Source: Aptenodytes patagonicus
Lineage: Eukaryota > Chordata > Aves > Sphenisciformes > Spheniscidae
NCBI RefSeq assembly: GCF_965638725.1
Contig: NC_134962.1
Span: 2,859,501 to 2,923,500 of the forward strand
DNA length: 64,000 nucleotides
Direction of reading: 5' to 3'
Notes under the pieces: generated by a model
What the model saw: only the letters and a program-made list of their open reading frames with translations
Told to the model about the DNA's origin: nothing
Database searches by the model: none
Position numbers and translations under genes: made by a program
In this document: positions 1-64,000 of the stretch, one piece after another
How the letters are laid out: each line of letters begins with the position of its first letter
Position numbering within the stretch: the first letter of the stretch is position 1

Positions 1-1290
1 AGTATATTGACAAATGGCTTAAAAGATTGTCTGGTTTCACTTAGGGGCTGGAAGGACCCCAGTGGATTATCAGTGCAAACATCTTGCTTGGACCACGTTC
101 CAGGAACGCTGTGCTCCAAGTAGTCCTATTACCTCTGCACCAGCGCTGGGGGAGCACATATCCCTTTATACCACGGAAAAAAAAAAATAAAGGCAGACAG
201 CAATAATGCAAAACCTAATATACAGCTGACACCAGATTTTCCAGGAAAGTCAGCTCCCACTTTAACTTCAACACAAATCAAAATGACTGGTTGTCTGGTG
301 GGGTTTTTTTTTGGGGGGTGGTGGTGGTTTTGTTCGTTTGGTTTTTTAAGACTTGGTTGGTGGCCAAAGGAGCTGCACTGAGGGACCTGCCCTAAGCAGG
401 AGTGCTGGAAATCATCCTGCTATATGCACAGCATTGCAGGCTGATCACAAGCAGGATACCCTGTGAACTGGAAAGCAAGAAGCCTCCCCAATTTCTTGTC
501 ATTACCTGGTATTCTATATTTAGTTCACTTTCTGGGTAGTCTGCATAGGAATACTCTCCATTGCCTGCAAATGCAGTCATCCTGGGAACAGCAGGGCCCA
601 GGGGGGCTGGATTTTGGTGACTTTCACTCATTTCTGTTCCCTCCCAGAGTCAAACTCAGATTATGACACATTTCCTTTTGGGCAGACACTGTTTAGGGTC
701 TCTCCTTTCCCCCCCACTGCCTCCCGTCACTCGGTCGGTAGCAGCCTATGTTTGGGACCTCTGCCTGGCTCCATGCCGAGGTGAAGCTGATTAATGAATT
801 TAAGCATTATTAGAGGGTGGGGGCTCAAAAAGCGCAATCATGGAAGTCTCACTTTTTCAAGAAAGAGCTGGGAAGAGCAACCAGTCCTGGCTGTGAGCAT
901 GGCTAAGCCAAAAGAGTAGCAGGAGCCTTAGACTTTCTTTACAAGGAAGCATACATCACTGTATTCATTTCCTTATTTTCTTGACAGAGTCAATGGCACA
1001 GCTTATTGGGCCATCTGGAAAGCACATTGTGTTCTTGGTAGAGTGCACAGACAATTCAGGGGAGCTCAGACGTACTCACTTGCTTGGTATCGAACTTCTT
1101 GCTGCTTACCAGCTTGTACCACCTGCCTCGCAGCTTGGCTGGGTGAATGGCTTGTTCCAAGGCTTGGTTTCATGATGGGCTGAACTCTCCCGCTGGCATT
1201 AAAAAGGAGCTGCAAGAGCTTAGACCCTCTCAAGATCAGGTAGAGCCAAATATTTCAACAACATCAAAATCCAAGACTTGTCCATTAGAA
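1..1290. other. Downstream flank of DEPTOR-like gene
   Basis: No recognisable gene. It holds a T/G-rich low-complexity patch at about 301-345 and an orphan open frame with a donor site at 506-631 on the minus strand. On mammalian synteny a COL20A1-type gene would be expected further left, but I see no collagen Gly-X-Y coding here. Confidence 0.6.
506..631 (-). other. Orphan exon-like open frame, 42 codons
   Basis: An ATG with G at -3 opens a frame of exactly 42 codons ending CAG|gtaatg, a plausible splice donor. The protein starts MSESHQNPAPLG and ends YPESELNIEYQ. A TGA lies a few codons upstream in frame. I do not recognise the family and see no acceptor-linked neighbour exon, so this may be chance or the first exon of the next gene to the left. 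Confidence 0.15.
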
Positions 1291-1294
1291 TGTA

Positions 1295-1300
1295 TTTATT
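1295..1300 (-). terminator. Poly(A) signal of the DEPTOR-like gene
   Basis: AATAAA on the minus strand, 130 bp after the stop codon and the first such hexamer downstream. It implies a very short 3' UTR unless later signals are also used. Confidence 0.65.
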
Positions 1301-1429
1301 TGAAAATATATGAAAATGCCTGGCTAACATTTCACAGTGAATGGTCAAGCTTGGTCCCTCCCCACAGTCCATCCTTGCTTAGTGGAGCGTCCTCCCTTTC
1401 CAAACAGCGGTGGGATGAGACTCCTTCGC

Positions 1430-1555
1430 TCATTCAATGGCTTCCATGACTTCCATCACGAGAGTTCGTGGGCCTGTCATGATGAGGCTGCTGATGGTCT
1501 GATAGTCCAGATGCAAAACATACATACCATTCACTGAGAAAACAAACTGGCACAC
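1430..1555 (-). CDS. DEPTOR-like: DEPTOR-like exon 9, second half of PDZ and stop
   Basis: 126 bp including TGA at 1432-1430. Acceptor ctccttgcag|GTG. It encodes VCQFVFSVNGMYVLHLDYQT and ends PRTLVMEVMEAIE. The end of the DEPTOR PDZ is conserved, but the last residues differ (human ends EELEC). Confidence 0.92.
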   Translation of the reverse strand: MCQFVFSVNGMYVLHLDYQTISSLIMTGPRTLVMEVMEAIE

Positions 1556-4500
1556 CTGCAAGGAGAGGAAGGGCAGGTTACCTTCAGCTCATGTCTTCGT
1601 GGCAACTTCTGCCCGTGACTGGCTAGAGCCAGAGGCTGCAATGCAAATAACTCGCTACAAAACCCTGCAAACCCTAAAGCGTTACCACTCCATAAGCTCC
1701 ACTAATAATCACTGTGCTACGATCACTATATCATAAAAAAGGGACCAAAGGGATTTAGACTGTGAGCTAACAGAGAAAAGACAGACTCATTTATGAAAAG
1801 TGGTTCATTTCACAGATGGAAATGAGGCACAATATTAACATCTACCAATTTGGTAGCAAATGAGATTAGGTAAGGAGAAATTAACTGGGCTCTTGAGTAA
1901 ATGAAACAAATTCATCCATCCCCTTCCAATCCTGCCTGAAGCAAACAAGGAGTCACACTCTGCCTCTGAAGAATCCCATTATTTCAAATACCCAAGTGAC
2001 TTTAGACTTATATCAGCTTGTAGAAATTACTCCCTCGCTGCTGGGGTTTTTATACGGAACTGTGAAACTCAACATTTCTTTCATTCACGCCTAAAACTCT
2101 ACACACAAAACCCGTACATGCCTGGGTCTAAAATGAGTTTCAAAACCTCAGTTCATTTCACCTGAGCTGGAAATACTGGAAATTACTTGATGAATCAAAT
2201 CAAGGCATCAGTCTAAGGTTATTAAGCTTTCATGTACATGGAAAATAGTTCCACGCAGAACTACATTGTTAATAGCAGAGAAACACAGAAGGCGTTACAT
2301 CTCAGGAGCTGTGAGAGCAGGTCACTCAGGATAAAGCTATACTCCTTCCCTGCTTCACTGGGGTTATGTACAGTTACTGGAGCTGAACTGGGAATTCTCT
2401 GCTTTGTTTTTAGCAGCTCAAACAGTTTTGACAGCTCCAAAGTCTACCACAGGGAGACAGCTTAGTTTTGACAGAGTTCTTTCAGCTTTAGCTGCCCACA
2501 GCCCCTGTGCTGCCCTGGCAAAAGGCAAATCCACCACCGCGCAGCCACACACAGTGCACTTTGCCTGGACTGATCTCCGCTGCAGGAGGTGGGATTGTCA
2601 CAGAGGATGTGTTCAGCCCAAAAAGCTCAAACAGGACATAAGTCCTGCCTCCTATTAAGTCACCACGAGTAAGAAGTACCTTCATCCCTGCAGCAGCAGC
2701 GGGTCCTCCTGGGTCCACTGCCTGGATGTGGCAAGGTCTTCCTCCTCGAACAACAAACCCCCAGCCCACCGCATCCCCCACAATCTACAAGCAGAACAAA
2801 AAGGGCTTTAAAAACCAAGGAATGGGCCAGATAGAGGAGATGCAACAGTTCCTAGTGAGATGGAAAGCTCTGCTCGTGATCCTAATCTGTCATGGGTGGG
2901 AGAGAGAGGGCTGTGCACCAAGTGAGATGCAGAACCACAGATTAATTGCTCTCTGCAAAGCTGCTTTCTGATTAATATTCCCTGCCAGCAAGTGCAGAAG
3001 AGTGAAGCACAGGCAGGATGAAGTTGAAGTGCAAGGCATGCACCAAAAGCATGTTGAGAACATTTCCAGAGCACGCACACGGTGCCTTTTCCTTGGCACA
3101 GGAGAGCATTTCCAGGGTGGAAGTAGCCACTCTTAATTTTTTCCCCACTCTGATCTCAGTCTGTCAGAGCAGTTTGCGGTAATACTGTGGCCATCTGATG
3201 TGACTAAAAGGGAAAAAGAATTCCCAAAGGACTTTGCACGTTATCCATATAAATAAATAACAGCAACTGCACAGCTAAGCAGAAGGAAATGAGCCATGAA
3301 AGGCCCAGGCTGGCAGAGTTGAAGGGCAGGGCAAGAGCGTTCAGGAGGAGAATGAACGGCACGTCCTCATACATGCCACACTAATCACCAGCTTTATTTT
3401 TCTTGCTCCTTCCCACCAATTTCTACAGCACAGTTAATTTGGGAACCTGATCCACAGCTCCTCTGTAACCCCACTTGTGTCAAACCAGTACGGCAAGACA
3501 GTCCTCACGCTTCCTAAACTGGCCACTGTGAGATTCCCCCTTTCAAAGGCGGGCAGGAAAGGGCTGAGAAGTTTTACACTAAAATAAACAAGCGTGATAG
3601 GATCCACAGGGCAGGAACTGTCTCGCAACGTTCACACCCAGCACCTACCAGCCTTGCCTTGACTGGTCATGCAGCTTTAGAAATAATTAGAAAAGCAAAA
3701 GCCCAAAGCTCAGGTTGTCTGCAGCATCTTGGAAATTTTGCAGTGTGTTTATTTTGTCCGTGAAAAAAGCCCATCATAAGAAAGGCAAGAGTGGCCCTTG
3801 GATGCTCCCCGTTCCGTGCTGCTCCACCAGGTGCTGATGGACCATATCAACATACCTGATCTGCAGCAGGAACCTGAAAGATGCATAAAGCTGTGCATAA
3901 AGGTGATAGCTGTGTGACAGAGGGTCTGTGTCAAAGTCTCAACTGTCACAAGACTTGACTGATTCTACAGTTTGTATGGAGTTTTTCTGTCCAGGAAACA
4001 TTCTCTTTCCTGATCTACCCCTTTAACACACATTAAACTAAAGCAGAGGCTGCGCACATTTCCACCCACAAGAATATCTGCAGACATTGACCCACTGAGA
4101 CTCACCAAGAAAGAGCCGTGATGATGTGACACACAACCAAAATTTCAACATACAGAGGTCAGCGCAGCAGACAGAAAGCTATCAAAGAGCAGTCAGAGAG
4201 CTCACTGCTGTGGGGTTAGCAATACCATTCGCTATGGTCACTTACAGTTAGCGTTTTCTTGATGTAGGGGGCCCCAGGGGACAGGAGCTCTTCATTGGTG
4301 ACGGGTCTCTCTAACACTAGAGCAGAAGGTGACAGATCCTATCAGAATCAAGGGTTTCATACAGTAAAGTGCACAACGAGGCAGCCTGGGGATTACCATG
4401 GGCTGGGGAACAGATGTTAGAACCAGCCGCGGTTACTGCACACAGAAACCTTTGCATTCCTCTCAATGTTTTTCAAAACACTTGCACAACTTGCACAAAT

Positions 4501-7500
4501 CAAGACTCAGAGGTGAGGCTGACCCTCTCCTCTTGTAAGTCCCCAAGCTGACAGCGGATGGGTTTGGACCTGAGGCTTGAGCTAGCCCATGCCCTGAAGG
4601 AATAGATGCATCCTGTGCAACGACAGGGCAATGCGGAAGCCCAGACCTGATTTAGGGTTGCACTCAGCCACAGGAGGGAATACCAAAGTAGGAGTAGTGC
4701 TGAAGTAGGGGTTGGAGTTTCCAGTGAGGGAAGTGATGCTGCTCCTTCGAACCGCTGAGACAATTTTGATCTCCTTGTTGGTCTGGACTGAAAGAGGGAG
4801 AAACAACAGTTACCCAAGGAAGGAACAGACTAGTTTAAAATAACAAACCTCCCCCACCAGCCTGACCCGTATCTGAAAGGTAAGCGTGCACTGAAGATGG
4901 CATGTGAGCTTAGAAAGAATAAAACTAGCTTCAAAGAAAAATCAAAAGCCGATGGTAAGTTGAGTTATTTTCCTGGGATGGGGAGCTGTGATAGAGACTG
5001 CCACTGCATCGTGACATCCACCACAAACCAGTGGGATGGGTGGTCACTTCATGGGATGCCTGGAGGAACACCCTCCACTCTGCTGGAGCAACACCCTCAG
5101 CTCTAGGATACTCTGGTAATGTAATCCTTGCTTTCACACCCCTCCACAAACACATCCACGGTTACCAGAGAGAAAGCTGGTGTTGCCTGGGTCTGGGTTG
5201 AGCTTGCGAAGACAGAAGGGACTGTCCGGGCTCTCGGAGAGCGCGCAAGAGGAGTTCTCGTTGAGTAACTCCGTGAGACGACGTCTCCGTCGAAAGTTGA
5301 TCCAGAATTGGTAGAGGATGTCACTGTCAAAGAAGTGATGCCTATTGGAAACTAGGAGAGAACAGGAGAGGAGGGAGAGGGTGAGGGGGTGTGAAAAATA
5401 TATAGCGAATATACTGAGGGACCCAGATGAATTGCTTTTAATGCCTCTGTGTTCTACTGCAGTTTTTCTGACTGTTTGAGAATGCTGCCTGCAGGGAAGG
5501 AGGAAGAGCAGGGCCACCTCCCCAAGAGATGTCATCTCCCAGGGGTGCACCACCAAGTCACAGCCCTCCACCTGCCCCTGTCCCAAGACACTCAGAGGAC
5601 TCCCTGCCTTCTGGATTGAAAGTTTAATTCCTGCAGATGGTTATGATCGCCAGCCAAGCGGAGCTGAACAATACATCCTCACAACCCAGCCCTCCAAACC
5701 CAGGGGTGGATCCCAGTCCTGCAGCCGGAGGCTTTGAAGAACTGAAGAGCAATAGCTCAGATTTCAACTCAAAGCCTTTATGGGTAGCGGAAGATTGCTC
5801 CAATTTCAAAGGTCACCAGCTCCAAACATAGAACTAAAAGGCCCCATTGCCATCTCCAAGTGGGCACTTGACCAGCACTTGTTGCATGACATGAATGGGG
5901 ATTTGTTCCTAGCACAGCCTTGACAACTACGCTTATCTCTTGCTTTCCATCCCAGCTCCAGCCGGAACCTCACTCACCATGCTGAATGATCCCATGCTCC
6001 AGCAGCGCCCGTCCCAGCTCCACCGCTTCCTTTCGGTTCTCCGCTTCTCCCTCCTGAACGAGCCAGTCAATCATCTCGCAGCCCAGGAAAGTCCTCTGGT
6101 ACTTCACAGAGTTCTCCTCTCTCACCTTCAGAATTGACTCTTCCACGCTTACCAGCCTGGCACAGAGGTGGGACAAGGCTCCCGTGATGCTGTATAGCCC
6201 TGCCGTCTGACGCGGGCTGCAGCCAGCCAAAGCAAGGCCAAGAGAAGCGAGCAAAACGTTACAGCCAAAACATTGCTGCCTGGGAGCAATGGGAAGGGAG
6301 GGAGAAATGCAGAGCTGCAGTCAGGCAGCTCTATAACTCCTCATCACAGCAGAGGAAGAAGCTTCAGCGGAATCAGTTCAGCTGCGACCTCAGCTCAAGA
6401 CCGAAGGGGAAAGCCAAGCAAGCAACTGAATGCACGGGACAAACGGCCGATAGTCCAAATTGATGGAGAAGGTGCGTTTCAGGAAACACATATTCAGTTT
6501 GCAGCATATGCGAGAGCTAAATCCAGTGCCTCCACGAGAGGGTGCAGCGGGCTCAGCCATGAGATGCGCTGGATGCTCTCCCCGGTCCCACGGCCACTGC
6601 TGCCAAGCAAAAGCAAAGCACAAGGGAGGCACGTCTGCCAGAGGGTCACGGAGACAGCCGAAATCGCCGCCCACCTGGCTGAAGGACTTCTCCCTCAGTG
6701 CCAGTTTGTGAATCTGATTGCCAGGGTTTGAGGATGGAGAAGATGTGAAGAAGCTGTTAAAGGTAATGGGTCCAGAGGGTGGTCTGTGGTTGAACCCAGT
6801 CTAACAAAATGACTCGTGAGGTGCCTGGGAAGATGGCTTGGATTTAGAAACAGAAACAATCAACACAAAGAAAACTGAACACTGGAGATGGAGGGAGTTT
6901 TCTTTACTGTCTGAGAATTAGATTTTCTATTACAAATTTTGCAGATAGGCTAAGCAAGATGCAGGGATCCAGGCCCATGAGGGCCCTGAAGATCCTATAC
7001 CCTGCTGATTCTGGTAGGACATAAGTCCTAATAGTGCTGGTGGAAGCAGCTCACCCAGGGAGGCCGGGGGAGTGCTGGGAATGGCCACTGGACGTGCCCG
7101 TCCCGGGAGCACTCAGACTGCAGACTGGACCCTAGCACTTCCCTGTACCAGACCCCAGAACCTGCACTTGGGTTGGAGCCCTTGAAAGCATCCACGAGTT
7201 CAGGGTACAGCTCCTGTCCCAGCCCCAAAGAGGCCGGTTGTCCTCTGGCTGCGACAGGGCTCAGGAAACAGCATTTCCCAACGCTACAGCACAGGGTACA
7301 GAGAAGGAAGAGAAAAGCCAGCTGTAGCTGTGGCTCCCAGCTGTAGAGCATCATCAGCAAGCACAGCCAGCACTCCCAACGCCCCTTGCTGAGAGTTATT
7401 TTGCAGGGAAAGGACTCACGTACTTCTCATAAAGACTCTGCCCTCTCATGAACACCTTCACGTCCTTATTGAGCGGGAAGGTCCCGTCATCCTTACGGAA

Positions 7501-10500
7501 GCGGTACAGCAGCTTGGCATCCTTGTAGTCCGAGTGCTCGTCGCAGACTGAAAGGAGTTCAGAGCAGGGATGTCAGTGCTGCAGGCGTCTGTCAGTCTGT
7601 AAGGGACAGACAGAGCTGCACGGAGCACAGATTCAGCAGGGTGTCATCTCCACGTTAAAAGCTATGGGGGCTGCGTGCGATGTCCTTCTCTACGCCCCTC
7701 GTACCATGGAGCAACCAGCATCTGAGCCTTCGGTCCCCAAACTAGGTGCTTACGAATGCCTGCAGCCCATGCTGGTGGGAGAGGTCAGGCCCGCTGAACA
7801 GACCTTGGGAAAGCTCGAGTTTGAGTCTACATTTGGATTCAGACACTAAAATGTTCATTAGAACAAACTGGGAAGTTTTTTGGTTTGTTTTTTTTTGTTG
7901 GTTTTTGGGGTTTTGGTTTTTTTTTTTTTTTAATTAAAAGTTGATGTTTTGGTTTAGACTATGAGAAGACAAACAGAATTGTCTCAATCAGCTTTTTTTA
8001 GAAAGCTACTGCCACATGTAAGTAAACTTGGAGGACGGGAGGAAAAAACCTACACTGCATCCAAAACCCCATAAAATCACCTCTGTCCCTGTCAAAAATA
8101 CTTGTAAGCTAAAATGTATAACGACACCAAGTTTTCAACACCATTTCGTGCCAGCCCTGCCCAATTCGTTTGCATGGCAAACTGATCTCAAGAGAAAAAA
8201 CACTTTTCTTCAAAGCTAGGTGCATACAACTGGAATAATCAAATCTGTATGAAAAGCCTCAGTTTCATCGCGGGGATGAGCACACAATCTGTAAATGCAT
8301 GGCTGTTAAGTGCATGCAACATTTAGCAGGTAAATATTTGGGATACAGCTGTGAGATAAGCTTGCCTGCAACAGATTCCTAGACTACGCATCAAAAAAAA
8401 AAAAAAGAAAGAGCCCCAAAATCACAGTCCAGCTCTTAAATCAGTCAGCCTGCCTTTCTTCAGGTCCACCCGTCTGAAGCAAGAAGGAGAAACTTCAGCA
8501 GTAAAAAAAAAAAAAAAAATTAAAAAAAAAAACCCACCACACCACACAGAGTAAAGAATATGCCCAGAAAACAAAGAAAATTAGTCAAAGGGGAAAAAAA
8601 AAAACCACAAAGATTTCCTCGCTAAAGTGACATAATCCACTAGAGTGGAATTCAACAGACGTAAGATATTTCTTGTGAAAATTTTAACACTTGTTCATTC
8701 ATCTGAGCGGACTGGCAAAACTTCGTTCCCCTTTTGGTGAGCAGCTCAACGCTAAAAACCGTCAGATTATCTGGAGTTCATCATTCCTCCTGAGCAGTTG
8801 TCTTGGTGTGAAATCAGGATGCTAAAGCCCATGACTCATCAAGCAAGAAGACCGGTCAAGAAAGTTGTTTTAAAAGATGAAAGTTTGCATCTTAACAACT
8901 CCAAGGAGCAACAATTCAGATGTCATTGCAACCGGGAACTGAACATAAAACCTTACAGGACTGTGCCCAAAGCATTTTTGCTATTTGCAGACCAATTCCA
9001 ACGTGTTTCCAGCATGTAATAGAATAACAGCTCAAACCACATCAGACCGTTAAGAGGCAGCACAGACAACGATCTTCGTGAGATAATTATCGTCTTCTGG
9101 ATCACAGCGGAGAAGAGGGCAAACAGTTTGGACAGCCAATTGCGAAGCACTCAGCACAGCGCTGCGGTTAGCAGGCAGCCCTGTTTCCACAGGACTAAGG
9201 AAAATTAATTGTCGTAAGGCAAGTTGGAAAGTCAACTTCTGTGTCCTGCCAGAAATTATCACAGAAGCAGGAGGGACGCGTCCGTGATAAGCAATCAAAA
9301 CAGCACCGGTACCCAGTACTGCACAGGTTTAATTAACTAATGGATTTCTTTGAAACTGTAAGCTGGAGAGATGGAAAAATAATCAGGTTTAAGTATTAAT
9401 GGTTAACTGAGAACTCACTGCTTCAGCTTTACGCTTTTGTGATAAAGCACAGCAGCAGTTTATTTTTATTCAAGGCAGCTTGATGTAAAGGGCATTAACC
9501 TCAAGCAAGTAGCAGATGGCAACAGAGAGTGTTTGCATTGCAGTGGTCCAAGGCAGCTATGTCTGGACCCTAGAGAAGAGGGGGGAAGAGAGGGCTGAAT
9601 TTGGTATGGTGGTCGCCTGCTTCTGCCTCCCCAGCTTCATCCTCTTGTGACAAACTGCCACCCAACTCCAGGTTACCATAGCTCATGTCCCGAAGGCTTG
9701 GAAGCAAGAGAGCTCAGCCAAGAGTCAGCAGCTCAGCCACAACCCTTCCCACCGAGAGCGGTGGTCTCCCAGGCCTGTTTGAAAATCCAGGACTTTTGTT
9801 CCTGATTGGGCCTGAAAAATCACACGGAGAGAAACTGCTCTTTGCTAATATGAAGCAGTTGTTTCCCATTGTTATATCAGGACCAAGGGCCAGACCGTGG
9901 GGATTGCTCTGCAGCTCAGGGACAGGCACAGACCACAGTACACGACCTGAGTTAATGCAAAACTGCTGAAAGCGCCAAATAATTTTTAAAAAGAACAAAG
10001 CCTGAATACTTGGCTTGAGCACCAAGCTGCTTTTTTTCCTCCCCTTCCTTTTTCTTTCTGTTTTTATTTTGTTTTACTTTTAACAGGTTCCACGGACAAG
10101 CCTTTGAAATGGCATCACACACTCAATTTCCAAGGGAGGCATTCCTACAGGATTGCTTCAGCTCCAGGTTTACAGGTACCAGATGACTTTTCGCTTTGAG
10201 TGGTGTTGACTCCACACCCTTACTTGTCCCACCCCAGCATGGATGGGGAAACTGAGGAACGCTGGGCTCTTACAGTAAAAAAAATGAACTTTCCTGCAGA
10301 TGTGAAGCATGTGCTATCATTCAGCTTCCACTTCTGCATGACACAAACATGAGCTAGACCAGCTTCTGTAAAAGTATCCACCACTGACTGCCCATGCAAT
10401 TGCTGTAGGGCAACATAGGTCAGGCATTACTGAACTTGCTTTCAAACAAGAGCCACTTCAGATGCTGTTTTACCAGTGCACAGCCCAAGTCCCTTTTCTG

Positions 10501-13500
10501 TGGGGCAGGGAACTGGCACATCCCCCAAAACAATGCAGCTTCACACAGATCCAACCCCATCCAGCCTCGTGCCTGCCCATCATCTCCCAGCTTCGCCAGG
10601 AGCCCTCACCCATAGGAGGGTCGTGAACAGGGACCTGACCATGCTTCTGTATCCTGGGCTGAGGGACACACGTGGTGACCAGATACACAGCCACCTCCCT
10701 GGGGAGGCTCAGCAGGTAGCAGAGAAACCCACGCACCGTGATGGATGATGTAATGGTCCATTAGCTTCTGCATGAGGCGGATGCCCGTCTCTCGGTCCGG
10801 TGCTTCTTTGTGGTCAATCAGCCAGTCTGTGAGCTCCTTCGCCACGAAGCAGTTTGGGTATGTTCGGAGGTGGTAACGTCTGTCCTTAATGAGCTTCCCA
10901 TCGTGGAGGCGAAGCCTAGAGAGAAAGACAGCCATTGTAGCATAGCTGGTGTTAACAGGGGAATTTGGGTCTAACAGCCCAGCGTCTGCCCAACCTGGAG
11001 AAACCGCTTATGATTTGGGACTTCTGGCAAGCACCCAGTGACTTATAAATTCAACCAAACCTCTCGGCTTTGCAAGACTGCATCGGTCAACCCTAAGGAG
11101 CCTCTCCACCATCCCCTTCTCTCCTCCTATCACTGCGCAGGTTATATAATTGCCTGCACCAGACTTAGTCTGAACCATACGTGTCTTTTTGTTCTAAACA
11201 AGCCTCTAGAAAATACACAGCAGCTAACCGAAGCTTGTGAAGAAGGGCCAAAACACAGAAAAAAAAAATAGTAGTACATATATTTGTCATCTTGGCATGA
11301 TTCTGTGTCTAGTTCTCCCTCCCCAAAACCATGAAAGCGGGAACGTAGCTACCCCCAAGGCCAAAGTCTTAGTCATAGCTCAGGGTGGGAGCAGGAATGG
11401 AAGCACTCGTTTCTTCTGCATGTGTCTAAGAGATGAGTGCCAGGTGGATCCCATACACTACCTACTAATCCATGTACCCACTAATCCACAGCAACAGTGA
11501 ACAACAGTCCTGACATTTTCTGGTTCAGATTGGGATAGACTGGGACAGAGTTTACCAAAACAACAACCGTCCTGTCCTGAAATGCCTGACATTATGGCTA
11601 GTCAGTGACTCCGACAGAAAGATATGTCTGGGTGAAGGTTACTCAGGTGAGTACGGCTTTGACTTTTCAAAGGACCTTAACAGCTGAGCAAGCCACAAGG
11701 CACAGAGATCTTATATGTTCAAGCCAAAGCCAACCCAACTTGGCAGGAGATCTGTCCAGGAGCCAAACTTTTGCCCTGTAGTCATGACTGTTCCCAAAAT
11801 ACTAACCCTGGAAAATGCCCAGTGCATGCAGCAGACTCAGAGGGGAGATATTAATTAAACATCTCCTCTGTAACTCCAGGATGTTTCTGGTTTCAAGTTA
11901 TTCATTTCAATTCACAGTTTTGCCCCAGGCCAGCATGTTTTGCAAAGGCATTAATCACTGCAGCCTTTCTTTAATTAATGCCTCAAGTTCTTTTGTTCTT
12001 TTTGAAGAAGTTACGTCCAACATGCTGTGTTGTACACAACAGTTTCAGGCACCATACGAGAAGTTTTAAATATCCTAAAAATCTATCAGATAATAATGGA
12101 TTATCCTATATTGTAGGATTTACAAATACTAGGGTCTCAAAAGTCTTAAGATAAAACCTTTTGTTGGATGAAGACTTAGTAATTGATTGTTGTAATTAAT
12201 CCTGAGGCTGCTACAAGCCAACATAATTCTTAACAGATATTTTCAGTCCTTCCTGGTAACTAAAATACTAAACCAAAGATTCATGCAGAACCAGCTCCTG
12301 GCCTTGCCTTTGACAGGCCTCCCTCAAATACTGAAGTCTATATTCAGTATTTTACTCTCTTTACCTGGAAGGCTCATTCCCACAAGTGACCAGCAGTCAT
12401 TCTGCATATGGATTTTACCTGAAGAGAACAGTCCACAGACAGCTGCCTGCTATTTTTAGAGTTTTTAGCTTTTTCATTCCTTTATTTCATGGTCCACTGT
12501 CAAAATGCAATCAGACACAGTCAGCAGCAACTGCAAACAGAGAGGCTCCCCACCCCAACATCCCTCTGCTATGGGAGAAGACAAGCAGTCATTTTTTTAT
12601 ATGCTTTCTTTCCTTTGTAATCAGCAAGTGGGATGCCACTTTAGAGGCATGTTTGGTAGAGATAAGAAATGTACCGAGAGTACTCTATTGCTATCAAGAG
12701 TCTTCAGGAGTCTGTAAAGACTAAATATACGCATACAAATAAATACCCACACACACACATCTTCATGCACAATAACACAGAGACCATAATCACACAAGCC
12801 CTGAAGAGAAACTGGTTGGGTGAATACTATTTCCCCTATAGGTCTTTTTTTATCACGTTTCGGGATACTGCAGAAAATGCACAAATCTTGGGGGGGGGGG
12901 GGGGAAGAAAAGAAAAAAGACTTTCAGCAAACACTAGTACTAAAACCTAGGATTAAAAAAAAAAAAAGTCAAAACTACACTTATTCTGAAACTATTATAT
13001 TGGGAACAATTGCCAGGATAGGAATTAAGTGGTATTTAAGCGCCTCTAGAGCAGCAGTGCTTAGACCTTCTTTTTTTTAAGTTTGTGACAAGTTTGCCCT
13101 CTTGCCCGCAGACCCAGGGCAGCAGAAGATGCACAGCTCGAGCGTCCTTGTGGTCTTTTCACTTTCCTCTTGTTTACTGTCTCCCATCAGCTACGAGGAG
13201 ACAAATTCTGTCCTTCAGACACAGAAGGACATAACACCAACTGCGTCTTCGAACAGCTCAGCTGACACCCTCTATAAACCAGTCCATGTACGATGTGGCA
13301 AAAACAAAGCCAGTGAAACCATGAGTGGTTTATAATCATGCTTCCAGATAAAAAAAATTAAGGAAGGATGTATAATGCAATATTATGAGTTTTCTAGATG
13401 CCAAAACCTACCCCATGTACATACTACTTTTTCAACGGGGGGAGAGGGGGGAAAGCAGAATAATACAAGGATAAAATGCTTGCTGGAACATGCGAATCGA

Positions 13501-16500
13501 CTCTTATGAAACACTCCTCACTTGGCAGTCGGCGCGCTGCTTTCTCATGCATTTGCTTTGGGTAGGCTGCATTGGGTAACCAAATTGTTTCTTTGTCAAG
13601 GTCACTAAAAAGACATCATTATTCATCCTGTGTAACCTTGTTGAAAGGGAGATCCGCAGCACTGTAAATAGAAGAGGGGAAAAAAAAAACCAAAACAAAA
13701 CACAAACTTCTAGGGAATCAAGAGTTTAAGTCACTTCAGCTGTTACAAGCGCAGCTCCTCCGGCAGGCCAGCATTTTCCCAGCAGCGTTACAGATGTCCA
13801 CTGCTGGAGAGCAACCCAAGGAGCTCCTCTCTTGGTTACTTCTGCCTGTTCACATTTCACGCAATTTCAGAACAGAGTCTGAATCAGGGGCTTACGCCGA
13901 AGCAAAGGGCTTTCTTGTATTGGAAAAGTTGCTACTTTTACTGTATGGTAGTTGCACAGCCAGAGCGGTCCCTAAAGCGATAGCTATTCTGCACCAAGAA
14001 CTCGCACGCGCCTGCACGGAGTGGGAATGTCTCCCTGGGGCGCTCTCCATCACCCCCTACCCACGTAAACAGACCTTGAGCACCTCAAATGCCAAGGCGG
14101 ATCTTTCAAGGATATTAACTCCAGTTCACGTTCCCAGTTAAGTACAAACGAATGGCCCTGGAAAGATGCGTCACCCAAAGGATCTTTTCTGTTCCTGTCT
14201 TTACAGGAGAAAAAAAAAAAAAAACAACAACGCACATAAAACAACACCCAACCAACCAAACAAAAAACTGAGCAAACAACTAAGTGCTCAGTAAAAGGCG
14301 GCAACAGCCACAACTGCGTATCTGCAAAATAGCTGCTGGAGAGGCACATTCAGGCAAAAGGACTGCTGCACACAGGCTCAGCAAAACCCAGTTTGCTGCA
14401 CTCCCAGTCTGCAAAAGCACCAGTACATCCCGGGGGAGAGGGGAGAGCTTTGCACGCCCGTGGCAGCCCAAAGTGGCACAGAGATGTTTTATTTCCCTAC
14501 TTGTGTTTAAACGTATGTATAGGAAAAGAGGACTTAAATCTCAAAAAGAAATCCCGGCAAGCACAAGTCTACTTCCCAGTCCTCACTTCCACCAGTGCTG
14601 AAAATTTAATAATAGGCTTTTTAAAGTCATTCTGATCATGTAGTCTCGCCTTCTGAACAACGTTCACCTGGTGACCGCCACATCAAGCGGTGTCCCACGA
14701 TTCCTCCAGAAAGACGTCCCCACTTCAAGAGATCCAAGTTCAGCAGAGAACCACCAAACCTCCTGTAGACCCAAGATTTTTGGGCCAGGAATACAAATTT
14801 TGGCATGTTCAGCTACACACCTTTAAGTGAGCCAAATTCCCAGAGCATCAAAGTATGAGCATGTTATTTAACAGCGTCTCAATTTGAGCATCCGAATAAA
14901 ACACTCAGCACCTTTGAAAATTTTGGACAGTAGCTGAAATCATAATTTTGTTCTTCATAGGAGAAAACCTTCCTTCTCCTCTCACTTTTTTCGCCCAAGA
15001 CATAAATTTACCGAGTACATTTTACATTGAAGAGTGATTAATGCAGCTTAACAGAGTTATTAGAGAACAGCTGGTTCACTTGACCACGAGGAATACCCAG
15101 AAGAGAGTGCACAAGGACTTGTCTATACTTGAGAAACTCAGATTACAGCAGGGTGTGAATTCAAAACACGGTAGCTGTTCCAGAATCTCTCCCTGCAGAT
15201 AAGCCATTTGTTGCAATTAGAAATGACTAATTGGGCCTCTTTTACGGAATGCCACCCAGGAACACACAATGCCCAGTAAAACTAGTGTGATTTTCATGCA
15301 AGTATATACGTCTGAAACAAAAAGACCAACAGCAGGAGATGTGAGGAACGAGCCTGAGACAGCAGCCCTTTCAAACCCAAGAACAGAATATCAGTGGAAA
15401 TTATCTTCATCTTTTTGATGGGGAGAGAATCAAGACCCAAAACTCCTCTTCCCCCTCCATGGACTAGAAAGCACCATCCCCGTGGAAGCAAAGGGACCCT
15501 GGCAGACACAGAGCCCGAAGCAGAGCATCCACTCTCCCCTCGATTCCTTTAGGATCTGGTTTGTTCCCAGCCATCCCCACGAAGCATTCCCTCACCCCTT
15601 GCTTGTGCAGCTCCTTCTGGCTGGGAAACGCATCCTGACACTGACCAAACTCATCCCTCCAGCCAAACCAAACTCAGAGGGATTTGCAAACTTGCTGGGA
15701 AGCCAAAGAACTGTAAAGATGGAGCAAAGGTTTGTTTGGTTAAATACAATAGCGGGGAGGCAGGGCAGGAAGTGGAGAACAGGGAAAAACAAATGTTTGA
15801 GATTTTACGAAGATACAGCAGCGTTATTTGCTGATCGAGGATTACAGAGTCAGGGCAGACCGCGAGGCTCCTCTACATGCTTCTTTATTCCTTACCTGGG
15901 GAAAAGCAGGGGAGCACAATGCAGACATTTAGCCCTGCCCCATCTGCTGTTGCCTGAGGCATCATCCAGCCTCTCTGCCTCAGTTTCCCCATTGCTACCT
16001 ATTGGACATCCAGGCCCCAGGAAGATTCATATCACTAACTCCTTACCTGCCAGGCTGCAAAATCCCCAAAATACCAGAGACAGACTCGAGCATTCAGCAT
16101 GCTCTGCTCTGCATCACTCTATTCTCCTTTCAGCCAGACGAGCTGCAGGGGAAGGAGGAGCCCAGCTGCAGGGTGGTGTCCATCTCTTCACCCTCCTCCC
16201 CGGGTTTTACACCCCGTGCTGGCCAGCGGCTCCTTCCAGTCTTCCCAGACCAAAGCAGAAGGATGTGACTGCCGTGTGCCAAGCCACCAGCAAAAGGACC
16301 CACCTCTCCATCACCGTGAGCGCTGGGTACTCTGGCCTCCTCCCTTGGCATTTAGACCTGCTACTCGCAAACACAGCTGAAGAAGAGAGCAGTCCTGCCG
16401 GATGAAATCCACCTGCTCTTCTCCATGCAACAAAGAGCCTGAGCCTTTCAAGAGCAGGTCAGGGGCATGAAGCAGTCAAGGCCTCCCAAAGGCAGTTCAG

Positions 16501-18773
16501 GTCTGCTCCCCGAGCTGCAGTGTTTGCAAAACAGCACGTGTCTCCCAGCATCACGGTTCTAGTGTATGCCGGCCTCTGAGGTGAGAGCTCTCGCCTCTCC
16601 TCTCCACTCGTACGTGCTTCCTACCCCTCCTATCACCCCTTCCAGCAGAGAAAACCCACATCAGGTTCACCTTGGGGTAGCAAACCGAACAGGAGCAAGT
16701 AGTTCAAGACTGCAACCTTCTGCGATGGGCTTGGCCTGAAAACTCTCAGATTTTGGGAGCTCCCTAACTGGGAAACTCCAAGGCACACCAGCTGGGGGGG
16801 GGGGGGGAAGATGGGTGCCCCAAAAAGTACATATTTTGGGGGTTTTCTATTCAACTTTATCCCAGTCACACTAATGGAAAGCTATTCCCTCCCTGCACAA
16901 ATCCGGCCTCCCTTCAGGCTTTTAGCATCCTTTCCAAAGGCTCAGGGTGCATTCATGCTGACAATAAGGAGTAAAGTTTCCAGACAAATGCTGGGCGGAA
17001 AAAATGAGTTGGTATTATTGGTTTTCAGAAGAGTGTGACATTTGTACTATGCCTTTACCTTGCTTATAAGAACTAGCATAGTGTGCAGTATACTAGAAGA
17101 GCTCTGTTCACAAACAGATTTATTGTATCCCCTTCTCCTCCTTACAGTCACAATTGCCAGATGGTCCAGGATCTGACATGTTCCTCCTGTCCTGCAAAAG
17201 GCACGAGGAAGCCACATCATTCCCCTTGCAGGCACACTGATCAGTTTTAAACACACCTTGATTATTTTATTTTCTCTCCGAATACCTGCCCCCCTCCTTT
17301 GGCCCAGACTATAGGACCCATTTTAAACCTCAGTCACTCCAGAGAAGTAAAATGCTGGAAATATAAATATGAATAAGCCTGCCCCGGCCACAAGATGGAA
17401 AAAGTCATAACTTTGCCTCTTGCACTGAGTTATTGAAATGAGGCAAGTCCCTCTTAGATCAGCTGCTGCTTTTCCCTATAAGAATGTTAAGCTCGTTTTC
17501 AAAGCCTTGCTTACAACATGGACTGCAAACACTGCAAAGGCAGAAAGGTTGATGCAGCCTCCACCCCCAACAGCAGCTCTCCCAGGCACTACCTAAAGAA
17601 AAGATTTAATTTCTGGAGCTAGAACAGTAATATTTGTGAAAGACAATAGACTGGAAATGTGGCTAACCATCACTACATATTTAAAATCCAGCCACTTTGG
17701 TCATTAGCTGTGTCTTCAAGATAGGGCCCTAATCCTTAGCTGGGAATTATCAATCCTTGATACAGTGCAAATAATAAAGCTAAGGCTAACAGGACTCACT
17801 GAGAATGGGCAACATAGCGACACAGAGCTAATTTTATGAATCTGATGCTAGCAAACGTGGGCTCTGCGCTCTTTATATTATTCAAGGGTATGTTTCCTAT
17901 TTTCCACCCACATTTCAAAACAAAACAGAATGGCTCCAGATACAAACAAGTAAACTCTGCTCAAGAGCTAGAAAAGCCTACAGTCACATGCTTAGAAGAA
18001 AGGGGGGGGGGGGGGGGGGGTGTCTGACCCCAGACACACAAGGAACAGGTTTTCTCAGCCACACAGGTTTTCTTGCATAGGAGAATATATTCTGTCTTCA
18101 TAAGAAAAAAACCTCAAAAGTTGCTCAAGAACTGGAACTACAAACCAGCAGAGGTTCCCAAAAGTGACTTTCAAGAGAGGGAAGACCCTACACGTTGGTG
18201 TGCAAAACAATTCAGGTGCATGGCACCCATGGGACGACCTCCCAAATCACCCCCAAAAGTCTGAATGCCCGCAGAGGCGGTGCTGTCCCCAGCCAGCCAG
18301 GGACCAGGAACCTTGGGGACGCTGCTCAGTGTCACTACATCAGGCTCTGGGTTTAAGGGAGGATGCAAAGGGATTAAAAAAAATCTGTCACCATCCAAAA
18401 GCACCTGCCAGTCCCCTGGCACCTGGAGGTGGAGGGCAGGAGATGTCCAGAGAGGAGCAGCAGGACAAGGTAACATGGGAAAGGACCTGGTTCACTGATG
18501 GTTTGGTGGGCAAGGGAAGCATCAGCAGATACTGGGGAGGGGGAGACACTAGCGCCTGGGGAGGAAAAGCGTTTGCTCAAGGATAAAGCTTTGAGCCTCC
18601 CGCTAGCGGCATGCAGTCCAGAGCCCCAGGAGCTAACCCTGGGCACAGCCCTGCCCCAGCCTGGAGGAGGGCCCCATCACCTCCTACCTCAGTTGCTCTC
18701 CAGCAATCATCACCTCTGCCCTGTAGTGCTGCTCCGTGGCTTTCTTCTTCAGGCTGTTGCTCAGGCTCTCCAT
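1430..18773 (-). CDS. DEPTOR-like: DEPTOR-like protein (two DEP domains plus PDZ), 398 aa, 9 coding exons
   Basis: Coding exons, 5' to 3': 18773-18688, 10915-10737, 7547-7424, 6156-5978, 5351-5166, 4787-4647, 4316-4246, 2784-2680, 1555-1430. They total 1197 bp with all phases matching, giving 398 residues and TGA; human DEPTOR has 409. DEP1 lies at about residues 29-125, DEP2 at about 138-215, a Ser/Thr-rich linker at 216-320 and the PDZ at 322-398. Shared hallmarks are YPNCFVAKEL, DWLVQEGEA, NFRRRRRL, EIKIVSAVRRSS and GDAVGWGFVVRG. In DEPTOR the PDZ binds the mTOR FAT domain and the DEP tandem also contacts mTOR, inhibiting mTORC1 and mTORC2; that role is inferred here. Compared with human DEPTOR from memory, many positions differ, more than I expect for a bird ortholog, so I call it a paralog. 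Start: the ATG at 18771-18773 is the first in frame, with G at -3 and G at +4. The next gene upstream is ARFGAP1 on the same strand. Confidence 0.9.
2680..2784 (-). CDS. DEPTOR-like: DEPTOR-like exon 8, first half of PDZ
   Basis: 105 bp, phase 0 at both ends. Acceptor cttgtag|ATT and donor ATGAAG|gtactt. It encodes IVGDAVGWGFVVRGG, the PDZ carboxylate-binding-loop region with GWGF at 329-332, followed by PCHIQAVDPGGPAAAAGMK. Confidence 0.93.
4246..4316 (-). CDS. DEPTOR-like: DEPTOR-like exon 7, linker before PDZ
   Basis: 71 bp. Acceptor ctgctctag|TG and donor CTAACT|gtaagt. It encodes VLERPVTNEELLSPGAPYIK, closely similar to the DEPTOR segment leading into the PDZ domain. It ends in phase 0. 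Confidence 0.9.
4647..4787 (-). CDS. DEPTOR-like: DEPTOR-like exon 6, regulatory linker
   Basis: 141 bp. Acceptor ctctttcag|TC and donor AAATCAG|gtctgg. It encodes residues 252-298, with NKEIKIVSAVRRSS followed by a Ser/Thr-Pro region and CNPKS. The segment that in DEPTOR carries the beta-TrCP degron SSGYFS reads SNPYFS (276-281), so the second serine and the glycine are replaced. Confidence 0.9.
5166..5351 (-). CDS. DEPTOR-like: DEPTOR-like exon 5, end of DEP2 and start of linker
   Basis: 186 bp. Acceptor tctcctag|TT and donor CTCTCTG|gtaac. It encodes VSNRHHFFDSDILYQF, then WINFRRRRRLTELLNEN and DSPFCLRK. Human DEPTOR has Arg-Met where this protein has Trp-Ile immediately before NFRRRRRL. 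The conserved DSPFCLRK marks the beginning of the regulatory linker. Confidence 0.92.
5978..6156 (-). CDS. DEPTOR-like: DEPTOR-like exon 4, core of DEP domain 2
   Basis: 179 bp, the same length and entry/exit phase as exon 2. Acceptor gtgccag|G and donor CAGCATG|gtgagtg. It encodes SVKYQRTFLGCEMIDWLVQE, GEAENRKEAVELG and LLEHGIIQH, matching DEP2 of DEPTOR. Confidence 0.93.
7424..7547 (-). CDS. DEPTOR-like: DEPTOR-like exon 3, end of DEP1 and inter-DEP linker
   Basis: 124 bp. Acceptor ctcctttcag|TC and donor GAGAA|gtacgtgag. It encodes CDEHSDYKDAKLLYRF, RKDDGTFPL and FMRGQSLYE, the last strand of DEP1 and the linker found in DEPTOR. The alternative donor four bases downstream would break the phase into exon 4. 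Confidence 0.92.
7548..10736 (-). other. Intron 2 of DEPTOR-like gene (3.2 kb)
   Basis: Non-coding. It holds a T/G-rich low-complexity patch at 7874-7937 and A-rich runs at about 8390-8610. The other DEPTOR-like introns (6157-7423, 5352-5977, 4788-5165, 4317-4646, 2785-4245, 1556-2679) show nothing recognisable beyond their splice sites. Confidence 0.75.
10737..10915 (-). CDS. DEPTOR-like: DEPTOR-like exon 2, core of DEP domain 1
   Basis: 179 bp. Acceptor tctctctag|G and donor CATCACG|gtgcgt. It encodes residues 29-88, including IKDRRYHLRTYPNCFVAKEL, DWLIDHKEAPDRETG and DHYIIHH. These correspond residue by residue to DEP1 of DEPTOR. Confidence 0.93.
10916..18687 (-). other. Intron 1 of DEPTOR-like gene (7.8 kb)
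   Basis: Bounded by gtagga and tctctctag on the minus strand. It contains A/C-rich low-complexity sequence near 14209-14278 and three long G runs (12890-12904, 16794-16807, 18002-18020). It also holds an unexplained long open frame on the opposite strand at about 15482-16405. No known gene is recognised inside. Confidence 0.8.
18002..18020 (+). repeat. Poly-G run, 19 nt
   Basis: The longest G homopolymer in the window, in intron 1 of the DEPTOR-like gene. Such runs can form quadruplexes and are prone to sequencing-length error. Confidence 0.9.
18688..18773 (-). CDS. DEPTOR-like: DEPTOR-like coding exon 1
   Basis: Encodes residues 1-28 plus two bases of codon 29 (MESLSNSLKKK ... IAGEQL). The donor is CTGAG|gtagga. 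The GEQLR motif just before the split codon matches the DEPTOR residues preceding DEP1. The rest of the N-terminus shows no resemblance to the Gly/Ser-rich start of human DEPTOR, so this end of the protein is poorly constrained. Confidence 0.8.
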
Positions 18774-19120
18774 GCCGGACTGGAGGTGGGTGGCGGTGGG
18801 GAGATGCGCCCGGGGTAGCAGGGAGCGCCGGGCGGCCCCGCACACCCCATGGGATGCGGGTCGCAAAGATGCTCGTCCCCAGCGCGGTCCCCAGCCCGGC
18901 TGGCAAGGTGCAGGTAGGCAGCCTGAAGTTGCTGGCTCCAGCTCCTCCTTCCCTCTCTGTAGTCTCTGGAGGAGGAGCCTGCTGCAATCTGATCCTGGCT
19001 TCGCTGGTGTCTCACCCGCCGTCTCCAGCCAAGCCTCAGCTGAGAGCCGGGAAGGCGGCAGGTCTGCTTTCCAGCCGGCTGGGGACAGTGTCCTTTCTGC
19101 TTGCTCTGTGTAGACGATTC
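18774..19120 (-). promoter_or_regulatory. Probable 5' UTR and promoter of DEPTOR-like gene
   Basis: A GC-rich, CpG-bearing stretch immediately upstream of the start codon, densest at about 18780-18910. No TATA box is evident. The transcription start cannot be placed from sequence, and an upstream non-coding exon is possible. Confidence 0.45.
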
Positions 19121-19273
19121 CAGCAGGCTCCGGGCATACACAGGCTGTAGGATGAGTGGTTTGATTAGCAATAACATGGACAAAGCACTTCCTTCCTTAT
19201 GCTGTAACTTTCCTACAAAGGGTTCAAGATGTGCTATTCCCTGATGCAAGCCATGTGGCTTGCTCCCAGCCTC

Positions 19274-19560
19274 TTAGAATCATAGAATAGAATAGTTTGG
19301 GTTCGAAGGGACCTCTAAAGGTCATCTAGTCCAACCCCCCTGCCCTGGGCAGGGACATCTTCAACTAGATCAGGTTGCTCAGAGCCCCGTCCAACCTGAC
19401 CTTGAATGTTTCCAGGGATGGGGCATCCACCACCTCTCTGGGCAACCTGTGCCAGTGTCTCACCATCCTCAGCGTAAAAAATTTCTTCCTCATATCCTCT
19501 TCCCTAGGGGCTTTCCACCTCTCCCCAGAGCGGGCTGCATCCAACACCATGGCCAACGCT
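19274..19560 (-). mobile_element. CR1 LINE 3' fragment
   Basis: The plus strand reads as the reverse complement of a CR1 tail. At 19274 there is aatcatagaatagaat (the CR1 3' microsatellite reversed), followed by the standard CR1 3' region. The minus-strand frame encodes the end of the CR1 reverse-transcriptase ORF (HRLPREVVDAPSLETFKV). The element is strongly 5'-truncated. It lies about 0.5 kb upstream of the DEPTOR-like start codon and has the same orientation. The exact left boundary of the element (near 19560) is approximate. Confidence 0.9.
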
Positions 19561-22500
19561 TGCTAAAAAGTGGGCTCAGAGCAGCTTGAGCCCTTCCTCG
19601 TTGCAGCAGCCATCACAGAGGTTGGATGGAGAAGCACAGGCTGTCATCAGCGAGAGCTGGCACTGATGAGTCTGGGGCTCCGCTGGTGCCAAGCTGTTTG
19701 CCTGTATGGTGCTACTAGCTACAGCCTTTAAAATCTACCTCCAGGCACTGATGATACCTACCTCAGCTACTACCAGTCATTTCCATTATTTAGGATATTT
19801 TCTGCAGGCCAGAGCTGACCTGAAAGCGATAGTGTTCAGCAAAGAAATAGGCAGAGGAACTGGGATGTGGAGATGGTTAATTATGTCCATCGTTACCATC
19901 AGAGGTATGTGCAATTATATTTCCATTAGTTAAAGTAGGAATGAAAAACACTGTCTGGCATAAAGGACCAAACCTCAGAAAAGCAAAAAAGGGAGGAAAC
20001 CTACCAAAAGAGAATGTGGAGAAGATGGGGGTGAGGGAAGGGAAGGGAATTGTATCAGCTAAGGATCTGCTTCAATTTGAAGCCTAATAAAGCAGCAGTA
20101 AACTAAATGCTGTCTTTAATTAGATCATCTTTAGCAACAATTCGTCAGCCAGCAGCTAGTTAACCAGTATCCCCATCAGCACAAGCAGACCCTTCCAGGC
20201 TTACATTCCCCCTACACCATGATATCGCTAAATCAAACAAGCTCAGGTTAGTGTTTCAAGAAGCGCAGCACACAGCGGCCAGGGCCGAGGTCCAAAATCA
20301 AAAGGAGACCTGTGTGCCTCCTGCCCCGGAGAAGCAGCGAGCTGGCTCGTGGCACCACGCAGTCTTGGAACTCCTGAACAAGCTCAGTGTCCTAAAACAC
20401 CGCTCGCTGCCTGTGGTTGTAGGACGGCAGGCGAATAGAGGAGGACCAGCTTTTACAAACTGTCTGCCATGCTGGCTAAGCTGGCCCTGGGCTGTCTGTG
20501 CCTCCAGCGTCTTCCTTACCTTCTGTGACCTCTCTCCCAAAAGCAAATCATCAACAACACTTTTGTCACCAAGTCGTAAGAAGTGAGATTTTAGATGGTG
20601 ATAGCTGGGCTCCTGGATTCCTAAGAGGTGGATGCAAAAACATTTCAGAGGGGAAAACAGATGCCCTGCAAGCTCGTCAGAGTCCAGGCTGGGGTGCAGA
20701 GCCTGGTAACACCCAGCTGTTGATACAGTCACTGACAAATACCGCTAATTATTGCCAAGTCAGGAGGGGATTTTCATACCATGCCAGGAGAGACCCAGCT
20801 CTTGTGTCCACTGTTCTGTAGGTACCAAGGCACATCCTTGCAAGGGCTGAGTGCATGCCATGCAGCTCGTTCCTCAGGGTGCCGTCTGCAGAATCACTTT
20901 GCTGAGGGCTGTAGGTGCTGTTGATCTCTCATCTGGCAGCCCCCTTCTCCCTGCTTGGATGGCTGCGAACTTGGTTGACTTCATCTGATACCCTCTAGGT
21001 TTTCTGCCCCATAACAGAGCACTACATCAGGCTTTCACTGATTTGCACGAGTCGTTCCACCGTGTCCGTATCCTTTCTGTTGATCAGGATGCAAGCACAG
21101 GCCTTCCCGCAGAGGGTACCACTGCCCATCTGGACGGGACAAGCACCTGACACCATGAGAGATGTCAGTACTCCTGTGTAAGCATTCAGGGTGTGCATTG
21201 CCCATCTCCAGATAACCAAGTACAAGGGTTATCTGGAGGAGGAGAAGGCGGGAGATGTTTCTGCACATGCAGAGATGGGGGGCAGAGCAAGAAGGAACAG
21301 GCGACACAGGGTACAGGTACCCCTGTAGCCGGAGATACACTGGTCTTCCTCTGGCCAGCATCACCGCTGGCTCTCTGCTGATGAAGGAGCAGCAGAGGTG
21401 TAGCTAGCAGGGCTGAACAAATCTCAGTCTCAGTGCTCCTGTCCAAGTCAAACAGCCGCTGCAGCCCAGCTGCGTGGAGGGCAGCAGCGATGGGCTGCAC
21501 CAACAAGGCTCCTTCTATCCAGGCTCTCCTGGAGCATACTCTCTCCCATGCCCTGCTGATCACGCCATGCCATAAATGCAGGAAAACAGGCTCCCCTTGT
21601 GTGCACAGGCAGGCTCAGCTGGCAGCTCTCAGGCTGTCTCCTGGAGTCCGCTCCGACGTCGCTGGTGCTGGTGTGTCTGTTCCAGCCTTAGCAAAAGGGT
21701 CTTTAAGGTGCTCCCAGGGCAGGCAGGGCTTGTCCCTGCCCAGCACTGCAGCATCCTTCACTCGTAACATGAACGCGTGCGGTGGGGAGAGCTCCCCCAA
21801 ACCTGCCCATCCCATCACAACACAGGCAGCCGGCTCCCACACCCTGCCCGCACACAACAGGGCACCGTGTTCATCCTCAAAGCTGAAGTCCGGCTCTCAT
21901 CCATCGCTCCCCAGGCCATCCATCCAACCTGCAGAGCCACCACAGACCCCGTCCTTTCTCCTAGCCCGTGGCTACTTTGGAGTTTGCCAAACAACAGCAC
22001 CTGCAGGCAGCTGCTTTCCTGCACCCACTGCGTGCGCAGGGCTGCTTTCGATGGTAGAAACAATAGCACAGAGCTAAAAGCAGAATGGTCTAAGGTTAAT
22101 GCCACCTCATTACCAGCATAATGGGTTGAGAGGATGCGCCTGCTGCTCTGGCCGGTCCCATGACTGTGTCCTCTCACTGTGGAGGTGCACAAGAGACCCG
22201 GGGTTCCCCCTTTGCTTTCTTTCTGGGTCTGGTATTCTTCACTTCAACTAGGGAGAAACTGCTGCTGTTTTATTCATTAGATAGTAAATGTCTTCCAATA
22301 AGAAAAAAAAAATTAAAAAAAAGACACTGTTTAAAGTGAAGCTCCAAGCCTGAGAGTGAATATTTTGCTGTTACAGTAACGAGGTAAAGGATTTCAGCCC
22401 TTGCCAGCTTCTTTCATGAAAAACACAGAAGGAAAAAAGCTTATTGCTTCCATAAAGAACCTTGTAAAATGTACCCTTTAAATTAGGCATTAATGTTTCT

Positions 22501-25500
22501 ACTTAAGCCACAAAAACAAGGAAGAGAAGCTACTAAAAATATGTCATCTGCCCTTCTCAAGCCCTGAGAGTACTCAGTCAAGGGAGCAGAGGGAGGGCAT
22601 GGCAGCCGGTGATGTCCAGGTCTGCTGAGGATGGCAGAGCCGTGCTTAGGAAGCTGCTTGCAGGGAAGATGGGCAGCCAGATGGACTAAAACTTCTCATG
22701 AGAGGACAGAGGACCACCGTAAAAATTACACCTGTTATAGAGAAGGTGACTATGGAGTAGTTGTTCTCCCAACAAGGACCAGGGCCAAGCTCATCAAATG
22801 AGTCAGCAGGCTTGAAACAAACCATAGGATTTTTTTCCCCTTCACCAGCATAAAATTAAATTGTGCAATTTATCACCACTGGATATTAAGCCTCTAAATT
22901 TAAATGGATTGAAAGAAGGGATTAGGTAAATTCATGCAGGACAGGTCTTAGTATTGAACATGGTAATCCAGATGCTTACTTCTGTCTTCACTGCTGGAAG
23001 CTGCACGAATGTGTTAGTGGGGAGGTTACTCACCGTTTCTCATCCTCTTTCCCTCGCATCTGCTACTGGTCCACTTCAGAGCAAGGATCCAGGCCTGGAG
23101 GAACTTCTGCTCTCCTCAGCCCAGCATTCTGAATGTCACCACCTTGGGTTTTTACACCGGCATTTAGGGGGAAAAGTATCCCGTCAATTCAGGAGAAGAG
23201 GGATGTTAAACCAAAACCAGGTGGCCCCGTGCTCACAGCACCCAGTTCTTACGTACCCTCAGGAGTGTCCTTCGTGGTTTTGACACCTTTCCCCCAAAGC
23301 ATTTTGCATCACCGAAGGGAATACACACGGAGCAAGCTGCCGTTAACTCCGTCCTGGAGGTGACAGCATTTCAGGGCTGACATATCCCTAGATATGTCTT
23401 CCCCACTCCCCAACATGCAGGGATTAGTTAGATTTAATTAGTTATCAGCTAGATCTACAGATGAAAGGTGCTATTCATAGCATGGCTTTGGAGTCCAAGG
23501 CTACAATGAATATGCATACAGCCCTGCAGAGTCACTTCATCTAGGTTTCCTCTCCAGAGGAACTGTAGTGTCTGGATTTTTCTATTTCAATAGATTAGTG
23601 AGTTGTTTGACTCATTAATTGTTCAGAAAAGACAGAGGCACCTCTGGGTACAGCCAGTTCTCTTGGTTTTCAGCTCCCAACATTGTTACAGTGTCACGTA
23701 GAAGGTTGAGCACCCAATTTTTTTTTTTTTTTAATTTTTTTTTCTTCCTTTTCCCAAGCAGGGCTGAGGAAAAGACAGGAGGGAATTAGACGAGTTTGGT
23801 TTTAAATTATAAATGCACAAGTTGTCAAAAGATAAAAAACTATTTGTAAATCATTCCTTTTCTGCAGCAGCAAGTCAGGAGTGAGCACAGAGGACGCCAC
23901 GAGCTGTCACAGTCATCCTTGTCAACGACTGCAATGTTTGCCTTCGACCTTTGCCTAAATTTTGTCCTCCCCGTGGCAGCCCAGGCTCTGCGTTTCAAGC
24001 AGGCAAGCAGAGAGCCGCAGAAATCTCGCGTGCAGGGCAGGAGAGCCTGGCAGCAGACTGAGATTCAGATCCTTCCTGCTCTGAGCTGGCACATACCATG
24101 CCAGCAGTCTGCAGCTGGCAATCCGCCATAGCTTCTCGCCCCACACAATGATTTTGATTCAGCTTAGCAGGGGGAAAAAAAAAAAGAAAAAAAGGAAAAA
24201 AAAAAAAAAAAAAGAGTTCACAGCCAACATCAACACAATAAAATCCCTGATTTTGCAAGGCCTGCATTTCCTCTGAGTGAGAAAGACCGCCCCACGCCAG
24301 CTGACAGCGAGCTGTTCTTGCCGGAGACCATTTTCCCCAGGGGTACCTCCTTGTCCCCAGCAAGGTGTGTTCACCTGGGCTGGAGCCCCGCCAGCTGGGC
24401 TGGGCAGCAGAGAGCACAGCTTGTTTGGGAGCCAGGCTCTCCCTGCCCCGTTCAGAAAAGAAGTTTGTGTTTGGCTGTAGAGCTCACAATCCACCCCCGG
24501 GGCTGTTTGCCGATTAACTCATTGATGTCAGCACCACGACAAATTCTGGAGGCCACCTCACGGCAAACACCTCAATAGAAAGACAGTTAAAATAGCAGAT
24601 CAGCAATACTGGGAGCATCTTGCGTGGAGATCTCTCGTCCAACAGCACCCAGGGGAATGGTCTCATAGCCATTAAAGCCAGCCTTGAGATCGCTGTGCAC
24701 CAGGGAAGTGTGTTGCACCATGGAGACTCCTTCGTTTCTGTGTTGGAAGCTGATAATGAGACTGGACAGCAGCGTTCTTGGAGCTCGAGAAGTTTGGGAA
24801 GATTTATTAGCTTCTACTGGCAGAAAATTAGCACATTATTCAGCAATTTCTCATTAGCCAGTTATAAATCTAAGCTGGAGCTCTCATATCATTGAGTGAC
24901 CTTCATTTTGTTCCAGAAAATAAATTTGGATGTTAGAGCAATATATATTGCTTCTTTCCACAGAAAAGAAGGACTGCTAACCACAAGCAATCAAATGTAA
25001 GTCAAAATAATCTGGCTGGCTTCAAAACAGCAAATATGGGGATCTTTGTTTCCCTTAAAATTTTAAGCAATTACAGCTCAGTCATGGTTCTCCAAAACTA
25101 CAAAGAAGAGAACTTTAGCTAGCAAAAAAAACCCCCAAAAACCAAAAAAACCCAAAACCCTGAAAAAGGAAATTCTCCCACAATTGCATTGCTTCGGGAC
25201 CTGCAGCTTTAATGAAAACACCACCAAATACATACCTTCATAATGAACCAATAAAAGTTTTCATTGGAAAAAACCCAAAAGAACAGCAACAACAAAAGAA
25301 ACACTCTTATGCCACAAGACATGGAACCTGCATCATCTTCACTTCCCCATTACCTCAACAGCTATTAGAAGAAACATTAAAAACTTTCAGTAGTCCTTAA
25401 CTTTCAGCCTCCCATACCAGTCCTTGGGTGTGAGACTTCGAAGCAGGCCAGATGAGTTTAATTCCCTCCATTCACCCTAAGGGTGAGGCTCTTCAACATG

Positions 25501-28500
25501 TTTTTTAAGATCAAAGTCAGGAATTGCAGACCACTCTGACGGGGACCTGGAGACTGGGGTCTGCGAGATGCACCTCTGCTGCTCCAGCTCCACAAAAGCC
25601 TCCCAGGGCAGAGCAGACCGCAGAGCTGCGCTCACCGCTCTCCAGCACGGGCTGGAAACCCTAACCTGGGTCAGAGCCATGTCAGGTGTTGCACGGTACG
25701 TGCAGTGGTCGATCCTGGACCCACATTTCTCCCAGAGAAGAAACCCTCAAGCTTCAGAGGTGGGAAAGTCTCCAGTCTCATGCTGTAATGGGAACGTGCT
25801 AATTACGTTACAATTAGCCTTCACTGAACACAGCCAAAGGAACGGCTCCTGGCAGGGTAAGTGTAATCCTATCACAATCCATTAAAGAGAACTGCTGGCT
25901 ATTGCTGTGCCACACCTGTATCAGGAGTGACGGAGAGGACAGCCCTGTCCCAGCTCTGTACCACGAGTCTGCTGCTTCCTCGTCGTAAAGAAAGGGCTGT
26001 CACGCTGGTTTAAAAGCAAAGGGACGGGATAACAGGGGTTAACCTAACAGCCTGGAACCTGGTATTTGTTACAGCCTGAGCTTTAAACTGCCCCCACCCA
26101 GCCCGGTGCACTCAGCCAGAGAGAAGGGAGAGCCAAAATCCTAAGGTAGCAAGTAAAATCAAAGGAGTATGTGTGTGTGGTTGGGGGAGAGGAATTCGCA
26201 TCATGTAGGCTTAACGCAGCATGAAAAGTCAAAGGCAGAGGACAGGATGGGGCTGCGGATAAGCAGATACACGAGCAGGGACACATTTCTAACCCTGCAT
26301 CCAGCTGTTCAAACCTCATTTAAGCTAGGCTCCTTCAACAGCCATGCACAGTAACACAATCCCCTCTAGAGGAAGGAAGGAGAAGTGAAGCTCTTCACCA
26401 GCAGCGTCCCTCTGACCACAAGCTCCGAAAGTAGCATCGGCCGTGTGAGCTGGTACATTGCCCCAGTCCTTCATCACAACCAGTGCAAGAGAGGCTTTGC
26501 ATTGGGACTGATCCGGAGGAGTTTCAGCCCAAGGAACGCACCCTGCAGAGCCTAGCTCTTGTTAAGACTATACAAGCAAACGGACAGCAGCCCAAAGGAA
26601 GATGCACTGGTCCTGAGCTGGTGCCATGCAGCAACTACTCACAGCACGAGTGTTTCCCACTGGCACTGATATTCAGACATAATTCATCTGAACACGTCAG
26701 CTTCTGTTTTCTTGTCGCACCTCCTGTTCCACTGGCAGCGGTGGCCAAGCACGGCTGAGCCGTTTCACCTCCGACGCCTCGTGAGTTCTGGAAGGAGATG
26801 GGTGAACGGAGAAAGGCAGGTGAGCCTCTGGACTGCCCCACTGGCAGAGCCCAGGGTGTGCATTGCCTTTTACAGATGAAAAAAAGCCCTTCATAACAAC
26901 CATCGCAGAGAGGACAGGCATTTAACAGACGTGGAGACAGGTTAAGTCTATCCTGCAGAGGTTTAATTTAACTAGCTTGGATATCATTAGCAGCCTAGGC
27001 TACACAAGAAGTATTTATTCCACTTCTTTGATGCGCTTTGTACTCCATACCAAGTTCTATGACCAGCTTAGAGACACACCTCAGTGTGGGCAAGAAGTTT
27101 AAGAGACTCACGAGTGGTTTTAGATTCAGACTCTCTCTATTCTTGCCTGTACTGCAGTAACACAGGGGAGCCCAAACTGAATGGTTAAGCCCTGCCTAAG
27201 CAGACTAAATTTGCAATTGAACGCCAGTGTATTGCATTGAGATACACCCCAAAAGTGACAGCTGATGACTGGAGTCAATAGGAAATTTGTGAACTCACAG
27301 TTAAAATAGTAATTCACTCTTGAACTGTCACAAGCTTCTATGCAATAACAACACACAGAAAGGTTTCTGTAAAGAAGAAAATTCCTAGTTTGACCTTGAT
27401 CACAACAGCCTTTATATAGTCTGGCACACCAATTTACATATATTAACCATCCATGTCAGCAGAGTAGGAAAAAAATTGTATATACAATTGGGTTTTGCCC
27501 TAGGTAGTCAAACACTGTTATATTTAAGGCAACTTGAACAATCCAGTGAAGAACTGCTGATATTAAGCAGTTGCCCTTTAATCAGAAGTGGGGAAAATTT
27601 TTTTCATAAAGACACACTCCAGCCTTTCTGTGCTTCCTGGCAGAAGCTGATTTATCTATTGTAAAATTCAACAGCCTCAGCAAAGCTGAACAGCCTCTCA
27701 GAGGGAGCACGCTTTGGCAGAGCTTAAAGGGAAAGACAAAAACCGGTTTACAAACCGTGAAGAGCTGATAGCGCTGGGTTTTCCTGCTTGAGCAGCGACC
27801 ATGATCCTGGTGAGGTACAACACAACTGTATTCTTGACAGTCGTTGTAACCAGCCCCACCAGAGAGACTCGGTCTCTTCCACTTTCCCTCAGCAACTGCA
27901 ACTACAAGTAGGCTTCTCCTAGGAGGTCTTTTCAGTATTTATTTCATCTCTTCCATTTTTAGCCAGTTTAAATATTGCCGTTGTGGCAGTGTTGGTGAAA
28001 TTCAGAGCTTGGCAGAGCATCGTTTGAGGACAGAAAAACATGGTGAAGTTTCATCTCACCTAAAACAAACATCAGTGACTTGCTCAGAAGAGGAGGCTAA
28101 CCTTTCTTTTCCTGTGTTACTGATGAGATGCAGCTTCTTGCTGACGGAGCACAAACAGCTGGAGCCAAGACAGACAGGCAACGTGTCTTGGCCTCCTTGC
28201 AAATTAGTGACTTAACAGATGATGAATGATCGTGCTGCACGTACGTCAGAGGCTTTGGGTTTTACAGCTTTCCCAACGGGACAACCCAGCTCCACTTCAC
28301 TTTCCTTAACAGGACTTTCAGCTTTCACCCAATGGCCGCATCCTGCAAACCTTCGTCAAAGCAGTGGAGGGGTGAACAGCCTTCACCCTGTCCTGATGCC
28401 TGTTTTGCACTGGGGTACCCGTGTACTAGTCTAAGCCTGTGGAGTTTGGGGAACGTCATGGCGGTCAGCCAGCTCCCGAGAGAGCCAAAAGCGTGTTGCA

Positions 28501-31500
28501 GAAGGAAGAGTGCCCGTTGATGAACCTACTGGAATAGGTACAGTGAGTGAGAAGAGAAACCAGGACACATCCCCGCTGCCTGCTCTCAGACACCTCAGAG
28601 GGCACAAACGTTTGGTTCCTTAAAATCAGTGAACCCCAGGAAACCCAGGTAGTCATCTTCTGGGCCTGCATCTGCTATGAAAGTGTACATAAACAGCTAT
28701 ATAATGGTAAAACAGCTTAAACTGAACTTGCTCATGTTACTGGGACCACAGCACAAAGGCGACAGCTGTGAAGGCACAAAGAAACATTTACCCAGCAGAA
28801 GTAAGTTGGACATCGTAGCTGTAGTAGTGATCTGTTCTCCCTCAAGTCAATGACTATTGTATTTTCTGGTCTACAGACTCCACTTTTTCTATCAGCTTTT
28901 GCCAATTGTGCTCAGCTTGAAATTCAGAATACACATTATTGCTTTCCATGGTATTTCATACGTTTCTAGGTCATTGGCCTCCATATGCTGTCAGAACAGA
29001 GGGCCAAAAACCTCCCTCCAGAACCAGCACATCCCGTTTACTTGAAGTAATCCCAGCTGAAAACTTTGCATCCAACACACAGAGCAGCCCTTAACACAGG
29101 ACGTTATGGCAAGAATGGACACAGCCTGTCAGCGGAGTAACACCAGTGCCGTTACCCAACCCCAATGTCCACTTTTCTGTGGAAAAACCAATACATTTAC
29201 TTCTACAAGGCAAGTAGGATTCAGTCCTGCTGACCAACAACATAATAAAAGGTATTTTAAATTTACATCAAGCTCAGTGCAGTCACGACTCATCTGGAGT
29301 ACTCACGCGGCTGCTTGGCTAATGAAGGAAACAGGAGTCTGAATGTGAAGCATCACCACCAGCTGAAGGATTCGTCAGAGGAATCTCGCTTCTTGGAAAG
29401 AAAAACTTCTTTAAAAGTTACCTTTTCTCCTGTGATAAGTGCCTTTGTAGACAAGCTAATAAAAATCTCAGAGTACATAAATCTACTTGCAACCACTTTA
29501 ATTTCTATGTTATAGTTCTCTTTAAATAAAGGAGGCAACCAATGTCGTCTTAAAACTGTTCCTAATTCAAACAGATCTTAAATTAGCATTTAAAGTTAGA
29601 CTATGAAACTCCAATGAACTATGAAGATGAAACACCTGGTTTTGGCTCCGTCATCAACACTGGCAGCTTCCTTTCTCCCTCATTACCGGCAGTGAAGAAT
29701 ATGCACGACACCAGCACATCAGGACATACATTCATGCTGTTAATGTCAGTTACTCTCCTCCAACAAGACCATTTCATACTCGTATTGTAACAATACTTTC
29801 CTACTTTCTTAATTATGAAGCATCCCATTTTGAGTTTACTCTGTGATGCTAACCGTACTGAGAACTAACCTGCTTCGTTCAAAAGGCCACATAAGCTATG
29901 CTGATGCACATGGGTGATTTTTCCCAGGGTTTAAAATTAACTGAAGTCTCCTGAAAAAGGGCTAAACACCACTCCGCTCCGTATCTCTTTGCTTTATTAT
30001 AATGCTCTTTAAAAGATGACACTGCAGTTCAAGTCCGGTACCACTCTACAGAACAATGAATAGTGTTCACTGAAATTGCCATTCCTGTGAACTTCACATA
30101 AAACACATCAGGAAAATTAAAGATACAGTACTCCATACTGACCAAGTTTCCGCTGGCATGAAAATGAAAGAGGGCTCTACAGCTAGAGGTCACTAAGCCA
30201 TTACAGTCAAACTCTAATAACGGACATCGTAATGTTTCTTGACTTCTGTTTAATCACTGATTGTTCAAATCTTTCTTAAGAGGGTTACTGAGATTTAACA
30301 TTGCCAAAGTAAGGTGAGAAGTGAAATACCTTGGTAGACTGCTATTCTCTAAGAGGACCACTGTATCTTTAAATGTATCCTGGATTAAACAACAAAAGTT
30401 TTACCTACACTGGTTAAATTATTGCACAGATCATTACACTGATAAATACATTATGAACCCATGGAATGTTACACAGTCTGGCCTGGAAAATAAAAGCAGC
30501 AGCATTATCGTTGAGGTCTCAACCACGAGGGAGAGCTGGCCAAGCACTTCTTGAAATGTTGTAATTATTAACAGGTTTCAAGACACAAATGAAACATTTT
30601 AAAATAATCCCTAACTCCTAGGATTAGGTTCCTGGTTCAGGAACGTTCTCTAAGACTTTCACTCTTTTGCAAGCGGCACTTAGTTTGAATGTCTTGAAGT
30701 TTTTCGTATTTCAGACTACCTGTAGGAATCCAGCTGCTCTGTATTTTCCAAAGTTGAAGCCAAAGGAATAAACCAGTTTGAAACACTAGGAAATTTAAAC
30801 CAAACATTGCAATGTCCAGTTGTTGCAGTAGTCATTTCAACTTCTGCGCTCTCTCCTGGGAGTTTGCTCGTACGACCTAAAATTGTTAATACGTAGCGTG
30901 GGACTGAAAGGGAAGCGGAGCCCTCTTCACCCACCAAACAGGTGAAGCACACCGCGACACTAAAGCCTTGCCAATCCACATGCCCACTCAGATTCAACGG
31001 CCGTATCATCACTTAGACAGGCGGCCTCAGCTCCAGCAGGCTGCACTCAATGCCTCTGTTTACAGTGCTCACGATCAGCCAAAAAAAAAAAAGGGGGGGG
31101 GGGACGGACGGACGTTAAAAAAAAAAGTCTAATTCATAAACACTCGCTCCACACATGCACCTTGATTGCATGCATTCCACTAAACTGCAGAAACTTCCCA
31201 GCCATCTACACTAAAAGAAAGTAAAATCCAATAAAACAGAGGCTTTGCAAAAGAAAATGCCCTCACTTCATCCTCTCCTCTGGAAGACATGGTAAAACGT
31301 TCAGATTCAGACAAGTCATAAAAAAATACCGATTTGCCTGGCAAACTGAGACCAGTTGGTATACTAGTGTTGTGGCTGCAATTACACTTTCTGCCATTCT
31401 GTTGGTTTTTAGTATCTTCCATTAACACCTTTCTAGGAGCTGTAGCATTTTGTTGCCTCTCTACAGCACAGCAACAAAAGAGACGGCAACTGTTCTGTCA

Positions 31501-33727
31501 CTGTCTCCTCAACTGGAAGAAAAATCATTACCCAAAGCTTCTGCCTGAGTAGGGCTCTGGCTGTTTCGTTTAATTTAGAACAAAGTTTCAAGAGATAAAA
31601 AATAAACCCAGAAGAACAAACAAATGGCTCGTGCCAATCGTAGCTGCAAATGATATATAAATAAACCAGTTTTCTCCTAGGCAAACCACACAGCTGAGAA
31701 CGTACACATACACATCACAATACCGTTGATTGAATGGACTGAAATAAAGCTTATCCTGCTACGAGCTATTTCAGCAGGTTTATGAAAGAGAAACTGTAAT
31801 AAATTCGTACACAGGAAGCTGAATGAGCTTCACATCGCTCCAGACAGACATCAGCAGTCAGACAGTGCAACCCATCGGATGCGCTTTGCCACCACCGCTA
31901 CTGCAACACTTCACAAAGACTAACCGTTAGTCAAGGACTGGGCAGTGCCACTTCACATACATCACACAGCACCGCCTTCGAAGTACATGCATTACAGTTT
32001 CGTACTGGGCAGCAGACAAATGACAAGTAGGCAACAGAGGTGTATGCATAAAAATACAGTTACGTTTGACATGCAATTAAGCTATGACAAAGGTATATTT
32101 GGAACTGGAGAAAAAGCGGAACAAAATCCTTGTTTTACAGTCAGGCTGTAAACTTCTGCCAATGGTACCACAAGCAGCATTGTAAACCGAGATTTCTCGT
32201 GCCTTCGGCACTTCCAAAGGGTCAGCATGTCTGCAAGAACGCCTCGGGCGCCTCGCACGGCTCAGCCTAGGTTAGTGCTTGGGTCGCGAGCAGCACTGGG
32301 ACCTGCTGCACGAGCTTCAGAGACCACGCTGTCAGGAGAAGCAAGGGGGAAAAAAGAAATCCGAACTCTTGCAGGACAGGGCTAGAGAAGACTAGAAAAA
32401 TATTTTGTTCACCATCTGAAAGATCCTATTACTAGAAATACAGAATCAGGCTATAAATAGAGCTACTTCTACTTAGACTTAAGCCTTTAAAGTCTGCTAC
32501 TTTTGAGGTGATTCATGATTTTCCTTCCTTTTTAACCTCTTGATATTACTGTAAGTTCAAAAAACCTCTGTGAAGAGAAAAAGAAATGAAGCATTATTTA
32601 AGGTAACTTTGACAACTTAGGTTGGTTGTTTGCTTGACAAATTAACTAATTTTAAAAAGAAAAGGCTTTTTAGGTATGTATTAAGATTTACAGAGTCCAC
32701 AGTAAAGAACTCCATGCTGGCAGTAAAGCAGACTATGCAATGACATCATGATTTGAAGTCTTCAAGTGAGCTGACTGTTTTCGGCCTGAGTATACGTTTA
32801 CAACACGCCCCCAAAAATAAAATGGCACACATAGGGCACCTTTGTTGTTAAAGTCACAATTCTTCAGAAGTTATGGTTTGTGTCATGCAAAGCAATCTGT
32901 TGGGTCAAAACTGAGGCATAACTGAATCTTCTATTCCATTCCTTAATGCTGACAAGGAGTTTCCAAAGTTTCCGAAATAGTGTTTCTTTAACAAGATCCA
33001 GGAAGAAAATGTAGAGAAATACATGATAGAAACAGAGATACAGTTTGACATATTAAAGATTAATTTGGAAAACAGCTGTCTAATTTAAATTTTACTATTA
33101 AATCCAGACATCTACTCATCTTGAAAGGGGCTTGCTGCCAGCCTCTCTCCTCAATGTTCTCATATTTTCCACCCATTTTTTCTTACTGGAATCTTTTTTA
33201 TAAATTTGTTTCACTGCCAAGTTGCCAAACAGATGTCCAAAAGGCCATAAGCAGCAGAAAGATTTCACTTTTATCAGAATAGATAAAATAGATCGGTAGA
33301 AGAAAGACGACAGAGAAAAAACAGACTATATAAAATACTCAAACTGGGGGAAGGGTGTAGGTAAGGCAGGAGAACACCACAGCTTTGCATTTTATCCGTG
33401 TAGAAGAGCTGCACTGTGCAAACTCTTAATGCATTGAGCAAGAAGGGCAAGTAGAGCCATTCTGGATATCCCTTGATAGCTCAGGTCAAAACTATGAGTT
33501 TACACAAATAACTATCCAGCTCTAGATTCCTTATTAATTCTAAGGGGATAAAATAAGACTAAAACAAGGGGATAAAAGACTAAAAAAAAAAAAAAAAATC
33601 TCATAAAGTTTAAAAACAAAGCTCCAATAAAAAGTATCTTAAAGACCATCTTGAATTGCCAGACTTAATACGGTCAGAGCGATCCATAAGGCATTTGAAC
33701 TAGATCTATTCAACTGCAGTTTGCTCA
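19561..33727. other. Intergenic region between DEPTOR-like and ARFGAP1
   Basis: About 14 kb with no gene that I can support. It includes a poly-A/G-A low-complexity tract at 24175-24215, an A/C-rich tract at about 25120-25165 and a G run followed by (GGAC) units at 31093-31114. A TAAT-rich block at about 24480-24960 looks more like conserved regulatory DNA than random sequence. A 645-bp open frame at 21433-22077 (plus strand) resembles no protein I know and sits in locally GC-rich sequence. Confidence 0.6.
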
Positions 33728-33733
33728 TTTAAT
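33728..33733 (-). terminator. Candidate ARFGAP1 poly(A) signal (ATTAAA)
   Basis: The first poly(A)-type hexamer on the minus strand after the ARFGAP1 stop, about 440 bp downstream. It is the common variant ATTAAA rather than AATAAA. A canonical AATAAA occurs much further down, at about 29993-29998, so a longer 3' UTR is possible. Confidence 0.35.
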
Positions 33734-34171
33734 GGCTATCTTTTCAAGACACACCCTGTCCTTTGTTTGCATTAAACACCTCAGGTCATCTCAAATTATA
33801 TGAGGACTGGATGAATACCTATTAACCTACACATGCAAGGTTGTGCCATGACAGTGTGCTTGCACCGATTTTTTTCCTTTGAACATTCGTGTTAAGAAAG
33901 TCACTGTACCCAGCTTCAATAGTGCAAGGAGAATATAGTTATCATTATCCTTAAAAAAGGGAGAGCCACTTTTATGTAATAAAAGATTCAGATGCTACTT
34001 TTTTTTTTTTTCCCTAAACCAGGACAGAAGAAAGGAGAATGAATGGGAAGCACAAAAGTAACAGATCAGTAAAGTCAACCAAGATACTCCAGTTGTGTGT
34101 AAAACTTTCTCCCCTCAATCAGCCAGCATAGCCTCCCTTTCCTAGCTGTGCAAAACAGGGTTAACAGAGTT

Positions 34172-34523
34172 CTACCAGTTCTGGTTATCCCACCCATCAT
34201 CCGAAGACGCCTTTTTTGTTGCCTTAGGAGGTTTTTTGGTCTTGCTCTCCCCTCCTGTGTTTTCCCAGTTGGTCTCCCAATTTTCCCAACTGTCGCTGTT
34301 ACTGTTCTTGTTGTTGGAGACTGTTCCTGAGCCCCACACGTCCCAGCTATCAGAGCTCTTCTTCTCTGTGGAGTTGTCCACATAGGTCCAGCTCTCACTG
34401 CTTGGAGATTTATGAGCTTTTGGTGGATCTGAGTTGCCAAAGGTCTCCCAGAAGCTTTGATCTACAGCATTGTTCTGGTAGCCCTCCCCTCCACTGTTCT
34501 GGTAGCTGTCTCCCTCAGCTGGT
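34172..34523 (-). CDS. ARFGAP1: ARFGAP1 terminal coding exon
   Basis: 352 bp to TAG at 34174-34172. The acceptor is ataaaag|A, preceded by a run of 12 C (12 G on the plus strand at 34531-34542). It encodes [20 protein letters not shown], the paired SSESW and SSDSWDVWG motifs, [13 protein letters not shown] and the C-terminal DDGWDNQNW. The tail is longer in Trp-x-x-Trp content than the human isoform I recall. Confidence 0.95.
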
Positions 34524-37500
34524 CTTTTATGGGGGGGGGGGGAAAAAGGAAGGTAGAATTAAATTAGTTATGACAAACATAACAATAAAAATAAATGTCC
34601 ACAAACAAAAAAAACTGTAATGCTACTGCCCTTTGCTTAAACAACAACTGAGGATAAAGGCAGGAAGAATTAAATATATTGCTCCGAATGGCATAAGCTT
34701 AAATTCTAATTCACAGATTTTTGTTAACAGCCTTAAGTACTAATAGGCCCAGAGCGAGGGGGTACGCATTTGGTGCCGTGCGCTGTTTTGTTCTCAGTTT
34801 AACAACTGTCATAAACAGTTAGATTGAATTCCTCCCGTGTTACATACAGGAGGACTACTAGCAGAGACAGAAAAATTTCTTCATATTTAAAAATTACCTG
34901 CTACTACTATACTGCAGAGAACGTACAGGAGATAAAATTATGTGTTTAAAGAGACACAGAAAATAATAACAAAAAAATACCTTTCAGAGTTATCATCTGG
35001 TTTGCCAGAAAAAAAAGTGGTGACGTCTCGCCATCCCTTACTTCCAACTCCCTGAACCTAGAGGAAAAAAAAAAAAAAGTCATTTGGACTGAACCAACAC
35101 CTCTTCCAAGTCCAACAGCAAAAGCCATAACACATTCCTCCACTTGTTCAGATAAAGAGAACACATTTCATCAGAAAATGTCATTCACAACTTCTTAATA
35201 TTTTTAACAGGCTGTTACGTGGTTGATGTAAGTAACATACATTTGATGGCATCGTGCTGCTGGAAGATGTGAAAAGTAGGTCAAGTTTAGCCTTTTCACC
35301 CATCATTGTCAATAACAGCTTTTGAATTCTCTCCTAGACTTCCTTGACAAAAATGCTGGAATTACTCCTTACATAAAATTAAACTTAATGACAGCACTGA
35401 TGTTTTGATGTTACGATTCATGTAACTAGTATTTGTTTTTCTACTGCTCTACAAAACTACTTTCACTCCGTTTCAGTAGTATTATTTCACTGCCCATGTA
35501 AAACAGGCCAAAAGTTGAGTTCTAGGATAAACATGACTGCTAGGAGAATCCTTTGAGGGTTATTATAATGGACTGGCGTTGGATTAGAAACACAAATTCT
35601 GAAGTGACACCCATGGAAGTTACTATTCTAAGTCATAGATACGGAGGATGAATCCCAGAATTCGGGCTTAAAGTTGCCAGGCTCTAAACAGAACAGGTAA
35701 CATCACTTATTTTATTCAAATATTCCCAACATTTAAGGCACTAAGCTCGTACATGATAGAGCTTCCAGTGCTGACTTTCACAGTGCTAGGAAGACAGACT
35801 CTCCTAGGTAACACCATACAAATTATCAAAATAGGTATTAGATTGTGCAGGACTTCTGTTCTTAGCAGTTGTAGAGAGCACTTACCACGTTACCAAGCAA
35901 TGATAGCAAAAGAAGACAAAGAAAAAAAGGTACAGAACATTAGTAAGTTCAAGCGTCCAAACATAACGCAAGCTGTCTCCATATTCTCTAGCAGACATTT
36001 TCTTTTTGTGTTTGGGACACCGGCTGTCTTAGAACTCTACATCCTGACGTTGGTGAAACTATTACGAGGACTACATCATACCTGTATAGCTTTTTAACAC
36101 CCCAACAGAAGTACTGCACACTGAAAATCATACTTTCAAAATGTCTGTATTCAACACAAGCAGAGACTAAAGCTGCATTGGGGTTTTGTTTCACTACAAA
36201 CTTTTCATAAGAATATGGAGACTGGCTTACTGTTTGGCCTCCTTAAAGGCAGGCAGGCCACTTCATACCTTGCTGGCCAACTGTGATACCCCCACGGTGA
36301 CCTCCTCAAATATTTTCCCCTCTTTCACCTATGTGAATCAAAGTATTGGTAATTAGTCATAAAATGAAGTGTTATTGAAAACTTAAGACAAGCTTACTTG
36401 TGCTCAACAGCTAAAGACAAAAAGTGTAAAAAAAAAAAACCCAAAGTGAATCAAAATATACTTAAGTCAAAACTAACAAAGTTAAGAAAACGACATATAA
36501 AGTCCATTGATCTATAATGGAGTGAACCTCAGTCCTTTGTGGGAATTGTCTATTGATATACATACAGTTTGAGGAAGGTATCATTACACTAATGCTGAGC
36601 ATAAAAACACCAGTACAAAAAAAAAAAAATCAGCAAATGAGACATTTTATAAATATATTTTACTATATAAAAAGATTTGGTTTGGAGGTATTAAAAACCT
36701 ATCAGAACTATTTTAGTCTCTATCTTTTTACATGGTTATTTAAATATTAAAAGGGCTTTGAACTTTGGTCAATCAGAACACAATTGGTGCCTTTCACCAA
36801 TTAATAAATGGCAGCTGTTCCAAAGCAAGTGACTTTATATACCCATATATGTGCCAGGCAGTGATCACTGAATACTTACTTCAGAAAGTAACACTTATTT
36901 AGAACTAACAGCACAACATCCTAAGGGTAATAGACCTTTTTTTTTTTAAATATAGAATGCAACATTCCTCATTAAATTGTCCTACAAAATAAAAATCAGC
37001 TCAAGAAAATGAACCCTAAAAATAACCCTGAAAATAATGCATCTAAGCACTCTGAAATAAGTTGTGGATAAATCTAGGGAATAGGAAACCAATTAAAGTC
37101 TTCTCCTGTGATTTGAAATGCTATGTAAAGAATGTTGAATTACTAAAGGTAATGCAAGAGAAATTATTTTGTAATATGATTAAACCATTCTTTTCAAATT
37201 GAATATTAATCCATATCCTAAAGTGGTGGCACTGCTTCTCTTACGAGAGCAAAATTAGTCTGCTTTATCAAAACCAATATATTTTGGGAAAAGGTACGTA
37301 GGTAAGTAGAGCACCACATTCTCAGAAAAGACTTATACAAAATGTTGGAGCTGATCCAAAGTTCTAGAAGCACAGAACAAATACATGCCAAACGGGGAAG
37401 ATGTAAAAGTACACTTTTTTTAAACATATGAAACAGGAAGGCAACATTTGACGCTAGGGAGAATCTTTGACTAAAATTTGTAGTATCAGTGATCTCTAGT

Positions 37501-40500
37501 CACTTATGAGGACTGCCTCGCCTTTTTTACATGCCCACTAGTGACTATCTGTATTTACTCAGGTCAGCATGTGTGCTTTCTTCCAGCTGCTGTTGGAAAT
37601 GCCATTAGCCACATGGCTCTGGTCACTAACAATTGTAAAGGGAAGATGAAAATCTGCTTCAAACTAGTTTCCTAGAAACAACACAGTAACTAGAACCGCT
37701 AATCAAAATGTTACTTTAGACCACACTTTGCATATGAATGCATGCAAAACTTGGTTTTAACCGACTACCGGAATATTCTGAACGAATACCAAATAAAAGT
37801 TGCAAGAACATGTCACTTCTATTGATAAGTTGTCCCCATTCATCTTAAACATATACTTTGCCCCAAATTCTACTGCCCCCAACGAGGCAGCAGATGAACT
37901 ATAGTGGCTCAAAGTTGCTTAGCTGAATTAAAATAATGCTGGCAGGCGGACAGGTAAAACACTATGAACTTAACACTCAAAGATACTACTAATAGGGTTT
38001 TTTTTTTAAATAACTGATTTTTATATCCATTTAGGGTGCATTTTCATCTTGTCCCATCTTCCATTATTGAAAGCATGAAATGTATAAAATAGTATCTAAC
38101 AGGGAAGAATGTAACAGGCTCTTGCGGACGTGAAAAAGATCAGCGGAGAGAAATTACGCTCATGAATCTTTCTTTGCTAACATACTAGCTTTAAATTATT
38201 TGATGTTTCCCCTTTGCTACTGTGCTAGTATATGAAAAAACAGAAGGACGCACTGACAAACTGGGCAGTTGTGGCAGGAGGAAACAATCACTCCCTAAGT
38301 CAGCATAACCATATTCTGCAAGTAATTTACTAGTTCCAAAGTTACCTTTTCCTGTGCAGGTTTGAGAACATTTTCATTTAATGTCTGACCTAACTCTGCT
38401 GCCTATTTAAAAGCAAAACAAAAACAAAGTCAGTTATATTTTCCTTTAAAAAAAACCCAAAAAAACACAGCCAACATCTTCTGCAGGCTAATTTCACAGC
38501 AGTATCTCCAAAGACACATGAAGCCTTAAACTTTGACTCATACAAGCAGAATGAGCTGAAAAGCACACACAGTACAGTGCTGCAGAAAACATTAAAAGAA
38601 AATAAATTAAAAACAGATGCACATGGCAATAGGTTGCTGGAGATGCCCAGAGCCCAAGCAAAGTCTGACCTTGCACTGAAAGCAGAAGGAATAGGCTAGA
38701 AGATGGGCCCCTTTCTAATGCCTGCAGCTGGATATTTGGAAGAACTGACCTCATCCACCTTTATTTTTCCTTACTAATGGAATTACTTGTAGAATTAGAT
38801 CTTTTTGGCCAATTTTTCACCAATTCTTCTGTCCTGAAGTGCTGCAATTGTCATCTATTAATAACAGCCCAATTGTTTCTAAGCAATACACAAGAGGCAA
38901 AGCTGTGACAGAAGATTTTTGTAATCTTTTTTACAGCTCCAGGTTTGCAGGGGGAGAAAACAACGAACTTCAGAAATCTACTGCAATCCAGAACAAGTAC
39001 TAGGATATTGTACTTCAGAGGCATCTTACAAAAATGTAAGCCCACAGTATAAGCCACAAAATTACTTTCATAAGACAATATTGACACGGACAAGAAGGTT
39101 TGCACATGTTTCATTTGAAATCATTCCTTTCCCTACTACCATAATAAGCCTTTGATTGATTTAAACTATTCTTCAGAATTGCCATATTATACTGATTACC
39201 TTCTGAATCAGCCCAATTAATCCAAAAGGGCCAATTTCCTTGTGAGACAAACATTATTCCTAAACATTAGCAGAGTCTAATGAAGTTTCATTTCCTAAGG
39301 GTTTATATCTTATCGCTAACATTAGTTGGGGTGTGAGCCTTCATTCATTCTTCCTGGGGACGGAGCACCTTGAGCATCTTTCCTCCACAAATTCCCAGGT
39401 GTCTTAAGAAGCCTTTCCCTTAGCCACAGCACTACTAGGATCTCCCCTCTACCCAACCACCATTATCTCCAATACTTCTACTCCTTACCAGTTCAAAGGT
39501 TATTTGAGAAGACAAAGGCAAAAGGTAACCCCATTTCCACCTAGTAAGAAACGTGAATGCAAATCACAGAAGGCTTGTTTCCATTGGAAGTGGGGCTAGA
39601 AAGTGTTTAAGAAAAATGAGAAAGGGGATTTTTCATCTTTGAAAAATCCTTCAGAGTCTATTAAACCTGGCAAACTGTTTATGTTCTAGAAAAGACTGTA
39701 ATACACTAACAGTTCAGGTATCCTAAGTGAAGTCATTACTAGAATCAGGAAGAATTCTTATATTATCCCATTTACTCAACCACATAATTTTGTAAATATG
39801 GAAAGGGAAGATTTAGGTACAATTGTGTTTCTGTCTGAATCACTTCTTCATCTTTACTATCGCTGAATTTAGGATAGCATCCTAGCCACCATTACAAACG
39901 CTACATAATGGGGCATTTATTAAAGAGTCTGCCTTCAAACAACACCCCAGGGTAGTTCTTGGTATACTGCATTCCTGGATCAGACATGCAAACGGAAATC
40001 CTGAAGTCATCTGTGTTTATGAAGAGCATGGACAAAAGTACAGCATGTTTTCTGAGAGTGCAGAGTTTGGATATCTCTATCCAATTTAACCTATTTTAAA
40101 TAGGTTTGAAGAAACATTACCATATGAAACACACAACATTATTCTAAACAGATTTGACTTAAGGCAAAAGAAGAAAAGACAGCTCAAGAGCAAATGCACG
40201 TATTCAGCACGAACAGCGACAAGGAGTCCATGCACAAGAATATATGTGAGGGCGTTACCGGCTCTGGCTGCTGCTTGTAGCCCCAAAACTTTACCCAGAC
40301 AGCAAAAGAGAAAGAGCAAGGAAGGTAGAAGCAGCTTTTAGCAAAAAATTGGCAGCATTTTTTCAGGCAAGTTAAGTAGCAAGAACCTTTTCCAACTTTA
40401 ACATCTACTGACAAGACAAACAGTGAATATGTTTGGTCACTGGACACCAAATATACTTTTAAACAATATATTACATCAAAAAGATGTTAAATCTGTTCTA

Positions 40501-43500
40501 CAGAGCAAAAGATCAGATGTTTCAGGAACAAAATTTAAGCTTCAGTAACACAGCTTAGACTCTAGAGCACCATGTTGCTGTGGTCCTTGTCAGTAGATGT
40601 GATGAGCTTTTACACTTAATATTATATTTACATTTGCTGATAATACTAAAGAAAGAACAGTTTTCTAAAAGGGAAACTGCCGGAAGGAGTGAAAGAGGAA
40701 GACTTGTCGAAGACTTAAGTTTTTCTTACGTAAGCTAAGCAGGAAATACTTTAAAGCTTCTAAGTATCAAGTTTGAGTGCTTTAACAAGATATTTTTGTT
40801 GCAAAACATGCACAAGTTTGGCTTGCTATTTGGAGTATTAATATCCTACTGCTTACATCCATTTGAACACCAACACCTGCAGTTTCTCATTTGTTTTGAG
40901 CAACAGCATCCTATGCGTATCAGAAAGCATGCCAGGCTAATGCTATACATACAAGAGTTATAGTTCAAAGTAAACTCCCTATATCATCCATTAATGGATG
41001 TAAGCCCTCTCTCACGCAGAACTTTGGCACATTAAGAATCCTATTCTTTTACATATTTTTACATTTGAATTTAAAACTTCTCCATACAAACAGATCTTGC
41101 TTATGTCAGAGCTCTGTGTAATTCAGGTCTGACTGTCTCTGTTTTAGCCCTAGTTTGAAAGAGGAAATGCTTTTGTAATTGCTACTTTTTTAAATTCATG
41201 CAAGCAAGTTAATTTAATAACAATATTAAGCAGTTCACATTTGTAATATCTTATTAGGCTCTAGCAATGGAAAGATGACTTGCATTATATTATATCACCA
41301 AGAAAACTACTTCAAGATAGACCACGTTTAAGGTTCACAAAAATAAAATAAGGCTATTTTAAGTCTGCAAGCATGAATTAAAGCATTTCATTCTACTGCC
41401 TCTCCAATACACCCAACAGTTATACACAGCAGAGTATCACTGTTTCTTTCTTGCCTAATTTGATCACCGCAGTTGATTGCAATCCCCACAGAAATAAAAG
41501 CTAGAACCTAAAAATTACTGTGCGCTATAAAGGATAAACACACTGGTCTGCTGGTGATCAAGTCTAAATCAACTGATGCAGACAAATACATAACATTTAA
41601 AGCAAATTACAGTCAATAAGACAGAACTAAATCTATAATCACCTTTTGACTTGCTTGAGATCCAAATCTGGTAGCCTGTGAAAAGAAGCAAATACATTCA
41701 AGTTTAAAAGTCAAAGGCTTTATTCTGAGTAAACACACATATTTAGAAATGTTGCATGATCCTCTCTAAGATGAATGGACCATTGCCAGAATTTCACAGT
41801 GAACAGAGAATATCCGTATCACCTCCTCTGGTATCCCAGATTGCTCTGGCAAAGCATCGGTCTTTCTCAACTTAAAACAGGGGGGAAAAAAAAGGGTCTT
41901 CAATATAGACTAGACCTTGGTGGGCCAATGTGGATGAGTATCAATATTTCTGTCTCTCGTAATGTCACCCAAAGTATTTTTCTTAAGAGGTAACTGTTAT
42001 GCTCATAAAAGTCTGGAAGAATACTAAGCAAAACTGAAAAAAGTTGTAATGCACTATTTTCACAAAAAAACATTTAATCTCTTTCCACCATCATCTACTT
42101 AAAATGTAACAGATTTTTTTAATTCCTCTGGTTTCAGTCTACAGTTAGTTGAATGACTGCCACCTCAGCGTGCAAATTTGCAGAACATGCAGAGCGTGAA
42201 GACAATGCCTCCATCTTTCCCAAAGCATCCCTCTGGGCACAACCTCTGCCCAACAAGCTTTCTACTTAAACTGACAAAAATGCTGTAGTTAGAGAGAAGT
42301 CAAAGGAAGGGGAAAAAAAAACACCAAAACCATCAGCAATTTGTAACTTGGTATTGAATTCCTGCTGAAGAATGCAATTTGGCCTTACTTGGCATAGACC
42401 AAAATTTCTGCTTTATAAATAAAAATTTGTGTTTATCAAAGGAGTATAAAAATGGCAGTTGAGTTCTTTCTTGATGCTTATATCCAGTGGACAAATTTAC
42501 AAAAATGTCCACCCAGAAACATGAGAAATAGTTACAGCAGAGATCTGCATTCAATATGCATCTATTTTATATACCATAGGCAAAGATGCACAAAGAGCAG
42601 AGTTTAGTTTGTCTTGGTAATACTTTTAAAGATACATCCCTGTTAGAAGACTAACCAAATCTCTGAGTTTACAAGAATTACACTGAAATACATTTTGTTT
42701 ACTTACACCCTCTTTAGCAGCTGAGGCGATCTTGCTTGCTCCAGTCGTAAAACTGCTCCATCCCTTTAGAGAAAGTGAGAATGTCGTAAGCTAGGTATGA
42801 ATAATAATAGCAAATAACCAAGTGTTCACTATTACATGTTAAATTAAGTCAAAATGTTCTCCAGTATAGCTTGTCCTGTAGTCAATAAGAATTACTTGCT
42901 AGTAAGAGCAAAAATTATAGTCTCTCACTTAACCGTAATATAGCGATGAACTTCCATTATTTGTGTCAAAACAGCTGCAATTTGAACAAATCTGAGTGCT
43001 CCCGATGTTATTCTACTAAAAACAGCTACATGAAAAAAATTCCTCCCCCCCTCAAGGAAAGTAAGAGAACAAAAAAAGACATTAAAACCTTAGTAAAGAG
43101 AGGCTGGCTCTTCAACAAGCAAGCACCAGATGGAAAAAAAACAAGGAGCAGCTAAAATGTATGCCTGGAAAAAGCTGAAGAGAAATTAAGAATCGGTGCT
43201 CAAAAACATGAGGCAGCAACTCATAAAATGCCCATTCAGCAATTTTCCATTTCATAATAAAGCTTCAAACTGCTTGTTTCCTGCAAATTTTATCTTTAGA
43301 AACGAAAGAAACAAAGCTTTATTTTGACTCATTGGTTCTTGGAAGATCTGAAAACCATTGGCCATTTCTTAAAAAACTTTTCTGTAACGAATCAGAAAAG
43401 GTTTCCTCTAACTACTGATTGTCAGATACTGATTAAGAAACCAGCTAAAATAAAGTGGAGCAGGAGAGTGATTCTAATGATTTTTTTTTTTTTTAACAAA

Positions 43501-46500
43501 ATCATTAAAAATGACTTCTCAACTGTTTAGATTTCCATTCTCGTTAGTAACTCATTCATCCAGAATCTGCCCAGTAAAACAAGTGGAAAAAACCCCACCA
43601 TACTTGAATGGGTAAAAAACAGAAATAAACTTTAACATGTCTGTGGTTCTCCTTGTATATAATAACGAATGAAGAAACAGATGTAAGGGGGTTTTTTTTC
43701 TTTGCAGATCATCACCACCTAATTTTAAGCTGCGTTACAGAATCTTTGAGACATGGTGCTACAAATGCAAGGTTAATATCCATGTCTACTACTGCCTTTT
43801 ATCAATTTGATTTCCATCAAAGTGTGAATGTTTTGTTTGAAGCGTGGATGTTTTGGTAACGTATTACCTTTTGGGTAGATTTCCATACAAAGGCCGTAAA
43901 TAGTAGAATCTTTTTCTCATTACCCCTTCTATTTAATTTGACTACGCCACATATTTAGGTTGAGGGAACATCTTTCAAAAAAAGCAGCAAAAAATATTTT
44001 TTGCCTATCCTTTTGAAGTCTCTTCATTAATTGTCTTTCTTGTCCTATGCTGACACACTAAAACATGTCACTATTTGCACAAAAGGCTGTGTCTCGTAAT
44101 TTTTATGTTAAGCAAAGTCTCAAGGGACTCAAGACAAACCTAAACTGCAATCTGTTCTTTACAGAATGAGTTGGATAGTGTAGTCTGTGTGAATTCTACA
44201 GAAAGTGCTCCTTCTGATATGTAACAGCAGAAAATAAAGTATATACATAAATACGGCATGTGTGGGGAAAAACGATCATACACAGTGGAAAGAAAGTTGG
44301 TTTCCTCTCTAAGATGAATATGCATGCAAACATTGTCTCACTATAATAAATGACATAATTGCACTGTAGTGTGTATCTGTGGTCACAAGAGGGCATTTTA
44401 ATCGTAAGTTTCAATGAGATCATGTATTCAAATAATGGTTGACAGTAACTTGGACAATACAGTATCATCTCTCCTTTGCTGTCTTAGCACATCTGCAATA
44501 CTTTATAGATGCGGTTTCCACTTTGAACTCTCTGGCCTACAATCTTATAACATACCTAGCAAATATTCAGCAGACTTATACTAAGCACCCTGTGGAATCA
44601 CCCGGAATACCGTTCAAAGGCTCAGGCATTACCTTTTCCTATTATGTTCTAGTGAAATTATTATAATTTTTAAAACAAACAACGGAACCTGGTGTGGATA
44701 TTTAGACCGATGATATGATGAGGCTCTACAGAAGACTACTGGCTACTAACCCTGGTAAAAAACCTTACTGTATTTCAGAGTGACTCTGAATCCCAAATAT
44801 TGTTCAGCACTGTTACTTTGCAGCCTATCAAAGCACCAATATGTTCCTGACTGCTTCCGACTTGATTCCCATTTTCCTTCAACAATGCATCTCTCACTAT
44901 CTCTACTCTAATCACGACAACTGTTCAGCCATATGCTGTTCTCTCTTCACACTCTGTCACAAGTATTTCAAATGTTTTCATTGCTGCTCAGGGCTTCTGG
45001 CACCCATGTACACACACATTTCAGTTGTATTAACCATATTAGGTATGTTCAGTGGAAAACATTTAGAGCGTTACCAGCCTAACTGCTATGCCCAACAGGT
45101 AATTACTTTTTGTTTTTTTCTCCAGGCCCTGTTGAGTATTAGTTCTTAATCCATTGCTATATCCTCACTTCCTTATTTCCATGAGCTGATACCAGACATA
45201 ATTCCTAAGTTTTGCTCAAGTTTCTCCCTTCATTTTGCCTTTTAAAGTCCACCAGTATCTTCTTCACTCTTTGAGAATACAACCAATACTCTACATCTCT
45301 CTATCTTCTTGCAGTCTTTAGTTCCTCTTCTCTGTTGATATTCTCCCATAACAGGAGATAAAATAGAAGAAAATAGTAATTCAGGTCACAGAAAGCTTCA
45401 AGCATTTCCTTACCGAGTACAATGAAGACATAGCATTATTCAGGAAGTCATCCTCTTTTTTCGGAGGGTTTACTGTGTTTCCAAACCCCACGTAGCGATT
45501 CTCTTGGCCACTACCAAAAGAAAATTAAAACATAGTATCTGTATTAGCCTGCATTCATTAAAACCATTAAACAAAAACTGAAAAGCGTGAAAGAAGGACA
45601 ATTGTTTAACAGACTTTCAAATACACCTGGGAAAAAGAGTCCTAAAGCACCTAGCACCCAAAATACAAAACCACTCAATTCATAAAGACATAACATCAAC
45701 AAGGATCCATTGGGGAATCCTTGCAAATTAAAGTGTCCCCTATGCAAGCTAATGCGGTCTTAATGGTTCTCCAGGTTTAACAGATCACTGGTATCAGAAG
45801 TCTGCGTAAATCCTAATAAAGTGATGCATGACAATGGGAAAAGGAAAGAAAGAACAGTGTTAGCTTTATAAATACCCCTGTTTAACTCAAATCGCTGCAA
45901 GATACTACATACACTAAAAATTCCCTAGTTTGGAGCCCACCACAGTAACATTTTGAGTTACAAGCTCTTTCTTCAATGCTATTCAAACATTTTTGTTATA
46001 CAAATGCATTGAGAGGCACTTTCCTTCCTCTTACCCTTTATCATATATTATCAACATATTTTTAATAGTGAACAAGATGTAACTGTTAACTAGTGAATCA
46101 GCATCACAGTTGTGTAGCTGTAGTATAACATCTGAGTCTTTGTTATGCTAGAGGGCCAGGCACTCAAAAAGTTAATAAATATTGCATTACCCTTGGTAGG
46201 AGCTGACATCATCATTTAACCAGTCTTCAAAAGCCTTGTCAGAAGAGGCAGTTGCAGTCTGAGATTGTCCAGCAGAACTACTGAAATGAAAGATTTAAGA
46301 ATCAAACTGCGTAAAGCAAAAACCACTAGCTCAGCAGCGCAGCTTGACATATATCATAATAATACAGGTGCAAAATTGATTATTTCTTTCGTCTATCAAG
46401 TAGGGAACTCTAATGCAACCACTAAAAGCCACTGGAGTGTTGAATGAATAAAGCAACAGTAGACCCACAGACAATGCTACTCCGACTACAGCTAGCTCCT

Positions 46501-49500
46501 GAACTTGCTGGATGACGGCCAGGCATGAAGCACTTGTTTGCTTGATTTACAACTGCTTTTTCAGTTAACTTGATTCTTCAGTGCAAAGAATAACAAACAC
46601 TACATGCAAAAGCAGAAAAACAAAACTGCTGCTGTCCAGCTTCAATGCTCCCGTTAGTAATTAGCACCATAAGGAAAAAGTCTGTTTCTTCTCCCTGGCA
46701 TTCAATCATGAACTGGAAGAGCACTGCAGTTAAGGCAAGGCTGTGACACACTACGTGTGACTGACACAATGACTAGTCTCAGGTGCATTACAAGTCAAGA
46801 TAAAAACAGCATGGCTTGTCCTCTGCTCTCACTCGTCTCTGCCACAGTTTAAGGTTCAGGTGGAAGAGGTGGGAATTATTACAGGAATTAAAGCCCTGCT
46901 ACCTCATATTCCTTAACTTCAGCAAAAGAAATGCTTGTTCAGACAACACCATCGACAGCATAAAACCAGCAGACAGTCAAACATCAGGTTTTGACCCTGC
47001 TGTAGCTATATCAACATTAGGTAACAAGAATACATACCGATGAGTGGAAGAAAGAGACATTTTAGGCTGAGGTGGGGTCCAGTTCCTGGCAGGAGAAGTT
47101 TCAATGGACCACTCCTTGCCTTCAGCTACTGTAGCTACCTAGAAGAGGTAGGAAAATAATCAAGAATGCTAGGTCAAAGTTTTCATACAAGTGATACACT
47201 GGTCCTATAAAGGACAAGTCATTTTTCCAATTTGCTGCCAGCTGCATAGATCAATTAATTTGTTTTCACAAGAAAACAATTTTTTTTCTGAATCTCAGGC
47301 TAGTAATGTTGAACTGAACACTGATTTTATTTCAGGCAACCGATTTTAGGCAACTTCTTCAAACAGGCAAATTAGGTTTGAAGAGGAAAGACTAGATTAA
47401 TCAAGAGATGTAAGCACTAATCACAGAATAGTGGAGGAATAGAAAGAGATGGATTTATACTCTAGCATAGGGCGACTAAAGCACATACATAGAATTTCAG
47501 TGTTCTCTCTGCCTCCTTCAAACAAAGGACCTGAACTTCATCTCTTCACCCCATACCGCTCCTCCAATCCAAGTCATAACTTCAGCAAGTTCATATAAAA
47601 TTTCCAAAGGCCTTGCCACAGAAACTCTATAGTTCCCCATTTCACACACTAAGAGGCCTACAGCACAGAACTTACGAATTCTTTGCTTTCATCAAGATAC
47701 TCCTCTTTAGCCAACCATCTGCTATTCCTAGCAACTTCTAAAGATGCAAAGAGACAACACACACAACAAACTTCAATTCTGCATGGATGTCCCAGTGAGC
47801 ACAGAATGTACCTTCTTACCACTTCCGTGGCAGGGTCAGCATAAAAAAATACAGTATCTTTGTAAGTCTCCAAATTCAGAAGTTCAAGTTGTTTGTCATT
47901 TCATTTTGGAAATTCCAAACCTCCACGAAATGATAATGCCATTACAAATACTAATTTATTTGTTTATAGGCCTGCCAGTGTTTGGCAAATTAATTTACCA
48001 TTTTGTTACTACATACACAAAAGATTTATCAACAATCACTTCGGATAAAACTGTACTGCTGAAGTAGTAAACTGTCTACTGTGGATTGGGACAGTTCCAC
48101 TGACTAACTAGTTGCAACAAATTGCAGTAGTGAAAATCTGAGCCACCTCAGCTAAATGCAGAAAAGAAAGTTTCTAAAGAAAATTCTTACCAGAGTTGGG
48201 AAGAAGCACTCTAAGACACATCCCTTTCAAGAACCATTGCAGAGGTTCAAAAGGTTGCTACTTTCCCTCCCCCCCATCCCCTTCAAAAGCAAGTGCTTAC
48301 GAAGTACTTTGATATTTTCAGATAGTAGGGGATGAGGACACATACACAATTGAACTTACCTGATCTCTAAAAAGAGCTGCAGCTTTGCTGTTGTACTTCT
48401 CTTGCATTGACCAGCAGGGATCATAGTCATCTTGAGACTCCAAGAACTCTCGAAATTTGCTATTACCTCCAGCCTTCATTTTCTCCAGCTCAATATCCTT
48501 CCACTTGTCCATGGTTACAGAACGTACAAAACTGAAAAGCGGTTTTTAAAAAAAATTAAAATCACAGTTTGTTATAATTTCCTGTATATCAGCAGGGACC
48601 AAAAAAAAAAAGCTTATTACAACCTATCTCAAAAGTTGGGAGTATAAACATGTTAGAGAACACTCTCCAAGTATAGAAAGATAGGTCATCATAAGGTGGT
48701 GGTCAGATCCTCACTGAAATAAGCTAAAATCACGCCATTTATCAGCACTTAAAGGAGACAGTCAACAGAAGGCAAGTGACAGAAAAAGCAGCTTTCTTCA
48801 AGTCCAGAAATTAATCTAACCCACTATATAAAAGAAACTTTTCCCACACTTCTTCACTCCGCAATTTTCTTTTCCTGTCTATTTTCACCGTTACGCTTAA
48901 GTGACCTGCGAGGACACCTCCTGTCCCACTCCATGCTTCTGCTCATAACGACCATCAAGTACTGACAGCTCAACTGTTTAAAATAGCCTACCCTATAACC
49001 TGACCCCATCCCAGGGCATTTATGACTGCACTTAGCATCTCAGCTCTGCTTTGAGCCATAAATTCTTGCTACTGCTCATTAAACTATATTGAAAAAAACC
49101 AACACACCAACAAAACAAACAAACCCAAAACCCACAAAAAACCCAAACAGTGCCCTGTTGTTAAATACAAGGTCACCGGGGGGGAAAAAGTGACACATCA
49201 TCCTCAGGAAGGCTCTTTAAAACTTGTATCTTGACCGATTTCTTTCTTTTTGTCCCTAAAGAAATACCCTTCATCATATCCTCATCTCAGTAATTTCATT
49301 TTTTCTTTCATGTAACATAAGTAATAGTTCCAAACTCTCATTTCCTATGCAATTTCTACTCGCTAATGAGCTTCAAATCACCCCTTGAAAAGCAAAGCAC
49401 GTACTTCTGAATGGCCTCCTTGCTTTGGTGATTTCCCTCCTGGACTCCCTTTCTCATTTGAGTAACTATCCCATGCTCTGGCCCTATTATACATATACAC

Positions 49501-51110
49501 ACTGTGAGTCTCCGGAACACATAGCAATTTTTATTCCACAGATTCTCATCTCAGCTGAGCATGTTTCTTGGAAAAAACGAAAACTATCATTAAAAAAAAA
49601 AAAAAATCTCCTGAACAGAATAAAACTGTTTTATACACTACAGAAACATTCTGTAAGCATACTGTGACTTTTTTTGTTATTTCAGTTGTAATTGATAAAG
49701 ATTATACGAGATTAAAAGAATAGAGTACAAGGACTAGTGCAGTATTACCAAACACCACCACACAACCTCACGACGTAGCTAGAGACATTACTTTCTAGAG
49801 CTGGGCATAACATAGCTGCACTGGTGCAGCACACGCCCCAACTAATTACAGACAAGGCACAGAGAGTAAAGCTCACTTTGAAGAGAAGCATGAAGCAAAA
49901 CTGCCAGTGAAATGTTGATTTGAGACATTCTATACCCTTCCGAAACAATACATTCTGTTCACAGCCATAATGCACCCTGAGATAACCCAACTTAGTCCAT
50001 CGTCTGCTTGAAAGGCTGACCTGAGGTGAACTCCCAAGCCTCGGTGTTTTCCTGAGCACTCAAGACAGATCCAAATTCCATAGGTCACACTCACCCACTG
50101 GGGGTTAAATGCACCACATTCAAAACAGACCTGTGAGAGAAAAACAATTATCTCTAACACTCAATCATCACTTGTCCATGTGAAGTTTTCACAGTACAGC
50201 TTAAAAAGTCAAATCATGACAACGTTACACGCAGAAAATAATTTCAGAAGGGAGAGTTCTTAGCGTTTGGAAACATCTTCCCTGACAGCATAAGCTTCCT
50301 TCAAATATTTATTTATGCCGCATGGAAATACCCATTAATGTGCCTGACTTGGATTCTAAAAATTACTGTACCGACTACCAAAAACCAGTGAGGTAATACA
50401 GATGAGAGAGTTGAAATTAACGAGCAAATAATTCAACCTGTTTTCATCTCCAGATTGTTTTGAAGGAGGAGAAAGTAACCAAACTGAATTCTTGAAGTTT
50501 CCTTGGCAAAATAAAGATGCAACATTTAAAGTCAGGAACATTTATTCAGTCATACTACAGCTTGGCAGTAAATGATAGCAGATCTGAACAGAGGTTTTTC
50601 TTAAAAATAGCTTTATTGCTCATACAGTGCAACAACTTAAGTTCTTATGATTGGAATCACCACTCGAGGTTTAATGCATTGATATAAATAAAGCTGAACC
50701 TGTCCATGGGCTGTCACATTTAAGGTAGCATAAAATCAAGCTACTTGAAATAGACCATTTTAATTAAGCTGTCCCCAAGACATCACTTGTTCAACAGACT
50801 CCAGGGGTTACAGCATTACTAGATCTTCTGAAAGACTTGTGCCAAATATGCAGCAATGTATTATAATACATATATGAATAAAAGTTACTGGTACTAACAC
50901 AAATATGAGATATCCAAATGCGTATGTTACCACTAGTTAGCCGTACTAATGCTATAAAGATGATAGCTGTAGTAGACCGCAACATACATCTGGAGTAGGT
51001 AAAAAGAAAATTCAATGCTACAAAACTAAAGAAGATTATAATTTTCTCACATTGTTCTCATCTTGTGCTCTGACTTCCTTGAGAACTTTCCTTGTTCTTG
51101 GACTTGCCAT
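34172..51110 (-). CDS. ARFGAP1: ADP-ribosylation factor GTPase-activating protein 1, 421 aa, 12 coding exons
   Basis: Coding exons, 5' to 3': 51110-51051, 50130-50021, 48531-48360, 47138-47038, 46280-46191, 45510-45414, 42763-42707, 41675-41643, 38402-38346, 36328-36269, 35057-34981, 34523-34172. They sum to 1266 bp in one frame, giving 421 residues; human has 406. The ArfGAP domain has zinc ligands C22, C25, C42 and C45 and the arginine finger R50 in [15 protein letters not shown]1 spans about 200-224 ([19 protein letters not shown]) and the ALPS2 region about 270-300 ([20 protein letters not shown]). The tail is rich in Trp and Ser and ends DDGWDNQNW. The enzyme stimulates GTP hydrolysis by Arf1 on highly curved Golgi/COPI membranes. 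The ATG has A at -3 and G at +4 and lies 4 bp after a tttgtag acceptor, so exon 1 is non-coding and upstream. Identification is firm. Confidence 0.97.
34981..35057 (-). CDS. ARFGAP1: ARFGAP1 exon, end of ALPS2 region
   Basis: 77 bp. Acceptor cctctag|GTT and donor CTGAAAG|gtattt. It encodes [19 protein letters not shown] followed by PDDNSE. Confidence 0.94.
36269..36328 (-). CDS. ARFGAP1: ARFGAP1 exon, start of ALPS2 region
   Basis: 60 bp, phase 0/0. Acceptor gattcacatag|GTG and donor AGCAAG|gtatga. It encodes [20 protein letters not shown], corresponding to the mammalian segment ending GVSQLASK. Confidence 0.94.
38346..38402 (-). CDS. ARFGAP1: ARFGAP1 exon, central helix
   Basis: 57 bp, phase 0/0. 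Acceptor gcttttaaatag|GCA and donor GAAAAG|gtaact. It encodes [19 protein letters not shown], matching [19 protein letters not shown] of mammals. Confidence 0.94.
41643..41675 (-). CDS. ARFGAP1: ARFGAP1 33-bp micro-exon
   Basis: 33 bp, phase 0/0. Acceptor cttttcacag|GCT and donor CAAAAG|gtgatt. It encodes [11 protein letters not shown], which corresponds to [11 protein letters not shown] in mammals. It is too short to be found as an open frame, but it is required for continuity with the known protein. Confidence 0.92.
42707..42763 (-). CDS. ARFGAP1: ARFGAP1 exon, end of ALPS1
   Basis: 57 bp, phase 0/0. Acceptor ctctaaag|GGA and donor GAGGGT|gtaagt. It encodes [19 protein letters not shown]. 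Mammalian ARFGAP1 has RF where this reads KI, a swap at the end of the ALPS1 helix. Confidence 0.94.
45414..45510 (-). CDS. ARFGAP1: ARFGAP1 exon, start of ALPS1
   Basis: 97 bp. Acceptor cttttggtag|T and donor GTACTCG|gtaagg. It encodes [25 protein letters not shown]. The last 11 residues begin the amphipathic lipid-packing-sensor helix. Confidence 0.95.
46191..46280 (-). CDS. ARFGAP1: ARFGAP1 exon, linker
   Basis: 90 bp. Acceptor ctttcatttcag|T and donor TACCAAGG|gtaatg. It encodes [19 protein letters not shown], the conserved acidic/aromatic segment ahead of the ALPS1 motif. Confidence 0.95.
47038..47138 (-). CDS. ARFGAP1: ARFGAP1 exon after GAP domain
   Basis: 101 bp. Acceptor cctcttctag|GTA and donor CTCATCG|gtatgt. 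It encodes [20 protein letters not shown] followed by [13 protein letters not shown], matching the linker after the mammalian GAP domain. Confidence 0.95.
48360..48531 (-). CDS. ARFGAP1: ARFGAP1 exon, rest of ArfGAP domain
   Basis: 172 bp. Acceptor ccgcttttcag|T and donor AGATCAG|gtaagt. It encodes [37 protein letters not shown] and [13 protein letters not shown], the alpha-helical part of the GAP domain. Confidence 0.97.
50021..50130 (-). CDS. ARFGAP1: ARFGAP1 exon, ArfGAP zinc finger
   Basis: 110 bp. Acceptor ttctctcacag|GTC and donor CACCTCAG|gtcagc. It carries the C-x2-C-x16-C-x2-C zinc finger (CFECGAF ... WICLECSG) and the catalytic arginine in KHRGLGVHL. Confidence 0.97.
51051..51110 (-). 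CDS. ARFGAP1: ARFGAP1 first coding exon
   Basis: Encodes residues 1-20, [20 protein letters not shown], identical to what I recall for mammalian ARFGAP1. The transcribed exon begins at 51114 after the acceptor ccctttgtag. The donor is AACAAT|gtgaga, phase 0. Confidence 0.96.
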
Positions 51111-51114
51111 GATT

Positions 51115-54100
51115 CTACAAAGGGAGAAAAGGAAACATGAAAAACCAAGTCATGCTCAAGGATTTGATATTGGTAAGATGTTCAGTACCTTACAAGCACA
51201 TCTCTATGAAAAAGAGCTTGCAATCTAAACCACTGAATCACAACCAATTGCAGGGGCAGGGGGGAACCAAACAAAACACCAAAAAAACCCCCACAACCTT
51301 ACTTTTCCATTTACTTTGCCCATTTTGGGGGATATAGTCATCTTCATTCATTCATTGGACGGGTGTAATTCAGCCATAGCTGAAAAGGGGGCGAGGGGTG
51401 ATGAACATGGAAACTCTTCTATGGCATATGTTGTATCAAAACAGACTCTTACTTGCTGCTGCTCCCAGACCCATCCGCTACCCCTTCTGAAAGCACGTTA
51501 TAATCATGCATGATTACACGGGATCACATGCATACAACTAAACAGACCTAAGCAAAAAACAGCAGAAACTCTTACACTTAAGACTGCCGAACACATTGCT
51601 AAAAGAGCACTTTACTAGAAGATACAAAAAAATCGTGATTTTTCAGAAGTATTGAGTTTGTTTATCAATTGAATTCTAAGAAAATAAGACAATTACTGGG
51701 ACCTTTTACACAAAATAGAATTCTAATTCCGACAGTCATGTCTCGCTGGCAGACCACATCATCTTACTCTAATTTCTACGAATCATGAAACACAGCAGCA
51801 CGGAGCAGCATCAAGCTACAGATAAAATTCACATTAAGAAAAAAAAAAACGTGACTCACACACAGCCTGGAAAAACTGAAAGTACATGAAACACTCATGA
51901 TTAAAAGAAATACAGTGTAGGGTGCAGCATAAGACTGCAATTTAGATAAAAAATGAATTCACATTTCCAACTAATTTGGTAGTACGATATTTAAATTAAC
52001 TTTAAATAAATAACATCTCTTCTTCCTTTTTACTTCCAGTCCATCTTTTCATTTCTACTCCAGAAAATGAACTTCTAAGACGTAATAAAAGACAGCGAAG
52101 TCACCAGGCTGTCTAGAAACCGCACCAACTACTAAATGTCAAGCTTATTGGTCAGTCAAGATAGGAAGCAAAAAAAATCGCAGGTTGATGTTTTCACCAA
52201 ATACTGGTCTGAGAGACAGAAATGCCTTTATGCAAGTCTGACACTCGTTCACGATGCTATTTGCCTAAACAGTCATAAGTCCTTAAATTATCGATAGGAT
52301 TAACAATCTTGCAATAATTTTAGAAGGTGAATGATTAAGCATTACGTACAATTGCCGCAACCCAGTAGGGGATGGAGGGAGAACCTATCTTTAATTAGAA
52401 AAGGAAGGCTATTTTAAAAAGAAAAATGCTACAGGTAAGAAAACATTAAATTTGTATGAATGTGACAACGTCAATTCCTTAGACATCTCTAAAGCAGACC
52501 AGCCTTCCTGTGAACCGCAACCTCGGCGGTACAATCAATACAATTATACGCACCACCAGCTAAGACAACATGATTCATAAAGAAATAAGCTCAACATTGC
52601 ACCTACCTATTATCACTGTTAAAAGCAGAAGTTATCTGTGGCAGAACTCACTGCCTTTTATCTAAAGCACCTATTCCTTTGTAAACATCTTGTTGACAAG
52701 CACTTAATTCTCTGTAATGTAAGGGACAGTGTTTTCACTGACATTTAGAATATGCTACCTTAATTTGTATTAGACAAAAACAGGTAAGTTGTGACAAAAA
52801 AGTGCTTTAGATTGAAAAGGTTACTGTAATTAATGGTGAGTAAAATCTTCCAGTCATCCTGCCTCAAATTAAAACTGAACGAATTATTTTTATCAATAAT
52901 CAAGTGGAAATTGTGTAACTTTCAGAAAAGGGAAACAGAAGTGTAGCAAGCAACCCCTTGTATAATGAAACACTTTCTCCGAAAGCATTCCAGTAACAAC
53001 ATTTAATTCTATATAACTTCCTAATGCGCATGTGAGGAGGGAGATAGCACTACACATAAAACATGTTTGCTCATACCCTAAACAGAGACCATAAACACAT
53101 TTACATGAATCGAAGTCCACGTCTTCGGTTCTAGTATTTGTCACTGGCAAGATAAGGGAAAACTCTCCCTCTGCAGTACAGAAGTAAATAACCTAGCAGT
53201 AATAGCCAGACAGACAATTGTGCGTACTTTGGGCCCTCCTCTTTGTCGTTTTTCTTATATTCTCTTTGCATGCCAACTCCCCTTCCTCAGGGCTGTGTTT
53301 CCCCAGCAACTTCTTGTACATTACTGACAAGTTACAAGGTCCCTCTCTTTGGCTGGCCGCTTGTTCCCCTTACTTAACCATTTTTTCCCTCTTTTTTTTC
53401 CCAGGTTGTTAAAGCAGGTTTTCATTCAGAATAACAAACAGAGGCAGACTACATGCAAAGGCCTTCCAGCCTCCAGCAAATGACCATTGCTGGAGCTGAA
53501 CAGGAAAGCCTTTTCCCACTCCAATTCCGCATGAGCCAGGAATTTTCTATAGAGCAGAAAGAGACATCCACCCCACAACAGCCAATACCCACACCATTTC
53601 AGTGTTTACATACAGTACGAGTTTCAGATCTCCAACTCCAAGCTGACAGAGGAAGCAATTGCCTTTGGGTCTGCCATAACTGCTTTTTTTGATAAAAACT
53701 TTTTAAAAGAAAGACTTCGGCCAACTGCACTCTGAACACATGCCCATTCCATGGGCAAACCATGTCTGTCTGGTGGGAAGGCAGAGCTTCATCTACACCG
53801 TGTCATCCAAGAAAAGGAGGGGGTAACTAAGGCCACCAGCTTCTCACCTTTCTCTCCTCCACCAAGTCATTTGGAAACGAAGGAAAGGGGGACAAGGAAA
53901 AAGAGTCACGCTCTAAGTTTTCTAATAGGTAACGTCTGTTTTCAACTATATTTGCCCACAAAGTTGTAAGTGATCAAATTATCATTGTTTACCACCCAAA
54001 AGCTGAGCCCTAGTAGCTGACCAGGCACATAGCCACTGTGCCGTTTAAGTTTCAGGAGTAAATACCGAAGCAACAACTGTGCAGACACCTTAAATAAATA

Positions 54101-54879
54101 TGCATTGTTTTGATCTGATGTAAATGGACTCAAGCAGTAAAGAAAATGTTTAGTTTAGGAGTAAGTTTTCATTGAAGAATATCAATATTTTGGACTAAGG
54201 ATTCCAAGGTGGAAACAGACAGCTTCAGACAGACCAATCTCACACTCTTATTTCCCAAACAATCTGTTTCCAGAGCAAAAACTAGACATGCACCATATGA
54301 GTTTCCGTGTTAGGAATCTTTAGCTTGCTAAAAGCAAGCAAAAAGGCAGAAGCGGCACTAGACACTTTTATGTGGAAGTGAGCTGTAACAGGACTTTGGT
54401 CTCTGATGTAGCAGCAAATTCACACAGCCAACCTGTAAAGAGCTTTGCAATTCACTCTACGAAGATTAAGCGGGTGACGTGGTCTGCGTGACTTCATGGT
54501 CCTGAAGGCTCCCTATGGGTCTCACCAGGGCAAAAAGGCCACGGAGGCCTTGTCAGCTGAAGAAACGCTTTAAACCAAACGCTGCCACCCATCTCCACGG
54601 AGCAGGCAGGGTTCACTTTCAAATACATATCAGAGACTGTTGCATGCTTTTAAAGTCGCGCAGTTTCGCGTACTCAGAAGCGCAGCCACCTTACCAGGAG
54701 CTTCACAGGGGACGCGAGGCAGGCAATTTCTTCACGCACACCTGGGATACCCAGATCCAAGCTGAGTCCTGGAGGCCTCCCCTCAGAACATGGCCGGATT
54801 CCCAGCGAGCACACCGCCCTCTCCTTTCTAGGAAAAAAAAAAATAAATAAGTATAGATGAAACAGGGGGGGAGGGAAAG
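51115..54879 (-). other. 5' intron of ARFGAP1 (approximate right limit)
   Basis: AT-rich non-coding sequence between the first coding exon and the CpG-rich block. The non-coding first exon lies at its right end. A plausible donor, CTCCTG|gtaagg, occurs at 54695 on the minus strand, but others exist within the CpG-rich block, so the exon boundary is unresolved. Confidence 0.5.
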
Positions 54880-55272
54880 GCCGTCGCGAAGAGAAGTTCA
54901 GGCCTCCTCCCCGCCACGCCAGCCGGGCACCAGCACCTCCTGCCTTCCCTCAGGGACCGTCCCGTATCACAGCCCGGGGCGGGGGCCGGGCCCAAGCGGA
55001 GCCGGCGCTGAGACGCCGCACAACGAGGCCTGCCCGCCCCGCCGAGCAAGGGGCTGACGGAGGGACGAGCCGCCCCGAGAGAGCGGGCCGCAGCCCGGGG
55101 GAGATGTAAGGGGCCGGGTAACACACCGGCGGTCCTGACGCGGCACCGCCGGTCCCGGTCCCGCCCGGCGCCTCACGGCGCAGTCGCCGCAGGGCCGCGA
55201 GGTATTGTGGGTGCCCGCCTTAACCCGCTGAGGCCCGGCCCGGGCGGGGAGGGAGCGGAACGGGGGTCGGGG

Positions 55273-55324
55273 TTTCGGCCGAGGCCCCGGGGCCGGGACA
55301 CCGGCCCCGGGGCCTCGGCCGAAA
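55273..55324. repeat. Perfect 24-bp inverted repeat with 4-nt loop
   Basis: Arms at 55273-55296 and 55301-55324 are exact reverse complements around gaca. The right arm is part of tandem copy 1, so copy 2 could pair with the left arm as well. Confidence 0.95.
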
Positions 55325-55375
55325 GCCCGGCCCCCGGACACCGGCCCCGGGGCCTCGGCCGAAAGCCCGGCCCCC
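55296..55375. repeat. Perfect 2 x 40-bp tandem repeat in the CpG island
   Basis: Copies at 55296-55335 and 55336-55375 are identical. Each contains the 22-nt core ggccccggggcctcggcc plus gaaa. Confidence 0.95.
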
Positions 55376-55400
55376 GTGAGACACTCCTGAAGGTATTCAG

Positions 55401-58400
55401 GGAAGAAACCCGCAGAATATTGAATTATCAAGCTTTTTTTAAGGGAGAAAACCCGGATTTGTTTCAACCAAGCAAAACCGAAATGAAGCTTTGCGGTGAA
55501 CGTCTTGCGTGCGCTCCGCTCGGTTCAGTTCCAGACTGAAAAACCAACGCTCGGTGGTTTAGCTCCGAGGGGAGGTTGCCCATAAAGTTGAATTATGTCA
55601 AATTACGGGTTTTTTCCAGTCAGTTATTTCTGTGAGGTGGGGGGGGGGGGGTGTTTGTAGCTGAGGGCGCACGTTGCTCCTAGGCCGGGAGAGCGGGTTG
55701 AGGGGCTGGTCTGAAGCGCAGGCCTCGCCTCGTGTGGTATCGGAGGGCGATTTCCATCCGTTGCTCTCCAGAGAGAACTCTCCAAAGGTGAGGGCGTACG
55801 GGATGGGAAGAGGACCTGGAGCCGCTCTGTGGTGGTTGGAGGCGTGTGCCAGGAGAGCGCGTTTATGCCATCACTGATTTCTTTTTAATAATCGGCTGTA
55901 GACATTCCAGAGCAATGCTTTAGCATTTACATATGAATCCCGCAGAGGCAATATGCTGCTCGTTTTCGGTGCAAGTCCTAGTCTGGCCTTCATACTTAAT
56001 AAGTAGGCGATTACCTTACCATCGGTGCACGGGAGATTAACAAGAGCCATTTTCATTACCGTTAATGGTAGCTACATACATAACCCCCTTGCATCAACGA
56101 GAAGATAATGGGCCCTTAAATGTGTGTGCGTATGAAGGACAGAGGGAGGGGTACGAAATACAAAGCAAACTCGGCTTAAATAATTTGCTCTTCCAGTTAA
56201 GGAGAAAGTGGTCTCTTCTGATAAGCACCATTATTTTCTGGTAAACACGAACTAATGGGCAATGAGGTTCCCATTATACAGACGCTGTATTACAGGATCT
56301 AATGAGAATATTAATCTTAGTTTTTCTGTATAATTGGTAAATAGTCCAGTGATTGGTGTCGGTGCTGGTTCTGCAGCGGGTCTGGAAGGGCGCGCGTTGC
56401 ACATTCGATACTTGTGCTCGCAGCCTCAGGGGAGCAGTGTTGGGCAACATTTTTCATCCGTTGTGGTGCAGGGCTAGGAGACTGATGCTTCCCGTGGTCT
56501 TAATTTACCAAACATGCATGTTTACACTCTGGGCAGCAAACTCTTGCAGTGCCAGCTTTGTCTTTCTGGGATCAGAACTGCTATCACCGAAGTAGCACAA
56601 AATAGTGCTTCTGTTTTCACTATAGTAATAATATTGCAATTTGCCCTGAACTAGGAGTCTTCTTTAACCCGTGACGTACAGGGAGCAGCAAAGACTTAAC
56701 CTACATGAGTGCAGGCTGCAGGGTGGGACTATCTGGTTTTCAGTAGGAATGAAGGGAAGCCACAAACATTTTCCTTTCTTAGCGGGCGAATAAATGCATG
56801 CCATTCCCTGGCAAGTCCAGTTTGCTCCGTTCCCGGAATTTGGGATGGGTGCATAGCTCTCTTCCCATCTCTGCAATGTGTGACAAATAGCTATTCGACG
56901 ATAATAGATAATGCCAACAAGAAACGTTTACAAAGGCATCGTGCATTGTATTGCCTGCTTCTTCCCTTCCTCTAGGTATGAATTGATTCTAGCTTGAAAC
57001 TAAACTACAAATATTTTTAGCACAATTGCCATTGTTATAATTGTTATGCCCACTGTCAAGCACATATGAAATGTGACGATAAGGAACAAATTACAGGATA
57101 AAGCAATAAAATACAAGGCAGGCACAGTCTCTTTGAGCTGTTTTCCATGTTGACATTTTTCAGATAGAAATAATTTCCCTTGGTTATGGAAGGATAATAC
57201 TCAAACATGTAGAAGGTAGTCCGATTTGAGAGCACAGAAAACAACTAGAGCCCAATTCTGCAAAGATTTCATGAATATGTGCATCATAATTGCAGTGAAG
57301 AAGACTAATAGCAAGTGAAGGCTTATTAAGGTAACGTACCTAGTGTGCGATTTTGCTTGTAAGTTAATGATTTTGAATGATGGCTTTGAAACTTCTTAGG
57401 TAAAAAAAAAAGTCTCTGGAACAGGACTTAAACCAAAGAGCACTCATTTTCACTTTTTCCTCTTTTACAGATTTCCCAAACCTTTTCTAATCTGTTACTA
57501 AGACTTGATTTTGGCTATTAAATATTTCAGTCCCTGATATAAATGAAGTGGCATTACCACTCAGTTTATATTGCACAAAAATACCTGAAAAATTCTCTTC
57601 TAGCATAGCTGACAGCACGAGCTTCAAGTATTAGAGGAAAAAGAGAAACAACAAAACCCTATTTTGACTTGTTTATTAACACCTGTGTGGACTGAATACC
57701 ATACTCGGTACTAGCAGCACTTGTCGTGGACTGAGAAGCCGTGGAGTTTTATTGCCTTTTTCCCTCCCAACACACCTGAGATTAGCCACTATATCAGAGT
57801 AATGTGCAGGATGTCACAATGCTTAAATTGAGGGGGAACAAAAAGAAACGTAGATACCCCTGTTAGATAAATCCATTTAATAAATCTGAAGAGCGAGGAG
57901 AAAGGAATAGACCTGTTCGCGTGATAAATGTCACCATTCAGGTTCTGCGTTGTCATTACTTGTGACTTATGTAACTATAACTGTGTGAATAATAATAAAC
58001 CCCCGAACTCGGCCCTTTTAGCTCCGTGAGTAGTCTCGTTAATTAATGGGAATGTGATAACACCCTTTTCTCGGAGGGTTTTTTGGTACTTCCGTGTGTT
58101 GCATGCTCTGATAGCACCCTCTGAACGGTAAGCAGGTTGTCACCCGAGCCACCAAAGACTCGATCTCATTTTTAACTTTATAGGCTTGAGAACTCAAAGT
58201 GACTTTTGGGGGTGTCTTATTTTTGTAAATCTTGACAGAAGCCCATTCCTACTAACATTATGTCACCTAACAAAAAAGTAGTGTGTGAAGTATTTTCTGC
58301 CATGGGATGAAACGTCAGCCCAGTTGTTATTAAATGTTTATTTTTTATTATTATTTATTACACTGAATAAATAAGATTTATTTATTATTAATCATAGCAT

Positions 58401-61400
58401 TCAGGGCTATTGATATTCATTGCATTTGGCAGCCACAGCATAGCAACCTTACCCAGCTACAATGATTTTTGCCATTAGATTATAGAAATGCCACATGCAC
58501 TTAATAAAACAATCACTTCCCTCTCGTTGTACAAGGGAACATTACTTTGTCCTTCCTTTTCAGCTGAGAAACCCACGTTTAAGGGCTTTTCTGATACATT
58601 TCCTGAGTTAACTTGACACTGGCAAAATCTGTAACTACATCTCATTACCAGTACAGCCCTACTGGTGGTCAGGCAAGAGAGGCTAGAGTTTAGGCAGGAG
58701 TTTAGTCCTACGGCTAAAACAAGGAGTCCTGCCTACACTGTGGATCACACACACCGCAGCCCCCGCCGCTGAATTTCATGGCCAGCTTTTCAAAGCACAG
58801 ACAAGATCAGGAGAGTAATCAACCCCCATCCTTCCACTGCATATTTATAGGAAATTCTCTTCTGATTTGAGCTCACCGTGCCCACTCCTCCCTGCAGCTG
58901 GGAGTGCACTTTAATGTGTGCATTTCTACTATCAACCAGGTTACTAAGACATCCTTTCATTATGTTTCTCCACTTCATAGCTAGAGCTGAAGAAAAGCTT
59001 GAGCAGCTACTTGTATTTAGAGACCCCCATCAGACCTTCTGCCTATACACGTTTTTTTCATTTCAGGAATGAGACAAAATTTGGGAAGTCTTTGTATGAG
59101 ACAGCAGGAAGCCTTACCTCTGATACTAAAACAGCAAACAGAAAAGCAAAAGCTTTTATTTAACAAGCAGCTATTACTACACACAGCTTTAATTTTGTGT
59201 TAAGGTCACACACGTGTGGGTCACATCACAGTTTGTATCATTGTCAATCAAAGCTACCAAAGTGGCCATCTAGCATGGTCCGGACAGGATGAAAAAGCCT
59301 GGAAGTGCTGCTAGCTGCCTGTATCTACTCTGTGGATATTCAGAATGAACTTTGGGAGGCTGGTTCAAGTAGCTTATTTCCAAGGCAATTAATTCTTTCT
59401 AAAGTAAATGTGTGTAAAAAATGCTCCTTCAGCCTGGTGCCACCTGACACTGCTGACTTCTTAATACATATTAGCTCTCACTGGCTGGAATTGGAAAGAA
59501 TATCACTGAAAACATGGCAGAAAAGTAGCTCTGTTTTGTGTATGCGTGTGTTTGAATAGCTTCTGACTGCGCGTTTCGTACCTACCTCAGGGCAGTACTG
59601 TACACTCATGCACGCACTGCTGTAGATGTCCTTCAGAAGACACCCTAAAAGAAACTCGTTACTGATTTCTTCTCCATCGTATCACATGAGACTTGTTAAA
59701 TTGGCTTGGGGAAGTTCATAATCATTTGAGAGGAAAAAATGATTCCTAAGCAAATGGAGAAGCAGCTTGTCTAAATGAGAGTGCCCTGAGCCGCTGCCCA
59801 AAATTGGAGACTGCTCTCACCCTTTAGGCTCTTTTTTTGTCATATCATTTGAGAAATGCAACTGTTGCACGGAAACCTTGAATAATCACTTGGTATCAAT
59901 ACCCAGGGACCTTGGCAGCTGCATTGAATTATTTCTTGGTCACACTGCCTAGTGAAATTGCAGCTGGAAATGTGGCTGCAATCATGCCAGCTACTCAGAT
60001 TGCATGGGCTGAGATGCTGGGATGTCAGCTGTGACAGCTTGCTTTTCCTGCGTGAATTAACCCTTCGGGCACTCCCTCCTCTCCACTCGAGGCCGTGTCT
60101 ACGAAAGTACCTGCGCCGTTTACCCGGGAACGCTGACATGCAATCCCCAGAGCTGCTGTCGCCCTAATTTGAGCAGCTCTTCCCAAAGTAGTTCAGCAGT
60201 TGTTTCATGTTCCTGGTCTCCAGGTTGTAAATAAGACAGACTGGGAATGTCAGTGAAGGAGGGAGGCTGTTCAGTGCTGCTGCTCAGGTAAGGCGATGGT
60301 CCGTGGCACGAGGACCCCCCTCAGACTAACAAAAATGCTGGCAGGTTCCAGGGTGTTTTTGTCTCTATGTTTTTCCTTTATAGTAATGGAGAAGTAGAAA
60401 GAGAGTTATTTGAAAGGCTGCTTGTGGGATGTTATGGCAGCATTGTCAAGGCATCTTACTAAAGCCGTAGAAGTGTGAATTTGAACCTTGACTCCACTGT
60501 AGCAGTAAATGGGTGCCTATTTGATCCAGGGGAGGAACGATACCAGTCGTGTTTCCTTTCTACAAGCCCGTGGTCAGACAAACAAAGTAGCTGCATCAGC
60601 TAGATGTGGACAAATTGTTCACCTTGCTATTATTCTGACATACCGGAGAGCTTAGTGAATCTGCCTTCCACCTCTGCCATCCTCCACTTGCTCATCAAAG
60701 AGTGATGAGAATTTGTTGTGCAGCTCAGCAAGTTAATATTAGGGAATTACAAATGCAGAATGTAGATGACGGTGGTGTAGAAATGCCGAAAAGCCTGATT
60801 AGGAGCTGCCTTCCCCCCCCAGCATCCAAGACTTCACAGGGATCGGAGAGAAAATGACAGATTTCACACACCAGTTCTGATAAATTTTACAGATTGCCCT
60901 GGGCTGCTGGGGAACCATTTCAAAGCACAGAAGTCATTGAGATTGTTTCCTTTCTTGTGTAGTGATGAGAACAATTTTTAAAACATTGTGCTTTGCTCTC
61001 ACAGGACTGTTTTTGTCTGCGATGTGTTCACCAGGCTGCAAAAGGAGGGGAAGAGCAGAGCGTGGCTCCTTTGGACATCGCCTGCTGAGGGTGTACCACT
61101 ACGGTGCTGCTCAGTTTGGGCTTCTGCCTCTCTGGTCCCTCTGGAGAGAAGAAGGACATGTCTCTGCTATTGCCACCTCTCTTAGGTCTTCTACTTTGAT
61201 AGTCTTGGCTTCAGCTGGCTTCAGTCCCAGAGCAGCTGAGCTCTGTAACAACTCTCTATTTATTACCCCAGGGTAACGGGAGGTTTAAAAAATTACAAGT
61301 TTAAAATTAGAAAGTCAAAAGTCCTTGCCCTTTTTTCATGATCTTTCTCTCTTTCTAGCTGGTTCAGTAACCCTTTTCTATGTAAAAAGTCTTCCATAAG

Positions 61401-64000
61401 ACACATGGGAATATCACAGAGTCCAGTTCTTATAGTCAGACCTGGCTGCTCAAGGTGAGCAGTGGCAACCTCTGGTCACCAGCAGCTAGGTCCTGTCACT
61501 GCATCCAACATTACTCTTTTGAGGAGACAGGGCAGAGGCTAGTGCCCTTTCCTCCTCCCACCCAGGAAGATGATTTATCCTAATCCATTTGTACCCATAT
61601 ACATGTTAAGCATCCACAGCGTCTGGAAGCTTCACAGCTCATCCAGCTCTTACGTGAAGACTTTCCAATTGATCATTTTGAATGTGTCCCCTGCGAAATA
61701 CTGCTGTGCACGGTGGAAAGCTACCATCAGTCAGACGACTGGCAGCGGGTTTTACTTCTAATTTGTGATAGAGAAATATGATGTGACATGCCACCTTGGG
61801 AAGGCTGCTGTCTGCCCTGAAGGAGGGGAGCAGGCTGGCTGATTAGCTCGTAAGGCCATAAAGCACTGGGACAGGCACGTTTTGCCTTTTGGATGTGGCA
61901 TTGATAAGGTTGGAGTACTCTGACACCACTGCGTTTGATGAGACATCTGTAAAGGCACTGTGACCCAGATGAGGTTATTAAAATGGAGAGGAGGTGAATG
62001 TAAATGAACTGAGCGGAATAATGCACGCCACGTGTACCGTGGGGTGTAAGACCATATATAGCTTTCAGCAGCTGTGACAATTACAGGGTTTGGGCTGTGA
62101 AAAGACGTGTCCCCAGCTAATACTTTTAGCCTCTATTGCTCATCTTGATCTGTCAGAGCGAGGAGGCTGCGGTTATGAGAGATAACAAGCTGTGGTAAGA
62201 TACTGCTGCTTTGTTTCAAGCTTGCTAACTTTGCTTCTTGAGTTCTTCTGAAGTAAACCTGTGACTTCTTGAAGTAATTTGGATGTAATCAGCCAGGAAC
62301 AAGTGATAACAAGGTCCCATTGTTGCAGGTTAATCTCCTTTAGCAGTGCAGCTGGATCCATGCAACCCCCTCAGCACAACAAATTTGGATGGGAAGAGGT
62401 TCCCAATTCAAGCACTGGCTAAGAACAGGGACATTCAGTCTCTGGAGCATCATTTGAACCTGAGGATGATTCCCAGCTGGATTTCATTCCCTCCATGAAG
62501 TCAGGATGTGACCAGCGTGTGCATCAGGATCTTAAAGTGAAGGGGTATCCTCAGGAATTAAAGGAGGAAAAAAGAAACAACTAGGATCTCTTAAACATAC
62601 CTGTGACAGAGCATTTGGAGAGGACTGCAATAATGACTGCTTGACCTTTTCTTGGTCTTCTTGACCTTTTCTTGGTCTTCTCCTGATGGCAGTCTGATGG
62701 AGAGAGATGGAGCTGCCTGCGATTGCCTTGCTCTGTGTACACACATCAGGGATCAATATCCCTGCTGAGAATCCCTCAGACCCCATCCAAAACCCCTTAA
62801 TCAGGAGAAATCCTTCTTGCCATCCAGACTGGACTCTTGAAGCAACATCCTCTCCGTGAAAAGCTGAGGACGAGGTTATACTCCAGGAAGTAAAAAACCC
62901 AGGATACTGAGCAATTTTGGTTTTCTTTCTTCTTTGCTAATTTAAAGTTGTAGTTGGTTTCATGAGTTAAACTCTCAGGGTAGATGTGTGACCCTGCAGC
63001 ACTCATGCAGGAATTCAGATGGTCAGGACTTTGCACAATTTTTAGGAGATGCTGGCAGCTGCTGTGACCATGCGAAGCCAAGTGCCGCTGTATAGTGGCA
63101 CATGGGGGATCCCCGGTGGTAACTGCACATCGGTGATGGCACTGTGTTTTGGCAGCCTCTGCGCTGCCTCATCCAATGGTGCCTTGTTAATGCACCTGCT
63201 AATTAAATAAACCTAATTGGGATCTAAGTTCTACATGTTTTATTCACTAAGGTCCAAATTCAGCTAAGTTAATATTTCGTCTCACGGAAATAAAGGTTTT
63301 TCTGGAGTTCTGCAGGAGACTTTTTAATTAGCCTGCAAAGAGTAACCAAAAAACCAAACCTATTGTCAGGAGATTCAGACTCAGTGCACCTCCACTGGTG
63401 TCCATAATCAAAAGGGGTTGGAGACCACAGTACTGAAGCAAGTGTCCAACTTTCAACGTGTGAGTAGCCCCACTAAAACCAGCGAGGCTACTTGGATGCT
63501 TAAAGGCAGATCCCCTCTGTGTCCAGGCCTCCTGCTATACTAATGCAGATAAGAAATCATACGAATGAAGATTACAAGATCAGGCTCTGGAAGTTTTAAG
63601 TCCCTCTCTTTGAAATACAGGATACATTATCCCTGTGGTTTCACCCTTCTTAATAAACTAAGGAGAGTCAGCGTGTTTTCTCTCAGATGCATGTGGAGTC
63701 TCAGCCAACACATGGTTGCCTTTTACTTAGCTTATCAAGATAAAAGTGCAGGCGGAAAAAATCCTGTTTATGTCAAACTCAGTATTTCGGCAGCAATACC
63801 TTTTGCCTTATCGCACAATGTCTCCTTTGTAGTACAACTGAGTTGGAAAATAGCTGTGCTTATGGGAGGTTTTTAGAAGCAGGAGGCAGTACAAGAGATG
63901 GAGGAAACCTTAAGAAATGGCACAATGGCCAGGTACTGACCTGCACGGCTGCAACCCAGCCTTTCCCATGCTGTTCCCAGCAGTTTCCAGAGCACGTAAC
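55401..64000. other. Gene-free region upstream of ARFGAP1
   Basis: No recognised coding exon. It contains a 13-nt G run (55639-55651), TAAT-rich stretches at about 55880-56340, an AT-rich inverted-repeat tract at about 58330-58395 and a 20-bp tandem duplication at 62641-62680. In mammals NKAIN4 lies divergently upstream of ARFGAP1, but none of its membrane-protein exons is visible here. Confidence 0.55.
62641..62680. repeat. Perfect 2 x 20-bp tandem repeat
   Basis: The unit ttgaccttttcttggtcttc is present twice without mismatch, in otherwise unique sequence. Confidence 0.95.

Follow-up and report, generated by a model that had tools for sequence, protein, structure and literature searches.

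Accounts of DEPTOR deal with one gene, whose regulation they present as a loop of degradation. A gene with the domains of DEPTOR lies on the minus strand of the window, which is the whole stretch of 64,000 nucleotides analyzed here from Aptenodytes patagonicus. This locus raises the question of whether the gene is DEPTOR itself or a second gene of the same type and, if the latter, how old it is and how it would act on mTOR.

The coding sequence was assembled from a splice-site scan. Nine exons were obtained between positions 18773 and 1430 with GT-AG borders at 8/8 introns, and the joined exons comprised 1,197 nt in a single open frame encoding 398 residues and a stop codon, exactly the nine-exon DEP-DEP-PDZ protein described in the initial annotation. 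The structure is confirmed to be far beyond chance. The features are as follows.

18688–18773, minus strand: exon 1, start codon at 18773–18771 (MESLSNSLKKK...); splice scan, start aligned with platypus and shark proteins
10737–10915, minus strand: exon 2, DEP domain 1; splice scan, assembly, and Pfam
7424–7547, minus strand: exon 3, end of DEP 1 and inter-DEP linker; splice scan and assembly
5978–6156, minus strand: exon 4, DEP domain 2; Pfam on read-through translation, splice scan, and assembly
5166–5351, minus strand: exon 5, end of DEP 2 and start of the long linker (SPFCLR patch); splice scan, assembly, and alignment
4647–4787, minus strand: exon 6, long linker; splice scan and assembly
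4699–4716, minus strand: SNPYFS at the place of the SSGYFS of DEPTOR, residues 276–281; alignment, coordinates determined by hand
4246–4316, minus strand: exon 7, N-terminal extension of the PDZ domain; splice scan and assembly
2680–2784, minus strand: exon 8, PDZ domain with the mTOR-contact stretches DAVGWGF and AVDPGGPAA; splice scan, assembly, and alignment
1430–1555, minus strand: exon 9, end of the PDZ domain and stop codon; splice scan and assembly
34980–51110, minus strand: ARFGAP1; nine exon matches to residues 1–285 of row P0021, 3′ exons below 34980 unmapped

The start codon at 18773 was common to the platypus and shark relatives of the protein. Two DEP stretches were detected in the assembled protein (Pfam, E 1.9e-45), while the read-through translations of the gene region gave a single DEP stretch; the PDZ_6 score was 26.3 bits, which is 0.7 bits below the 27-bit cut-off. 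Residues 13–398 aligned with human DEPTOR (DEPDC6, PDB 7owg, E 3.4e-181), and the tandem DEP domains, long linker, and C-terminal PDZ domain of DEPTOR were all present in a chain of 398 residues compared with 409 in human DEPTOR. The AlphaFold model had a mean pLDDT of 54, with mostly 28–46 in the PDZ region, and was given no weight. Among the matches listed, the closest protein was that of the emperor penguin, with 396/398 residues identical. A processed copy was ruled out because the introns are kept, and a pseudogene was ruled out because the gene has no stops and its splice sites are intact. P-Rex1 and P-Rex2, which are Rac exchange factors, share the order of tandem DEP and PDZ domains (E 2.3e-39 and 5.8e-42, respectively); however, with chains of approximately 1,620 residues, they form a distant outgroup.

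To locate DEPTOR-type loci, the whole genome was searched using penguin DEPTOR and the window protein as queries. Two multi-exon loci were found, namely, the window (C14:2859501–2923500) and C2:14301930–14375708, together with one further weak match on contig C6 (40% identity, one DEP domain, window-protein query). The gene on C2, assembled in full, is the true DEPTOR, encoding 397 residues of which 395 are identical to gentoo penguin DEPTOR; a separate DEPTOR, as the reading of the window gene as a second copy implied, is present in the same genome. The window protein was identical to the DEPTOR of its own genome at 279/399 positions (70%). Both genes have nine exons with equal intron phase at every junction, and the exon lengths were 86, 179, 124, 179, 186, 141, 71, 105, and 126 in the window gene versus 86, 179, 124, 179, 186, 135, 71, 105, and 129 in DEPTOR. 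Over 395 aligned codons, 55% of third positions and 19% of first and second positions differed, and the NG86 dS was undefined owing to saturation.

The surroundings of the two copies were then compared. The window gene sits between ARFGAP1 and COL20A1, the placement that the initial annotation had proposed. The ARFGAP1 exons lie 5′ of it on the same strand, and a collagen gene lies to the left of the window, also on the same strand, with the nearest exon match approximately 9 kb 3′ of the window-gene stop codon. The best PDB match of its fibronectin domain was Collagen alpha-1(XX) (5kf4, E 2.5e-24). In the case of DEPTOR, a collagen gene was found on the same strand approximately 31 kb 3′, and the match of its fibronectin domain was better with fibronectin (E 8.6e-24) than with collagen XX (E 3.2e-20). 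From this match and the human gene order, which we take to be DSCC1-DEPTOR-COL14A1, we infer that the collagen gene on C2 is COL14A1. The 5′ neighbors differ, being ARFGAP1 for the window gene and DSCC1 for DEPTOR (Pfam Dcc1, C2:14394522–14406283). Accordingly, the DEPTOR neighbors DSCC1 and a COL14A1-type collagen flank the C2 copy and not the window copy, in line with the initial annotation, which had asked for DEPTOR beside COL14A1. Between the two collagen flanks, 15 matches were obtained; five repeats, one antisense match, and one match out of order were set aside, and the remaining eight exons (von Willebrand A and fibronectin type) were collinear between both loci at 39–72% identity. 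KCNQ genes, presumably KCNQ2 and KCNQ3, were located on C14 (2.70–2.72 Mb) and, at a distance of 5 Mb from DEPTOR, on C2 (8.95 Mb); other KCNQ matches were on C3 and C21, with weaker ones on C1 and C7. Six-frame scans of approximately 51–64 kb gave no Pfam match for a gene 5′ of ARFGAP1.

A tree was constructed from 51 rows, comprising 48 rows chosen from 220 search rows together with the window gene, its own-genome DEPTOR, and human DEPTOR. The split between the window-gene clade (27 rows) and the DEPTOR clade (24 rows, including human DEPTOR and the C2 gene) had a support of 100/100, which places the window gene outside the DEPTOR orthologs, as its reading as a diverged duplicate had anticipated. 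The window-gene clade contained birds, a turtle, lizards, platypus, Tasmanian devil, opossum, a salamander, a caecilian, lungfish, ray-finned fish (nine of them teleosts), two sharks, and a ray. Cartilaginous fish were basal on both sides of the split; as they occur in both clades, the duplication predates the divergence of sharks from bony vertebrates. Using P-Rex as the outgroup placed the root within the paralog clade, with 2.58 changes per column on the very long branch leading to P-Rex; the rooting is therefore taken from synteny and the ingroup tree. No lamprey or invertebrate row was found by name among the matches listed in three protein listings. An excerpt of one source describes DEPTOR as vertebrate-specific (PMC8439649), and an excerpt of another reports a scallop DEPTOR (PMC11591371).

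These results bear on two simpler accounts of the locus. The window gene could be DEPTOR itself, moved or misassembled, and its equal architecture and the plain DEPTOR name that NCBI gives to some rows would fit such an account; however, this genome has a complete DEPTOR on a different contig, and a tree with the window gene forced inside the DEPTOR clade was rejected (p-AU 0.00044), so that this account is refuted and its probability is close to nil. No support was found for a recent duplication of DEPTOR confined to birds, which is just as hard to credit: orthologs exist in sharks, fish, amphibians, and mammals, and grouping the window gene with the two penguin DEPTORs was rejected (p-AU 0.00018), which refutes it. 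Together, the tree, synteny, and exon structure show that the window gene is a genome-duplication paralog (ohnolog) of DEPTOR that was copied with its collagen neighbor before the shark and bony-vertebrate lineages diverged. The genome-duplication origin suggested in the initial annotation therefore held, while its special retention in this lineage did not, as relatives were listed from sharks to marsupials.

The range of the paralog was considered together with its naming. It has been annotated automatically in sharks, ray-finned fish including teleosts, lungfish, amphibians, reptiles, birds, platypus, and marsupials. Rows named "DEPTOR-like" or si:dkeyp-97e7.9 group with the window gene, some members are listed simply as DEPTOR, and a single crocodile entry is a fusion with ARFGAP1. 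With a gar query, the best 120 of 646 matches included many teleosts, some of them named si:dkeyp-97e7.9. With a Tasmanian devil query, the best 120 of 665 matches included a Monodelphis paralog row and no placental paralog row, the best placental row (P0104) being true DEPTOR. Six placental-named rows and two transcript rows were checked, and all were closer to DEPTOR than to the paralog. This search covered protein listings, with proteins of at least 0.55 of the query length. Coelacanth (two rows) and chimaera (one row) were likewise represented only by the DEPTOR type among the matches listed, and thus absence from such matches is no proof of loss. Placental mammals are, on these listings, apparently without the paralog through loss. 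Two full-length relatives, P0044 and P0048, came from contigs without annotation, 1.8 and 2.6 kb long, which are too short for such introns, and therefore they are probably spliced transcripts.

Both copies are strongly constrained, and the paralog evolved faster than DEPTOR in 9/9 species pairs. The identities for the paralog and DEPTOR were 91% and 94% between penguin and turtle, 86% and 92% between penguin and platypus, 79% and 84% between penguin and sawshark, and 70% and 84% between penguin and gar, respectively. The bird–turtle and bird–sawshark values for the paralog indicate an intact gene under long purifying selection.

The mTOR contacts of DEPTOR are given as residues 336–342 and 354–362 in the PDZ domain in an excerpt of PMC8439657 and as residues 304–308 in the linker in an excerpt of PMC8439649. 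The window protein was identical to human DEPTOR at 20/21 of these positions. To extend the comparison, each row was assigned to the paralog (151) or to DEPTOR (72) according to the closer penguin protein; 134/151 paralog rows passed the fill filter, and 77 were set aside as teleosts. The consensus of the remaining 57 well-filled rows equaled that of DEPTOR at 20/21 contact positions versus 249/347 positions elsewhere. Under a stricter filter (128/151 rows), at least 90% conservation in both clades was observed at 14/21 contact positions versus 141/347 elsewhere (Fisher p = 0.023), while the excess over the rest of the PDZ domain (31/66) was not significant (p = 0.14). Teleosts account for most of the 128 rows, and V338 and G359 are mostly changed in them. 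Judged from these residues, the PDZ surface for mTOR binding and the linker anchor are mostly preserved outside teleosts.

The two copies differ in the signal for destruction. The phosphodegron of DEPTOR is SSGYFS according to an excerpt of PMC8439657, and its phosphorylation by CK1 and mTOR leads to βTrCP-mediated destruction according to an excerpt of PMC8551655. SSG[YF][YF]S was present in 70/72 DEPTOR rows (exceptions P0091 and P0130) and in 0/147 paralog rows, after four of the 151 were left out for linker gaps. A loose degron-like motif was found in 3/147 paralog linkers (P0071, P0145, and P0174); among these, the Chanos linker has SSGYS, close to the DEPTOR degron. An excerpt of PMC8439657 also lists 13 serine/threonine sites that the 13A DEPTOR mutant lacks; the window protein has serine or threonine at seven of them and has lost six (S265, S283, S287, S297, S298, and S299). 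Across the 147 paralog rows, S265, S283, S287, S293, and S299 were mostly changed, and outside teleosts, six differences between paralog and DEPTOR were near-fixed, S265Q among them. The degron difference reflects either a loss in the paralog or a gain in DEPTOR, with no near outgroup row among those compared. Since SSGYFS and several mTOR-phosphorylated serines are absent, the paralog should escape CK1-primed SCF-βTrCP removal.

We consider it probable, and the best account of these observations, that this ohnolog of DEPTOR is a partial mTOR inhibitor with no βTrCP degron that acts as a steadier brake and was apparently lost in placental mammals. The conserved contact residues suggest that its PDZ domain and linker anchor would dock on the FAT domain of mTOR, while its DEP tandem and long linker would restrain the kinase, resulting in partial inhibition of mTORC1 and mTORC2. 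When growth factors arrive, the paralog would not be removed by SCF-βTrCP, and its own expression would mainly set its level. Such a brake, predicted to escape mitogen-triggered degradation, would have been kept in most of the jawed-vertebrate groups compared.

Two other accounts accept the ohnolog and differ in its function. The paralog may still inhibit mTOR and be degraded via another motif, having been retained only for a different tissue expression (subfunctionalisation). Another degron could stand in place of SSGYFS, S244 (146/147 rows) and S263 (139/147 rows) are kept, and exon 1 lacks a CpG island (observed/expected 0.37–0.48), which fits restricted expression; nevertheless, the absence of the exact degron from all 147 rows and the changed serines weigh against this account, and we regard it as unlikely, if worth keeping in mind. 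Still less probable is that the paralog does not regulate mTOR and acts elsewhere, such as in membrane or phosphatidic-acid signaling via its DEP domains. Identity to DEPTOR is lowest in DEP2 (65%) and the linker (61%), and the two contact positions changed in teleosts would fit this account. However, DAVGWGF, AVDPxGPAA, and CNPKS are the paralog consensus outside teleosts, and identity to DEPTOR is 78% in DEP1, the domain responsible for most of the DEP–mTOR contact according to an excerpt of PMC8439649.

In the open-licence literature, no study of a DEPTOR paralog was found among the top matches of larger listings; the "DEPTORL" in an excerpt of PMC5404102 was considered and denotes a LoxP allele instead. 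This second, ancient DEPTOR subfamily is in databases by automatic names and is described in none of the papers found. The same excerpt reports that DEPTOR knockout mice are viable and fertile (PMC5404102); if mice are without the paralog, it offers no explanation for this viability. For bird and fish work, caution is needed, as the database rows of both genes may share one name. The predicted mode of switch-off is a difference between paralog and DEPTOR that can be tested, and the two copies provide a natural test of the purpose of DEPTOR degradation. If the copy is indeed degron-less, birds, reptiles, amphibians, many fish, platypus, and marsupials would own an input to mTOR that is apparently missing from placental mammals. 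More tentatively, and with somewhat less than even confidence, jawed vertebrates may ancestrally have had two DEPTOR-type brakes, one removed via βTrCP and one without that signal, of which the second was lost in placental mammals, so that the mTOR of human and mouse would represent a reduced system.

In the UniRef entry P0021 from the crocodile Crocodylus porosus, residues 1-285 of ARFGAP1 are followed by the DEPTOR-like protein, starting at its exon 2; the ARFGAP1 part was aligned with window segment 51110-34980 and the DEPTOR-like part with 10915-1430. As a fusion of two same-strand neighbours, this entry represents either a read-through transcript or an annotation chimera.

Several bird predictions (P0002, P0005, and P0007) carried long N-terminal extensions, which matched DNA 5' of the start codon of the DEPTOR-like gene and probably arose by translation of the 5' untranslated region. 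This DNA and a presumed repeat are located as follows.

Window 23033-23179 and 18687-19273: DNA matched by the extensions of P0002, P0005, and P0007 (sequence match)
Window 19270-19586: presumed CR1-like LINE fragment (judged by eye against a consensus)

Such a fragment would account for the repeats by which C14:2878796-2879086 matches C2, the contig with the true DEPTOR.

In Pogona vitticeps, one protein of each DEPTOR type was found (P0016 and P0072), and the same longest contig size, 240,931,457 bases, was given for both; thus, both genes may lie on one chromosome.

No CpG island was detected at exon 1 of the DEPTOR-like gene in window 18500-19249, where the GC content was 0.61-0.64 and the CpG observed/expected ratio was 0.37-0.48. 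The lack of an island suggests that the promoter is regulated rather than housekeeping.
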